The notes beneath the pieces are model-generated. The model did not search any database. It was not told the DNA's origin and saw nothing but the letters and a program-made list of their open reading frames with translations. Source: Zoroaster sp. YZ-2022 (taxonomy: Eukaryota; Echinodermata; Asteroidea; Forcipulatida; Zoroasteridae). From it: a stretch of 64,000 bases of DNA. This document shows positions 1 to 64,000 of this stretch, in pieces. Within the stretch, counting starts at the first letter, position 1. Each line of letters starts with the position of its first letter. A program made the position numbers and the translations under genes. The stretch spans positions 18,269,056-18,333,055 of the forward strand of contig CM055828.1 of the NCBI GenBank assembly GCA_029582265.1, read 5' to 3'.

Positions 1-552
1 AAACATCATCACAATAATCATTGTGCCTTGGCTATATAGGAACTATCAAAAATAATGTGATGGCTAACAGAAATTCATCATAAGAGTTCAGCATACAACC
101 ACACAAAAATGTTGCTCTGACTCCACTTGTTGATCTTGGGCAACTGACTTTGATGTTGATGGAGCTCATGTATACCTGGGAGTTGACCAAGAGATGCTAG
201 GGCACTGTAGGAATGGGAAAAAAAACATGTTCACATGAATGTTTGGATATGATGTAGAAGGGAAGGTACATCACTGGTTATTACTTGATTGCACAATTAC
301 TGAATTATTTATTACCTACAGCTAACTGGATGTGACGCAGTTAAACAATTATTCTGCTTATTGTGTTCTTATTTTAAAGAAAACTGAAAAAAAATATATA
401 CACATTTACTAATATTTTCCTAAAGAATTATGAAGGGTTTTCACACTTTTCTCATGACTTAGACTCCCCATTGAGCTCAAACTTTAACATATTCATTATT
501 AAACGATCTTCATTCAAAGTAAGTAAATATTACCGATAACAGCTGTTATGCT
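1..552. other. AT-rich non-coding stretch
   Basis: No reading frame longer than chance and no RNA gene is visible. The first ~108 bases are repeated almost exactly at 1,319-1,425, so the stretch opens with one arm of a local duplication. The rest is unremarkable AT-rich DNA. Confidence 0.6.
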
Positions 553-790
553 GTTGTACTTTCCATTTGAGAGGACAACGGTCACGATCAACAGGACATG
601 GAATCGGAGTGCTAGTTTTAGATTACCCCGGTGACTGAAAATAACACCCCACATGATAAGGTCATAATTATCAATGCTGCTGAATAAATGATCCAGTAAG
701 TTTCAGTTACTGTGTTCATCTTAAACAAGGACACCGATTCCATGCCCTGTTGAAAGTCTGCTCTGACCATGATGTTGTCCCTTTAATATG
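553..790. mobile_element. Foldback MITE-like element, copy 1
   Basis: The two ends are imperfect inverted repeats: the left end reads GGACAACGGTCACGATCAAC then AGGACATGGAATCGGAGTG, and the reverse complement of the right end reads GGGACAACATCATGGTCAG then CAACAGGGCATGGAATCGG. The body holds no coding frame. Related copies are at 20,285-20,517 and 63,840-64,000, which shows a dispersed family. The copy at 63,840 has CCCTTTAA next to its end, so the target may be TTAA-like, but no clean target duplication can be read here. Confidence 0.6.
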
Positions 791-1318
791 GACAATTTAA
801 CATTAAGCATGCACAAGGGGGGAAAAACTTGAATGCACAACTTAATTTTTTCTAAATGAGAAATTGTTTCTGTAAATCTGATTTTGTTTTATAGAAAAAC
901 AAATATTTACATAAACTAAGTTTTCTATATAAACAAAAATTAAAAAAATAATAATAAATGGGATAAAAAAAAAAAATCTGAATCAATCAAGATTTACTCT
1001 ACCTTGGCAATGCTTTGTAGCTGTGAATATTGGAAATGGAATCAGGCTGAACTCTACATGGTGATGATGCAAGTAAAACTACTGGCAGTGATGTTTTCTC
1101 ATACCTATAAAACAAAACAACAGCTAATGAAATAATGGTGGATATGATGGACATGGTGCATATTAAAAATCCGTACTCGTACTCGTACTCGTACTCGTAC
1201 TCGATACCTGGGCATCGATGGTGGAAATTACAACTAATTCACTGGAAATTGTTCTCATAATTATCACGTCTGTATTGTAAACATCATCACTATCTCATAA
1301 TTACCATATCTGTATTGT
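791..1318. other. Non-coding spacer with a hexamer microsatellite
   Basis: AT-rich DNA without a gene. It contains A-rich runs near 940-980 and a (CGTACT)n microsatellite at 1,172-1,203. A short phrase, GTATTGTAAACATCATCAC, occurs twice around 1,271-1,330. Confidence 0.6.
1172..1203 (+). repeat. (CGTACT)n microsatellite
   Basis: About five tandem copies of the hexamer CGTACT, perfect over 32 bases. Confidence 0.9.
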
Positions 1319-1425
1319 AAACATCATCACAATAATCATTGTGATAGGAACTATCAAAAATAATGTGATGGCTAACAGAAATTCATCATCATAAGAGTTC
1401 AGCATACAGCCACACAAAAAGCCCC
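1319..1425 (+). repeat. Second copy of the window-start repeat
   Basis: Direct repeat of bases 1-108, differing by a 14-base gap after CATTGTG, a three-base ATC insertion and a point change. The flanks differ, so this is a short local duplication or two copies of one dispersed element whose ends I cannot define. Confidence 0.75.
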
Positions 1426-2384
1426 ACGAGTATATTATATTATCAAACAATATTTCTCTTTTATTACTCTTACCTGTCCAACAATAATCCTACAAATGCG
1501 ACATTCATGGTATTTATGGTCACCATCACGTTCAACAGTCAAATTCCTGAGTGTTTGCCATCATTTGAGGTTGGCTGGCCCGGCAATGGTCGCCAGGCAT
1601 GCGTCGTATTATTGCCGTAGACGGTGAGCCTTTCTTCGCCCAGCCCGCTTGGTCGAAATTCTGGCGTTGATTTTTACGGATGGCCTCCCAAACTGAACAG
1701 TTTTTGTCACTTTTTTATTGGCGTTGATATGATGAAGGGGCTCTGACGATGTTCCGAATGAAGGCGTCATTGTTGTTTCGAAAACTAAACTCGCTGGTAG
1801 TATCATAATTCAAAATACCCGACACGAAAAGCACCACAGTGGTCGAGACCTGCTTTACATTTCCACGCGAAAAGTGTTGACATAATTATGGCCTAACCGG
1901 CGGGCTCACGCCTCGGGCGCTTGGCCGCGCTGACGCCCATGGCTGTACTGGCAGAGTCTTGGTTCGGTTCCCGGTGTCTTGGGAAACTGCCAAGACTTTC
2001 GCCTTTTTGTCGATTTTGACAATTTTCACCCATTGTTTCAAAATCATTTCACTTTTGTCAAGTATCAATGAATTATAAAAATAATTATTCTTGAATTTGG
2101 TTCAGTAATAATCTTTTTAAACGTCTGAAAGTGCGACTATTTCTTTTGTCCTCGTGAGTTTTCTGGACAAATTTTTGTTCAAAAAAGTCACATGACATTG
2201 TTTTTTGTACAATAACAGAAAAACGACGCATTTTTCAGGGGTATTTGTGTGGACAATTATATTCTACTTTTGAAAGATCTTTCCAACCATGTATGAAAAG
2301 CAATGAAATATTGAGGGGCGTTTTTATCGCCCAATTTCGCGCGACAAAGGCGGTGTACGTGTACCTTTAAGGGTTTAGGTTTGA
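1426..2384. other. Non-coding stretch, nothing recognised
   Basis: Short frames exist on the minus strand (1,609-1,806 and 1,886-2,068), but they lack any recognisable motif. Local GC is higher at 1,560-1,990 than in the flanks. No RNA gene or repeat structure was seen. Confidence 0.5.
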
Positions 2385-3256
2385 ATTTGGACTGGTAAGG
2401 GTTAAATAGGGTTAGGGCTATCTAGGGTTAGGGTTAGCTAAAGTTATGGTTAGGATTACGGTTATTTAGGGTTAGGTTAGCTACGGTTAGGGTTAGCTAG
2501 GTTTAGGGTTATCTAGGGTTAGGGCTAGCTAGGGTTATGGTTAGGGTTTAATAGGGTTATGGTTACGGTTAGCTAGGTTTATGGTTAGGGTTGGGTTTTG
2601 GTTGGGTTAGGGTTAGGGTTAGCTAGGGTTAGGGTTAAGGTTACAGTTAGGGTTACGGTTTTCTAGGGTAAGGGTTAGCTACGGTTAGGGTTAGGGTTAG
2701 GTTAGGGTTAAATAGGATTAGGGCTAGCTAGGGTTATGTTTGAGTTTGGGTTAAGGTTAGGGTTAGGGTTACGGTTTTCTAGGGTAAGGGTTAGATATAC
2801 GGTTAGGGTTAGGTAAGGTTACGGTTATCTAGGGTTAGGGTTAGGGTTAGGTAAGGTTACAGTTATCTAGGGTTAGGGTTAGCAAGGGTTAGGTTTGGGT
2901 TTAGGTTAGGGTTAGCTAGAGTTAGGGTTAGGGTTACGGTTAGCTAGGGTTAGGGTTAGCTAGGGTTAGGGTTAGGGTTATTTATGGTTAGGGTTAGGGT
3001 TAAATAGGGTTAGGGTTAGTGTTAAATAGGGTTAGGGTTACGGTTAGCTAGGGTTAGAGTTAGGGTTATGGTTTGGGTTAGGGTTAGCTAGGGTTAGGGT
3101 TACGGTTAGCTTAGGGTTTAATACTGTTAGAGTTGGGGTTAGGTAAGGTTAAGGTTATCTAGGGTTAGGGTACGTTAGCTACAGTTAGGATTAGTATTAG
3201 CTAGGTTTAGGGTTTGCTAGGGTTAGGGTTAGGGTTATCTAGTGTTAGGGTTAGGG
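2385..3256 (+). repeat. Degenerate telomere-like (TTAGGG) array, left block
   Basis: Irregular array of GGGTTA units mixed with variants such as AGCTAGGGTTAGGG, GGTTACGGTTA, TTAAATAGGG and TTATCTAGGG. The order is not a pure telomeric tract; it looks like an interstitial telomere-related satellite with a loose longer period. The part from about 2,770 to 3,250 resembles 7,880-8,345 phrase by phrase. Confidence 0.85.
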
Positions 3257-3278
3257 CCCTTACGAAAATGTCAGAGTA

Positions 3279-3815
3279 CCACACACATTTATGTGGTAAT
3301 GCCAATGCTGGGTATCCCAGTCCTGTGGTATTCTTGTGGTACATGTAGATACCACAGAAATTACCACAGGAAAAGCATTATCACCGGAGTACCACACAAA
3401 TTTATGTGGTAATGCCAATGCTGGATATCCCAGTCCTGTGGTATTCCTGTGGTACTTCAGTGGTACATGTAGATACCACAGAAATTACCACAGGAAAAGC
3501 ATTATCACCGGAGTACCACACAAATTTATGTGGTAATGCCAACGCTGGATATCCCGGTCCTGTGGTATTTCTGTGGTACTTCAGTGGTACATGTAGATAC
3601 CACAGAAATTACCACAGGAAAAGCATTATCACCCGAGTACCACACAAATTTATGTGGTAATGCCAACGCTGGATATTCCGGTCCTGTGGTACTTCAGTGG
3701 TACATGTAGGTACCACAGAAATTACCACAGGAAAAGCAAATATCATCAGAGTACCACACAAATTTATGTGGTAATGCCAACGCTGGGTATACCAGTCCTG
3801 TGGTATTCTTGTGGT
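3279..3815 (+). repeat. ~112-124-bp tandem repeat (left subterminal)
   Basis: Five consecutive units begin at about 3,279, 3,391, 3,515, 3,639 and 3,753. Each contains ACCACACAAATTTATGTGG, which is itself a palindrome, then CCTGTGGTA and TACCACAG in opposite orientations. The open frames across it are by-products of the period and are not genes. Confidence 0.85.
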
Positions 3816-6800
3816 TGGGTATTTGCATGGGGGTATAGATTTCATAAGAAAGTTATTATTATTCACTTTAGATTTAGTAGGATTTCCCGGCTATTTTAAA
3901 AGATTTTTCATTCAAATTTACCAGCTACATGTATCATGCATTCAATTTCATCCACAAAAAATTTCACACAAAACCATTTTTTTTTAAACAAAACCAATTC
4001 ATTTGCCATTCAATTTTAAAGTTTTGTCACCCTCATTTAGTCACCAGGTCAAGAACACAAAGTTGTTGCTGAATGGCAGCATTCAAATTCGTCTTACATA
4101 AATTAGAAAAATTTGATTTCACAATTATTGGCGTAGACTAGACAAAATTGAATACTCCGGGACAAAAACAGTGTTTGAATTTACTTGCCATTGTTTGAAT
4201 TTACTTGACGAAATTAACAGCCAATTTATTTGTTGAACTTAACTGTTGATATTGTCTGACAAAAGATGAAATAAACATTTGAAGTGCACTAAACCAATGT
4301 TGATGGACAAATTCGAATTTGTTCTGTGATTTCTGTCATCAGTAAGATTCATTTAAAGGGAAAAAATCAATGTATACAGGTTTACCACAGGAGCGTACCG
4401 CAGGTACCAGACACCACAGGAACATTACCGCAGGTACCTAATGGGTTATTGCATGTACCCATTCATTTCAACAGGCCAGTGTACTAGAATCGTATTTTGT
4501 AAGAATTGTAACTGGACCTAATTGTAAGTGGAAAATAATTTTCATAGGCAACAAAATATTGCATATTTTATTCTTTGTAACTTTATTTATGTTTTTCACT
4601 ATGCATGATATTGTTTTACTCTTTTTGGGTACTCAGAATTTTTCTTGAAATGTTTTGACTTTTTAAAAGATATTGTTAGTACTTATCACAAAAAACTTGC
4701 CCTCCATTGACTTTGTACACATCATCTATGCAAGGGAACTTGTTTTTTTTAATGCGTGGCCATGTGACGCAGAGTACCAATGATTTGCACCAAGCCTGTA
4801 CAGCAGTACAGGATAAGGCTTGTATGATGCATGTTACCAGCTAAATAACTGTTTATTCAGTGCACATGTTTGAAATGTTATATTGGCTTGTATATTTGTA
4901 ACAATTTTGTCAATTTAAGTATTGAAATATAGCCCACTAGTGATTATAGTTACTGTAGATTAATAGAATAGAATCAGATGGAGTTATGCTGCCATGAATT
5001 TGCTCTGTAGTCTGACATAACTGCACTAATTAAGTGACTAGTTACGTTACCTGATGATGTACATGTAGGTATTGTACTATTGTATTATCATGTACATATG
5101 TAGTGTACAATACACACAGTTTACATTCATGATGGAAGGCCGCATAACGTTAGAACCATGATGGACAAGACATGAACAGGAAGAAAGGTAAGAATTCCAT
5201 ATATACTCAAGCCTGAGAACCTGATGTGCACATTTTGTCGCAGTTTTCACGAATTGATGCGACTGCTCAAAAATTTAATTGATTTTAAAATTAATTTTAC
5301 TTTTTTAATTATCAAAGTTTAGAAGGTACTTACTGATACCTTTCTTTCTGCCAAATTTCAAGTCTTGAAACACCTACATTACGTTGGTTAGAACTGTGTC
5401 TCCTACATTGTTGGATATGTTTGATATGAGAATATGGCAATAGTAACATAACAAAATATCTATCTTTGTTTACTTTAGAGTGCTTCATGGATCGTCTCAT
5501 AGATGAGAGCTAATGAGGAAGTGAAAGCTCCGTTAAGGCTGTGAAGTTTAAGAAGTACATGTATATTTCAGAAAAAATACAGGACATTAATAGACTAATA
5601 AGGAAACAGATAAATTAGTAAAATTGAGTTTGTCATTGGTGATTCGGATGAAACTTTCTCTAAAAATGAAAATTTTTGATTGACCAGTCGATATTAATAA
5701 TGTCCGCTATTTTCTCTCTACAGACCAAAAACCTATTTCTTGTATTGTCTATCATACTACAATAGAGGGAATTTTGAACAGATAAAAATGTTAATTATAA
5801 ACATGTGGAAAAGGCAAACACCTACATGTAAATGTGCTACTGTGCCAGTGACATCGCTGATTATATTTGGTAGAAATTTTATCTAGATCCATTTAGGTGC
5901 TTGCCTTTTCCACATGTTTATAATTAATAACTTTACACTGTTAATTAAGAAGATTCTAGGAGCTTGGTGTGTTTGTGATTTACAAAATTTCAATCCCTTC
6001 AAATGCTATTGTGTGATAGAAAATACAAAAAATAGGTTCTTTGGTGACTTTAATTAGTAAGTAAGACTAATTGCGTTGACACCATGTGGAATCTCATTTG
6101 AGTAGTAATTAGTTCTGAAAAGAACTGGAGGGACAACTCGATGTTTCGATCAGTATGCTCTGATCGTCCTCAGGAGAATGCCGGACTCTGGAAAATGTTG
6201 CTGCTTAAGTAGACTGCTGGAGGATCATCCCATGAATTAATTACTTTAATTAGTGCTTGCCATTTCCACATGTTTGTGATTAATGACTTTAAATTGCCAG
6301 TGCCCAGTGACCGCTGATTATATTTGGCAGAAATGTTATCTATCCAATTAGGTGCTTGCTTTTTCAACATTTATGATTAAAAACTTTACATTGTTACTAA
6401 GATGATGAAAGTGTCTGAAAGACAATTTTGCTTCCTTTATAAAAGCCTGGTGCTTTTGTGATTAACAAAATTTCAATTAAATAGGTTCTTTGGTTACTTT
6501 AATTAGTGCTTACCTATTCTACAATTTATGATTAATGACTTTACATTTTTACTTAAGATGGTTAAGGTGTCTGAAAGACAATTTTGCTTCCTTTAAAGAA
6601 GCTTGGTGAGTTTGTGATTAACAACATTTCAATCCTTTTAAAACCTATTGTCTGATAGAAAATACAATAAATATGTTATTTGGGACTTTATTTAGTTTGT
6701 GCAAAGGTCATATCATTAATTAACTTGAATTTAATTTATTAAGTTGAAAAGAAATGTTATAACAAAACCGCAATATAAACTGCAATATTCACAGTATTAT

Positions 6801-7309
6801 GGAATTTAGATCCATTCAGTTATTGCCATTGCTCAACTTCCTAATGAGATGGTTTTCACCAACAAAGCTTTTAATTTACATGCATATGGATTGAAGTCCA
6901 GTTGTTGAATGATGCCATTGTAAAACATTTTTAAATGGTTAAAACTCTTCAGTGACTATTAAAACATATATTAAAGAGATGCTACATCTTTGGTAAGTGT
7001 TTGGTTAATGCATCCATAATTTATAAGAGTAGATGTGTGTATAATAACAAATAACTTGTGAGAATTTCAGCTAGTTTTGTTGGGCTGTTTACGAGAAAAA
7101 ATAGTGTAAATTGCATTCAGCCTTTTGTCTACACATTGTAATGGTTAAAAATTCACGCGCATGATAATTTTGAAATCACAGTTCTTTGCCTCTTTTCTAA
7201 AAAAAGGGACAAGACTTCAGACGGTATCTTCACAGGATATTTTGTTATTTATACTTTTTTAAATATTTATTACATGTGTTGTATTCTGAATTTTCTCCTG
7301 GGCATCACA
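3816..7309. other. Core of the TIR element, no gene seen
   Basis: AT-rich DNA without a convincing coding frame. It holds a short TACCACAGG-type cluster at 4,380-4,435. An imperfect ~33-base inverted repeat lies at 5,793-5,823 against 5,894-5,928 (phrase AAACATGTGGAAAAGGC). Degraded repeats of that phrase occur at 6,250-6,660. A Penelope-like tail is at 6,066-6,180. Confidence 0.5.
6066..6180 (-). mobile_element. Penelope-like tail with hammerhead-like core, copy 1
   Basis: Shares the phrase GACACCATGTG..GAGTAGTAATT..GTTCTGAAAAGAACTGGAGG with 9,696-9,819 and, in part, with 18,478-18,551. On the minus strand it reads CTGAGGA, a 7-bp stem CGATCAG/CTGATCG around a six-base loop, then AAAC, which fits the CUGANGA...GAAA core of a hammerhead ribozyme. 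Penelope-like elements are known to carry hammerheads. Stem III and the cleavage site are not clear. Confidence 0.45.
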
Positions 7310-7780
7310 GAAACATTACCACAAGTTACATGCCTGTGGTAACGAGCCTGTGGTAACGTGCCCTATGGTACCTGTGGTAATGTTCCTGTGGTAACGTGGC
7401 TGTGGTACCACAGGAATGTTACCACAGGAACATTACCACAGGTACCATAGGCATGTTACCACAGGCTCGTTACCACAGGAACATTACCCCAGGCATGTAA
7501 CTTGTGGTAATGTTCCTGTGGTACCTGTGGTAATGTTCCTGTGGTACCTGTGGTAATGTTCCTGTGGTAATGTTCCTGTGGTACCTGTGGTAATGTTCCT
7601 GTGGTAATTTTTCTGTGGTAACAATCCTGTGGTAATGTTCCTGTGGTAATTTTTCTGTGGTAATGTTCCTGTGGTAATGTTCCTGTGGTAACGTGCCTGT
7701 GGTAATGTCCCAAAAAACCACAGGACAATTCCTGTGGTAATGTCCTGTGGTATTTTTTGTGGTAATACCACAGGACATTT
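7310..7780. repeat. TACCACAGG/CCTGTGGTA short palindromic repeats (right subterminal)
   Basis: Dozens of copies of CCTGTGGTAATGTTCC and its complement, head to tail and head to head, filling the right subterminal 470 bases of the TIR element. Three overlapping minus-strand frames of 90-102 codons here are a consequence of the repeat and are not proteins. Confidence 0.85.
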
Positions 7781-7789
7781 TTGTAAGGG

Positions 7790-8625
7790 AGGGTTAGGTA
7801 AGTTACGGTTATCTAGGGTTAGGGTTATCTAGTGTTAGGGTTATCTAGTGTTAGGGTTAGCTACGGTTAGGTTTAGGGTTTGCTAGGGTTAGTGTTAGAT
7901 ATACGGTTAGGGTTAGGGTTAGGTAAGGTTACAGTTATCTAGGGTTAGGGTTAGGTAAGGTTACGGTTATCTAGGGTTAGGGTTAGCAACGGTTAGGGTT
8001 AGGTTTGGGTTTAGGTTAGGGTTAGCTAGAGTTAGAGTTAGGGTTACGGTTAGCTAGGGTTAGGATTAGCTAGGGTTAGGGTTATCTAGGGTTAGGGTTA
8101 AATAGGGTTAGGGTTACGGTTAGCTAGGGTTAGGGTTAGTATTAAATAGGGTTAGGGTTAGGGTTAGCTAGGGTTATGGTTTGGGTTAAGGTTAGGGTTA
8201 GCTAGGGTTAGGGTTACGGTTAGCTTAGGGTTTAATAGGGTTAGGTAAGGTTAAGGTTATCTAGGGTTAGGGTTAGCTACAGTTAGTATTAGCTAGGTTT
8301 AGGGTTTGCTAGGGTTAGGGTTATCTAGTGTTAGGGTTAGGGTTAGGGTTAGGTAAGTAACGGTTATCTAGGGTTAGGGGTTAGGGTTAGCTACGGTTGG
8401 CTCAGTTAAATAGGGTTAGGTTTAGCTAGGGTTGGTTTTAGGGTAAGGGTTAGGGTTAGGGTTAGGGTTATCTAGGGTTAGGGTTAGGCTAGGGTTAAAT
8501 AAGTTTAGGGCTATCTAGGGTTAGGGTTAGTTAGGGTTGGGTTGGGGTTAAATAGGGTTAGGGCTATCTAGGGTTAGCGTTAAATAGGGTTAGGTTTAGC
8601 TAGGGTTAGGTTTAGGGTTGAGGCT
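7790..8625 (+). repeat. Degenerate telomere-like (TTAGGG) array, right block
   Basis: Same irregular GGGTTAG/AGCTAGGG/GGTTACGG vocabulary as 2,385-3,256, in the same orientation, with long phrases shared in order (for example GGTTTGGGTTTAGG followed by AGCTAGAGTTAG). It begins directly at the right TIR of the 4.5-kb element. Confidence 0.85.
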
Positions 8626-8754
8626 TGTATTACAATGAACATGTGATACATGCAAACTTGAACCACCAAGAATTCATGCCCAATAATCCAAAACGAAATA
8701 TGGCCAATCTTAGCCATTGTAGCCTATTTTATGGTTTCTTGTTCCCGGCGGCTA

Positions 8755-9095
8755 TTTATTTTTCTGCAGTACACTTCGTCAACGGCTTATAAATTGGCAT
8801 ATAAATCTAATTTAAAAAAAGGTTCTTCAATAATTAATTCACCGATTCGATTGGCATGGTAGTCTAGTGGTTTGAACGCTTGCCTTTGCAAAAAATAAAA
8901 GGTACCGAGTTCAAGACATTTCAACATTTTCGTAATTTTGTTTTTATACTACAAAATTAATTCAGAAGCAAAGCCTTTCTATATAATAGTAATTCAATGT
9001 TGCAGAGGATTTTTATTTTAAGGATAATAAAGTCAGAAATTCATTTTTAGTATACAAATGCATATAGTGGACGAAGTGTACTGCAGAAAAATAAA
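8755..9095. mobile_element. Short element bounded by a perfect 26-bp inverted repeat
   Basis: Bases 8,755-8,780 and 9,070-9,095 are perfect reverse complements over 26 bases (core CTGCAGTACACTTCGTC). The 341-bp segment encodes nothing and encloses the tRNA-Ala-like sequence at 8,850-8,926. It is probably a MITE or a foldback SINE derivative. No target duplication is obvious. Confidence 0.6.
8850..8926 (+). repeat. tRNA-Ala-like pseudo-tRNA
   Basis: Contains an A-box-like TGGTAGTCTAGTGG and a B-box-like GGTACCGAGTTCAAGAC around CTTGCCTTTGCAAA, resembling a tRNA-Ala with TGC in the anticodon position. The stems are too damaged for a functional tRNA, so it is a SINE head or pseudo-tRNA. Confidence 0.45.
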
Positions 9096-9385
9096 ATCGC
9101 TGCCTGGCGAAGTTTGACCTGTAGGGCTCTTTTGTAAACGTAATGTCATTGGGCTCATCATCCACTTGGAAAGTACGTTTTGATGTTTCGTATGTGAACG
9201 ATGAATCCAATACATATAAATGTAAACTTACTACATTGTGATAAAAGTCTGTTTATTGACAGATGACTGATTATTAATTTCGGACGTGCAAATTAACATG
9301 AACAGGAATTTAATTGGCGGAATTCTTGCTTCGACACGAGTTGTGCCCTTCACCGACGTACAGCTAGCTCAGAAGTACACAGGCA

Positions 9386-9465
9386 AGCTCTGTGGTTGAG
9401 AGAGGTTAGATCGTCTGTACTAGTAAGCAGGTGGTCGCAAGTTCGAGTCTCGCAAGAGTCGCCTA
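9386..9465 (+). repeat. Degenerate tRNA-like sequence
   Basis: TGTGGTTGAGAGAGGTTAG followed ~40 bases later by GGTCGCAAGTTCGAGTCTCGC, the spacing and B-box expected of a tRNA-derived head. The acceptor stem does not close, so it is not called as a tRNA gene. Confidence 0.35.
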
Positions 9466-11234
9466 TTGGTGTTGTTTGAAAGTACCGACTAGAGCTGAGC
9501 TACGTATGTTAATTGTATAAATATTTATCATGAGGATACACAAAATCCTAATATACTGCAGCCAGTACACCCGATTTGCATTTGAAACACCTATACACAC
9601 CAGCTTTTATTTATTTTTTATTAACACCAAATAAAATTACATACACATCTTGGATGTAATTAGCATAACTAGCACAGCATAATTAGCCAAGTATAAGTAA
9701 AACCAATTGCGGTGACACCATGTGAAATTCTCTATTGAGTAGTAATTGGTTCTGAAAAGAACTGGAGGTTACAGCTCGACGTTTCGATCAGTATGCTCTG
9801 ATCGTCTTCATGAGAATGCAGTTACAAGTTTTACCTAGCAATGTATAGTTTCACAAGTTCTATATAACATTTGCTCGGAAGAGCACTTCAGACAGAATAT
9901 ATTTCAGGATGATTGATACTTTTACAAATATCACATAAAGGTAGCTTTTAGGTAAAATTTGCAATCAGGTAATTACCAACTTGTACTTTCCTTTTAATGC
10001 ATACAAGAAGATGATAATACTTCTGCAATAACACATACATCTGCAATGTATTCTTTACAATGCCAGTTTATAATGTACAATAAAGCCATTGACAAAAAAA
10101 TATTAAAAGTTTTATCATCAATTTTTATCAGTGAAAAATGAAGACGTATATTTTTTTAAACTTTATTGTGAACACATAAACAGTGATGGTTTATGATTTA
10201 AGTAGTTTATTATTATTTGTTTTAATTATTTTTTTAATATTCACTTCACAACAGACGAAGGCTAAAAACAGAATATATTTTCTATCATTGGAATATTTGT
10301 GATGCGCACTGATGATAAACCGAATTGTTTTCCTAAATGGCCAAATCTGAATCATAGAATAAACGCAGGTCTACGAATGGCTATTTCAAGATAAACTATA
10401 CATTCACATGTACATGCCATGTTAAAAACGGTAGATATTTTCTATTTAGCACATAATACTTATCAAACTTTCCTTTGAATACAACATTTAGTTCTGTAAA
10501 ACTGCTAAGGCCACTAAATCTGGTTGAATCGTGTGTGTACATGTACGTGTCAATGGTCAGAATGGGCAGGGCCAGCAGGTGCCAAACAACGGGTGGTTCC
10601 AGGCCCCTCCCCATTTTTCTGCCAATTTAAAAAAAAAAAAAAAAATTAAGCTTTTTTTAAGGAGAGACCATGATACGTTTTTAACTATGCGACTTAAACA
10701 TTTCCTCCATGACAATAAAAAAAAAACATTTGAAGAAGTTTATGGTAGAACAAATGGTAGGCTGATTACAACACAGGCTATATATCTTTAAACAAACACA
10801 GAGACTGTTATCCATTTAATAGTACAGCACTATTTAACTCTGCCACTTTAAATATAAAAGTTACCGCATTCCACCAGAAACATTGGGAAAATAAGGCCCA
10901 AAAAGTCCCCGGTTTCTGGTCTATGTACACGTAGCCTCAGACCCGCACGTCGGCATTTTTTTTTTTTTTTACGATTTGATTTGATTTGATTTGACGGATT
11001 GATATGAAACGATGTACAATTGCAGCCAAAATTGCTGAATCGATTGAAATTCTGCTGCGCTTGTGTTGTAAACGACTTTTTCATATGGGTATGAACGTTT
11101 GCCCGATTTGAGGCCTCTCTCTTAGCCATCATACTTTGTATATGGAAGATTTGGTCTGGCATATACATCATGTATTTCCCTGTTGGGGGAAAAAAAAAGG
11201 GTATACATGTATAGAAAGCGGGTATATGGGTATG

Positions 11235-11235
<1 letters not shown>
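9466..11235. other. AT-rich non-coding stretch
   Basis: No gene was recognised. Low-complexity tracts lie at 10,629-10,645 (A run), 10,958-10,971 (T run) and 10,973-10,994 (GATTT repeats). The phrase GGGTGGTTCCAGGCCCCTCCCC near 10,590 looks like the end of a GC-rich MITE, but its partner was not found. Confidence 0.45.
9696..9819 (-). mobile_element. Penelope-like tail, copy 2
   Basis: Same family as 6,066-6,180. The 7-bp stem CGATCAG/CTGATCG and the following GAAAC are intact on the minus strand, but the preceding core reads ATGAAGA instead of CTGANGA, so this copy would be inactive as a ribozyme. Confidence 0.45.

Positions 11236-11266
<31 letters not shown>
11236..11266. repeat. (TA)n microsatellite
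   Basis: Uninterrupted TA dinucleotides for about 30 bases. Confidence 0.9.
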
Positions 11267-11267
<1 letters not shown>

Positions 11268-11786
11268 CCTAAATCAATACCTTTGGGAGACATTCATATA
11301 GACTTATTACAAACAAAACCCCTTTACCCTTTCTAACCCTAGAGGAATCAATTTTAGGCTATTTCGGATATTAACATTTTGGCTAAAAATAGGGTTAGGT
11401 ATTTTAAATGTTTCCCTAATGACCAATGTCTCCTAACAATATTTTTTAAAGGAAAAAACCAGAAATATCAGGGCGATAAAATACAAATGCTATTTATATT
11501 TAAGGAAAGAATAAACATCTAAATCCATAAAAATATTTCTACTTAAAATATGAACTTTTTGTACACACCTCTTCCTAATATACACTTCGACTTCTTTAAG
11601 GTTGCTCATAGCATTGTAGAGATTTTGTTTAGATCATCAAAATAAATACTTCATCAATTCCAAATCAAACAGGAACAAGACTTTCTAGAATTTCTCTAAA
11701 ATAAAACGGTTATTTTTTCACATAAAATTATTATAATTCAGGGTACAAACTGTTTACATATTATAACACAAATGTACCACCTCCAA

Positions 11787-11969
11787 CGAAATGAGGAATG
11801 TCCCTGTACATGTTTCCGTGTAATGGACTTTAATGGATTTATCATGTCCTAACACAGGAATGAATGAAAACAAAATGAATGTTTGGTATCATCAGAAAGG
11901 CCATAAAATTCTATATTAAGTTGATATCCATATCTCAAAATTTGAAATTTGGGGACATTCCTCATTTCG
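11787..11969. mobile_element. Short MITE with 18-bp perfect inverted repeats
   Basis: CGAAATGAGGAATGTCCC at 11,787-11,804 is exactly complementary to 11,952-11,969. The 147-bp interior has no coding frame. The true ends may extend a few bases outward (ACCACCTCCAA against GATGGGGTCAC). Confidence 0.55.
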
Positions 11970-12493
11970 ATGGGGTCACAAATTACAAAAAATACTGTTT
12001 ATCACATACCCAATACTACTTATAAGTTATAATATTGTTTAGATTTTCCATTGTTAATATTCTTCATATACAGCGACTTTCCATTCACTTAGAAAAATAG
12101 GGTTTGTTTTTTGCTATGTAAGCAACATTTGTTTTACATTTGGTAGCTGTTTTCCATGCAAACAAGATCAAAATAAACTAATTGATTGTAGCTATTGCCA
12201 ACAGTCCTTGAGTGAAATAAATTAGGCAATTGTAGTCATTTTTAATGGAATCATACCACCATGGAAACCATGCTTCCCCATCCTCAACAAGAACAACAAT
12301 TCCCTACATGACATTGTCCCAAACCACTTACTGTATTTATTATTTTGCTTTATTATCGGTGAGATTGTTTGTCTAAAAGTACTTTATGGGAAAAAACTTG
12401 TTGGATTATACTAATAAGTAAAGGATAATACCCGAGGTACGCGACACTCGTGGGTAAGAATGGACCGAGGGTAAGAATGTCGCGTTACCGGTA
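11970..12493. other. Non-coding spacer
   Basis: AT-rich DNA. No frame, RNA gene or repeat structure was recognised. Confidence 0.5.
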
Positions 12494-14066
12494 CAACGTC
12501 GTCCCATTGTTTACTTCGCTCCATTATTTTGCACGAATGGGGCGACATTGTTCATTCAAAGATTGTTACGTAATTAACAGGATTAGTACCATTCATATTC
12601 ATTGTTAAAGAATATGGCGTTCCTCAGTTCTATAGGGGACTTGCGTAATTAACAGATTAGTACAACTCATTTCATTGTTAAAGAATAACAAGGTGTTCCT
12701 CCGCTCTATAGGTGGGTATAATAAACAGCATCTAATTAAGATGTTTCGCTTGTTAGTGGATGAAGTGGTCGCAACAACATGTATAACGATAGCGATATTG
12801 TTTTAACCCAGAATACGTTTAGGGTCACCAGGCAGCAGTGAATATAAACAATGCCATTCCAAGCCTACTAGGTGAACCAACATTTGAAAAACTTGTATAT
12901 CAGCCAGTAGTTTATGATGTATCGGATGATGAGTTACTAGCAACTTCCTTTGCGCTGGACGACAAAGAAAGGTCAATATAAAATCGGACCGTTTCGAATC
13001 GCCAAAAAGAGACGACCAAATGGCTGCAATGAGTACAAAATTAGGGATTAGTTTTCTGCAAAACGTATTTAAGAATTTTTTGGCACGTCTTGATGCATGT
13101 TTTTGCCGAAGCACTTTCCAGTCGGCGTTAGAACATTTTATACTTAAAGGATGTATTCATTATAATTGTACCAAAATTGTTTAACATTCTTTTACAGAGC
13201 TAGCAGATAGCACCATGAAAAAAAATCAAGTGGGCCGTAGGACTATTCGTATGTGGCGAGAACAGCGCAATGACAAGGATGGCGGCGAGTTTCCTACGAT
13301 ACACAGAAGATGTGTCAAAAAAATCAAGGAGGGCTCAAGCATTGGGAAATAAAGCCAAAAGTAGTCGACGCGTATGAAAATAAAAATAATCCATCCCGTT
13401 GTATTGCGGCTAAAACATATGCAAAAAATACATTGGACCTCTGCCTCAGCAAACGGAACAACCGATGCATTATATTAGACCAATTGGCCCACAACCCGTG
13501 GCACAGTGTGGTTTACAGCAGTTAGGATGTTATAAGTGTACATAATGTTGTCAGTGAATTGTGCAGGAGGAAGCTGGTATCGCACAAACCACTCACTTAG
13601 AGCTAGTACAGGCTTGACGAGGATGTACAACAATGAGTAATCCGGTCGTTTCGTACCCAAGCTTCATAGCACAGTAACAAAAGGGTTCCAAGGTCACTTT
13701 TATATAATGCATTAACAACAATGTGACTGTCAATCTCACTGTTGATGGGTTCACAGTAGTCAAAAGTGTTGTCGCTGCGGTTTGTTGTTTCGAGCTTGGA
13801 TTTAATCAATCGTCAATTCCCCTGCATGAAATAAAATCTAATCAATGAAATCTATTCCTCAAGAATTATTTGCATTCTCTTTTATTATTTGTTTTTGTGC
13901 AATTTATCACTGTCTTCCACTTTTCTATAATTTTCAAGTCTTGATTATTGTTTTTGGATTTACTAAATAATTATTTTCCCCATAAATTTTTATGATTAAC
14001 AATAATGAATTTGAATTTGTGAACATTGTAAATAATGTGTTGCGAAGGAACAATGGGGCGACGTTG
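12494..14066. mobile_element. Decayed DNA transposon with 18-bp inverted ends
   Basis: CAACGTCGTCCCATTGTT (12,494-12,511) and AACAATGGGGCGACGTTG (14,049-14,066) are inverted repeats with one mismatch, 1.57 kb apart. The interior has coding-like scraps on the plus strand around 12,870-12,960 and 13,190-13,420, and GC there is above the flanks. I read it as the corpse of an autonomous or deleted element. The ends might extend outward. Confidence 0.45.
13172..13525 (+). pseudogene. Possible transposase helix-turn-helix fragment
   Basis: Two scraps suggest a pogo/CENP-B-like or psq-type DNA-binding region: VGRRTIRMWREQRND in one frame (near 13,231-13,275), and KPKVVDAYENKNN followed by CIAAKTYAKN in another (near 13,350-13,425). 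The lysine-valine-valine helix, the AAKTY helix and a tryptophan-arginine helix are typical of such domains, but their order here is reversed from the usual one. No catalytic triad was seen. This is a weak call. Confidence 0.25.
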
Positions 14067-14229
14067 CGGGTGGAGGTTAACTGGACATAACCCAGAAACA
14101 CTATACAAAAAAAAAAAATTTCAACCCAATTTCTGGCCTATATTAGTGGGTGACTTTTGCACATGACATCAGGAGCGTGATAATGGGAACTATCTCGTTT
14201 GACCTCTCACTAACAGTGCTGTAACCTGG

Positions 14230-14830
14230 AGCTTTTTCTAAATTTTGGAGGCAATTAAAAGAGGCACCTAAGGGTCAAATTCAGTTTTGTGATACTCATT
14301 TTCCAATAGTCCTTATTAAAGTGTGAAAAAATTACAAGTCTACAAGTCTCTAACTTCCTTAAAAGAGTGGTGTAACATATCATTTTATTTGAATACCCTT
14401 TTCAGAGCAGAAGGCGATATTTGAAACATGGCGTCACTATTTTCTTACGGGCATGAGTCTAGTAACATTCCATACAGGAATTTTTTGTTGATCAAAAGTC
14501 AATTTTCAATGCCGATTTGATCAAATATTGTGGAAATTCAGGAATGAACTGCAAATTCACTCTGCACAAAAGTATGAAGATCCATTTATTTGGAAATGTA
14601 GACGCCACTCGTTGTCTTTGGATGTTAACAAATTTCATTCACACGGAAGGTTATCAAATAAAATGACATTTACATCATTTTAACGTGAGGTTAGAGACTA
14701 ATTTATATTTGAAATTTTTTCAGACTTTAATATGACTCTAGCTATTGAGAAAATCACAAATTAAATTTGACCTGGGAAAAGCCTCTTTTAAAGGGAAGTC
14801 TCAAAGAAAAATTACTTTTGAACAATATTT
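14230..14830. mobile_element. Large imperfect foldback element
   Basis: The left arm (~14,265-14,420) and right arm (~14,640-14,795) are diverged inverted repeats. Shared phrases, read on the left strand, include GGTCAAATT, TATTAAAGT.TGAAAAAATT and GTCTCTAAC.T followed by TCATTTTATTTGA. No coding frame. MITE or foldback type. Confidence 0.45.
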
Positions 14831-16207
14831 ACCATGATTTCAAATAATGAAACTAGAGTTTTAGTTTTATGACACTACACCCTCTCTTAAAAATGGGTAA
14901 AAGAGATCAATTACATAGTGTTTACTTAGGAGTCATTGCCTCTCCGGTATGTAGGTAATATATAGGTGACCTCTTACTGAAAGTGTAATTCTGGATTTTT
15001 AAGGGGAGGCATCTTTCCTCAACATCCATTTATCTTTCCCATTTTTGGCAGATAATGGTCATTATTATAACCTGGAGGAACCGGCCAACAATTTGAGGTT
15101 TTGGAGGTTGAGGAAAGATGTCAGGAGCACCAAATTTGCATGGACTGGACACCTGTTTATCAAGCCGTACTGTCTTTTTATCATGTGAAAATGTTACGAC
15201 TTTTCTTCAGTCCATCTTGCCCACCATCTCTGCCAGAAGATCCTGGAGCATTTTTCCTTAGTTGTTCCGCTTGCTAAAGCTTGCCCGACCTCCACATGGT
15301 TGGGGCCGTCCTTGCTCTACGCACGCTGTAGTCCATCAGGCACTTGTTGCATTCACCAGGAGAGGCCGAGACACGATTCCCACAATGCCGCCAATGAGAA
15401 GCTTGGGACATGTGCTCATCCCCCGCAAGAGATTGGTTTTGGAGAAGAGATTAGGATGGAGTAGGTATTCCAGAAATGCCCCAGTAGTTTAGGACACTCT
15501 GCATGGTTGTAAACAGCTCCTTGAGAGACCAGATTAAGTTATTTAAGGTACGGTACAACGTTATATTCTCAATTGATTTTATTTTTTATTTCATCGATAT
15601 TCATGAAGCACTGTGCTTTTGAGTGTACAGGAAAAAAACTCCACAGGTGACTCAAAACATAAATGTTAAAGGTATTCTCAAAAGAACACACACGATCATA
15701 TTTTTGCAAAGACTTATCCCAAAATCTTGCATACTTTCTAAATCTTGCCTTCAATACTCGCCTGCCTTTTCGCCAATCTACTGAAGTTTATTCGTTAAAA
15801 AAGGAATGCTCATTTGTCTTTTAAATCCCTCACACCAAAGTGATCACCAACAACATCTGATGATATGACTACAGTTTCAGTTCTGTTGAAAGCCAAAGAC
15901 GGACGCCCACCATCGCGATAAACGCCCTCCACGCCAAAAAATCTAGAGCATCCCATTTCTTTTTAGCCGATGTCCCTGGCCAGTGTTTCCTCAGGCCAAC
16001 ATCATAAATAATATGGGACAAACTTATAAACCGTCCCCAAATCTACACAGAAACAAAAACTCTCCTGGACATGTTAGTTGTAGTCTGGAGATCTGATCAA
16101 GATTATCAACATTTTCACTGTTAAAGGCTGGTTTTTGGTGGTGAAAAACATATCTGTTGACAACCGGTGTCCCATACCTGTGACATACAGCAGTTGTTAT
16201 TACAAAG
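14831..16207. other. Mostly non-coding, with minus-strand coding-like scraps
   Basis: A small inverted repeat (ATCTTTCCTCAAC at ~15,010 against GGTTGAGGAAAGAT at ~15,111) is present. On the minus strand, 15,990 to 15,815 reads WPGTSAKKKWDALDF in one frame and YRDGGRPSLAFNRTETVV in another, as if one exon had been frameshifted. It could be an exon of an unknown host gene or a dead transposon gene. I recognise no family. Confidence 0.3.
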
Positions 16208-17411
16208 TCATCGGCGATCAGAGGTCGTATAATTTAAAAAATTTACTACCACGGATCGAGACCCAGGTAAACACATCATAGAAACTCCTGGAATATTTGT
16301 ATGCATGCTCGTTGACGCTTGGCAACGAGCCGTAGTGTACAGTGACATGCCGTAGACGTGGCCACGCGATGTTGTAGAAGCTTCCATTAACCAACGGGCG
16401 GATCTAGGGCTCAAAGTTTGGGGCCAAATGCTCAGTGAGGGGTGTATTTACAGGCGCAAAACGCTTTCTGGTGGGGTTTGTTTGTTTGATAGGCATGTAT
16501 GGGCGTACCAGGATTTTGTGTTGGGAGGGGAGGGGCTCTATTTTTTCTGTAAAAGTTTCCATTGACTTTCCTCTTCCTATAGCTACGCACAGGAGCTCAG
16601 CCGGCTCCACTGGGTGTGAAGCGTTGTGTGTAATTATGACAAACTTATTGCCAATCGTGGTGCAAGTTGTAAAAAGTATAATATGCAAATTACTTAACAA
16701 AGCCGCCTGAAATAATCCATTGATGACACAGAACTCTGGAATTAACGTGCAGTTATTATTGAGGTAAAATTGATCCTTTTCTTGCCAAGGGTAGATTTTC
16801 AGAAAAACAATCATTGACATGTTTTAAGATATGGCCACTATCTGGAGTTAGGGCTGAACCCGCCTGCATAGGAGTCCCCAGAGTGTTATGGTATGTACAT
16901 TACATTATGTATATCTACACAGTGCTGAAAAAACAGCCCACTGTATTTTTACGCGATACTTCACCTGCTCATATAGACGATGGAAGCCGAATCTTTCAAG
17001 TCACTGCCCCTGCTCGCATTTCACAAGATTAAAATGCGTTTATCACACGCGATGTTCGTTACGCAAGTCTCAAACGAGCCTACATACATTGGCGGACGCT
17101 GTACGGCTCACCTACATCCAGGAAACCCCACACAACCAGATGGCGTTATGGCATAAGCCATGTGCCACAATCACCGCGGTAACGTCACTGCCTAATGCAG
17201 CTTGGCTTAACTGCCACAAACACCATTGCAAATTTTGTGGCAATGTTGATCGATCGTGGTAGGATTATGAACATTCATGTAGCCAATCAGTGTGTTGTAA
17301 TTTGCATACTTAACAAAAGCTGAACGATAAGCATAAGCAGACTTAGCTGCACAAGGAGGCGGCAGTTGTGGGGTTTTGTTTGTCTCTTTTTCCCCCTTTT
17401 TCTTTCTTTTC

Positions 17412-17442
<31 letters not shown>

Positions 17443-19235
17443 GGGAAGTGACAGCTCGGGTTTTTTGGGGGGGCCATGGCCTGCCCGTTCTGGATCCGCT
17501 CGTTGCCACGTTAACGTGTTTGTGTTGGAAAAAAACCGCACGGGGGGCCCAGAAAACTTTTATTCCCCGACGCTTAACTGGTTAACTGTCTCTGGGGAGA
17601 TGGAAGGGTTTATAGAGTAGAGACAACAATTGATGAGGCTTTATATTCTACATAAGTTCTTTAAAGATTCTCTCTGAAATGATGATTGAAGGTTTTGCAC
17701 ATTTTTTTTTCTAAAAGGTAGGCACGAGCTTAACGTATGAATGCGTAATGTTGTTGTCACCCGGCGGGTTTCCCAATTTGGGCCTATTGGGAGCAATATC
17801 AAGGTATCAATCAGGATAAAATTAGCTCCCCAGCCCGACAATTCAAAACAATAAAACAAAAGGCCAAAAAAAGTCTCGCTTGGTCATCGTCGGCCCTTCA
17901 AAATCGGTGCAGTGAAAAGCTTTTTTTCTCTTTTCGCCATCTTTTTTTTGCCAGCAGGAAAATACTTACACAGTATGTATATGCGGGACCAAATGAGTTA
18001 CCACATACAAAGTATGGTAGCCTAAATAGAGCTCACAAAATCGGGCATACCCTACATGTATGTCGTCAAAAGTCGCTTAAAGCAGGAAACCGGGCAGAAT
18101 TTCCCAATCGATGGGGCCACCAAATTTTGCAGGTTGTTGCAATTTGGGACATCGTTTCACAGCCAAAAAAGAAAATTAAAAAATGCCGACACGCGAGGTC
18201 TGAGTGTGACAAGACGGAGACCAGAAACCGGAGAGCTTTTCTTTTCTTGAACACTTACATTCAGTCATATTTGGGCCAACGAGTGAGATTTTGTCCGTCC
18301 GTATAAACCAGGAGCGCAGGTGGATCTTTCGGCATACGACGTCACCAACATTGTAATTATTCATACCGCCGGCGGCATTTGTGTATAAAGTGTCTTCTCA
18401 CCCCGAGGATGCTCAAGGACTTGACTGCGTGCTGTTATCTGTAGCCACAACAAAACAAACCACGTGAGTTAAAATGTCAGTTCTTTTTCAGAACTACTAT
18501 TACTACTCAATTGAGCATTTCACATGGTGTCACTGCAATTACCTACTTAAACCACGGAGTTACAACTGAATTTTTTAGCTGTTCTGACCCGACAGCAGAC
18601 AGACAGCAGCTTTTCAAAATGATGTCGGGTTAAACAGTGACTGCGGCGTCAACCAGCCAAAATCATTGGGAAATTACCACATCGTAGCGTGTGTGTTGGA
18701 ACAGACCTACACCTGTAGCTGTGATCCATGATTAGACGCTTTGTATGCGCACACAATGCAGTATTTAGCCTCTATGCCAATTGTTTAAGAGAAGAAAGTC
18801 TGAGATTGGTAGTATCATGCAAACGCACTGATGTCCGGCTCATAGGGTATATATGTCCGTGGTTCCCACACAAGTCATGGGATAAAGTGTCATTGCCACT
18901 TACAACTAGTTCCAGAACTAACACGGCGCTGTGCTTCCAGGAGTCGCACAACAGACACTTCCAATTGTTGGTGGCAAGTTGGATACGGTAATTATGCAAA
19001 CGCTTGTTCGCGTAGTTCTTACACACACACCTGGATACGCAAGGTACCCTTCATCAAATCTGTGGAATAAAACATCATAGATGGCCCAAATCCATTGTTT
19101 TTGGAGTAGATACATTGTACAATGCAGTGGTTTAGTTAGCAAGGCACTTGAACACTTGAACACTTCCATGTCATCATGTGATACGACTGAAAAGTTTGGG
19201 TAATTACAAAGTTGGAGGAATTAGTGGTGGAGTAC
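16208..19235. other. Non-coding stretch with scattered low complexity
   Basis: No supported gene. T/C-rich tract at 17,386-17,442. Several frames of 60-138 codons lack motifs and lie over one another on both strands, which is expected by chance in this less AT-rich part. A Penelope-like tail lies at 18,478-18,551. Confidence 0.4.
18478..18551 (+). mobile_element. Penelope-like tail fragment, copy 3
   Basis: Reverse-orientation relative of the right part of copies 1 and 2: GTTCTTTTTCAGAACT, then ATTACTACTCAATTGAG, then TTTCACATGGTGTCACTGCAA. The hammerhead-like part is missing. Confidence 0.5.
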
Positions 19236-19446
19236 TGTAGCCGAGCTGTCCGCGCATCGGACATAAGTTGTGGTGTTGTTGTCTGGAATGGTGATTCAAC
19301 TCGCTGGCGGTCTCGACTCTTAGGTCCCTAAGCAAGACAAGACCTTTACCATAAATGCTTACGGCCTTGGCGGATGGGGACGCAGTAAGCTGAGGTCCCG
19401 TGCATTGGTTATTATTAAATAATGCACGAAAAGAACCCCAGAACAT
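19230..19446 (+). mobile_element. Old tRNA-Leu-type SINE fragment
   Basis: TAGCCGAGCTGTCCGCGCATCGG followed by a B-box-poor head, then GGCGGATGGGGACG, GTCCCGTGCATTGG and ATAATGCACG. These phrases match the middle of the dimeric SINE at 56,307-56,838. It is more diverged than the other copies and so probably older. Confidence 0.5.
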
Positions 19447-21179
19447 ATCATGGGAGAAAGTAGGGGTTTACCCGGTGTTTCTGGTTCACATAGCAAGCGC
19501 ATTTGTTTACTTTCATATCAAATGTATGCATTTTGGCTGGTAGTCTGTCGTTTAGTGGCTTAGCAACTTAAATATGTTACTAGCAAAATTATCTGCTTAG
19601 CAGCTCTATGTTCAAATTGGCTCTGGCCGTTGTGTTGAGATCAAATGAATTACTAACTTTATTTAGTAACGGTTTGATTCCTTGACTCTGATTTCTTGGA
19701 AATGTCGGCACTGCACCTGGGACAAAAAAAACTGCACAGCGAGAAAAGATCGTGCATTATTTTTTTCTTCAAATTCGTACCAACTGGGGGTACTTGTGTG
19801 CTGGTGCTGCGCCCAGTGGATCCTTAAATAAAAGCTTAACCGCAGTTTCCACTTGTTGATGTCTAGATCATGAATATTCAACCATGTATTTAGGACATCT
19901 AGAAAGGAGCTGCAGCCTCATTAACTCAGCCTCACAGTGCGCCACGGGTCAGCCATGTTGTAGCCGCCAGTATGCCCCTGGCAACCCATGGCAAAACGGC
20001 GGGTCTGCATGCGTCCAAACCTCAGTACACTTTAATAAAAATATTTTACCTTCCAAACATGGATAGCCCTCTCACATATGGAGCGTCCCTTCATGGAGAT
20101 CACCGCCTTCTCTCTTCAGTTTGGGTTAATAACGAATTGTCCATAGAGACCCTTGACTGATGGGTAAAAACACAAAAAAATTACTTTATTTACTGGTCCA
20201 CTATTGGTAATCACTAACCTTCAGCTTACATACAGACCTGTTTTCCTGGATTCAAACTTGTCATTTGTCTCGGTGCTAATCATATTAAAGACACTCGTCA
20301 TGATCATGATTTAGCAGACTTTCAACAGGGCATGGAATTGCAACCTACATGTAGTTTAAGATGAATGCAGTGACTGAAAATTACTGGCTCATTTATATGC
20401 TAACAGCAACATTGCAATACACCACATGTGGGTAATTATTTTCAGCCACTGAGTTAAACTTTAAATAGCATCTGGATTCCATGCCCCAAGTTGGTCATGA
20501 TAATATTGTTCCTTTAAAACTTGTTAACTTTGTGCATTCTTTTCTTGTAAAACACTGTGCAATAAGGTATGTTCAAATTTAGGCGTATATTAGGGTAAAA
20601 CACAATAAAGGGGCAAATACTTTCCCTTACCGTCATGTTAGTATTTTCTAATAATGATTTGTTGTTTTTTTTAAATATCTGAAAACCACCCAAAAATTTC
20701 AACATTTTGAATGATGCATGCTTAACATCCTAAAGATAATTTGGGTTGATTATTACTATTATTTTAATTACTCAAAATTTTCCATTTGACAACAAATGGA
20801 CGGAAAAGTGAGGTAACTTTCCTCATTCAATTTTGCGGAAATTTTAGGGTAAAAGTAAAATAAATAAAAAATAAAAATAAAATAAATCAACTCAAATTAG
20901 TTCTAGTATAAGCCTGCATGTCCATTCACATGTTAAACACAGTTTTGGTCGCTCTCAGGTTTCAGGTAAAATCAAATAACAACCATTGAAAAACTGCTAA
21001 CGGACAGATGCAAAGTGGCCCTTTATTGTGTGTTTTGTGTTATATATGTTTATCAGTAGTAGTAAAATTAGTCAATTATTTCCAAATACAAATTGTGTCA
21101 TCCAAAGACACCAGAAATAACAAGTTAGAATAAATACAAACTATATAAGGAATGCAATTTTGAACTATTTTCTCATTAA
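19447..21179. other. AT-rich non-coding stretch
   Basis: Apart from the foldback element at 20,285-20,517, no gene or RNA was recognised. A-rich tracts occur near 20,850-20,885. Confidence 0.5.
20285..20517. mobile_element. Foldback MITE-like element, copy 2
   Basis: Related to 553-790, in the opposite orientation: CAGACTTTCAACAGGGCATG near the left end and GATTCCATGCCC near the right end, with CACATGTGGG.AATTATTTTCAG in the middle matching the inner arm of copy 1. No coding capacity. Confidence 0.6.
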
Positions 21180-21515
21180 TTAACCCTCTACTACTACTAC
21201 AATGGTCAAAATCGTTTAAAATCAGTCAAAATATGTTGATATACTTGCCAAGGTATACCTAGTGCACTTAAAAAGTCGAACACTGTGTAGTAAGTACATT
21301 ACTTTACAGGTCAAAACTGAGTCAACCATTTTGACTGGTAGAAAGCATTGTCTGGTATTGTTCAGGGTGGGTTTCAAATGACAGTAAAAAAAACCAGTCC
21401 AAAATGCCCCTGTGTAATATTTTGGGTCAACAGTCAAAACGTGGCAGTTGACTGGTTTTGACTTGTTGTGGCAACTTCCCACACTCAAAGTACAAACAAA
21501 TAGTAGGAGGGTTAA
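21180..21515. mobile_element. piggyBac-type MITE with TTAA duplication
   Basis: TTAA at 21,180-21,183 is followed by CCCTCTACTACTA. The right end, read inward, is TTAA (21,512-21,515) then CCCTCCTACTA. TTAA target duplications with CCC-starting TIRs are the hallmark of piggyBac-type elements. The 98-codon minus frame inside has no recognisable domain. Confidence 0.7.
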
Positions 21516-21591
21516 CAACCAACGAAATAAGCTGAAACATTCGTGAGGTTATGGACACATACATTTAGCCATACATGTATCACATGGAGTG

Positions 21592-21965
21592 GATGTGCGT
21601 GGCCGAGCGGTCTAGCTACTTGCGGACTCAAGTTCTGGTGTTAGCAACAGCAGAATGTGGGTTCAAATCCCTGGCATCCAGGACACTTGTGTCTTGAGCA
21701 AGAACCTTAACCATAATTTTTTTTTCTCACCACAGGGGTTAAAATGGTACCTGTGAGGGCAGAGTTGGTTGATTAGCCCCTATATGCCTGCATGTGCTTG
21801 CAGCAATTGAGCTGTATACTCCCAGGGAAAGCTGAGATGGTTTCAGTGAATGATTTATGAGCCTTATGAACAGGGGTTAATATATTATAAACCCCTTGTG
21901 AGCACCACTCAGTTGGTGGATACATGCTATATATAGAATCACACACATTAATATTATTATTATTC
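21592..21965 (+). mobile_element. tRNA-Leu-derived SINE
   Basis: The head reads GTGGCCGAGCGGTCTAGC (A box), then ACTCAAGTT with CAA in the anticodon position, then GGGTTCAAATCCC (B box): a class II tRNA with a long variable arm. A shared body follows (CTTGTGTCTTGAGCAAG, GGGGTTAAAATGGTACCTG). The tail ends CAGTTGGTGGATAC..GCTATATATAG plus ATT repeats. Other copies lie at 23,888, 53,140 (reverse) and 56,307. Confidence 0.8.
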
Positions 21966-22255
21966 AAATTCTTAATTTGGATGCATTTATAGCAATTTTT
22001 GCAAAAGGGTTTACTGGCTTGAAATAACTTTACCTTTGGTCAAGATCCTGTTAGAGCCAAAACATATTGTCATTAGTTTCTATGAATGGAAACTGTACAC
22101 TGCTTTATTTTTTATTTTAATTTTTTTTATATACTTTATTTAATCTCGATAGAGCATCATAGGTTGGTGACATAATAATAAAAATTTAAAATGACATATC
22201 CTCTTTACGGTGATGGTTTTCAAAAAAGTCAGTTTCACAAACGAATGATTGACCA

Positions 22256-23246
22256 GGGGTCGATTTCACAGCGCTAAGACGCTGTCTCGAATTTACGAAA
22301 GTTAGGACGGATAACCTCTTCTAATCCTCGAGACGCCCTAAGAAACGTTCACACAAAATAATAATAAGGGTTAAACGATCCCAACTCCATGACAACAGGT
22401 GTTTAAACCCACCCGCCTTAACTTAAGATTGGTATGTGGGTCATCTTACCCATTGAATTAGTGTTATATTAACGTTCAAAATTTGGTCGTCCACTCTCGA
22501 GCAATAATAATGGCGCTCACCTTTGGCGGACCATGAAGCTAGACGCAAGGTTGAGAAGAGAGCGACTATTTCGGGACAGATGAAATCCATTAGATAGTCT
22601 AAACGACAAAGGAAATTGTCTGAAGGTATAGATTTACACAGCAAGGGATAACCCGATCGTTAGAAAGCGTTATCAACAAACATACAACATGAAACACAGA
22701 CCTGTAAAACCCAGCATGATCATGACGATAGGCCTACAGTAATTATTTTGACTTTACGTCGAAGTTAGCTTGCTCTAGGCTTATATATGTTTTAATCTGT
22801 ATTTTTTATAGTATACCGCCAAAGTGTTGTGCTTACAACTAGCGATTTATTTTTTGTTAGTATACTTGGGGTGTTGGTGGTGGTAAACAATCATGACATT
22901 TGACCTCAATGTTCACTTCTAAATTTCAGATAAGTATTATACATTTCCCAAAGGTTTGGAACCAAAAGTTGTACATCGACAACTCGCTAATCAGCCATTT
23001 GAACTGCTGTGAGGTCGAAGCCCCACGGCTGTTTCGTTGTAAGGTAAAATAAATATAAAAGAGCCGCGTATGAAAAGGGTCAGCATCGTCAATAATTGGG
23101 CATTCGTTTATATTTTGATACATCCTGCTTAAGACGTTTATGAAATCGATCTTGGGATTCATCCTAGGTAAGATCGACTTCACGTAGGACTCTTTTTAAA
23201 TCCTAGGATTAATCCTAAGATAGGAAGAGTTTGTGAAATCGACCCC
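22256..23246. mobile_element. Harbinger-type DNA transposon relic
   Basis: GGGGTCGATTTCACA at 22,256 pairs with TGTGAAATCGACCCC at 23,232-23,246 as perfect 15-bp terminal inverted repeats. The interior carries a HARBI1-like N-terminal fragment on the plus strand (22,533-22,680). A 3-bp target duplication, usual for Harbinger, could not be fixed. At 0.99 kb it is internally deleted compared with autonomous elements of several kb. Confidence 0.7.
22533..22680 (+). pseudogene. HARBI1-like transposase N-terminal fragment
   Basis: The frame from ATG 22,533 reads RLRRERLFRDR, a stop codon, NPLDSLND, a second stop, then frameshifted remains. The arginine-rich stretch followed by a FRDR..NPLD..ND motif is characteristic of the N-terminus of Harbinger/HARBI1 nucleases, which cut DNA with a DDE domain. 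That catalytic domain is absent. The position inside Harbinger-like terminal repeats supports the call. Non-functional. Confidence 0.55.
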
Positions 23247-23887
23247 AGAGCATGGTAACTGAGTCATTGCATGAATAAATAAATTCATGATGCAACAATG
23301 CTTTGGTAAATTACGCGTGAAATACCTCATTTGAGAGGAATTACTTCCATTTCATGAAAAATATGGAAGGGAAACAAAATTGCTGATGAAATAGCAGAAG
23401 ATGCGTCCTAGAAACCAATCATTTTCTTTTTCACTGTCTTTGTATATTATAACCGTACTTACTGACTGAAAGTCTGGTATGTCACTGTATGGTAGAACCA
23501 CTGGTCTTCCACCTTATCGGCCAAACCTCCCAGCCCTGAGCCACAGATTATTCGACGGTTGGCCGATGGCTGGTTCTGTCTTGCACGTATTTTGCAAATG
23601 CTTCTAGTTCCTTGTATGTACTTTAGAATCAAAAACCAAAATAATAAATAAATAAAATAACAAGAAATTCATATATGTAACCCAGCACGGTGTTGGCTAT
23701 TCCATTACCATTTATTGGTGAAAATTGTGTTTTTATGGAGATTTTGTATATAACTGATTTGATAAACGCTGAGAAATTTGTCTTGGAATAGTAACTTAAT
23801 TGTAATTGAGGAAATTGAACAAAACAATTAAAAAATAAAATTTAGTTTCATAATCATGGCTTATTAAACACCTATTATAATTATAAT
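23247..23887. other. AT-rich non-coding spacer
   Basis: No gene, RNA or repeat recognised between the Harbinger relic and the next SINE. Confidence 0.5.
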
Positions 23888-24220
23888 CAGGGTGTCGTGA
23901 GCGTGGTCTAGCTACGGATTCAAGTTCTGGTGTTAGCAACATAATGGGGTTCGAATCACGCGTGACACTTGTGTCCTTGAGCAAGACATTAATCATAATT
24001 GCTTCTCTCCACCCAGGGGTTAAATGGGACCTGTGAAGGCAGAGTTGGTTTGCTCTATATGCGCTAGAAATGGCAGCAATTGTTGTTACTCTCCAAGGAG
24101 CTGAGATGGTTTCAGGAATGAATTATGAGCCTTATGAGCAGGGATAATATATAATGCGCCTTGAGCACCACTTAGTTGGTGGATCGTGCGCTATATAAAT
24201 CCACATTATTATTATTATTA
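23888..24220 (+). mobile_element. tRNA-Leu-derived SINE
   Basis: Same family as 21,592-21,965. GTCGTGAGCGTGGTCTAGC heads a damaged tRNA part with GGGTTCGAATCACG as B box. Body GGGGTTAAATGGGACCTGTG and tail CACTTAGTTGGTGGATCG..CTATATAAATCC with ATT repeats at 24,203-24,220. Confidence 0.75.
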
Positions 24221-24240
24221 ATCATTCATATCAAACTTAG

Positions 24241-24440
24241 TTATTTTATTAAATTTATATCCCATATTTCACATATTATTACTAATGTATGTATAGGACA
24301 TATTTTTATATCACTTCATATTTCACATATTGTTACTACACTGTATGTAGTAGAAGAAGTTTCTTCTCCATGATATTTTTATATCATTCATATTTCACAT
24401 ATTGTTACTACACTGTATGTATAGGACATATTTGAGGTCA
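24241..24440 (+). repeat. ~80-bp tandem duplication
   Basis: The phrase CATATTTCACATATT followed by ATTACTA and a TGTATGTATAGGACATATTT motif recurs at about 24,263, 24,317 and 24,389 with small changes. Low-copy tandem repeat without coding content. Confidence 0.6.
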
Positions 24441-24458
24441 CTATGAAATGAAATACAT

Positions 24459-25055
24459 TTAACCCTTTCCTTACCATAGGCGACTTTAGTCTACTGCACT
24501 CATACCCCATCTTCCTTACCATAGGCGACTTAGTCGACCAAGCTTTCATAATAAAAAGCACTCAAGCCTGAGCACAAAGGCCATTTGTTATAAAGCTGTA
24601 GTTTTGTTCATGTTCACCCTCCATACAAGCTTAAATGGTTGGAAAGACATGGTTCAGATCTTTCCATTGATGGTGAAATAAAATAAGGTTGCTATTATGC
24701 AATCCCTCAAATTGTAGTGTAAAGATCCGAATGCCAAACACCTACGGAGCGCCATGTGTTTGTGTACAAAAAGTGTTTGAGTTTACAGATCACACTGAGG
24801 AACAAAGACCGAGAACATGGACATTTATTGACCGATCTTAATGTTTTTGGATTTTATGAAAGGAAATTCATAAGTAAGATATTTTTTATTATTTATTTTG
24901 CTGTAAACGATATCTTCAAGGTGATAATATAGTTTGTAAATTGGCCTTTCAACAAGCTTTCTGTTGTGGAAGAATTGTGCTCACGCTTGAGTGGTCAAAC
25001 AATGCGGTCACCAGTGGTTGTTTATGTCAAAACAATTAGGTACTGAAAGGGTTAA
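24459..25055. mobile_element. piggyBac-type MITE with TTAA duplication
   Basis: TTAA (24,459-24,462) then CCCTTTCCTTACC at the left; read inward from the right, TTAA (25,052-25,055) then CCCTTTCAGTACC. The inverted ends and TTAA duplication fit a piggyBac-type non-autonomous element of 0.6 kb. The left end holds a tandem duplication of TTCCTTACCATAGGCGACT. No transposase. Confidence 0.7.
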
Positions 25056-25584
25056 TTGTAAGCTGACATTTTCAAAGGTTGGTTCTTATTTCATTTACAT
25101 GTATGTATACTGATCTCTGATTCTTATTATTAAACCAACTACACATGGAGCCACTCCGATCCACTAAATTTTCAATATGTTCTTCACCAACCTACAATCC
25201 TGCTGTCCTTTCCAAGTAATCTTACAAAATCAATTGTGTGCCACCAAGGCCACTGTAAATGTTGAACATATATGGCATGGCAGTGTATCAATGGGAGACC
25301 ACTTACCTGCAATCTCAGTGGTGACAGTGCACAGAAGGGTAACATAGGAGGCCACGCAACAGCTAATGGCTTGGAGTGGCCTGAATGGGTTATTTCAAAA
25401 ATTGCACTGATTGTAGGAAGGTTTTAAAGTATAGAAGTACAATGTAGAGGCCGCCTGTACTGTTGTAATTGCTGAACACAAATGTGGCTTCAATTAAAAC
25501 ACTAATGTCTTAATTAAATTTAAGGTTGGAAATTTGGGGTTTTTTAATGGTACCATCAGGAAAACTCAACCTTTTTCCGTGGGC
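25056..25584. other. Non-coding stretch up to the scaffold gap
   Basis: No gene recognised. Frames that run into the following N block are artefacts. Confidence 0.5.
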
Positions 25585-26084
25585 NNNNNNNNNNNNNNNN
25601 NNNNNNNNNNNNNNNNNNNNNNNNNNNNNNNNNNNNNNNNNNNNNNNNNNNNNNNNNNNNNNNNNNNNNNNNNNNNNNNNNNNNNNNNNNNNNNNNNNNN
25701 NNNNNNNNNNNNNNNNNNNNNNNNNNNNNNNNNNNNNNNNNNNNNNNNNNNNNNNNNNNNNNNNNNNNNNNNNNNNNNNNNNNNNNNNNNNNNNNNNNNN
25801 NNNNNNNNNNNNNNNNNNNNNNNNNNNNNNNNNNNNNNNNNNNNNNNNNNNNNNNNNNNNNNNNNNNNNNNNNNNNNNNNNNNNNNNNNNNNNNNNNNNN
25901 NNNNNNNNNNNNNNNNNNNNNNNNNNNNNNNNNNNNNNNNNNNNNNNNNNNNNNNNNNNNNNNNNNNNNNNNNNNNNNNNNNNNNNNNNNNNNNNNNNNN
26001 NNNNNNNNNNNNNNNNNNNNNNNNNNNNNNNNNNNNNNNNNNNNNNNNNNNNNNNNNNNNNNNNNNNNNNNNNNNNNNNNNNNN
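25585..26084. other. Assembly gap (500 N)
   Basis: Exactly 500 unknown bases, a conventional placeholder length, so the true gap size is unknown. Confidence 0.98.
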
Positions 26085-26609
26085 TAAAGGTGAAATTATC
26101 TAAAAAAATGGTTTCAAAGGGGGAAATAATTTTTTTTTAAAAAAACCTCCCCTTAAAACTTTTTTAAATTTAAACCCTTTAAAAAATTTTTTTGTATTTT
26201 TGGGAACAAAAAATGTGTTCCCTTTTTATTTTGCCGTATTTTTAAAAGGGTGCATGGAGGCCTTTAAGGGAAAAATTTTAAAAAAAATTTGTTTTAAAAA
26301 AAAAAAAAATTTTTTAAATTTGTGGTCCCCTTTGTTTTAAAAAAAATTTTTTCTTTTGTTTTAATCAAATATAGGCCCCCTGAGTTATTTGGGGATTTTG
26401 ACGTTTTTTGGGGGGCTAGTTGCATGGGTTTTGGGGGTGAAGAAAATTTCTAATTAAAAAATTATTTTTAAAAAAGGGGAACCTAAGCTTTTAAATTGGA
26501 TAAATTTGGCCTCCCCAAAAAATTTTTGGGTTTTTCCCCTAAATTTTTTTTTTTTTAAAAAAAAAACCCCGGGGTTTTTCCGCGTATTTCGGGGTAAAAA
26601 TTTGGCCCT

Positions 26610-26611
<2 letters not shown>
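26085..26611. repeat. Corrupted satellite edge beside the gap
   Basis: The phrases of the 243-bp satellite are recognisable (for example AACCTAAGCTTTTAAATTGGAT and TGCATGGAGGCC) but bases are replaced by inflated A, T, C and G homopolymers. This looks like uncorrected or low-quality consensus, not evolved sequence. Confidence 0.7.

Positions 26612-26703
<92 letters not shown>
26612..26703. repeat. 92-base poly-G run
   Basis: Ninety-two consecutive G between corrupted and clean satellite sequence. The satellite monomer has no G run at this phase, so this is probably a sequencing artefact of the no-signal type. It creates a spurious glycine or proline frame on either strand. Confidence 0.9.
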
Positions 26704-26704
<1 letters not shown>

Positions 26705-29700
26705 GATGAAGAAATTGTCTAATTGTAAAAGTCATGTGATTTCCTAAAAGAGGAGAACCTAAGCTTTTTAATTTGGATATAAATTTGTCGGCCTCCCTAA
26801 AGACTTTTAAAGTTATAACCGTCGCTAGAAATAATTTCATTCGTATTTGTGTTTTAATCACAACAATATAGGCTGTCTACCCTGAGTTATGGCCCGTATT
26901 TTGACCGTATTTTACTGAGGACTAAGTGTGCATGGAGGCCGTTTAAGGTATGAAGAAATTGTCTAAATGTAAAAGTCATGTGATTTCCTAAAAGAGGAGA
27001 ACCTAAGCTTTAATTTGGATATAAATTTGTCGGCCTCCCTTAAAGACTTTTAAAGTTATAACCGTCGCTAGAAATAATTTCATTCGTATTTGTGTTTTAA
27101 TCACAATAATATAGGCTGTCTACCCTGAGTTATGGCCCGTATTTTGACAGTATTTTGCGGAGGGCTCAGTCTGCATGGAGGCCATTTAAGGTATGAAGAA
27201 ATTATCTAAATGTAAAAGTCATGTGATTTCCTAAAAAAGGAGAACCTAAGCTTTAATTCGGATATAAATTTGACGGCCTCCCTTAAAAACTTTTAAAGTT
27301 ATAACCGTCGCTAGAAATAATTTCATTCGTATTTGTGTTTTAATCACAACAATGTCGGGTGTTTATCCTGAGTTATGGCCCGTATTTTGACCGTATTTTA
27401 CAGAGGACTAAGTGTGCATGGAGGCCGTTTAAGGTATGAAGAAATTGTCTAAATGTAAAAGTCATGTGATTTCCTAAAAGAGGAGAACCTAAGCTTTAAT
27501 TTGGATATAAATTTGTCGGCCTCCCTTAAAAACGTTTAAGGTTATAACCGTCGCTAGAAATAATTTCATTCGTATTTGTCTTTTAATCACAACAATATAG
27601 GCTGTCTACCCTGAGTTAAGTCCCGTATTTTGACAGTATTCTGCGGAGGGCTAAGTGTGCATGGTAGTCCTTTAAGGTATGAAGAAATTATCTAAATGTA
27701 AAAGTCATGTGATTTCCTAAAAGAGGAAAACCTAAGCTTTAATTTGGATATAAATTTGTCGGCCTCCCTTAAAGACTTTAAAAGTTATAACCGTCGCTAG
27801 AAATAATTTCATTCGTATTTGTGTTTTAATCACAACAATATAGGCTGTCTACCCTGAGTTATGGCCCGTATTTTGACCGTATTTTACTGAGGACTAAGTG
27901 TGCATGGAGGCCGTTTAAGGTATGAAGAAATTGTCTAAATGTAAAAGTCATGTGATTTCCTAAAAGAGGAGAACCTAAGCTTTAATTTGGATATAAATTT
28001 GTCGGCCTCCCTTAAAGACTTTTAAAGTTATAACCGTCGCTAGAAATAATTTCATTCGTATTTGTGTTTTAATCACAACAATATAGGCTGTCTACCCTGA
28101 GTTATGGCCCGTATTTTGACCGTATTTTACTGAGGACTAAGTGTGCATGGAGGCCGTTTAAGGTATGAAGAAATTGTCTAAATGTAAAAGTCATGTGATT
28201 TCCTAAAAGAGGAGAACCTAAGCTTTAATTTGGATATAAATTTGTCGGCCTCCCTTAAAAACGTTTAAAGTTATAACCGTCGCTAGAAATAATTTCATTC
28301 GTATTTGTGTTTTAATCACAACAATGTCGGGTGTTTACCGTGAGTTATGGCCTGTAAATTGATAGTATTTTGCGGAGGGCTCAGTGTGCATGGAGGCCAT
28401 TTAAGGTATGAAGAAATTATCTAAATGTAAAAGTCATGTGATTTCCTAAAAGAGGAGAACCTAAGCTTTAATTTGGATATAAATTTGTCGGCCTCCCTTA
28501 AACACTTTTAAGGTTATAACCGTCGCTAGAAATAATTTCATTCGGAGTTGTGTTGTAATCACAACAATATAGGCTGTCTACCCTGAGTTAAGGCCGGTAT
28601 TTTGACAGTATTCTGCGGAGGGCTAAGTGTGCATGGTGGTCCTTTAAGGTATGAAGAAATTATCTAAATGTAAAAGTCATGTGATTTCCTAAAAGAGGAG
28701 AACCTAAGCTTTAATTTGGATATAAATTTGTCGGCCTCCCTTAAAGACTTTTAAAGTTATAACCGTCGCTAGAAATAATTTCATTCGTATTTGTGTTTTA
28801 ATCACAACAATATAGGCTGTCTACCCTGAGTTATGGCCCGTATTTTGACCGTATTTTACGGAGGGCTAAGTGTGCATGGAGGCCGATTAAGGTATGAAGA
28901 AATTGTCTAAATGTAAAAGTCATGTGATTTCCTAAAAGAGGAGAACCTAAGCTTTAATTCTGATATAAATTTGTCGGCCTCCCTTAAAGACTTTTAAAGT
29001 TATAACCGTCGCTAGAAATAATTTCATTCGTATTTGTGTTTTAATCACAATAATATAGGCTGTCTACCCTGAGTTATGGCCCGTATTTTGACAGTATTTT
29101 GCGGAGGGCTCAGTCTGCATGGAGGCCATTTAAGGTATGAAGAAATTATCTAAATGTAAAAGTCATGTGATTTCCTAAAAGAGGAAAACCTAAGCTTTAA
29201 TTTGGATATAAATTTGTCGGCCTCCCTTAAAGACTTTTAAAGTTATAACCGTCGCTAGAAATAATTTCATTCGTATTTGTGTTTTAATCACAACAATATA
29301 GGCTGTCTACCCTGAGTTATGGCCCGTATTTTGACCGTATTTACTGAGGACTAATTGTGCATGGAGGCCGTTTAAGGTATGAAGAAATTGTCTAATTGTA
29401 AAAGTCATGTGATTTCCTAAAAGAGGAGAACCTAAGCTTTAATTTGGATATAAATTTGTCGGCCTCCCTTAAAAACTTTTAAAGTTATAACCGTCGCTAG
29501 AAATAATTTCATTCGTATTTGTGTTTTAATCACAACAATATAGGCTGTCTACCCTGAGTTATGGCCCGTATTTTGAGCGTATTTTACTGAGGGCTAAGTG
29601 TGCATGGAGGCCGTTTAAAGTATGAAGAAATTGTCTAAATGTAAAAGTCATGTGATTTCCTAAAAGAGGAGAACCTAAGCTTTAATTTGGATATAAATTT

Positions 29701-32700
29701 GTCGGCCTCCCTCTTAAAACGTTTAAAGTTATAACCGTCGCTAGAAATAATTTCATTCGTATTTGTGTTTTAATCACAACAATGTCGGGTGTTTACCGTG
29801 TGTTATGGCCGTATTTTGACAGTATTTTGCGGAGGGCTCAGTGTGCATGGAGGCCATTTAAAGTATGAAGAAATTATCTAATAAAGTCATGTGATTTCCT
29901 AAAAGAGGAGAACCTAAGCTTTAATTTGGATATAAATTTGTCGGCCTCCCTTAAAAACTTTTAAGGTTAAAACCGTCGCTAGAAATAATTTCATTCGTAT
30001 TTGTCTTTTAATCACAACAATATAGGCTGTCTACCCTGAGTTAAGGCCCGTATTTTGACAGTATTCTGCGGAGGGCTAAGTGTGCATGGTAGTCCTTTAA
30101 GGTATGAAGAAATTATCTAAATGTAAAAGTCATGTGATTTCCTAAAAGAGGAAAACCTAAGCTTTAATTTGGATATAAATTTGTCGGCCTCCCTTAAAGA
30201 CTTTTAAAGTTATAACCGTCGCTAGAAATAATTTCATTCGTATTTGTGTTTTAATCACAACAATATAGGCTGTCTACCCTGAGTTATGGCCCGTATTTTG
30301 ACCGTATTTTACGGAGGGCTAAGTGTGCATGGAGGCCGATTAAGGTATGAAGAAATTGTCTAAATGTAAAAGTCACGTGATTTCCTAAAAGAGGAGAACC
30401 TAAGCTTTAATTCTCATATAAATTTGTCGGCCTCCCTTAAAGACTTTTAAAGTTATAACCGTCGCTAGAAATAATTTCATTCGTATTTGTGTTTTAATCA
30501 CAATAATATAGGCTGTCTACCCTGAGTTATGGCCCGTATTTTGACAGTATTTTGCGGAGGGCTCAGTCTGCATGGAGGCCATTTAAGGTATGAAGAAATT
30601 ATCTAAATGTAAAAGTCATGTGATTTCCTAAAAGAGGAAACCTAAGCTTTAATTTGGATATAAATTTGTCGGCCTCCCTTAAAGACTTTTAAAGTTATAA
30701 CCGTCGCTAGAAATAATTTCATTCGTATTTGTGTTTTAATCACAACAATATAGGCTGTCTACCCTGAGTTATGGCCCGTATTTTGACCGTATTTTACTGA
30801 GGACTAAGTGTGCATGGAGGCCGTTTAAGGTATGAAGAAATTGTCTAAATGTAAAAGTCATGTGATTTCCTAAAAGAGGAGAACCTAAGCTTTAATTTGG
30901 ATATAAATTTGTCAGCCTCCCTTAAAGACTTTTAAAGTTATAACCGTCGCTAGAAATAATTTCATTCGTATTTGTGTTTTAATCACAACAATATAGGCTG
31001 TCTACCCTGAGTTATGGCCCGTATTTTGACCGTATTTTACTGAGGACTAAGTGTGCATGGAGGCCGTTTAAGGTATGAAGAAATTGTCTAAATGTAAAAG
31101 TCATGTGATTTCCTAAAAGAGGAGAACCTAAGCTTTAATTTGGATATAAATTTGTCGGCCTCCCTTAAAAACTTTTAAAGTTATAACCGTCGCTAGAAAT
31201 AATTTCATTCGTATTTGTGTTTTAATCACAACAATGTCGGGTGTTTACCGTGAGTTATGGCCCGTATTTTGACAGTATTTTGCGGAGGGCTCAGTGTGCA
31301 TGGAGGCCATTTAAAGTATGAAGAAATTATCTAATAAAGTCATGTGATTTCCTAAAAGAGGAGAACCTAAGCTTTAATTTGGATATAAATTTGTCGGCCT
31401 CCCTTAAAAACTTTTAAGGTTATAACCGTCGCTAGAAATAATTTCATTCGTATTTGTCTTTTAATCACAACAATATAGGCTGTCTACCCTGAGTTAAGGC
31501 CCGTATTTTGACAGTATTCTGCGGAGGGCTAAGTGTGCATGGTAGTCCTTTAAGGTATGAAGAAATTATCTAAATGTAAAAGTCATGTGATTTCCTAAAA
31601 GAGGAAACACCTAAGCTTTAATTTGGATATAAATTTGTCGGCCTCCCTTAAAGACTTTTAAAGTTATAACCGTCGCTAGAAATAATTTCATTCGTATTTG
31701 TGTTTTAATCACAACAATATAGGCTGTCTACCCTGAGTTATGGCCCGTATTTTGACCGTATTTTACGGAGGGCTCAGTGTGCATGGAGGCCGATTAAGGT
31801 ATGAAGAAATTGTCTAAATGTAAAAGTCATGTGATTTCCTAAAAGAGGAGAACCTAAGCTTTAATTCTGATATAAATTTGTCGGCCTCCCTTAAAGACTT
31901 TTAAAGTTATAACCGTCGCTAGAAATAATTTCATTCGTATTTGTGTTTTAATCACAACAATATAGGCTGTCTACCCTGAGTTATGGCCCGTATTTTGACC
32001 GTATTTTACGGAGGGCTAAGTGTGCATGGAGGCCGATTAAGGTATGAAGAAATTGTCTAAATGTAAAAGTCATGTGATTTCCTAAAGAGGAGAACCTAAG
32101 CTTTTAATTCCGATATAAATTTGTCGGCCTCCCTTAAAGACTTTTAAAGTTATAACCGTCGCTAGAAATAATTTCATTCGTATTTGTGTTTTAATCACAA
32201 TAATATAGGCTGTCTACCCTGAGTTATGGCCCGTATTTTGACAGTATTTTGCGGAGGGCTCAGTCTGCATGGAGGCCATTTAAGGTATGAAGAAATTATC
32301 TAAATGTAAAAGTCATGTGATTTCCTAAAAGAGGAGAACCTAAGCTTTAATTCGGATATAAATTTGACGGCCTCCCTTAAAAACTTTTAAAGTTATAACC
32401 GTCGCTAGAAATAATTTCATTCGTATTTGTGTTTTAATCACAACAATGTCGGGTGTTTATGCTGAGTTATGGCCCGTATTTTGACCGTATTTTACAGAGG
32501 ACTAAGTGTGCATGGAGGCCGTTTAAGGTATGAAGAAATTGTCTAAATGTAAAAGTCATGTGATTTCCTAAAAGAGGAGAACCTAAGCTTTAATTTGGAT
32601 ATAAATTTGTCGGCCTCCCTTAAAGACTTTTAAAGTTATAACCGTCGCTAGAAATAATTTCATTCGTATTTGTGTTTTAATCACAATAATATAGGCTGTC

Positions 32701-35700
32701 TACCCTGAGTTATGGCCCGTATTTTGACAGTATTTTGCGGAGGGCTCAGTGTGCATGGAGGCCATTTAAGGTATGAAGAAATTATCTAAATGTAAAAGTC
32801 ATGTGATTTCCTAAAAGAGGAGAACCTAAGCTTTAATTCGGATATAAATTTGACGGCCTCCCTTAAAAACTTTTAAAGTTATAACCGTCGCTAGAAATAA
32901 TTTCATTCGTATTTGTGTTTTAATCACAACAATATAGGCTGTTTACCCTGAGTTATGGCCCGTATTTTGATCGTATTTTACTGAGGACTAAGTGTGCATG
33001 GAGGCCGTTTAAGGTATGAAGAAATTGTCTAAATGTAAAAGTCATGTGATTTCCTAAAAGAGGAGAACCTAAGCTTTAATTTGGATATAAATTTGTCGGC
33101 CTCCCTTAAAAACTTTTAAAGTTATAACCGTCGCTAGAAATAATTTCATTCGTATTTGTGTTTTAATCACAACAATGTCGGGTGTTTACCGTGAGTTATG
33201 GCCCGTATTTTGACAGTATTTTGCGGAGGGCTCAGTGTGCATGGAGGCCATTTAAAGTATGAAGAAATTATCTAATAAAGTCATGTGATTTCCTAAAAGA
33301 GGAGAACCTAAGCTTTAATTTGGATATAAATTTGTCGGCCTCCCTTAAAAACTTTTAAAGTTATAACCGTCGCTAGAAATAATTTCATTCGTATTTGTCT
33401 TTTAATCACAACAATATAGGCTGTCTACCCTGAGTTAAGGCCCGTATTTTGACAGTATTCTGCGGAGGGCTAAGTGTGCATGGTGGTCCTTTAAGGTATG
33501 AAGAAATTATCTAAATGTAAAAGTCATGTGATTTCCTAAAAGAGGAGAACCTAAGCTTTAATTTGGATATAAATTTGTCGGCCTCCCTTAAAGACTTTTA
33601 AAGTTATAACCGTCGCTAGAAATAATTTCATTCGTATTTGTGTTTTAATCACAACAATGTCGGGTGTTTACCCTGAGTTATGGCCCGTATTTTGACCGTA
33701 TTTTACAGAGGACTAAGTGTGCATGGAGGCCGTTTAAGGTATGAAGAAATTGTCTAAATGTAAAAGTCATGTGATTTCCTAAAAGAGGAGAACCTAAGCT
33801 TTAATTTGGATATAAATTTGTCGGCCTCCCTTAAAGACTTTTAAAGTTATAACCGTCGCTAGAAATAATTTCATTCGTATTTGTGTTTTAATCACAACAA
33901 TATAGGCTGTCTACCCTGAGTTATGGCCCGTATTTTGACAGTATTTTGCGGAGGGCTCAGTGTGCATGGAGGCCATTTAAGGTATGAAGAAATTATCTAA
34001 ATGTAAAAGTCATGTGATTTCCTAAAAGAGGAGAACCTAAGCTTTAATTTGGATATAAATTTGACGGCCTCCCTTAAAAACTTTTAAAGTTATAACCGTC
34101 GCTAGAAATAATTTCATTCGTATTTGTGTTTTAATCACAACAATGTCGGGTGTTTACCCTGAGTTATGGCCCGTATTTTGACCGTATTTTACAGAGGACT
34201 AAGTGTGCATGGAGGCCGTTTAAGGTATGAAGAAATTGTCTAAATGTAAAAGTCATGTGATTTCCTAAAAGAGGAGAACCTAAGCTTTAATTTGGATATA
34301 AATTTGTCGGCCTCCCTTAAAAACTTTTAAAGTTATAACCGTCGCTAGAAATAATTTCATTCGTATTTGTCTTTTAATCACAACAATATAGGCTGTCTAC
34401 CCTGAGTTATGGCCCGTATTTTGACCGTATTTTACGGAGGACTAAGTGTGCATGGAGGCCGTTTAAGGTATGAAGAAATTGTCTAAATGTAAAAGTCATG
34501 TGATTTCCTAAAAGAGGAGAACCTAAGCTTTAATGTGGATATAAATTTGTCGGCCTCCCTTAAAAACTTTTAAAGTTATAACCGTCGCTAGAAATAATTT
34601 CATTCGTATTTGTGTTTTAATCACAACAATGTCGGGTGTTTACCGTGAGTTTTGGCCCGTATTTTGACAGAATTTTGCGGAGGGCTCAGTGTGCATGGAG
34701 GCCATTTAAAGTATGAAGAAATTATCTAATAAAGTCATGTGATTTCCTAAAAGAGGAGAACCTAAGCTTTAATTTGGATATAAATTTGTCGGCCTCCCTT
34801 AAAGACTTTTAAAGTTATAACCGTCGCTAGAAATAATTTCATTCGTATTTGTGTTTTAATCACAATAATATAGGCTGTCTACCCTGAGTTATGGCCCGTA
34901 TTTGACAGTATTTTGCGGAGGGCTCAGTGTGCATGGAGGCCATTTAAGGTATGAAGAAATTATCTAAATGTAAAAGTCATGTGATTTCCTAAAAGAGGAG
35001 AACCTAAGCTTTAATTCGGATATAAATTTGACGGCCTCCCTAAAAACTTTTAAAGTTATAACCGTCGCTAGAAATAATTTCATTCGTATTTGTGTTTTAA
35101 TCACAACAATGTCGGGTGTTTACCCTGAGTTATGGCCCGTATTTTGACCGTATTTTACAGAGGACTCAGTAACCGTCGCTAGAAATAATTTCATTCGTAT
35201 TTGTCTTTAAATCACAACAATATAGGCTGTCTACCCTGAGTTATGGCCCGTATTTTGACCGTATTTTACTGAGGACTAAGTGTGCATGGAGGCCGTTTAA
35301 GGTATGAAGAAATTGTCTAAATGTAAAAGTCATGTGATTTCCTAAAAGAGGAGAACCTAAGCTTTAATGTGGATATAAATTTGTCGGCCTCCCTTAAAAA
35401 CTTTTAAAGTTATAACCGTCGCTAGAAATATTTTCATTCGTATTTGTGTTTTAATCACAACAATGTCGGGTGTTTACCGTGAGTTTTGGCCTGTATTTTG
35501 ACAGAATTTTGCGGAGGGCTCAGTGTGCATGGAGGCCATTTAAAGTATGAAGAAATTATCTAATAAAGTCATGTGATTTCCTAAAAGAGGAGAACCTAAG
35601 CTTTAATTTGGATATAAATTTGTCGGCCTCCCTTAAAAACTTTTAAGGTTATAACCGTCGCTAGAAATAATGTCATTCGTATTTGTGTTTTAATCACAAC

Positions 35701-38700
35701 AATATAGGCTGTCTACCCTGAGTTATGGCCCGTATTTTGACCGTATTTTACGGAGGGCTAAGTGTGCATGGAGGCCGATTAAGGTATGAAGAAATTGTCT
35801 AAATGTAAAAGTCATGTGATTTCCTAAAAGAGGAGAACCTAAGCTTTAATTTCGATATAAATTTGTCGGCCTCCCTTAAAGACTTTTAAAGTTATAACCG
35901 TCGCTAGAAATAATTTCATTCGTATTTGTGTTTTAATCACAATAATATAGGCTGTCTACCCTGAGTTATGGCCCGTATTTTGACAGTATTTTGTGGAGGG
36001 CTCAGTGTGCATGGAGTTAAGGTATGAAGAAATTATCTAAATGTAAAAGTCATGTGATTTCCTAAAAGAGGAGAACCTAAGCTTTAATTCGGATATAAAT
36101 TTGACGGCCTCCCTTAAAGACTTTTAAAGTTATAACCGTCGCTAGAAATAATTTCATTCGTATTTGTGTTTTAATCACAACAATATAGGCTGTCTACCCT
36201 GAGTTATGGCCCGTATTTTGACCGTATTTTACGGAGGGCTAAGTGTGCATGGAGGCCGATTAAGGTATGAAGAAATTGTCTAAATGTAAAAGTCATGTGA
36301 TTTCCTAAAAGAGGAGAACCTAAGCTTTAATGTGGATATAAATTTGTCGGCCTCCCTTAAAAACTTTTAAAGTTATAACCGTCGCTAGAAATATTTTCAT
36401 TCGTATTTGTGTTTTAATCACAACAATGTCGGGTGTTTACCGTGAGTTTTGGCCCGTATTTTGACAGAATTTTGCGGAGGGCTCAGTGTGCATGGAGGCC
36501 ATTTAAAGTATGAAGAAATTATCTAATAAAGTCATGTGATTTCCTAAAAGAGGAGAACCTAAGCTTTAATTTGGATATAAATTTGTCGGCCTCCCTTAAA
36601 AACTTTTAAGGTTATAACCGTCGCTAGAAATAATTTCATTCGTATTTGTGTTTTAATCACAACAATATAGGCTGTCTACCCTGAGTTATGGCCCGTATTT
36701 TGACCGTATTTTACGGAGGGCTAAGTGTGCATGGAGGCCGATTAAGGTATGAAGAAATTGTCTAAATGTAAAAGTCATGTGATTTCCTAAAATAGGAGAA
36801 CCTAAGCTTTAATTTCGATATAAATTTGTCGGCCTCCCTTAAAGACATTTAAAGTTATAACCGTCGCTAGAAATAATTTCATTCGTATTTGTGTTTTAAT
36901 CACAATAATATAGGCTGTCTACCCTGAGTTATGGCCCGTATTTGACAGTATTTTGCGGAGGGCTCAGTGTGCATGGAGGCCATTTAAGGTATGAAGAAAT
37001 TATCTAAATGTAAAAGTCATGTGATTTCCTAAAAGAGGAGAACCTAAGCTTTAATTCGGATATAAATTTGACGGCCTCCCTTAAAAACTTTTAAAGTTAT
37101 AACCGTCGCTAGAAATAATTTCATTCGTATTTGTGTTTTAATCACAACAATGTCGGGTGTTTACCCTGAGTTATGGCCCGTATTTTGACCGTATTTTACA
37201 GAGGACTCAGTAACCGTCGCTAGAAATAATTTCATTCGTATTTGTCTTTTAATCACAACAATATAGGCTGTCTACCCTGAGTTATGGCCCGTATTTTGAC
37301 CGTATTTTACTGAGGACTAAGTGTGCATGGAGGCCGTTTAAGGTATGAAGAAATTGTCTAAATGTAAAAGTCATGTGATTTCCTAAAAGAGGAGAACCTA
37401 AGCTTTAATGTGGATATAAATTTGTCGGCCTCCCTTAAAAACTTTTAAAGTTATAACCGTCGCTAGAAATATTTTCATTCGTATTTGTGTTTTAATCACA
37501 ACAATGTCGGGTGTTTACCGTGAGTTTTGGCCCGTATTTTGACAGAATTTTGCGGAGGGCTCAGTGTGCATGGAGGCCATTTAAAGTATGAAGAAATTAT
37601 CTAATAAAGTCATGTGATTTCCTAAAAGAGGAGAACCTAAGCTTTAATTTGGATATAAATTTGTCGGCCTCCCTTAAAAACTTTTAAGGTTATAACCGTC
37701 GCTAGAAATAATTTCATTCGTATTTGTGTTTTAATCACAACAATATAGGCTGTCTACCCTGAGTTATGGCCCGTATTTTGACCGTATTTTACGGAGGGCT
37801 AAGTGTGCATGGAGGCCGATTAAGGTATGAAGAAATTGTCTAAATGTAAAAGTCATGTGATTTCCTAAAAGAGGAGAACCTAAGCTTTAATTTCGATATA
37901 AATTTGTCGGCCTCCCTTAAAGACTTTTAAAGTTATAACCGTCGCTAGAAATAATTTCATTCGTATTTGTGTTTTAATCACAATAATATAGGCTGTCTAC
38001 CCTGAGTTATGGCCCGTATTTTGACAGTATTTTGTGGAGGGCTCAGTGTGCATGGAGGCCATTTAAGGTATGAAGAAATTATCTAAATGTAAAAGTCATG
38101 TGATTTCCTAAAAGAGGAGAACCTAAGCTTTAATTCGGATATAAATTTGACGGCCTCCCTTAAAGACTTTTAAAGTTATAACCGTCGCTAGAAATAATTT
38201 CATTCGTATTTGTGTTTTAATCACAACAATATAGGCTGTCTACCCTGAGTTATGGCCCGTATTTTGACCGTATTTTACGGAGGGCTAAGTGTGCATGGAG
38301 GCCGATTAAGGTATGAAGAAATTGTCTAAATGTAAAAGTCATGTGATTTCCTAAAAGAGGAGAACCTAAGCTTTAATGTGGATATAAATTTGTCGGCCTC
38401 CCTTAAAAACTTTTAAAGTTATAACCGTCGCTAGAAATATTTTCATTCGTATTTGTGTTTTAATCACAACAATGTCGGGTGTTTACCGTGAGTTTTGGCC
38501 CGTATTTTGACAGAATTTTGCGGAGGGCTCAGTGTGCATGGAGGCCATTTAAAGTATGAAGAAATTATCTAATAAAGTCATGTGATTTCCTAAAAGAGGA
38601 GAACCTAAGCTTTAATTTGGATATAAATTTGTCGGCCTCCCTTAAAAACTTTTAAGGTTATAACCGTCGCTAGAAATAATTTCATTCGTATTTGTGTTTT

Positions 38701-41700
38701 AATCACAACAATATAGGCTGTCTACCCTGAGTTATGGCCCGTATTTTGACCGTATTTTACGGAGGGCTAAGTGTGCATGGAGGCCGATTAAGGTATGAAG
38801 AAATTGTCTAAATGTAAAAGTCATGTGATTTCCTAAAAGAGGAGAACCTAAGCTTTAATTTCGATATAAATTTGTCGGCCTCCCTTAAAGACTTTTAAAG
38901 TTATAACCGTCGCTAGAAATAATTTCATTCGTATTTGTGTTTTAATCACAATAATATAGGCTGTCTACCCTGAGTTATGGCCCGTATTTTGACAGTATTT
39001 TGCGGAGGGCTCAGTGTGCATGGAGGCCATTTAAGGTATGAAGAAATTATCTAAATGTAAAAGTCATGTGATTTCCTAAAAGAGGAGAACCTAAGCTTTA
39101 ATTCGGATATAAATTTGACGGCCTCCCTTAAAAACTTTTAAAGTTATAACCGTCGCTAGAAATAATTTCATTCGTATTTGTGTTTTAATCACAACAATGT
39201 CGGGTGTTTACCCTTTGTTATGGCCCGTATTTTGACCGTATTTTACAGAGGACTCAGTAACCGTCGCTAGAAATAATTTCATTCGTATTTGTCTTTTAAT
39301 CACAACAATATAGGCTGTCTACCCTGAGTTATGGCCCGTATTTTGACCGTATTTTACTGAGGACTAAGTGTGCATGGAGGCCGTTTAAGGTATGAAGAAA
39401 TTGTCTAAATGTAAAAGTCATGTGATTTCCTAAAAGAGGAGAACCTAAGCTTTAATGTGGATATAAATTTGTCGGCCTCCCTTAAAAACTTTTAAAGTTA
39501 TAACCGTCGCTAGAAATATTTTCATTCGTATTTGTGTTTTAATCACAACAATGTCGGGTGTTTACCGTGAGTTTTGGCCCGTATTTTGACAGAATTTTGG
39601 AGGGCTCAGTGTGCATGGAGGCCATTTAAAGTATGAAGAACTTACCTTATAAAGTCATGTGATTTCCTAAAAGAGGAGAAGCTAAGCTTTAATTTGGATA
39701 TAAATTTGTCGGCCTCCCTTAAAGACTTTTAAAGTTATAACCGTCGCTAGAAATAATGTCATTCGTATTTGTGTTTTAATCACAACAATATAGGCTGTCT
39801 ACCCTGAGTTATGGCCCGTATTTTGACCGTATTTTACGGAGGGCTAAGTGTGCATGGAGGCCGATTAAGGTATGAAGAAATTGTCTAAATGTAAAAGTCA
39901 TGTGATTTCCTAAAAGAGGAGAACCTAAGCTTTAATTTCGATATAAATTTGTCGGCCTCCCTTAAAGACTTTTAAAGTTATAACCGTCGCTAGAAATAAT
40001 TTCATTCTTATTTGTGTTTTAATCACAATAATATAGGCTGTCTACCCTGAGTTATGGCCCGTATTTTGACAGTATTTTGTGGAGGGCTCAGTGTGCATGG
40101 AGGCCATTTAAGGTATGAAGAAATTATCTAAATGTAAAAGTCATGTGATTTCCTAAAAGAGGAGAACCTAAGCTTTAATTCGGATATAAATTTGACGGCC
40201 TCCCTTAAAAACTTTTAAAGTTATACCCGTCGCTAGAAATAATTTCATTCGTATTTGTGTTTTAATCACAACAATATAGGCTGTCTACCCTGAGTTATGT
40301 CCCGTATTTTACGGCGGGCTAAGTGTGCATGGAGGCCGTTTAAGGTATGAAGAAATTGTCTAAATGTAAAAGTCATGTGATTTCCTAAAAGAGGAGAACC
40401 TAAGCTTTAATGTGGATATAAATTTGTCGGCCTCCCTTAAAAACTTTTAAAGTTATAACCGTCGCTAGAAATATTTTCATTCGTATTTGTGTTTTAATCA
40501 CAACAATGTCGGGTGTTTACCGTGAGTTTTGGCCCGTATTTTGACAGAATTTTGCGGAGGGCTCAGTGTGCATGGAGGCCATTTAAAGTATGAAGAAATT
40601 ATCTAATAAAGTCATGTGATTTCCTAAAAAGAGGAGAACCTAAGCTTTAATTTGGATATAAATTTGTCGGGCCTTAAAAACTTTTAAAGTTATAACCGTC
40701 GCTAGAAATAATTTCATTCGTATTTGTGTTTTAATCACAACAATATAGGCTGTCTACCCTGAGTTATGGCCAGTATTTTGACCGTATTTTACGGAGGGCT
40801 AAGTGTGCATGGAGGCCGATTAAGGTATGAAGAAATTGTCTAAATGTAAAAGTCATGTGATTTCCTAAAAGAGGAGAACCTAAGCTTTAATTTCGATATA
40901 AATTTGTCGGCCTCCCTTAAAGACTTTTAAAGTTATAACCGTCGCTAGAAATAATTTCATTCGTATTTGTGTTTTAATCACAATAATATAGGCTGTCTAC
41001 CCTGAGTTATGGCCCGTATTTGACAGTATTTTGCGGAGGGCTCAGTGTGCATGGAGGCCATTTAAGGTATGAAGAAATTATCTAAATGTAAAGTCATGTG
41101 ATTTCCTAAAGGAGAACCTAAGCTTTAATTCGGATATAAATTTGACGGCCTCCCTAAAAACTTTTAAAGTTATAACCGTCGCTAGAAATAATTTCATTCG
41201 TATTTGTGTTTTAATCACAACAATGTCGAGTGTTTACCCTGAGTTATGGCCCGTATTTTGACCGTATTTACAGAGGACTCAGTAACTGTCGCTAGAAATA
41301 ATTTCATTCGTATTTGTCTTTTAATCACAACAATATAGGCTGTCTACTACCCTGAGTTATGGCCCGTATTTTGACCGTATTTTACTGAGGACTAAGGTGC
41401 ATGGAGGCCGTTTAAGGTATGAAGAAATTGTCTAAATGTAAAGTCATGTGATTTCCTAAAGAGGAGAACCTAAGCTTTAATGTGGATATAAATTTGTCGG
41501 CCTCCTTAAAACTTTTTAAAGTTATAACTGTCGCTAGAAATATTTTCATTCGTATTTGTGTTTTAATCACAACAATGTCGGGTGTTTACCGTGAGTTTTG
41601 GCCGTATTTTGACAGAATTTTGCGGAGGGCTCAGTGTGCATGGAGGCCATTTAAAGTATGAAGAAATTATCTAATAAAGTCATGTGATTTCCTAAAAGAG

Positions 41701-42131
41701 GAGAACCTAAGCTTTAATTTGGATATAAATTTGTCGGCCTCCTTAAAAACTTTTAAGGTTATAACCGTCGCTAGAAATAATGTCATTCGTATTTGTGTTT
41801 TAATCACAACAATATAGGCTGTCTACCCTGAGTTATATGGCGTATTTTGACGGTATTTTACAGGGGGCTAAGTGTCCATGGAGGCCGATTAAGGTATGAA
41901 GAAATTGTCTAAATGTAAAAGTCATGTGATTTCCTAAAAGAGGAGAACCTAAGCTTTAATTTCGATATAAATTTGTCGGCCTCCCTTAAAGACTTTTAAA
42001 GTTATAACCGTCGCTAGAAATAATTTCATTCGTATTTGTGTTTTAATCACAATAATATATGCTGTCTACCCTGAGTTATGGCCCGTATTTTGACAGTATT
42101 TTGCGGAGGGCTCAGTCTGCATGGAGGCCAT
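26704..42131 (+). repeat. 243-bp satellite array
   Basis: Head-to-tail monomers of 242-244 bp (successive TGCATGGAGGCC sites near 26,931, 27,173, 27,417, 27,660, 27,903, 28,146 and 28,389). Each runs GGTATGAAGAAATT, TCATGTGATTTCC, AACCTAAGCTTTAATT, AACCGTCGCTAGAAATAA, TTTTAATCACAACAAT, CCTGAGTTATGGCC. Monomer subtypes alternate: AATATAGGCTGTCTACC against AATGTCGGGTGTTTACC, TTACTGAGGACTAAG against TTGCGGAGGGCTCAG, and a form with a 4-base deletion reading CTAATAAAGTCATG. No coding frame survives. Size and homogeneity fit centromeric or heterochromatic satellite DNA. Confidence 0.95.
35160..41290 (+). repeat. 2.04-kb higher-order repeat within the satellite
   Basis: A truncated monomer junction, AGGACTCAGT joined directly to AACCGTCGC (AACTGTCGC in the last copy), recurs at 35,167, 37,208, 39,255 and 41,280, spacings 2,041, 2,047 and 2,025 bp. 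Between junctions the order of monomer subtypes is largely repeated, including the AATATTTTCATTCG variant. Each unit therefore holds about eight full monomers plus one part. A related junction at 45,318 lies beyond an insertion. Confidence 0.85.
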
Positions 42132-43355
42132 TTAACACCCTGCGGTAATTGTGGGTAGCGGTAGTCAACCGCCACTTTTAGCTAATTAATTAATTAATCC
42201 TTAATTGAGCGCTCAAAAAAACTATTTTTTTTCAAGTTCCTACATCAGCCATAGCCTAACAACATAGCATAGCCCCTTTAGTGTATTTATTTATAGTTCA
42301 GCCAGACACGAGCCAGATACCATGACCCCTTCGCCACAAGGCCATACCTTGTGTACAAAACATGGTATACACAGCCCATATCCCTTGACACAGCGGGCCT
42401 TTTTGTGATCAATCATCCTGGTCTACGGGCTTGCCTCAGGATATCTGTGATCAATCATCCATGCTCAGGGGTTGCTTGACAGTGCCTGGAAAGGATTGAC
42501 CAATAAACAAACTCAGAATTGATGTGTTTGGGCAGAGATTGGCTACTGGCAAATGGGGGGGGGGGGGGGGGGTTTTTGGATTTTACCTTAAACTAATACA
42601 CCGCAGATGGCTGGCTATGCATTCTTAGAGAGTTTTTTGGTATTATTTGGCCCTGGACCATATTCAGGGACCTGTCTGAGTGTGTAGCTCTGCATGAAAA
42701 ATGGTATAAAACGGAGTGTATTGGCAAATGGGGGGGTTTAGGGATTTTCCCTTACACTAATACACCGCAGATGGCTGGCTATGCATTCTTAGAGAGTTTT
42801 TTGGTATTATTTGTGTTTGGGCAGATATTGGCTACTGGGCAAATGGGGATTGAGATTTCACAGAAACTAAAAACTAAATCAACTTCCTAACATTTGGACA
42901 AACATTTCTGGAAAGACAATATAAAAAAAAAAAAAAAAATAAATAAAATAAAATGTAATTAAAAATAATTAAATTAAAAATATAATTGTAAAGTAATTTT
43001 TTTAATTTTTTTAAAACAATCTACTAAGACCCTGGAATGATTATCAGCTTGAAAAATGGTATAAAACAGATATTACAGTAGTTATTCATACGTATACCAA
43101 GGGTGGTTACAAGCCGCCGTACAACATTTATATTTGGCTAATATAAATAAAACAATAATGAAATTAAAAAATAATTGTAAAGTAATTTTTTAATTTTTTT
43201 AAAACAATCTATAAGACCTCTGGAATGATTATCAACGAAAAATGGTATAAAACATATATTACAGTAGTTATTCATACGTATTACACTGGGCGGTTACAAA
43301 CCTCCACGTAATGTGTTCGTGTATATTGAAACGTTGTAAGAACACGCAGGGTTAA
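42132..43355. mobile_element. 1.2-kb TTAA-flanked element inserted in the satellite
   Basis: The satellite breaks at TTAA (42,132-42,135) and resumes at TTAA (43,352-43,355) in the same phase, since the monomer normally reads CATTTAAGGTATGAAG. Left inner end CACCCTGCGGTAATTG; right inner end read inward CCCTGCGTGTTCTTAC. This is a piggyBac-type signature. Inside are two diverged copies of a ~100-base phrase ending ACAGTAGTTATTCATACGTAT, a tandem GGCAAATGGGGGG-type repeat with a G run near 42,557-42,572, and no coding frame. Confidence 0.75.
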
Positions 43356-45408
43356 GGTATGAAGAAATTATCTAAATGTAAAAGTCATGTGATTTCCTAA
43401 AAGAGGAGAACCTAAGCTTTAATTCGGATATAAATTTGACGGCCTCCCTTAAAAACTTTTAAAGTTATAACCGTCGCTAGAAATAATTTTCACATTCATT
43501 TGTGTTTTAATCACAACAATGTCGGGGTGTGTTTATCCTGAGTATGGCCCGTATTTTGACCGTATTTACAGAGGACTAGAGGTGTGCATGGAGGCCGTTT
43601 AAGGTATGAAGAAACGTCTAAATGTAAAAGTCATGTGATTTCAAAAGAGGAGAACCTAAGTTTAATTTGGATATAAATTTGTCGGCCTGCATTAAAAACT
43701 TTTAAAGTTATAACCGTCGCTAGAAATAATTTCATTCGTAATTGTCTTTTAATCAGAACAATATAGGCTGTCTACCCTGAGTTATGGCCCGTATTTTGAC
43801 AGTGTTTTGCGGAGGGATCAGTGTGCATGGAGACAATTTAAGGTATGAAGAAATTATCTAAATGTAAAAGTCATGTGATTTCCTAAAAGAGGAGAACCTA
43901 AGCTTTAATTTGGATATAAATTTGTCGGCCTCTTAAAAACTGTTAAAGTTATAACCGTCGCTAGAAATAATTTTGATTCGTATTTGTGTTTTAATCACAA
44001 CAATGTCGGGTGTTTACTCTGAGTTATGGCCCGTATTTTGACAGTATTTTGCGGAGGGCTCAGTGTGCATGGAGTGCTATTTAAAGTATGAAGAAATTAT
44101 CTAATATAGTCATGTGATTTCAAAAGAGGAGAACCTAAGCTTTAATTTTGGATATCAATTTGTCAGCGGCCTCCTTAAAAACTTTTTAAGGTTATAACCG
44201 TCGCTAGAAATAACATTTCATTCTGCATTGTCTTTTAATCACAACAATAGGCTGTCTACCCTGAGTTATGGGGTATTTTGACCATATTTACAGAGGACTA
44301 AGTGTGCATGGAGGCCGTTTAAGGTATGAAGAAATTGTCTAAATGTAAAAAGTAAAGTGATTTCCTAAAAGAGGGTAGAACCTAAGCTTTAATTTGGATA
44401 TAAATTTATGTTACCTCCTTTAAAAGACTTTTAAAGTTATAATATAATCGCTAGAGAATAATATTCATTCGTATTTGTCTGTTTTAACCACAACAATATA
44501 GGCTGTCTACCTGAGTTATGGCCCGTATTTGACCGTATGTTTACTGAGGACTAAGTGTATGCATGGCCGTTTATAAAAGGTATGAAGAAACTTGTCTAAA
44601 TGGTAAAAGTCATTTGATTTCCTAAAGAGGAGAACCGGCTAAAGCTTTAATGGATATAAATTGTCGGCCTCCCTTAAAAAAACTTTAAAGTTATAAACTG
44701 TCGCTAGAAATAATTTATCTGTATCTCGTATTTGTGTGTCTTTTAATCACAACAATGTCGGGTGTTTACCGTGAGTTTTGGGCCCGTATTTTGACAGAAT
44801 TTTGCGGGAGCTCGGCCCAGTGCATGGAGGCCATTTCAAAGGCATGAAGAAATTATCTATTGGTTGTGTGATTTCCTAAAGAGGAGAGACCTAAGCTTTT
44901 AATTTGGATATCTAATTTGTCGGCCCCCCAATGTAAAGACTTTTAAAAGTTATAACCGTCGCTAGAAATAATTTTGTATCGTCAGCTTTGTGTTTTAATC
45001 ACAATAATATGGGCTGTCTCACCCCTGAGTTATGGCCCGTATTTGACAGTAGCATTTGCGGAGGGCTCAGTGTGCATGGAGGCCATTTAAGGTATGAGAA
45101 ATTATCTAGTGTAAAAGTCATGTGATTTCCTGGAAAGAGGAGGAACCTAAGCTTTAATTCGGATATAAATTTGACGGCCTCCCCAAAAAACTTTAAAGTT
45201 ATAACCGTCGCTAGAAATAAATTTTATTCGTATTGTGTTTTTTAATCCACAACAATGTCAGAGTGTTTACCTCCTGAGTTATGGGCCCGTGATTTTGACC
45301 GTACTTTACAGAGGACTCAGTAACCGTCGCTGAAATAATTTCATTCTTTTGTCTTTTTAAACCCCCAACAATATGGCTGTCTACCCAGTTATGGGGCCCT
45401 ATTTTCGG
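43356..45408 (+). repeat. Degenerating end of the 243-bp satellite
   Basis: Same monomer order as before, but small insertions and deletions accumulate towards the gap until nearly every 20 bases carries one (for example 44,560-44,720). Subtypes and the truncated junction at 45,318 remain recognisable. Either the array edge is truly older or the consensus here is poor; the steep gradient into an N block favours poor consensus. Confidence 0.8.
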
Positions 45409-45908
45409 NNNNNNNNNNNNNNNNNNNNNNNNNNNNNNNNNNNNNNNNNNNNNNNNNNNNNNNNNNNNNNNNNNNNNNNNNNNNNNNNNNNNNNNNNNNN
45501 NNNNNNNNNNNNNNNNNNNNNNNNNNNNNNNNNNNNNNNNNNNNNNNNNNNNNNNNNNNNNNNNNNNNNNNNNNNNNNNNNNNNNNNNNNNNNNNNNNNN
45601 NNNNNNNNNNNNNNNNNNNNNNNNNNNNNNNNNNNNNNNNNNNNNNNNNNNNNNNNNNNNNNNNNNNNNNNNNNNNNNNNNNNNNNNNNNNNNNNNNNNN
45701 NNNNNNNNNNNNNNNNNNNNNNNNNNNNNNNNNNNNNNNNNNNNNNNNNNNNNNNNNNNNNNNNNNNNNNNNNNNNNNNNNNNNNNNNNNNNNNNNNNNN
45801 NNNNNNNNNNNNNNNNNNNNNNNNNNNNNNNNNNNNNNNNNNNNNNNNNNNNNNNNNNNNNNNNNNNNNNNNNNNNNNNNNNNNNNNNNNNNNNNNNNNN
45901 NNNNNNNN
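45409..45908. other. Assembly gap (500 N)
   Basis: Exactly 500 unknown bases. Frames spanning it are meaningless. The left terminus of the virus-like block may lie in or beyond it. Confidence 0.98.
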
Positions 45909-46309
45909 ATAATACATCTCTCTGCCGTAGACAAAGTTTTCCCAATGTCGCGCTGACGGAATACCTCTTTACCGAAAAAAAAAATTTGAATTCTCCTCAC
46001 GCCACAAGCAAACGGTTACAAGAAGAGCCGTTTAATCTCACGTTGTTTTTCCCTCAGCAGCACGCGTTATAAGTATTTGTAAGTATTTTATGGTATGGAA
46101 TAATCAGTAAATTTTTTTTTTTAAAAAACAGAAAGTAACCAATAAGTATGTTAACAGATGATAACCCATCAAGAACGGAGAAAAGACTTCTTTCGCTTTA
46201 GCAAACAACGTGCCACTGTTGCCTCTTTTATCATCCGATGGTGGGGGTAATATGAATGACTTTTGTTCCATTTATTATAAGTATTTATAATTTATTTAAG
46301 TAATGTGAT
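45909..46309. other. Unexplained non-satellite sequence
   Basis: Neither satellite nor minisatellite. On the minus strand the bases next to the gap read GKEVFRQRDIGKTLSTAER (about 45,976 to 45,912), which looks like protein, followed upstream by poly-A/T. It could be the tail of a gene lying in the gap. No family recognised. Confidence 0.3.
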
Positions 46310-46795
46310 TCAGTAATGGAGGGTAATGAATCAGTAATGGAGGGTAATGATTCAATAACGATCAGTAATGGAGGGTAATGAATCCTGCAATGAGGCAATG
46401 ATTCAGTAATGATTCAGTAATGGAGGGTAATGCCGAATCAGTAGCTTTGAGGAAATGATTCGCAATGAGGTAATGATTCAGTAATGGGAGGTAATGAATC
46501 AGTAATGAGGGTAATGATTCAGTAATGATTCAGTAATGGAGGGTAATGAATCAGTAATGGGAGGGCAATGATTCAGCATGGGAGGTAATGATTCGGTAAT
46601 GGAGGGTAATGATTCGGTAATGATTCAGCATTGGGAGGTAATGATTCAGTAATGATTCAGTACGGAGGGTAATGAATCAGTAATGGAGGGTAATGATTCA
46701 GTAATGATTCAGTAATGGAGAGGGTAATGAATCAGTAAATGGAGGGTAATGTCATCTTGCAGTAATGAGTTCAGTAATGGAGGGTAATTTAGCTC
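46310..46795 (+). repeat. GATTCAGTAATGGAGGGTAAT minisatellite
   Basis: About 20 imperfect units built from GATTCAGTAATG, GAGGGTAATG and AATCAGTAATGG. Units vary from 12 to 24 bases, with occasional decay. It separates the unexplained gap edge from the virus-like block. Confidence 0.85.
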
Positions 46796-46799
46796 TCAG

Positions 46800-47462
46800 A
46801 ATAGCATAATCCGGTAGGTTGATCCGTTTTAAATCAATTTGCAATGTTTGTGACCTGTTTTAAATTTTCTCATGCATCTGCTCTCTTAACTCTTTCGTCG
46901 GTATGACATCATTTCTCGAAGACAATCTTCGAACGAGTTTCTATCTTTACAATAAAATAACAAACCCATTTGAGTTGCTCTCAAAATCTTTTAATACACT
47001 ATTATTATATTTTGTGAAAATGATCCAACAGCTGTGATTAGCGTCGACCGCTAAAAAGCCAAGTATACCAACGCATTCGTCTCATCTCGACAAAAAATTG
47101 TATATCGCAAATCTTTACTCGCGCGCTACAATCGTTGATGATAAACAACGTCTCGTATCCTTTTGAATATGTCATGCTATACATTTCTATCGCTTTTGTT
47201 TAAACGTATAATTTTTAATCGTTAACATATTAACTTCTGCTCTGTCGTTCCCAATCCATTTTCTATTTTTAGATACGTGTCGTTGTCACCGATGGTGCAG
47301 GGACATATATTATGATGACGATCGTTTCGAAAATTATTTTAATATATCTCTTTTGTAACAAATTTAAAACAAATTCAGTTTTTCCGGCATCCGGTTTGTC
47401 CGCAAAATTAATGCAGCGTGTGGATATTTAGGCAACATTCCTTTTTAATATTAGTAGTTAAT
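46800..47462 (-). pseudogene. P-loop ATPase-like relic of the virus-like block
   Basis: Heavily broken minus-strand gene. Around 47,400-47,340 one frame reads PDAGKTEFVLNLLQKR. The glycine-rich first half of a nucleotide-binding P-loop is present but one base out of frame with the GKT half, because of an extra C near 47,386. A GKT followed by a hydrophobic helix fits FtsK/HerA-type packaging ATPases of polinton-like and other large DNA viruses, which pump DNA into capsids. Farther along, YLKIENGLGTTEQKLI and VIPTKELREQMHEKI appear in other frames. No Walker B could be fixed. It lies downstream of the capsid-like gene on the same strand. The assignment rests on one motif. Confidence 0.4.
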
Positions 47463-48760
47463 GCTAATAATCGACAGATATCCAAAACGCCCATTTTTTA
47501 TAACGAGTTGCGCGTCCATAATAATAAAAGTATACATGTATAACCACCCGGGGTTTCCGCTTCTTATCTATTCATTTGAATGAGTAATTCCTTCGGATAA
47601 GTTTTGTACTCGTCTTCCGCTTCCGTGTATTTTATTGTCATCGCTCGTTCTCATATCCTAAAATAAACCGTATCGATTGAGTAAATAATCAGCTTGTTTT
47701 GACGTTGGATAAATTTAGAGTTTTAACGACTTGTATAGCGTGTGTTTGTTTGTTAGAATCTACCGGGAAATAATTTTGAATTTCTTCCAACGTGTTGATA
47801 CTCTTTTCATTCCGTGCGCGTAGAGTTGATTGGGGAAAACGCCTTCGATGGTAGTAATTGAAACTTTATCGATTTTTGGATTATAAAATGTGTTGGTTTC
47901 TCTTCACATCGGGTTCTTTTGAATAAAACAATATTCCCTTTCATACTTTTTTTGCGGGTATTTAAATTTTATATTCCACGTCGGGGATCGCGTTTGTTTA
48001 ACGGGTCACGCTCTGTCTTAAAACGCGATCAAAACAATAATCGACCAAACGGTTGCTATATTGATTTTTAATCGTTTCGAGCGAAGTTCCGCATATGAAC
48101 GACTTGGAATTCTAAAGAAATCCCACCTTATGATATATTTTGTATTATCGTCGGTGCTTAATCACGTTTGAAAATTTATTAAACACGAGTTCGTAAGTCA
48201 ATTTATCTCCGAGCCCCGATTGGTAGTAGGGCTGATGATTGGTCAACAATTCAAAATCGAGCGGAATGCGATATCTATTTTTAATGTATCCGCGATGGCT
48301 TTATCTTTTCCTCCGTTGCCCGGGGAACCGCGTCGCTGGCGCCCATTCTTAATTTAGTTGCGTTAGCAGTTTCGATTCCCTTGATACGCCAAATTTTGTT
48401 GATCTTTCGTTAACCATTCGTCTTTATAACAATTGAACACATCCGCATCGTCTAATGAAAATATTTCATTTTCCCCATTTTAATGATTATATGTTTTACG
48501 ATGGCTCTACTACCTATATTCTGTACTATCGTTCTCGTATCATCATCCGCAGAATGAAGATCAATGTTGAAAGCTAATCGAACCGTTCCGGAACGATGAC
48601 GTCATTTATTCCTAAATTTGGAAACGAACCGTCAACAATTGATTTTCGGTAATGGTGCTCGGATTGTTTGTAATGACGACTTTTGACGCAATCCTTTTAA
48701 TCCCAAAGGATTTCTTAATCTTCTGTATGGATCGAGTACATCTCCGTACGTATTAGTCAT
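47462..48760 (-). pseudogene. Candidate capsid-like protein gene, frameshifted
   Basis: The largest gene of the block, ~430 codons, starting at ATG 48,760. Recognisable pieces in changing frames, in order: MTNTYGDVLDPYRRLRNPLG, VRLAFNIDLHSADDD with TIVQNIG, PLDFELLTNHQPYY with SGLGDKLTYELVFNK, FYNPKIDKVSITT with FPNQLYAHGMK, and near the end MYTFIIMDAQLVIKNGRF (47,535-47,485). At least six frameshifts separate them. Beta-rich content, size and its place before an ATPase-like gene suggest a major capsid protein, as in viruses of the double-jelly-roll lineage, but I see no diagnostic residues. I have an impression of similar uncharacterised proteins in marine invertebrate genomes; not verified. 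Confidence 0.4.
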
Positions 48761-48828
48761 ATTTTATGTTTGTAAATATAAATAAATTCAAAAATTAAAA
48801 AATTTAAAACTAAAATGGTGAGTGTAGG
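48761..48828. promoter_or_regulatory. Divergent AT-rich promoter region
   Basis: Sixty-eight bases between the minus-strand capsid-like start (48,760) and the plus-strand cluster. About 90% A/T (AAATATAAATAAATTCAAAA), with TATA-like words in both directions. Same character as the divergent region at 52,376-52,409. Confidence 0.45.
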
Positions 48829-49240
48829 ATGATGATTGGAGGCGCGGTAGTCAACGGTTAGCATTTACCGGATCAATTTTGTTTTTTTCGAGGTGGTCAT
48901 GAAGAACAAAAGACACGATTTAGCGATAGAACAACTTTCGAAAGCCAGAGATGAATTTAGTAAAAAGCGTTTAAAATATCTAGATTATTTAAATGAAAAA
49001 ATACAAAAAGAATCGAGCGCTGTAAGAACGTTTAATAACATTGACGAAGCGATGAATGAATATTCACGAGTTACGGGTGAACAATTTGATTTACCAGAAG
49101 ATTTATACAACGAACCCAAACTTACAGATTTTTACGTTCCTAGCGAAGATCAAAAAACGCGAGAAATCATATTCATTATTTTAGGAATGAGTGCTGTAGG
49201 TTACGTGAGTTATAAATTATTAAAAAAAGATAAAAAGTAA
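48829..49240 (+). pseudogene. Small coiled-coil protein with C-terminal membrane anchor (block gene A)
   Basis: Function unknown. From ATG 48,899 an intact frame of 113 codons reads a charged helix (RHDLAIEQLSKARDEF), a middle part with TFNNIDEAMNEYSRVTGEQF, an aromatic-acidic stretch (LTDFYVPSEDQ) and a hydrophobic segment (FIILGMSAVGYVSY) followed by lysines, as in a tail-anchored membrane protein. Upstream ATG 48,829 opens MMIGGAVVNG before a stop, and the next frame gives LAFTGSILFF, so a hydrophobic N-terminus has probably been split off by two frameshifts. Seven bases separate it from the next gene. Likely a virion or membrane component by position; that is inference. Confidence 0.6.
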
Positions 49241-49247
49241 TTATAAA

Positions 49248-49655
49248 ATGGCAGCAGGAGGACATGATCTTATAGAGGCGGATCCGTTATTACAAAATCT
49301 TGACGATGATAATGAACTAAGTGAAGGAGATTATACTTCGTCCCTTGAAATGGAAAGACAAAGAGATTTAGAAAGATTAGAAAGATTACGTGGTGATACT
49401 ACTTTAACGTTAAGATCATCAGAGAGTCAACGAGTTGATGATTTTTATACTATGGTTAAAAATCAAGGCTGGAAATTAAACAAACAGCCGGAATGGGAAA
49501 AATTTCACGTACTTAACGACGGTATATATTATAGAGACGATAATGGCTCAAGCGTCAAGTTGACGTATGAGAATAAACCCAGAACCTTTGCTGCGTTAAG
49601 TACAATAGCCGGTAGAGCCAAAAAGGGCTGGCTTTTAGCCCGACTAGATTCATGA
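49248..49655 (+). CDS. 135-residue acidic protein, intact (block gene B)
   Basis: Uninterrupted frame from ATG to TGA. The first 40 residues are acidic (EADPLLQNLDDDNELSEGD), then a charged helix (MERQRDLERLERLRGD), then a compact region with regularly spaced aromatics (VDDFYTMVKNQGWKL, then WEKFHVLNDGIYYRDDNG) and a basic C-terminus (AGRAKKGWLLARLD). No signal peptide or membrane segment. No family recognised. It is one of only two full-length genes left in the block. Its TGA overlaps the next gene's ATG (ATGA at 49,652-49,655), a compact viral-style arrangement. Confidence 0.65.
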   Translation: MAAGGHDLIEADPLLQNLDDDNELSEGDYTSSLEMERQRDLERLERLRGDTTLTLRSSESQRVDDFYTMVKNQGWKLNKQPEWEKFHVLNDGIYYRDDNGSSVKLTYENKPRTFAALSTIAGRAKKGWLLARLDS

Positions 49656-50954
49656 GAGAGCAATTTGGTATAAAAGACTGGAGCAACCAAACCAAAAATA
49701 TCAAAAAATACTAGAAAAACAGATGAAACTTTAAAAGGCTAGAAAGTCCATCAGTTAGGAAAAGCAAGTCGAAAGCTACCCAACACCACCTACACCAGCT
49801 CAAGAAGAAGAAGAGGATGAAACAGTTTTACGACGCCAATGGTATTGAAAAGTGATCTACGAGTAAATAAGGCTGTAGATGCGATTGAAGAATATATTAG
49901 AGTTCTCTATACAAGCAGAAACTCAAGAGGAAATGAATGTATACCGTGAAATAAGGGGTTACGCAGATCTTATGAAAACATCGCAAGGACACAAATTAAA
50001 ATTTGAAGCTGAATTGTATACACGAACCAAAGAATTAGCAACAGTTAGAGAACGAATCGCTAATAATGATGTAGGAGATGAAAATGCGATGGAACAACTT
50101 GTACAACGAGAGCAAGAATTATTAGACGAAATAGCTACGATTAAAGAACAAATATTCAAATTTGATGACGCTAGTCGTAGTCAAATCAATAGAATAGGAG
50201 AAACGTTTTATAGAATAAAAAATATAGATAAAACGTTAGGTGAAAGAATTAAAAACTTATTTAGAGAACAAGGTATAACGATCGTCAGTATATTAACGGC
50301 TTTAGTATGACCATCGTCGCCATCGTAACATCGATCGGTAAAACTGTAAAATTTTACCAAAACCCATACCTACACTGCCAGAACCTACGCCTAGCGGTGA
50401 CGGTGTAAAAGAGTGGATACAAAAACATTAAAAAATTAGCGAGTGTATTAGCTAAACTAGGAGAAAAGTTTTTAGCCGCTTTACCGAGTATTATCGGTGC
50501 GGTTATAAGTTGGTTATTTAAAACAGCTTCTAGCATCGTCAGTAGCGGAACAAGCTGCCGGGCCGGGGCAGAGCGCACGGTCGGCCCCTCCCCCAGGCAT
50601 CATTCCCCAACCACACGTGATTTCCCGAGACCCGTCATGATTACACTTCATGTTTTCAGGGGAGCTCAAAAAAGAAAGGGCCCGGTTGATTTGTGTAAGT
50701 TCCAGCTCGGGCCCGGTCCCCCAACCACCCCCACCCCCACCCCCCCCCCACCCCCCTCCACCAGAATGTTAATTTTTTTTTTTTTCTTTGGGGAGGGGGT
50801 CCGGGCCCCCCCTCCGGGCCGGGGGACGGCTGCCCCCCCAGTCCCCCCTGACGGTCCGCCACTGAGCATCGTCACGTGGACGGCGGAACATTTGTGGCTA
50901 GCTTTGACGGGGGTTGGAGTTTTAATTTTAACTTACGTGCAGAAAAAACTCTAG
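49652..50954 (+). pseudogene. Coiled-coil protein with hydrophobic C-terminus, split by a MITE (block gene C)
   Basis: Starts MREQFGIKDW inside the ATGA overlap, soon frameshifts, passes a proline/glutamate linker (PTPAQEEEEDE) and enters a 143-codon frame at 49,879-50,310 that is strongly helical (EIRGYADLMKTSQGHKL, VQREQELLDEIATIKEQI). After another frameshift it reads VLAKLGEKFLAALPSIIGAV, is broken at 50,539 by a 325-bp MITE, and resumes in phase at 50,873 with TAEHLWLALTGVGVLI to a TAG at 50,952-50,954. Two or three amphipathic-hydrophobic helices at the end suggest a membrane-active or membrane-spanning role, perhaps in the virion. Function unknown. About 320 codons without the insertion. 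Confidence 0.6.
50540..50864. mobile_element. hAT-type MITE with 8-bp target duplication
   Basis: The ends CAGTAGCGGAAC (left) and, read inward, CAGTGGCGGACC (right) are terminal inverted repeats. AGCATCGT is duplicated exactly on both sides (50,532-50,539 and 50,865-50,872). An 8-bp duplication and CAGNGGCGG ends define the hAT superfamily. It is GC-rich (many C runs) against the AT-rich host gene and has no transposase, so it was moved in trans. Confidence 0.9.
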
Positions 50955-50975
50955 CCTTAGCGGTGCTAACGCTAG
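50951..50975. terminator. Hairpin between convergent genes C and D
   Basis: CTAGC-C-TTAGC, loop GGT, GCTAA-C-GCTAG: two 5-bp helices separated by one C-C mismatch. It overlaps the stop codon of gene C and faces the end of gene D 55 bases away. A similar but stronger hairpin lies at the other convergent junction (60,138-60,164). It may terminate transcription or direct 3'-end processing on both strands. Confidence 0.5.
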
Positions 50976-51029
50976 AATAGCACTGTAAATCATAACACCA
51001 AGTCCACTTAAAATCGCAAAACCAATAAT

Positions 51030-51477
51030 TTAAAGCATTTTTTCTTCTTGGTGGTTGTCGCGCGATTCTTTAAAGGGTCTTGAGTTATTGTAGCTTCCAA
51101 AGAGTCTTGGGTTATTGTAGAGGAGATTTTGCACACTCGTTGTTGTAGGCTCGATACTAGATCATTAGATTCTTCTACAGCTTCGCTAGCGTGCTTAGCG
51201 GTTAACGGTGGCGTTGATTGTGAAGGTGGAATAGACGATGAGGAACGGGTTCTGAATTTGTATCTAAATTTGAACCTAGAGGATAAATCACTGTCGCGAT
51301 TAATATATTATTGTTGTATCCTGCATACGTGCCTATTCGTAAATTCATATCGCTCGGCATCATGTATACATTTTCTCCGATAGCAAAGTTTAATTGAGAA
51401 CGAGCGTATTGTAAATTATCTTGATATCGTTGAATAGAAGATTGTAAATCGACCGGAGAATCAATCTCGGCATCCAC
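51030..51477 (-). pseudogene. Small protein with disordered C-terminus (block gene D)
   Basis: The first frame reads DAEIDSPVDLQSSIQRYQDN, then LNFAIGENVYMMPSDMNLRI and GYNNNILIATVIYPLGSNL; after one frameshift near 51,245 the end reads SEAVEESNDLVSSLQQRV and a serine/threonine/lysine-rich tail closing with TAA at 51,030-51,032. No ATG is in phase at the start; GTG stands there (51,475-51,477), perhaps a mutated ATG, preceded by a TTTATAAATATA leader like those of other block genes. No family recognised. In the same direction as and just downstream of gene E. Confidence 0.5.
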
Positions 51478-51502
51478 TATATTTATAAATTACGCTGCGC
51501 GT

Positions 51503-52375
51503 CTAAACCGGTGCTGGGGTGTAAGAACCACTTTTAACTCTTACTTGAGCTCCCAATAATGCGTAAACGTAGGTTCTTATAGAGTCGTTTATGCGTTCTG
51601 TACCGACATCCGTAAAACCTTTAGCTAATCCCAAAGACAATATAAATTTAGTCCACGCTGTTTCAACGGGTTCAGATTGAGAAATGTATTCAACAACGTA
51701 CGAACCCCCAATATCATTAACGCTATTCACTTTATCAAGATTAACATTTTCTTTATCAAAATCCATCCTTTTATTGTTTTGATGAAACAAAGTTGAATTG
51801 TCATAGTTTTTCCCTGGCACTGGAATGTAGCCGTAAATGTTCAAATAATAAGCCGTTCCCAATCCGTAGAGTTTTTTCTACTGTTGTTTCCAATTATCCG
51901 ATATTGCGAGGTGAAATTCATTACATAGTCTATTGTACGCGCTAATGTTCATATTGTTGGCAAACGCGTCATACAAATTTGAAAGATGTAGGACAACTCA
52001 TTTCTTTGAGCATTCGTCTAATTTGATAATGTACGTGAAATCTAAAAAACTACGAATCACCAAGTTTGAATGATTTAAATGTTCACAAACCCACACCGCA
52101 TCTCGTTGTACTGCAATACGTTACAAAATTTATTTGATTTTGATAAAATTTTAGCGGGTTAGAATGCCAATCATTTACAACATCGTTGCTATCAACGTGA
52201 GGTAACACATAATTTTGAAATGGATTAACGAGTTCTGCGCTAAAAAACTCTGTCTCGTTGATATAAATTTTTATACTCGTCAAATCGCTAGCATTAAAAT
52301 TCTGAGGCGCGTTAAAATTTCCAGATTGCTTATATGGAAATGAAAATTACCCGAAACGCTATTTGGAAATGTCAT
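51503..52375 (-). pseudogene. Candidate minor structural protein, frameshifted (block gene E)
   Basis: Begins at ATG 52,375 (MTFPNSVSGNFHFHISNLE), shifts frame, then reads LTSIKIYINETEFFSAELV and NPFQNYVLPHVDSND to about 52,085. The middle (52,085-51,870) is badly broken. The last part, 51,862-51,503, is open: YYLNIYGYIPVPGKNYDNST, SYVVEYISQSEPVETAWTKF, SLGLAKGFTDVG, YVYALLGAQVRVKSGSY. About 290 codons in all, possibly two genes fused or abutting near 51,990. Alternating hydrophobic beta-like strands are compatible with a jelly-roll capsid or penton-type protein, but no homology is established. Divergent from gene F across 34 bases. Confidence 0.5.
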
Positions 52376-52409
52376 TTATTATTTAAAATTATAAATTTTT
52401 AATAATAAA
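52376..52409. promoter_or_regulatory. 34-bp divergent promoter between genes E and F
   Basis: TTATTATTTAAAATTATAAATT and the following bases are almost pure A/T and separate two oppositely directed start codons (ATG 52,375 minus, ATG 52,410 plus). TATA-like words lie within 25 bases of each ATG, so leaders must be extremely short. This is typical of poxvirus-like or polinton-like compact late promoters; inference. Confidence 0.45.
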
Positions 52410-53087
52410 ATGTATCATACCTTTGAAATCGAAATTGAAAAAAATGGCGGGTTGGTTCAATTAAATGACGTCATCGATAATCGCGAGGGTAATCTTACGA
52501 TATCATTACATAGCGTAAACATTTGGGTGGGATATTACAACGTGCGTAAAAAGAAAGAATAATTTATCGTACGGTGGGTGAGCGACAAGATGTCGTAAAG
52601 TTTATCGAACCGGGACTTTACAACATTAACGAAATTATCAATATTATAGTAAAAGATGCGTCTTGGATCACGTTCACCATCGATAAAACAACAGGTTTTT
52701 TCTTGCTAAATTTGACTCAAGAAAACAAATCCGTCAAATTTACATCTGGGTTAGCTAATTTACTCGGGCTTCACGACGAATTTCTAACTGTGGGAGAATA
52801 TAGTAAACAAAATTGATGTACAACTTTTTAAAATTCTATACATTCATTGCGATCAAATTTCTACGACCGAAAATTATTTCAACGGTAAACCTTGTACTAT
52901 TTTAAACGCTTTTCCCTTGCAACGTAAATCATTCGGAGAAAGTATGTGGATGGAATATAAAAATCCATTAATGAAAAAGCTTAAAGTCGGTACTTTTAAC
53001 GCATTGAGCTTTCAACTTAAAGATTCAAAGGGTAGAGACATACATAATCACGGTTTCCCCGTTATTTTAAATCTAGAAATTATATAA
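52410..53087 (+). pseudogene. Beta-rich ~225-residue protein, two frameshifts (block gene F)
   Basis: Three consecutive frames cover one gene. 52,410-52,562 reads MYHTFEIEIEKNGG then LTISLHSVNIWVGYYN. 52,567-52,816 reads VVKFIEPGLYNINEIIN, FTIDKTTGFFLLNL and FTSGLANLLGLHDEFL. From about 52,800 to 53,087 it reads LFKILYIHCDQISTTENYF, CTILNAFPLQRKSFGESM and NHGFPVILNLEII. No signal peptide or membrane span. The alternating pattern and size suggest a single jelly-roll-like or fibre/penton-like structural subunit, but no signature is visible. Its last 18 bases, together with the leader of gene G, are repeated before gene H, showing where a tandem duplication broke. Confidence 0.55.
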
Positions 53088-53139
53088 ATATGGCGAGCAT
53101 TTATGGGCCTCCTCGAACGAGCGGCGTAGCTGCTAAAGA

Positions 53140-53680
53140 TAATAATAATGTATAGATTTATATAGCGCACGTATCCACCAACTAAGTGGCGCTCAAGGCG
53201 CATTATATATTATTATCCCTGCTCATAAGGCTCATAAGGCTCATAAATCATTCCTGAAACCATCTCAGCTCCCTGGGGAGTATACAGCTCAATTGCTGCC
53301 ATTTCTAGCGCATATAGAGCAAACCATCTCTGCCTTCACATGTAACCATTTAACCCCTGGGTGGAGAGAAGCAATTATGGTTAAGCGTCTTGCTCAAGGA
53401 CACAGGTGTCACGCCGGGGCTCGAACCCACACTCTGCTGCTGGCAACACCAGAACTTGAGTTCAGTGCGCTAGACCGCACGACAATCCACTTTACGTGCA
53501 TTATACAACACACGGGACCTACGGCTTTACGTCCCATCCGAAGGACGAAGCAATTATGGTTAAGTACCTTGCTCAAGGACACAAGTGTCACGACCGGGGC
53601 TCGAACCCACACCCTGCTGCTGGCAACACCAGAACTTGAGTTCGGTGCGCTAGACCGCTCGGCCACGACACTCCATATAG
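53140..53680 (-). mobile_element. Dimeric tRNA-Leu SINE inserted in gene G
   Basis: Reverse-orientation copy of the element at 56,307-56,838, nearly identical over its length. Read on the minus strand it has a tRNA-Leu(CAA)-like head (GTGGCCGAGCGGTCTAGCGC, GGGTTCGAGCCCCGG), a linker, a second related tRNA-like unit with another GGGTTCGAGCCCCGG-type B box, a body with GGGGTTAAATGG, and the tail CGCTATATAAATCTATAC plus ATT units. No clean target duplication could be fixed. The frames of 107-160 codons across it are not genes. Confidence 0.8.
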
Positions 53681-53687
53681 AGACGAA

Positions 53688-53798
53688 ATTGTACAAACAA
53701 TCTCTCACTATGGTGAAATTTATGAACACCACGGATATATTAACAGAGATGAAATTTTACAAACGTTACCTATAGTCGAAAAATTTAACGTCATACTA
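53688..53798 (+). pseudogene. Middle exon-like piece of gene G
   Basis: The ~37 codons between the SINE and the 4.46-kb element stay open in one frame and end exactly at the TA dinucleotide where the element starts. Listed separately because both edges are insertion sites, not splice sites. Confidence 0.55.
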
Positions 53799-54350
53799 AT
53801 GTTCCTTCGTTTTGAACGTGCGTAGGACCGTAGTAACGTAAAGACCTCAACACTGCCCAATGATAAGTCTCGATAGGACAAGCCCCACCCAACTAGGACC
53901 GTGGTCTTGATTGAACATCATAAATATTCATGCCATATAAATATTCTCTTCCGAGGGCATGCGCACAGTAGAATGTCGTACCGGTCCACTGCCTCTAACC
54001 ATAACAAGCGCATCGCTAACAAGCGCACCTGTTGGTTCGAGCGCTTAAAGGAATGCATTTGAATGCAGGTCGGTTTATGTGGCTTTCAACACTGGGAAGA
54101 ATATGCAAATGTGGGTTTCACCTTTGGAGTGCGATTTCGCTCCTTGCTCCATTGAATGGTGATCCACTTTCCCATAAACTGATAAACTGATAAACTGATA
54201 AATGAAGTAATATTAAATAATACGATAAATTAACTTAATGGTGAAATAATTTCTCATGAGAAATGAAATATACTAGACAAATGAAATAATTTGACATAGT
54301 ATAAATTATATAATTATGTCTGCATTGCCATAGCATTTATATTTTTCTTC
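53799..54350 (+). repeat. Left long terminal inverted repeat
   Basis: Pairs with 57,708-58,254. Diverged by scattered substitutions and small indels (for example AGTAATATTAAATAAT on this side where the other has a few bases missing), so the two arms have aged independently. Contains tandem GATAAACTGATAAACT near 54,180. Confidence 0.85.
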
Positions 54351-56023
54351 CAGGTTTACATTGATCCCAAACCACCTTCAACATGGATAACATTCACTCC
54401 ATTTCACCCGTGACGTAGTAAAATCAGAAATAAAACAGTTTGCGAAACAATTATTTTCTCTATTTATCATAACAAATTTATTAAAACACACGGGGTCATA
54501 ATGATATAATATTAAAAGGAATATTACCGTAAGTTCTATTTCTTTTCGGTATTAAAACGGCAAAGGTGTACACCAGAACATTGGTTTAAAGAATACTTGT
54601 TATAATAAATCAACTCATGACATGATTAAAGGCAAACTGAAATGGGTAGGCTACTCTTGATGATTATCATCTTGCTGTGGTGGGGTCTATCCTGTCGTTG
54701 AACTCTCGCATAGAGCGTTGGAAATCTCGCGTAATTTGCGGCAAAATGTTTCGGACATAGTTAAAGCAACGTGGCTTTCACGGATTATCATATGCAACGG
54801 TTGCCTTCCAAGTTCGCCAATGGGGAGGGGAATGTCTTCGCCCACTGGTGGCTGGACATCATGCCGTGGGCCTGCTTGGGGATGGTGTGCTGGCTGTTGT
54901 GGCGCTAAGGGTTGAATGACTTGTTGTGGGGCTTGCGGGGGCTGGGGTGGTGGCTGTTGGGGCTGGGGTGGTGGCTGTTAGTGTTGGATATCTGGCTGGG
55001 GTAGCTGAGGTGCTGGCTGTTGTGGCGCTAAGGGTTGAAGGGCTTGTTGTGGGGCTTGCGGGGGCTGGGGTGGTGGCTGTTGGGGCTGGGGTGGTGGATG
55101 TTAGTGTTGGATATCTGGCTGGGGTGGCTGAGGTGCTGGCTGTTGTGGCGCTAAGGGTTGAAGGGCTTGTTGTGGGGCTTGCGGGGGCTGGAGTGGTGGC
55201 TGTTGGGGCTGGGGTGGTGGCTGTTGGGGCTGGGGTGATGGCTGTTGGGGCTGGGGTGGTGGCTGTTGGGGCTGCAGTGGTGGCTGTTGGGGCTGGGTGG
55301 TGGCTGTTGGGGCTGGGGTGGTGGCTGTTGGTGTTGGATATCTTGCTGTTGTGGCGCTAGGTGTTGATGGGCTGGCTGGGGGTGCTGGAAGGCTGGTTGT
55401 GGAACATTTAGCTGTCCTGGTTGTGGGGCTGCTGGTAGCTGGCAGGGCGCAAATTGTATCCTAGCTCTGCGCTGTGCAGGGTTTCTCTGCGCTGTGCAGG
55501 GTTTCCCCTTGCTGCATAACGCATTTCCCCAAATCGTTGGTCTTGCAGCCTAGAAAAAAAGGAAGCATAACAGACTGTTTACCTTGCATTATTACATTAA
55601 CTTTTTAAGAATGATCTGTGGATAGTCTATTGTTGCCTTATGATCAGATATGTAGTTGTGTATTTATTTTTAAGGGGGCTGTAGGGCCGACCAATGTTAT
55701 GCAACCATTAATGTGAAAATGCACATAATCTGAATTTATTACTGCCCTTTTTATACTTAGCAACTTTTGACATGCTTCTTGTAAAAGGCTTCAGGCTTTT
55801 TCCGTCAGATGCTACTTGTGTAAAAATAATTGTCTCTTAGTTCTCACTTGCAACGTCTCGTGCCATCGCTTCCCCTCACCCTCCTCCTTAACTGTACATT
55901 GTTCCTTTGTAGATACAGCCGAGAAATTGGCCCTCGTGGGGCCATTGAGGGCCATGAATATTGTATCCTGCAAGGATGAGATGTCGTTCTTCTCTACTGA
56001 TTTGAGCGCGAGGAGCTTGATCC
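54351..56023 (-). pseudogene. Proline/glutamine-rich gene remnant of the TIR element
   Basis: On the minus strand a likely first exon (56,023-55,892) reads MDQAPRAQISREERHLI then GYNIHGPQWPHEGQFLG. An apparent acceptor (TTTTTTTCTAG) near 55,551 precedes LQDQRFGEMRYAARGNP. The donor position has TT where GT is expected, so splicing would be damaged. A long repeat-encoded stretch of prolines and glutamines follows (55,345-54,910), with stop codons in two of three larger repeats, then FNYVRNILPQITRDFQ to a stop near 54,680. The family is not recognised. It could be an accessory or DNA-binding gene of the transposon. Confidence 0.35.
54905..55345 (-). repeat. G-rich minisatellite (plus strand GGGGCTGGGGTGGTGGCTGTT)
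   Basis: Nested repeats: 18-21-base units GGGGCTGGGGTGGTGGCTGTT inside ~125-base units that start TGGCGCTAAGGGTTGA. On the minus strand it encodes proline/glutamine repeats. The long plus-strand glycine/valine frame over it is a shadow. Confidence 0.85.
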
Positions 56024-56227
56024 ATTTTTTTATTCCAAGGAAAGGACAGAAATTAATTTGATTGATGATGAGGTGAATGTGATGTGTGATCTTATTATAA
56101 TGCGTCGTAGGCCTATATTTAATGATCATCCTTCTGGGTGTGGCTAGCTCATATTCCGAAATCATCCAATTGTATTTAAGCATGGAGGAATAATTGCTCA
56201 ATTATTGGAGGACCCAGGGCAGTTAGT

Positions 56228-57706
56228 CTGCTGTTCACATTAAAATTACACTTGGTCGGCTCATAGAAAGCACCTGATGAGATTCAGGTCTGCTGTTCAC
56301 ATTAAAATGGAGTGTCGTGGCCGAGCGGTCTAGCGCACCGAACTCAAGTTCTGGTGTTGCCAGCAGCAGGGTGTGGGTTCGAGCCCCGGTCGTGACACTT
56401 GTGTCCTTGAGCAAGGTACTTAACCATAATTGCTTCGTCCTTCGGATGGGACGTAAAGCCGTAGGTCCCGTGTGTTGTATAATGCACGTAAAGTGGATTG
56501 TCGTGCGGTCTAGCGCACTGAACTCAAGTTCTGGTGTTGCCAGCAGCAGAGTGTGGGTTCGAGCCCCGGTGACACCTGTGTCCTTGAGCAAGACACTTAA
56601 CCATAATTGCTTCTCTCCACCCAGGGGTTAAATGGGTACCTGTGAAGGCAGAGATGGTTTGCTCTATATGCGCTAGAAATGGCAGCAATTGAGCTGTATA
56701 CTCCCCAGGGAGCTGAGATGGTTTCAGGAATGATTTATGAGCCTTATGAGCCTTATGAGCAGGGATAATAATATAATGCGCCTTGAGCGCCACTTAGTTG
56801 GTGGATACGTGCGCTATATAAATCTATACATTATTATTTGGTCGGCTCGTAGAAAGCACCTGATGAGATTCAGGTCTGTTGTTCATATTCAAATGACATT
56901 TGGTCGGCTCATAGAAAGCACCTGATGAGATTCAGGTCTGTTGTTCACATTCAAATGAGATTTGGTCGGCTCATAGAAAGCACCTGATGAGATTCAGGTC
57001 TGCTGTTCACATTAAAATGACATTTGGTCGGCTCATAGAAAGCACCTGATGAGATTCAGGTCTGCTGTTCATATTCAAATTACATTTGGTCGGCTCATAA
57101 AGCACCGATGAGATTCAGGTCTGCTGTTCACATTCAAATTACATTTGGTCGGCTCAAAGAAAGCACCTGATGAGATCCAGGTCTGTTGTTCATATTCAAA
57201 TTACATTTGGTCGGCTCAAAGAAAGCACCTGATGAGATTCAGGTCTGCTGTTCACATTCAAATTACATTTGGTCGGCTCATAGAAAGCACCTGATGAGAT
57301 TCAGGTCTGTTGTTCATATTCAAATGACATTTGGTCGGCTCATAGAAAGCACCTGATGAGATTCAGGTCTGCTGTTCACATTCAAATGACATTTAGTCGG
57401 CTCATAGAAAGCAGCTGATGAGATTCAGGTCTGTTGTTCATATTCAAATGACATTGGTCGGCTCATAGAAAGCACCTGATGAGATTCAGGTATGTTGTTC
57501 ATATTCAAATGACATTTGGTCGGCTCATAGAAAGCACCTGATGAGATTCAGGTCTGCTGTTCACATTCAAATTACATTTGGTCGGCTCATGAGAAAGCAC
57601 CTGATGAGATTCAGATCTGTTGTTCATATTCAAATGATATGTGGTCGGCTCGTAGAAAGCACCTGATGATTCAGGTCTGCTGTTTACATTCAAATGAGAT
57701 TTGGTC
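56228..57706 (+). repeat. 62-bp tandem repeat in the TIR element
   Basis: About fifteen units of TTTGGTCGGCTCATAGAAAG, CACCTGATGAGATTCAGGTC, TGYTGTTCACATTCAAATGA. Each unit carries the small palindrome CCTGA-TGAGAT-TCAGG. Units alternate between TGCTGTTCACATT and TGTTGTTCATATT forms, hinting at a two-unit period. Interrupted by the SINE at 56,307-56,838. Confidence 0.9.
56307..56838 (+). mobile_element. Dimeric tRNA-Leu SINE nested in the 62-bp repeat
   Basis: GTGTCGTGGCCGAGCGGTCT begins a tRNA-Leu(CAA)-like head with CTCAAGTTC anticodon loop and B box GGGTTCGAGCCCCGG. A linker (GATGGGACGTAAAGCC, GTGTTGTATAATGCACG) leads to a second head lacking the first A box, then the common body and a TATAAATCTATAC(ATT)n tail. 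It splits a 62-bp unit, so it is younger than the tandem array. Confidence 0.85.
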
Positions 57707-57707
57707 G

Positions 57708-58254
57708 GCTGGAAGAAAAATCTAAATGCTATGGCAATGCAGACTTAATTATATAATTTATACTATGTCAAATTATTTAATTTGTCTAGTATATTTCATT
57801 TCTCATGAGAAATTATTTCACCATTAAGTTAATTTATCGTATTATTTAATATTCCTTCATTTATCAGTTTATCAGTTTATGGGAAAGTGGATCACCATTC
57901 AATAGAGGAAGGAGCGAAATCGCACTCCCAAGGTGAAACCTACATTTGCATATTCTTCCTCGTGTTGAAAGCCACATAAACCGACCTGCATTCAAATGCA
58001 TTCCTTTACGCGCTCGAACCAACAGGTGCACGTTGTAGGGATGCGCTTGTTATGGTTAGAGGCAGTGGACCGGTACGATATTCTACTGTGCGCATGCCCT
58101 CGGAAGAGAACATTTATATGGCATGAATATTTATGATGTTCAATAAAGACCACGGTCCTAGTTGGGTGGGGCCTGTCCTATCGGGCTTATCATTGGGCAG
58201 TGTTGAGGTCTTTACGTTACTACGGTCCTACGCACGTTCAAAACGAAGGAACGT
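57708..58254 (-). repeat. Right long terminal inverted repeat
   Basis: Inverted partner of 53,799-54,350, ending GAAGGAACGT immediately before the TA at 58,255. The last bases up to 58,532 form an open frame with the following gene piece; that overlap has no biological meaning. Confidence 0.85.
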
Positions 58255-58601
58255 TACTCAGATGGTGGGCTACGTCTAAACTACCCTTTTTCATGTTTAA
58301 CGAGGCGCCAACGTACTGCTCTCTTTTTGTAAATTTTACAAAAGCTAATATTTTTACTTCATATTCGGCTACGCGTGATTATGCGGCTGACGTTTATTAT
58401 ATTCCTTCTCCAGCGCTAAATAATAGATTTTATTTTATCGATGATGAAATGTCGCATTTAAAATACGAAATGTGTTTTAAAATGCGAAATGTTCAAAAGG
58501 TTTTTGTAGAGGCAACCTTTTCGATGCGCTAAATTCTAAAATCTGTTTCAATATAAAAATTAAAAGTTTACCATTAAATTAAATCTAGAAATTATATAAA
58601 T

Positions 58602-59108
58602 ATGGCGAGTATTTATGGACCTTTCGTAGCGATAGTCAAAAGCGGAGAGAGTCATAACAATAAAATCTTCATCTTTGAAGATACTGGATATATCAGTCCT
58701 AGTGAACTTGTATATACTCTATCTTTATCTTCTTTTGATTATTTATATAATTTAAGCTTTGAAATGTATTGGTATCAAAATCGAATAAATGTTTTGTTCA
58801 AGATTTATTATTGTATTCATTCTATGCAAAAGTCATAGAGGTGAAAATAAATTCTTATTCTATAGTAAAAGTGAACAATTTGACGAAGATGATAAAACAG
58901 TAAGAAATCGAATTATTTTCCTGAAGGTGATAACTTTTCTTTTTCAAATGAACCGCGTTATTTAGAATGTGTAATATGTTTCCTTTCAAATGATTATAAA
59001 AATCATGCCAAAATCTATATTCAAGCTACTTTTTTTGGTGCTTTGAATACGGGAATATGCTACGAAATAAAAGTTTAAAAATTCCAATTAATACTTTTCC
59101 CGCAGATT
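58602..59108 (+). pseudogene. MASIYGP-family paralogue, frameshifted (block gene H)
   Basis: ATG 58,602 opens MASIYGPFVAIVKSGE, FIFEDTGYISPSELVY and SSFDYLYNLSFEMYW, stops at 58,836-58,838, then continues in other frames with FYSKSEQFDEDDKT, YLECVICFLSNDY and IYIQATFFGALNTG to about 59,108. Tandem duplicate of gene G: the 29 bases up to and into the ATG (AAATCTAGAAATTATATAAAT then ATGGCGAG) match those before gene G. The paralogues have diverged strongly in the middle, so the duplication predates integration or was under different selection. Function unknown. Confidence 0.6.
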
Positions 59109-59130
59109 AAAAGTTAAAAAAATAATCTTT

Positions 59131-59150
59131 ACTATTAATAGAAAACAATG
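59131..59150 (+). promoter_or_regulatory. Repeated leader motif before gene I
   Basis: ACTATTAATAGAAAACA directly precedes ATG 59,148. The same 17 bases, with CTTTT or CTTT in front, directly precede ATG 59,483 of gene J (59,466-59,482). Exact conservation at both start codons, once in non-coding and once in coding context, points to a promoter or initiation element. Confidence 0.5.
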
Positions 59151-59486
59151 ACTACAGATAATATCCAAGACTTGATTCGCTGTGAAGTGGAACGCTTACA
59201 AAAAGAAAACGACATTCAAAAAGAATTACAAGCAGAAAAAAACCAACGTGAGGTTGTATATGAAAAAATTAATGAAATCAATGAAACGTGCGAAGATTTA
59301 GATGATTTCATCCAAACTTTCAACTACGTAAAAATGATAACAACGTTTGGTCTGGCAATTGCACTAAGCTATGCTGCTGCTGCTGTATATGCCATGCCTG
59401 ACATTCATGAAAAAGCACAACAATTTCGAGAAAAACTTTCTAAAGTAGATTTTTTTAAATCTTTTACTATTAATAGAAAACAATGA
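59148..59486 (+). CDS. 112-residue coiled-coil membrane protein, intact (block gene I)
   Basis: Full frame from ATG to TGA. Residues 1-50 are a charged helix (RCEVERLQKENDIQKELQAE, NQREVVYEKINEINETCEDL) predicted as coiled coil. Residues ~66-86 form a hydrophobic segment (TTFGLAIALSYAAAAVYAM). The basic C-terminus is FREKLSKVDFFKSFTINRKQ. Probably a single-pass membrane protein. Its last codons contain the leader motif of gene J and its TGA overlaps that gene's ATG. The product resembles gene J in layout (coiled coil with REAVYKKYNKI / REVVYEKINEI, then hydrophobic), suggesting an old duplication. Function unknown. Confidence 0.65.
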   Translation: MTTDNIQDLIRCEVERLQKENDIQKELQAEKNQREVVYEKINEINETCEDLDDFIQTFNYVKMITTFGLAIALSYAAAAVYAMPDIHEKAQQFREKLSKVDFFKSFTINRKQ

Positions 59487-60103
59487 GGCGTACCTATAGA
59501 ATCAACGAATGTACTTTATCCAAATTTACGACCTATGACGGATAATGATACTAAAACATTTCGTTTGAAAAATAGATAACATTCAAAAAATTACGAATCG
59601 AAAGAAATGAGCGCGAAGCCGTATATAAAAAATATAATAAAATTATCAACGCTTGTAGTATCGTAGAAACTCTCGCTGAATTGGGTTGTATGGGAGCAGG
59701 AGCTATTGGAATCGCGAGTATCGCCACCGTTATAGCAGCGCCGGTTGGGCTTGTTTTAGAAGGTTTAGCTTTAGGGTTGGGTGGTGTGGCGTTTGCTCTC
59801 AGATACGCGAAATATAAATTATCTAAAAAAGCTAAAAAACACGATGAAATTAGAGTTTTAGCATCGTCTAAACTCAACACGATCTAAAACCACGTTTCAA
59901 AAGCGATCGAAGACGGTGTCATTACCCAAGATGAATTTTTACTCATCTGCGAAGAACGAGATAAATTTTCTCAAATGAAAGAAAATATTCGTACGGCGGC
60001 TCTACCAGCAGCTCCTAAAAATGATAATGTCGAAAAAAAACTAAATGTTAATTTAGATCAACAAAACAAAGATCTTATAGAAAAAATTATGAATTTAAAA
60101 TAA
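59483..60103 (+). pseudogene. Glycine/alanine-rich two-span membrane protein, broken (block gene J)
   Basis: Opens MRRTYRINECTLSKF, frameshifts near 59,540-59,600, then reads REAVYKKYNKIINACS, two long hydrophobic stretches (GAGAIGIASIATVIAAPVGL and EGLALGLGGVAFALRYA) and a basic helix (KKHDEIRVLASSKLN). A single in-frame TAA at 59,885-59,887 interrupts before HVSKAIEDGVITQDEFLLI and a lysine/asparagine-rich end at 60,103. About 205 codons. Hydrophobic hairpin plus basic helix suggests a virion membrane or membrane-remodelling protein; inference only. The hairpin at 60,138 follows. Confidence 0.6.
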
Positions 60104-60137
60104 ACTTTAGTGTAAATAAATCTTATTATAATCAAAA

Positions 60138-60164
60138 ACCCGCTTCGCAAATAGCGGAGCGGGT
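60138..60164. terminator. Strong 11-bp hairpin between convergent genes J and K
   Basis: ACCCGCTTCGC, loop AAATA, GCGGAGCGGGT: 11 consecutive pairs including one T-G wobble, GC-rich in an AT-rich block. It lies 35 bases after gene J and 47 bases after the end of gene K on the other strand. Symmetry lets it serve both transcripts. Palindromic hairpins at transcript ends are known in giant viruses of the mimivirus group as polyadenylation signals. Confidence 0.65.
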
Positions 60165-60210
60165 AAGAGTAACTGATAGACCTCCCCCGTATAATTTAAA
60201 TTTTTAGCCA

Positions 60211-60508
60211 CTATAAACGTAGAGTCTTTTTAACCAACTCTCTCATCGCTTTAGTATAATGTCGTCTAGCTTTTAATTCAACGAAATTTAAATAATTTAT
60301 TTTTAATACATTAACGCATTTCGTACATAAATTTATTGGTGTTTTTGTGCCATTTTTACATCTTCTACATGCATCGAGTATACTTGCACCATGTCGAATA
60401 CGCCACAAATGAAGTGGACAAAATACATCACCACACACTTTGTCTACAACACTTTTCTGTTTTGCCAACTAAAAGCCATTCGCACGAAATCATCACTCTC
60501 ATCGTCAT
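60211..60508 (-). pseudogene. Small cysteine-rich, probably zinc-binding protein (block gene K)
   Basis: The open frame carries CGDVFCPLHLW, then ACRRCKNG, then NLCTKCVNVLK, that is three CxxC/CxxxxC pairs with a histidine between, followed by a basic helix (RRHYTKAMRELVKKTLRL) to the TAA. The in-phase start is a TTG at 60,468; an ATG at 60,508 lies in another frame (ISCEWLLVGKTEKCCR), so one frameshift near 60,430-60,460 probably separates the N-terminus. Spacing fits a zinc-ribbon or double zinc-knuckle; which one is unclear. It could be a transcription or nucleic-acid-binding factor. The leader upstream is shared with gene L. Confidence 0.5.
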
Positions 60509-60509
60509 C

Positions 60510-60603
60510 TTTACTGTTCAGCTACATAATATGAAATCGTTATTTCAATTTTAAAACGACTAAAACCAATATCTTTTTTAGCAGATTAAAAAAAGACTTT
60601 TTT
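60510..60603 (-). promoter_or_regulatory. Duplicated ~94-bp leader, copy upstream of gene K
   Basis: Matches 61,561-61,653 at roughly nine of ten positions: AAATCGTTATTTCAATTT, then CGACTAAAACCAATATCTTT and AGCAGATTAAAAA on the plus strand. Both copies lie immediately upstream of a minus-strand gene, so they probably carry a shared promoter. Sequence between genes is otherwise minimal in this block, which makes conservation of 94 bases stand out. Confidence 0.6.
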
Positions 60604-60642
60604 ATTTAAATGTGATATTTAAAATTCAGCTTTCTTCGTTTT

Positions 60643-61552
60643 CTAAAAAGCTTTCGTCTTTAATATAAGCGGAAATTTTCCCAAATTACCTACCGACGCA
60701 GCAATTTTTAACGGAAAGTTTTCAACATGAGGCGCGTAAAATTGTATTTGTTTGTCTAAAGATGAAATTTTTAATAAAACGCTAAATAAAGTCACCGCAA
60801 AAGTAGCCGAATAAGTTGGCTGTTGTTTTTTGTCCGTGTTACCCAATTCTAAAGCTACGGTGTAAAGACTATCGTTATCGCTATAAAAACTAATGTAATC
60901 TAAATTGTGCATGTTTATGTCAATTTTCATGCCTACTTGCAACATTTTTTTAAGTTTTAAAAAATCGCTACTTTCAACTATATAAGGATATTTATAAATA
61001 TCATTACGCTCGTCATCGGGTGAACCAATTGAATTCATGTCAACTATCGTATTAATGCTCACGCTGTCAATTTCTCGTTTTTTTTCACCACACATTTCGA
61101 CTGTGCAAGTTTCGATATAAATTCGTTCATTTTTTACGTAAATAATTATTGGAACTTTTCGTTTAATGTTACGAATCATTCTTTGTAAATGTTTTAAATT
61201 AACCATAAATTCAATTGGGCTTTCACATTTAAATTCAAAAGTTTTCTCGGTTTAATACTATATCAATTAGTATTCTTTCCGTTCGATCCGTCGCGCGATA
61301 ATAAAATCCGTTTTCGTCTACTTTAAAATGAGCCTTTGTCTGAATGCCTGCTAAAATGTCGATTAAAATTTTAAACGTATAGCCCACTTTAATTTTCAAA
61401 TAAAAATCATAGTCCTTGTCTTTCTTATTTTTTTCCGCAGCTACAGCGTCCGGATCATAATCTTAAAATTTTATATCGCTCAACAAGACGGATCGTCTAG
61501 GCATATTTTTTAAAACTGGCGTTATCATTTCATATTTTTTTACATTCTCCAT
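60643..61552 (-). pseudogene. PCNA-like DNA sliding clamp, broken (block gene L)
   Basis: About 300 codons from ATG 61,552 (MENVKKYEM) to TAA at 60,643. First half: FKILIDILAGIQTKAHFKVD, NGFYYRATDRTERILID. Second half (open from ATG 61,206): NLKHLQRMIRNIKRKVPIII, MKIDINMHNLDYISFYSDND, SVLLKISSLDKQIQFYAP, FPLKIAASVGNLGKFPLIL. The order (an ID-type helix, then FxVDexG..xAxDRT, the N-L-K-x-L helix, and the closing VGNLG strand) follows the two-fold PCNA fold, a ring clamp that tethers replicative polymerases to DNA. Lesions: in-frame TAA at 61,463-61,465 and a one-base frameshift at the T/A run at 61,236-61,244. Slightly longer than cellular PCNA (~260). It is AT-rich like its neighbours and unlike an exon-split host gene. 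Confidence 0.6.
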
Positions 61553-61560
61553 ACTCTCTT

Positions 61561-61653
61561 TTTACTATTCATCTACATAATAGTAAATCGTTATTTCAAT
61601 TTCTTAGCGACTAAAACCAATATCTTTTTTTAGCAGATTAAAAATACTTTTTT
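61561..61653 (-). promoter_or_regulatory. Duplicated ~94-bp leader, copy upstream of gene L
   Basis: Partner of 60,510-60,603. It ends nine bases before the ATG of the clamp-like gene (minus strand), whereas the other copy starts two bases from ATG 60,508, so spacing to the start codon is conserved too. Contains ACTATTCATCTACATAATAG, a small palindrome. Confidence 0.6.
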
Positions 61654-61866
61654 CTACAACACACTCAGTCTTTAACAAATCTTACCCCTATACCTATACA
61701 CAACGTCACGCAACCGCAAACCTTTCATGACGTCATCAAAAAAATGATGACGTCATCAACCACACCCACTCACCCACCCACTTTTTAAAATCTCATCATC
61801 GACCACGCCCATTTTTGGGGTACTTGTCCTAAAACCCCCATCTAACATACTACTCCAGTGGTAGTA
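61654..61866. other. Non-coding right terminal region of the virus-like block
   Basis: No gene. Holds two TGACGTCA palindromes (61,726-61,757), CACCCACTCACCCACCCAC, and a 19-base imperfect palindrome TACTACTCCAGTGGTAGTA (61,848-61,866). The composition changes to ordinary host DNA after about 61,900, so the block probably ends near here. Without the left end a terminal inverted repeat cannot be confirmed. Confidence 0.4.
61726..61757. promoter_or_regulatory. Paired TGACGTCA palindromes
   Basis: CATGACGTCATC, seven A, then GATGACGTCATC (61,746-61,757). Each is a full cyclic-AMP-response-element palindrome, and the pair can also fold as one long hairpin. Such sites bind CREB/ATF factors in animals. 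Whether it acts as an enhancer of the clamp gene is inference. Confidence 0.45.
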
Positions 61867-63496
61867 CATGCCGAGAACTTGGGGAGGCAAGTATTTTATT
61901 CCAAATTTACCGATTCCAATGATAGCCCCTGAATGTCACCCATTCTGAAATGTCACTAAATTGTAAATACAGAGCTACATTTATTATGCAGATTGATTTT
62001 GTTTTCTTGTCAACAAAGGATCATGGTTGGGTTCATTTACACTGAAGTCATTTCACTTGTTACATGTGTAAGGCCATGTACACTCATTGTTAGATTGTTT
62101 ACAATAGGATAAACAGGTCAGCAAAGTGGTTTCAATTGATTATGGGGGGGGGAGGAGTGGAACCACAAAAGTCAAGTCATGAAACCAAATGGACAAATAA
62201 AATAAATATGTATTTCATTGTTTTATTAGCAATTTACAAGCACCCATACAACTCTTGATTATTTCAATGTCAAAATATTTATGTACAAAATGGCATCTGA
62301 TCTTTAGCTTGTAATTTTATAGATTGGATGCAGCTACAGACATTTTGCCAAAAAATATGTGTACAACCTGAAATGTAAAAAGCAATGTAAATTTGTTTTC
62401 AAATTTTATAAATGATTTTTAATTATTTGCAGTATAGGTGAAAACAAAGACAATTTATAAGCATGTCACAATAAGGATATGCTTGATTACTATCATTGTC
62501 AATTTATCATTATATTTTTGTTCATTATAAACTTGAGTTGAAAGTGAAGTATATTATAAATAAAGATCACTCTCGGTATATAAACATGCAGTCCATCAAT
62601 TAAATTTATTTTTGTACAAGACTTAATACCAAGACATAAATACCAATGTTGGCTTCATCTAAATCTAAATTTGAAGGTTTTTCCATAAACAAAATGAAAA
62701 GGGCAAGCAATTATTAGATTTGGTAAAGTGGATGTAATTACATTTAATTTTGTTGAATTGTCAATTAGCTAATTACAATTTGTGGCCCTTACTCTTCTGC
62801 TGTTGGCAGGGGAAGAGGGAAAGCACGGATGCAAGCTTTGTTGCAACTTTATCATGTAGTATTTATAAGCTTGTTTCAATGAAGGCTAATTAGCTGATAT
62901 CCATACAAGCTTTGAAGAGTGCAGACATTAGCTATTTGACATAAGCTGCATTGTTTCTTCTCCACCCAACTACTATGGACGGCTGTGCTTTGAGTAGACT
63001 CTGTGGTACCTGATACATGAACATGGATGAAATGCACAATTGTTAGCCAACTTTCTATTATGTTCCATGTAGCGAAAATTATTGACAGCCTGGAAATGGA
63101 AATATCAAGAGTGTAAAGACTCTTCTCTCACAGGGTAACTTTTCCTGGTAAAGAAAAACAAAGAAAGGGGAAATATTTATATGCTCCTCCATGCTTCAGT
63201 GTCTTCAGTAACCCCAGCCCGCCAATCAATTTAACCCCACTTCCTGTCCTTGAATTTGAAGCCAAGTTTAATCCAGTTACTACCATAATTCAACTTTGTG
63301 ACTTTATGCCCACAATAACGCTGAATAAGTTGATCTGGCTACCTACAACCCTGGCAAACTTTTTCATGAGTGTTTTTACATGTTGATTTATCATCTGGCA
63401 TGGTTTTGAAAAGCATGTGTTGGGCTAGTGTCAATATCATTATGCATATAAAGAGGTTTGTAGTAGCACCACGTAACTATCTCTACAGTTTAAGAG
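61867..63496. other. AT-rich non-coding stretch
   Basis: No gene, RNA or clear repeat recognised. It lacks the dense small frames of the preceding block. G run at 62,144-62,151. Confidence 0.5.
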
Positions 63497-63650
63497 TGTT
63501 GGCTCTTAGAAGAACCAGTGGTGAGATTACTTGAAATTTCCATCGGTATACTCTGATCGTCTTCATCCCCCTGAAGACAATCAGAGTATACTGATTGAAA
63601 CATAAAGTAATGTCACTGCCAGTTCTTCTCAGAACCAATGCTATTTACTA
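63497..63650. mobile_element. Palindromic Penelope-like tail pair (head to head)
   Basis: The left arm (63,500-63,567) and right arm (63,572-63,648) are imperfect inverted copies meeting at CCCCC: shared phrases include AGAAGAAC, AGTG, ATTACTT and TATACTCTGAT.GTCTTCA. The right arm reads CTGAAGA, stem CAATCAG/CTGATTG around AGTATA, then AAAC, a hammerhead-like core whose stem II differs from copy 1 by a paired change. Confidence 0.55.
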
Positions 63651-63839
63651 CTCTTGAAAGATAATTACTCTTACTCCTACTGTTCTTCAACCATGTGAAG
63701 CTTCAAATATTTCAACATTTTCAAGGTATAGTACAGAATACTAATAGAGTAATTTGTTTGGGTGTGTGTGTGTGTGGGGGGCTGAGGGCTGCCAGTTGCC
63801 TTAAAACATTTTCATGTTATACCTGAAATTATAACCAAT

Positions 63840-64000
63840 GTTGTACTTTCCCTTTAAGAGAACAACGGTCACGATCAACAGGGCATAGAATCGGAGTGCT
63901 AGATTTAGATTATCTTGGTGACTGAAATAATATCCCACATGATAAGGTAATATTATCATTGCTGCTGCATAAATGAGCCAGTAAGTTTCAGTCAGTGTTC
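63840..64000. mobile_element. Foldback MITE-like element, copy 3 (cut by window end)
   Basis: TTGTACTTTCC..AAGAGAACAACGGTCACGATC followed by CAGGGCATAGAATCGGAGTG matches the left arm and centre of 553-790 closely. The right arm lies outside the window. Confidence 0.65.

What the first reader, a model, noticed from the sequence alone, without database searches (positions are those of the whole stretch)
46800..61866. A decayed, densely packed virus-like gene block in an animal-type genome
Seen: about fourteen small genes, apparently intronless, in strand-switching clusters, with ATGA overlaps (49,652 and 59,483), gaps of 2-34 bases, AT-rich leaders directly before ATGs, and hairpins at convergent ends. 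This differs from everything else in the window. Inference: an integrated DNA virus or Polinton-like element with clamp, P-loop ATPase, capsid-like and membrane-protein genes. Without its three nested insertions it is about 9.7 kb. No polymerase B, integrase or cysteine protease is visible.
Basis: partly seen in the sequence, partly recalled or inferred. Interest (0 to 1): 0.9.

Follow-up and report, generated by a model that had tools for sequence, protein, structure and literature searches.

The report
Decayed animal Polinton carrying a PCNA-type clamp
This block is the remains of a virus-like mobile element (a Polinton, or Maverick) that is repeated many times in this genome, and unusually it carries a gene for a ring clamp of the kind that holds DNA-copying enzymes on DNA.

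Summary
46.8-61.85 kb is one degraded, left-truncated Polinton/Maverick. Its major capsid gene (47,484-48,763, minus) is a full-length pseudogene of a double jelly-roll family, followed by an A32-type ATPase. Its right end carries the Maverick ACTACT terminus. The genome holds many copies: a capsid query gave 3053 first-look candidates, and all 97 scored match. Three copies read on both sides have the same gene order. One has an rve integrase and a polymerase-B-like gene, which this copy lacks.

The unusual part is a PCNA-type clamp gene (60,629-61,552, minus). It is over Pfam's cut-off in 6 of 6 unbroken copies tested, has 150 scored genomic matches including the window's own, and dN/dS of 0.29-0.58. 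It lies near at least 16 of 97 scored capsid genes, in all 16 upstream on the same strand. Two elements with both ends lack it, so it is an accessory gene. The one related polymerase studied is not stimulated by PCNA (PMC3511435). What the clamp does is inferred.

The parts
46800..47438 (-). packaging ATPase (A32 type), decayed: matches in three frames
   Evidence: tblastn of unbroken ATPases of other copies, best E 6e-20; such an ATPase matches Pox_A32 at 1.6e-10, over the cut-off
47484..48763 (-). major capsid protein, double jelly-roll family; full-length pseudogene
   Evidence: protein search best E 2.3e-42; collinear tblastn; Capsid_N in 57 of 60 relatives; fold
48893..49240 (+). small protein with a hydrophobic stretch near its C end
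   Evidence: 79% and 84% identical frames in two other copies
49248..50954 (+). one decayed gene, interrupted at about 50,565-50,870 by a G/C-rich stretch
   Evidence: 427-aa frame in copy L035 aligns in pieces
50976..52375 (-). element gene of unknown function, in several frame pieces
   Evidence: pieces 51205-51477, 51506-51877 and 52086-52346 match all three copies
52408..53084 (+). gene matching a 248-aa frame of another copy; minor capsid protein suspected, not tested
   Evidence: tblastn 55% identity over 2-248, E 1.9e-74
53091..58532 (+). gene of about 160 aa split by the two nested insertions
   Evidence: 3' piece 73% identical to L035; 163-aa frame in L035
58602..59075 (+). tandem paralogue of the preceding gene (same start MASIYGP), decayed
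   Evidence: paralogues in L035
59148..59486 (+). small protein, partial paralogue of the next gene's N-terminal part
59487..60103 (+). gene with a glycine-rich hydrophobic stretch; weak DUF4781 match below the cut-off
   Evidence: 73-82% identity to three copies; Pfam E 2e-4
60211..60490 (-). small Cys-rich (zinc-type) protein; its counterpart lies within the terminal repeat of copy C12
60629..61552 (-). PCNA-type sliding clamp, with frame breaks
61561..61630 (.). leader of the clamp gene, repeated at 60,510-60,579 before the Cys-rich gene
   Evidence: 89% identity
61839..61854 (+). right terminus of the element (ends ACTACT)
   Evidence: termini of three other copies
53141..53676 (.). nested SINE-like insertion
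   Evidence: inverted copy at 56,307-56,838, 98.7%
53797..58256 (.). nested element with inverted terminal repeats

Best explanation
The block is one degraded, left-truncated, integrated copy of a Polinton/Maverick, a linear double-stranded DNA virus-like element of about 16-17 kb. In intact members an rve integrase inserts the element by its AGTAGT.../...ACTACT ends, a B-family polymerase (protein-primed in Polintons generally) copies it, and an A32-type ATPase packages it into a double jelly-roll capsid. This copy kept the part from the ATPase to the right end and lost the polymerase, the integrase and the left end. It was triplicated together with its flank on the same chromosome, and its genes are broken by frame breaks, stops and three insertions. 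It belongs to a subset that carries a PCNA-type sliding clamp just inside the right terminus. Most likely the clamp forms a ring on the element's DNA during copying or repair and recruits the element's polymerase or host clamp partners. Shown: gene identities (the polymerase by sequence motifs only), gene order, termini, copy number, linkage of the clamp to the element, selection on the clamp. Inferred: protein priming, ring formation, the clamp's partners, and whether any copy still makes particles.
For: Capsid. ATPase Pox_A32 1.6e-10 and rve integrase 8e-9 in another copy, both over the Pfam cut-off. Same gene order in three copies. Inverted repeats of 275 bp (96%) and 698 bp (94%) in two of these three copies, and in pieces in a fourth; ends AGTAGTATG...CATACTACT with 5-bp flanking repeats in 3 of 3 elements with both ends. 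(AGT)2//(ACT)2 ends, a mean length of 16.9 kb and terminal repeats of 46-1447 bp are given for vertebrate Mavericks in PMC8097293 (passages). Clamp: PCNA_N over the cut-off in 6 of 6 unbroken copies submitted; a profile of 8 finds PCNA chains in the PDB (best 7.8e-16, a fused triple PCNA; best single chain 2.6e-10); dN/dS 0.29-0.58 in 15 pairs of 6 genes; linkage to capsid genes; one element with both ends carries it inside its right terminal repeat. Triplication.
Against: No Pfam, PHROGs or PDB match names the polymerase-like frame as a polymerase; only its motifs do. Flanking repeats are 5 bp exact, not the 6 bp given for vertebrate Mavericks. No protease was recognised. Fewer than one in five scored capsid copies has a detected clamp, and the one clamp-bearing element read end to end has its polymerase in several frames and no integrase match. 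The window's terminus as a lone pattern could arise by chance (32 of 100 shuffles have a match with up to 3 mismatches). The C-terminal half of PCNA is not found by Pfam. The clamp's role is untested.
Confidence: 0.85

Rival explanations
1. The block is a fragment of a larger nucleocytoplasmic DNA virus (NCLDV), a group that typically carries PCNA, an A32 ATPase and a capsid protein of this fold (recalled), rather than a Polinton.
For: The capsid model is nearest to PBCV-1 and iridovirus capsid proteins, and PCNA plus A32 fit that group.
Against: Complete elements in the same genome are 16-17 kb between matching termini, with an rve integrase, terminal inverted repeats and Maverick end motifs. 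Krupovic and colleagues also found Polinton capsids nearest to PBCV-1 by profile (PMC4028283, passages).
Confidence: 0.04
2. The element is a Polinton, but the clamp is not a replication factor for it: it is a decoy or hijacker that binds host PCNA partners, or a gene on its way out.
For: A related Polinton-like polymerase (EhDNApolB2) has no PCNA-binding motif and is not stimulated by PCNA (PMC3511435, passages). A simple motif scan found none in the element polymerase frame. Two elements with both ends lack the gene.
Against: Selection is purifying (dN/dS 0.29-0.58) and the PCNA N-terminal domain is kept; a decoy could also show this.
Confidence: 0.3
3. The clamp is a chance neighbour, for example a PCNA pseudogene of the host.
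For: It is absent from the three copies first read.
Against: 16 of 97 scored capsid copies have it, 16 of 16 on the same strand and upstream, 11 of 16 at 6.3-7.3 kb; random placement gives 0.14 and 0.87 pairs. It lies 597-657 bp from the terminus in 7 of the 7 clamp loci where the terminus was found, out of 20; these 7 are about 4 independent insertions. Four element clamps show no significant match to the host PCNA stretch fetched, which covers its first exons only (best E 0.19).
Confidence: 0.02

Closest known systems
Vertebrate Mavericks/Polintons (PMC8097293, passages read)
   Same: intronless genes; capsid, ATPase and integrase; (AGT)2//(ACT)2 ends; terminal inverted repeats of hundreds of bp; about 16-17 kb; accessory regions flanking the core
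   Different: PCNA-type clamp in the accessory zone; 5-bp rather than 6-bp exact flanking repeats in 3 of 3; no protease recognised; polymerase supported by motifs only
Cnidarian Polinton capsid group (PMC10120064, passages)
   Same: animal Polinton-like capsids reported to fall outside the main Maverick cluster; this family might belong there
   Different: not compared with their sequences here
Adintoviruses (paper not held; seen only in citing passages)
   Same: animal elements largely synonymous with Polintons according to PMC10120064
   Different: no sequence comparison was possible beyond the BFVD fold match to an adintovirus capsid entry (rank 6)
PCNA sliding clamp (PF00705)
   Same: N-terminal domain over the Pfam cut-off; profile matches to PDB PCNA chains
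   Different: virus-element gene with a longer N-terminal tail in several copies; C-terminal domain not named by Pfam; ring not shown
EhDNApolB2, a Polinton-derived polymerase of Entamoeba (PMC3511435, passages)
   Same: transposon-derived family B2 polymerase, the class Polintons carry
   Different: reported as processive by itself and not stimulated by PCNA, which makes a PCNA gene in a Polinton unexpected

Membership tests
Polinton/Maverick | double jelly-roll major capsid protein | tested here: met
   decayed in the window
Polinton/Maverick | A32/FtsK-type packaging ATPase | tested here: met
   Pox_A32 1.6e-10 in another copy; window pieces
Polinton/Maverick | rve integrase | tested here: met
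   Pfam rve 8e-9 in copy C1:38.26M; matches in copies C12 and C10; none in the window nor in the clamp-bearing copy
Polinton/Maverick | protein-primed B-family polymerase | tested here: inconclusive
   1257-aa frame with motif A (DANNLY) and motif C (YTDTDS) by regex; no family match
Polinton/Maverick | terminal inverted repeats with (AGT)2//(ACT)2 ends | tested here: met
   three other copies; no repeat found for the fourth (C10); in the window only the right end is left
Polinton/Maverick | 6-bp target site duplication | tested here: inconclusive
   5-bp exact repeats flank 3 of 3 elements with both ends; the sixth base does not match
Polinton/Maverick | adenovirus-type cysteine protease | tested here: inconclusive
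   not recognised in the frames submitted to Pfam; not every frame was submitted
Polinton/Maverick | minor (penton) capsid protein | not tested
   L035:4259-5002 is a candidate by position only; no Pfam match, no structure made
PCNA sliding clamp | PCNA N-terminal domain | tested here: met
   37.5-42.1 bits against a cut-off of 20.3 in 6 of 6
PCNA sliding clamp | PCNA C-terminal domain | tested here: inconclusive
   no Pfam match; one PDB alignment spans both domains (4hk1, profile 27-267)
PCNA sliding clamp | trimeric ring on DNA | not testable with these tools
   the single-sequence model of the window piece was poor
Nucleocytoplasmic large DNA virus | large genome, not a 16-17 kb element with rve integrase and Maverick ends | tested here: not met

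The most novel reading that the evidence does not exclude
A lineage of animal Polintons has taken up a PCNA-type sliding clamp and uses it to copy its own linear genome, combining two replication strategies usually treated as alternatives: a polymerase that is processive by itself and one that depends on a clamp. The gene sits beside the right terminus and has been kept by selection through many insertions.
Probability: 0.45. Interest if true: 0.75.

Novelty: new variant of a known kind. Interest (0 to 1): 0.62.

Why it matters
Polintons are central to ideas about the origin of eukaryotic DNA viruses, and the one related polymerase studied works without PCNA (PMC3511435, passages). A PCNA-type clamp kept by selection in a Polinton subset is a natural, testable case of a small integrating virus gaining a large-virus replication gene. 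Elements with and without the clamp lie in one genome, so their success can be compared directly. The paper searches that asked for Polinton together with PCNA, its full name, or sliding clamp listed no paper that I recognised as describing a PCNA in a Polinton; that speaks only for those listings and the passages read.

Tried and rejected
IMG/VR: eight scans gave no relative; the two pattern hits, L001 and L002, look like phage contigs by their frames. Protein database: the clamp frame and the single-frame ATPase gave nothing; the capsid query worked. Phage and plasmid records: capsid none in either, clamp none in phages. Genome contigs: one 4.6-kb contig in an archaeal MAG (L003). Pfam, PHROGs and NCBIfam of window frames gave weak hits only; the clamp piece alone pointed the right way. 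Rfam: nothing. Single-sequence model of the clamp piece: pLDDT 36, useless. L062, meant to show the left end of a duplicate, shared nothing with window 43-52 kb, so the left break is undated. PCNA-binding motif scan: two hits, one beyond an element's end and one in a small unknown gene, read as chance. A host origin of the clamp was looked at only by tblastn to part of the host gene; no tree was built. Families missing from the VIA list are not excluded. The host was not identified.
Full report
What was checked. Region 46.8-61.9 kb was read on both strands. Two stretches are richer in frames than shuffled DNA, one is not, and the left 2 kb has no frame of 60 aa; one of three flanking controls is also rich. 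So the case rests on homology. The left part turned out to hold the two best-recognised genes in decayed form.

Other copies. The window is C13:18,269,056-18,333,055 of a 1,001,958,528-base assembly. The capsid query gave 3053 first-look candidates; the 97 scored all match at E <= 1.4e-180. Of 30 fetched capsid loci, 24 have an unbroken frame of 415 aa or more. In three copies read on both sides, 13, 14 and 13 of 16 window pieces match, in the same order; the two clamp pieces match in none. Beyond the ATPase, where the window copy stops, the copy at C1:38.26-38.28M has an rve integrase (8e-9) and a 1257-aa frame with polymerase motifs A and C, and its ATPase matches Pox_A32 at 1.6e-10. That polymerase frame is named by no family or structure library (its L003 relative). 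Neither polymerase nor integrase matches the window. Inverted repeats are 275 bp (96%) and 698 bp (94%) in two copies; none was found in the third. Ends read AGTAGTATG...CATACTACT with 5-bp flanking repeats in 3 of 3 elements with both ends. From these coordinates the elements are 16.1, 16.8 and 18.3 kb long; the last, the clamp-bearing one, has about 2.3 kb between parts of its right terminal repeat. These marks are given for vertebrate Mavericks, with 6-bp duplications (PMC8097293, passages).

The window copy. Its right terminus at 61,839-61,854 differs by one base from that of other copies. As a lone pattern it could be chance (32 of 100 shuffles have a match with up to 3 mismatches), but the paired TGACGTCA sites found in several termini lie beside it, and its place and neighbours fit. 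Window 59.15-62.7 kb, flank included, is 98.3% and 98.9% identical to two places on the same chromosome about 109 and 212 kb away, one inverted. So one insertion was triplicated with its surroundings.

The clamp. Two frame pieces, 61,238-61,462 and 60,646-61,251 (minus), align one after the other to the N-terminal part of PCNA, weakly. The genome search settled it: 638 first-look candidates, 150 scored, the window's own included, all at E <= 5.2e-64. Six of six unbroken copies submitted exceed the PCNA_N cut-off. A profile of eight finds PDB PCNAs (82 distinct sequences at E <= 0.01, 60 shown; best 7.8e-16, a fused triple PCNA; best single chain 2.6e-10). A PCNA_N query of the genome gave 328 candidates, of which 150 were scored, all over the cut-off: 3 are parts of one gene at C9 split by introns, the likely host PCNA, and 147 are elsewhere, each in one block. 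Four element clamps show no significant tblastn match to the fetched first exons of that host gene (best E 0.19), but 52-84% identity among themselves.

Linkage. Of 97 capsid matches, 11 have a clamp match within 25 kb and 8 have a PCNA_N match within 25 kb; 3 are shared, so 16 of 97. In 16 of 16 the clamp is upstream on the same strand; 11 of 16 lie at 6.3-7.3 kb. Random placement gives a mean of 0.14 (same strand, 4-20 kb) and 0.87 (either strand, 25 kb). Only the best matches were scored, so 16 is a lower bound, and absence near the other 81 is not shown. In the element at C1:91.49-91.51M the clamp lies between the Cys-rich gene and the right terminal repeat, inside both termini. Its polymerase, in several frames, is 69-83% identical to that of the clampless element, and no integrase match was found in it. 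The elements at C1:38.26-38.28M and C12:26.43-26.45M have both termini and no clamp match. dN/dS among six clamp genes is 0.29-0.58 in 15 pairs: purifying selection, but much weaker than the value near 0.001 reported for cyprinid Maverick core genes; pairwise counts include decay after insertion.

How it probably works. Integration, copying and packaging follow the Polinton scheme (inferred from gene identity). The clamp's role is open. A related polymerase has no PCNA-binding motif, is not stimulated by PCNA and is processive by itself (PMC3511435, passages), and a simple scan found no such motif in the polymerase frame here. I favour a role on the element's DNA in replication or repair (about 0.6; direct help to the element's polymerase about 0.35) over a decoy or hijack role (about 0.3).

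Novelty. Nine paper searches were made; in their listings I recognised no paper on a PCNA in a Polinton. The texts of PMC11071308, PMC11071296 and PMC10120064 have no occurrence of PCNA (term search); PMC11244446 mentions it for giant-virus insertions (passages). The library lacks most subscription papers, and the adintovirus paper was not held. I file this as a new variant of a known kind.

Noticed in passing
61728 and 61748; L034 2619/2639; L035 7289/7309; L036 3619/3647; L037 8698/8726: Paired TGACGTCA palindromes 20-28 bp apart lie in the terminal repeats of several copies (also L041 and L042), but not in L043, L060 or L061. They are a CRE/ATF-type site by recall, so host factors might drive the outermost genes.
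   Followed up: partly
L034:2759-6529, L037:6148-8130, L060:4230-5426: The polymerase-like frame holds an endonuclease-VII-type zinc region (PF02945, E 9e-4 to 4.5e-5; PHROGs 1.5e-5).
   Followed up: no
53797-58256: Nested element with inverted repeats of about 0.56 kb, 94.8% identical, holding 62-bp and 123-bp tandem arrays; its own family was not identified.
   Followed up: partly
53141-53676 and 56307-56838: Two SINE-like units, inverted and 98.7% identical, one in the viral gene and one inside the nested element.
   Followed up: partly
26706-45321: Large 243-bp satellite array, in several blocks, directly left of the minisatellite that borders the element.
   Followed up: no
2394-3232 and 7790-8619: Degenerate TTAGGG-like arrays inside the chromosome.
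   Followed up: no
25585-26084 and 45409-45908: Two stretches of exactly 500 N.
   Followed up: no
L003: A contig filed in an archaeal MAG (JAADDH010000017.1) carries decayed Polinton capsid, ATPase and polymerase-like pieces: probably a misbinned eukaryotic contig.
   Followed up: partly
L044 and L046 (C1:16.83M and C1:17.05M): Another clamp-bearing insertion duplicated with its flank, 98.1% identical and inverted, about 0.22 Mb apart, as for the window copy.
   Followed up: no
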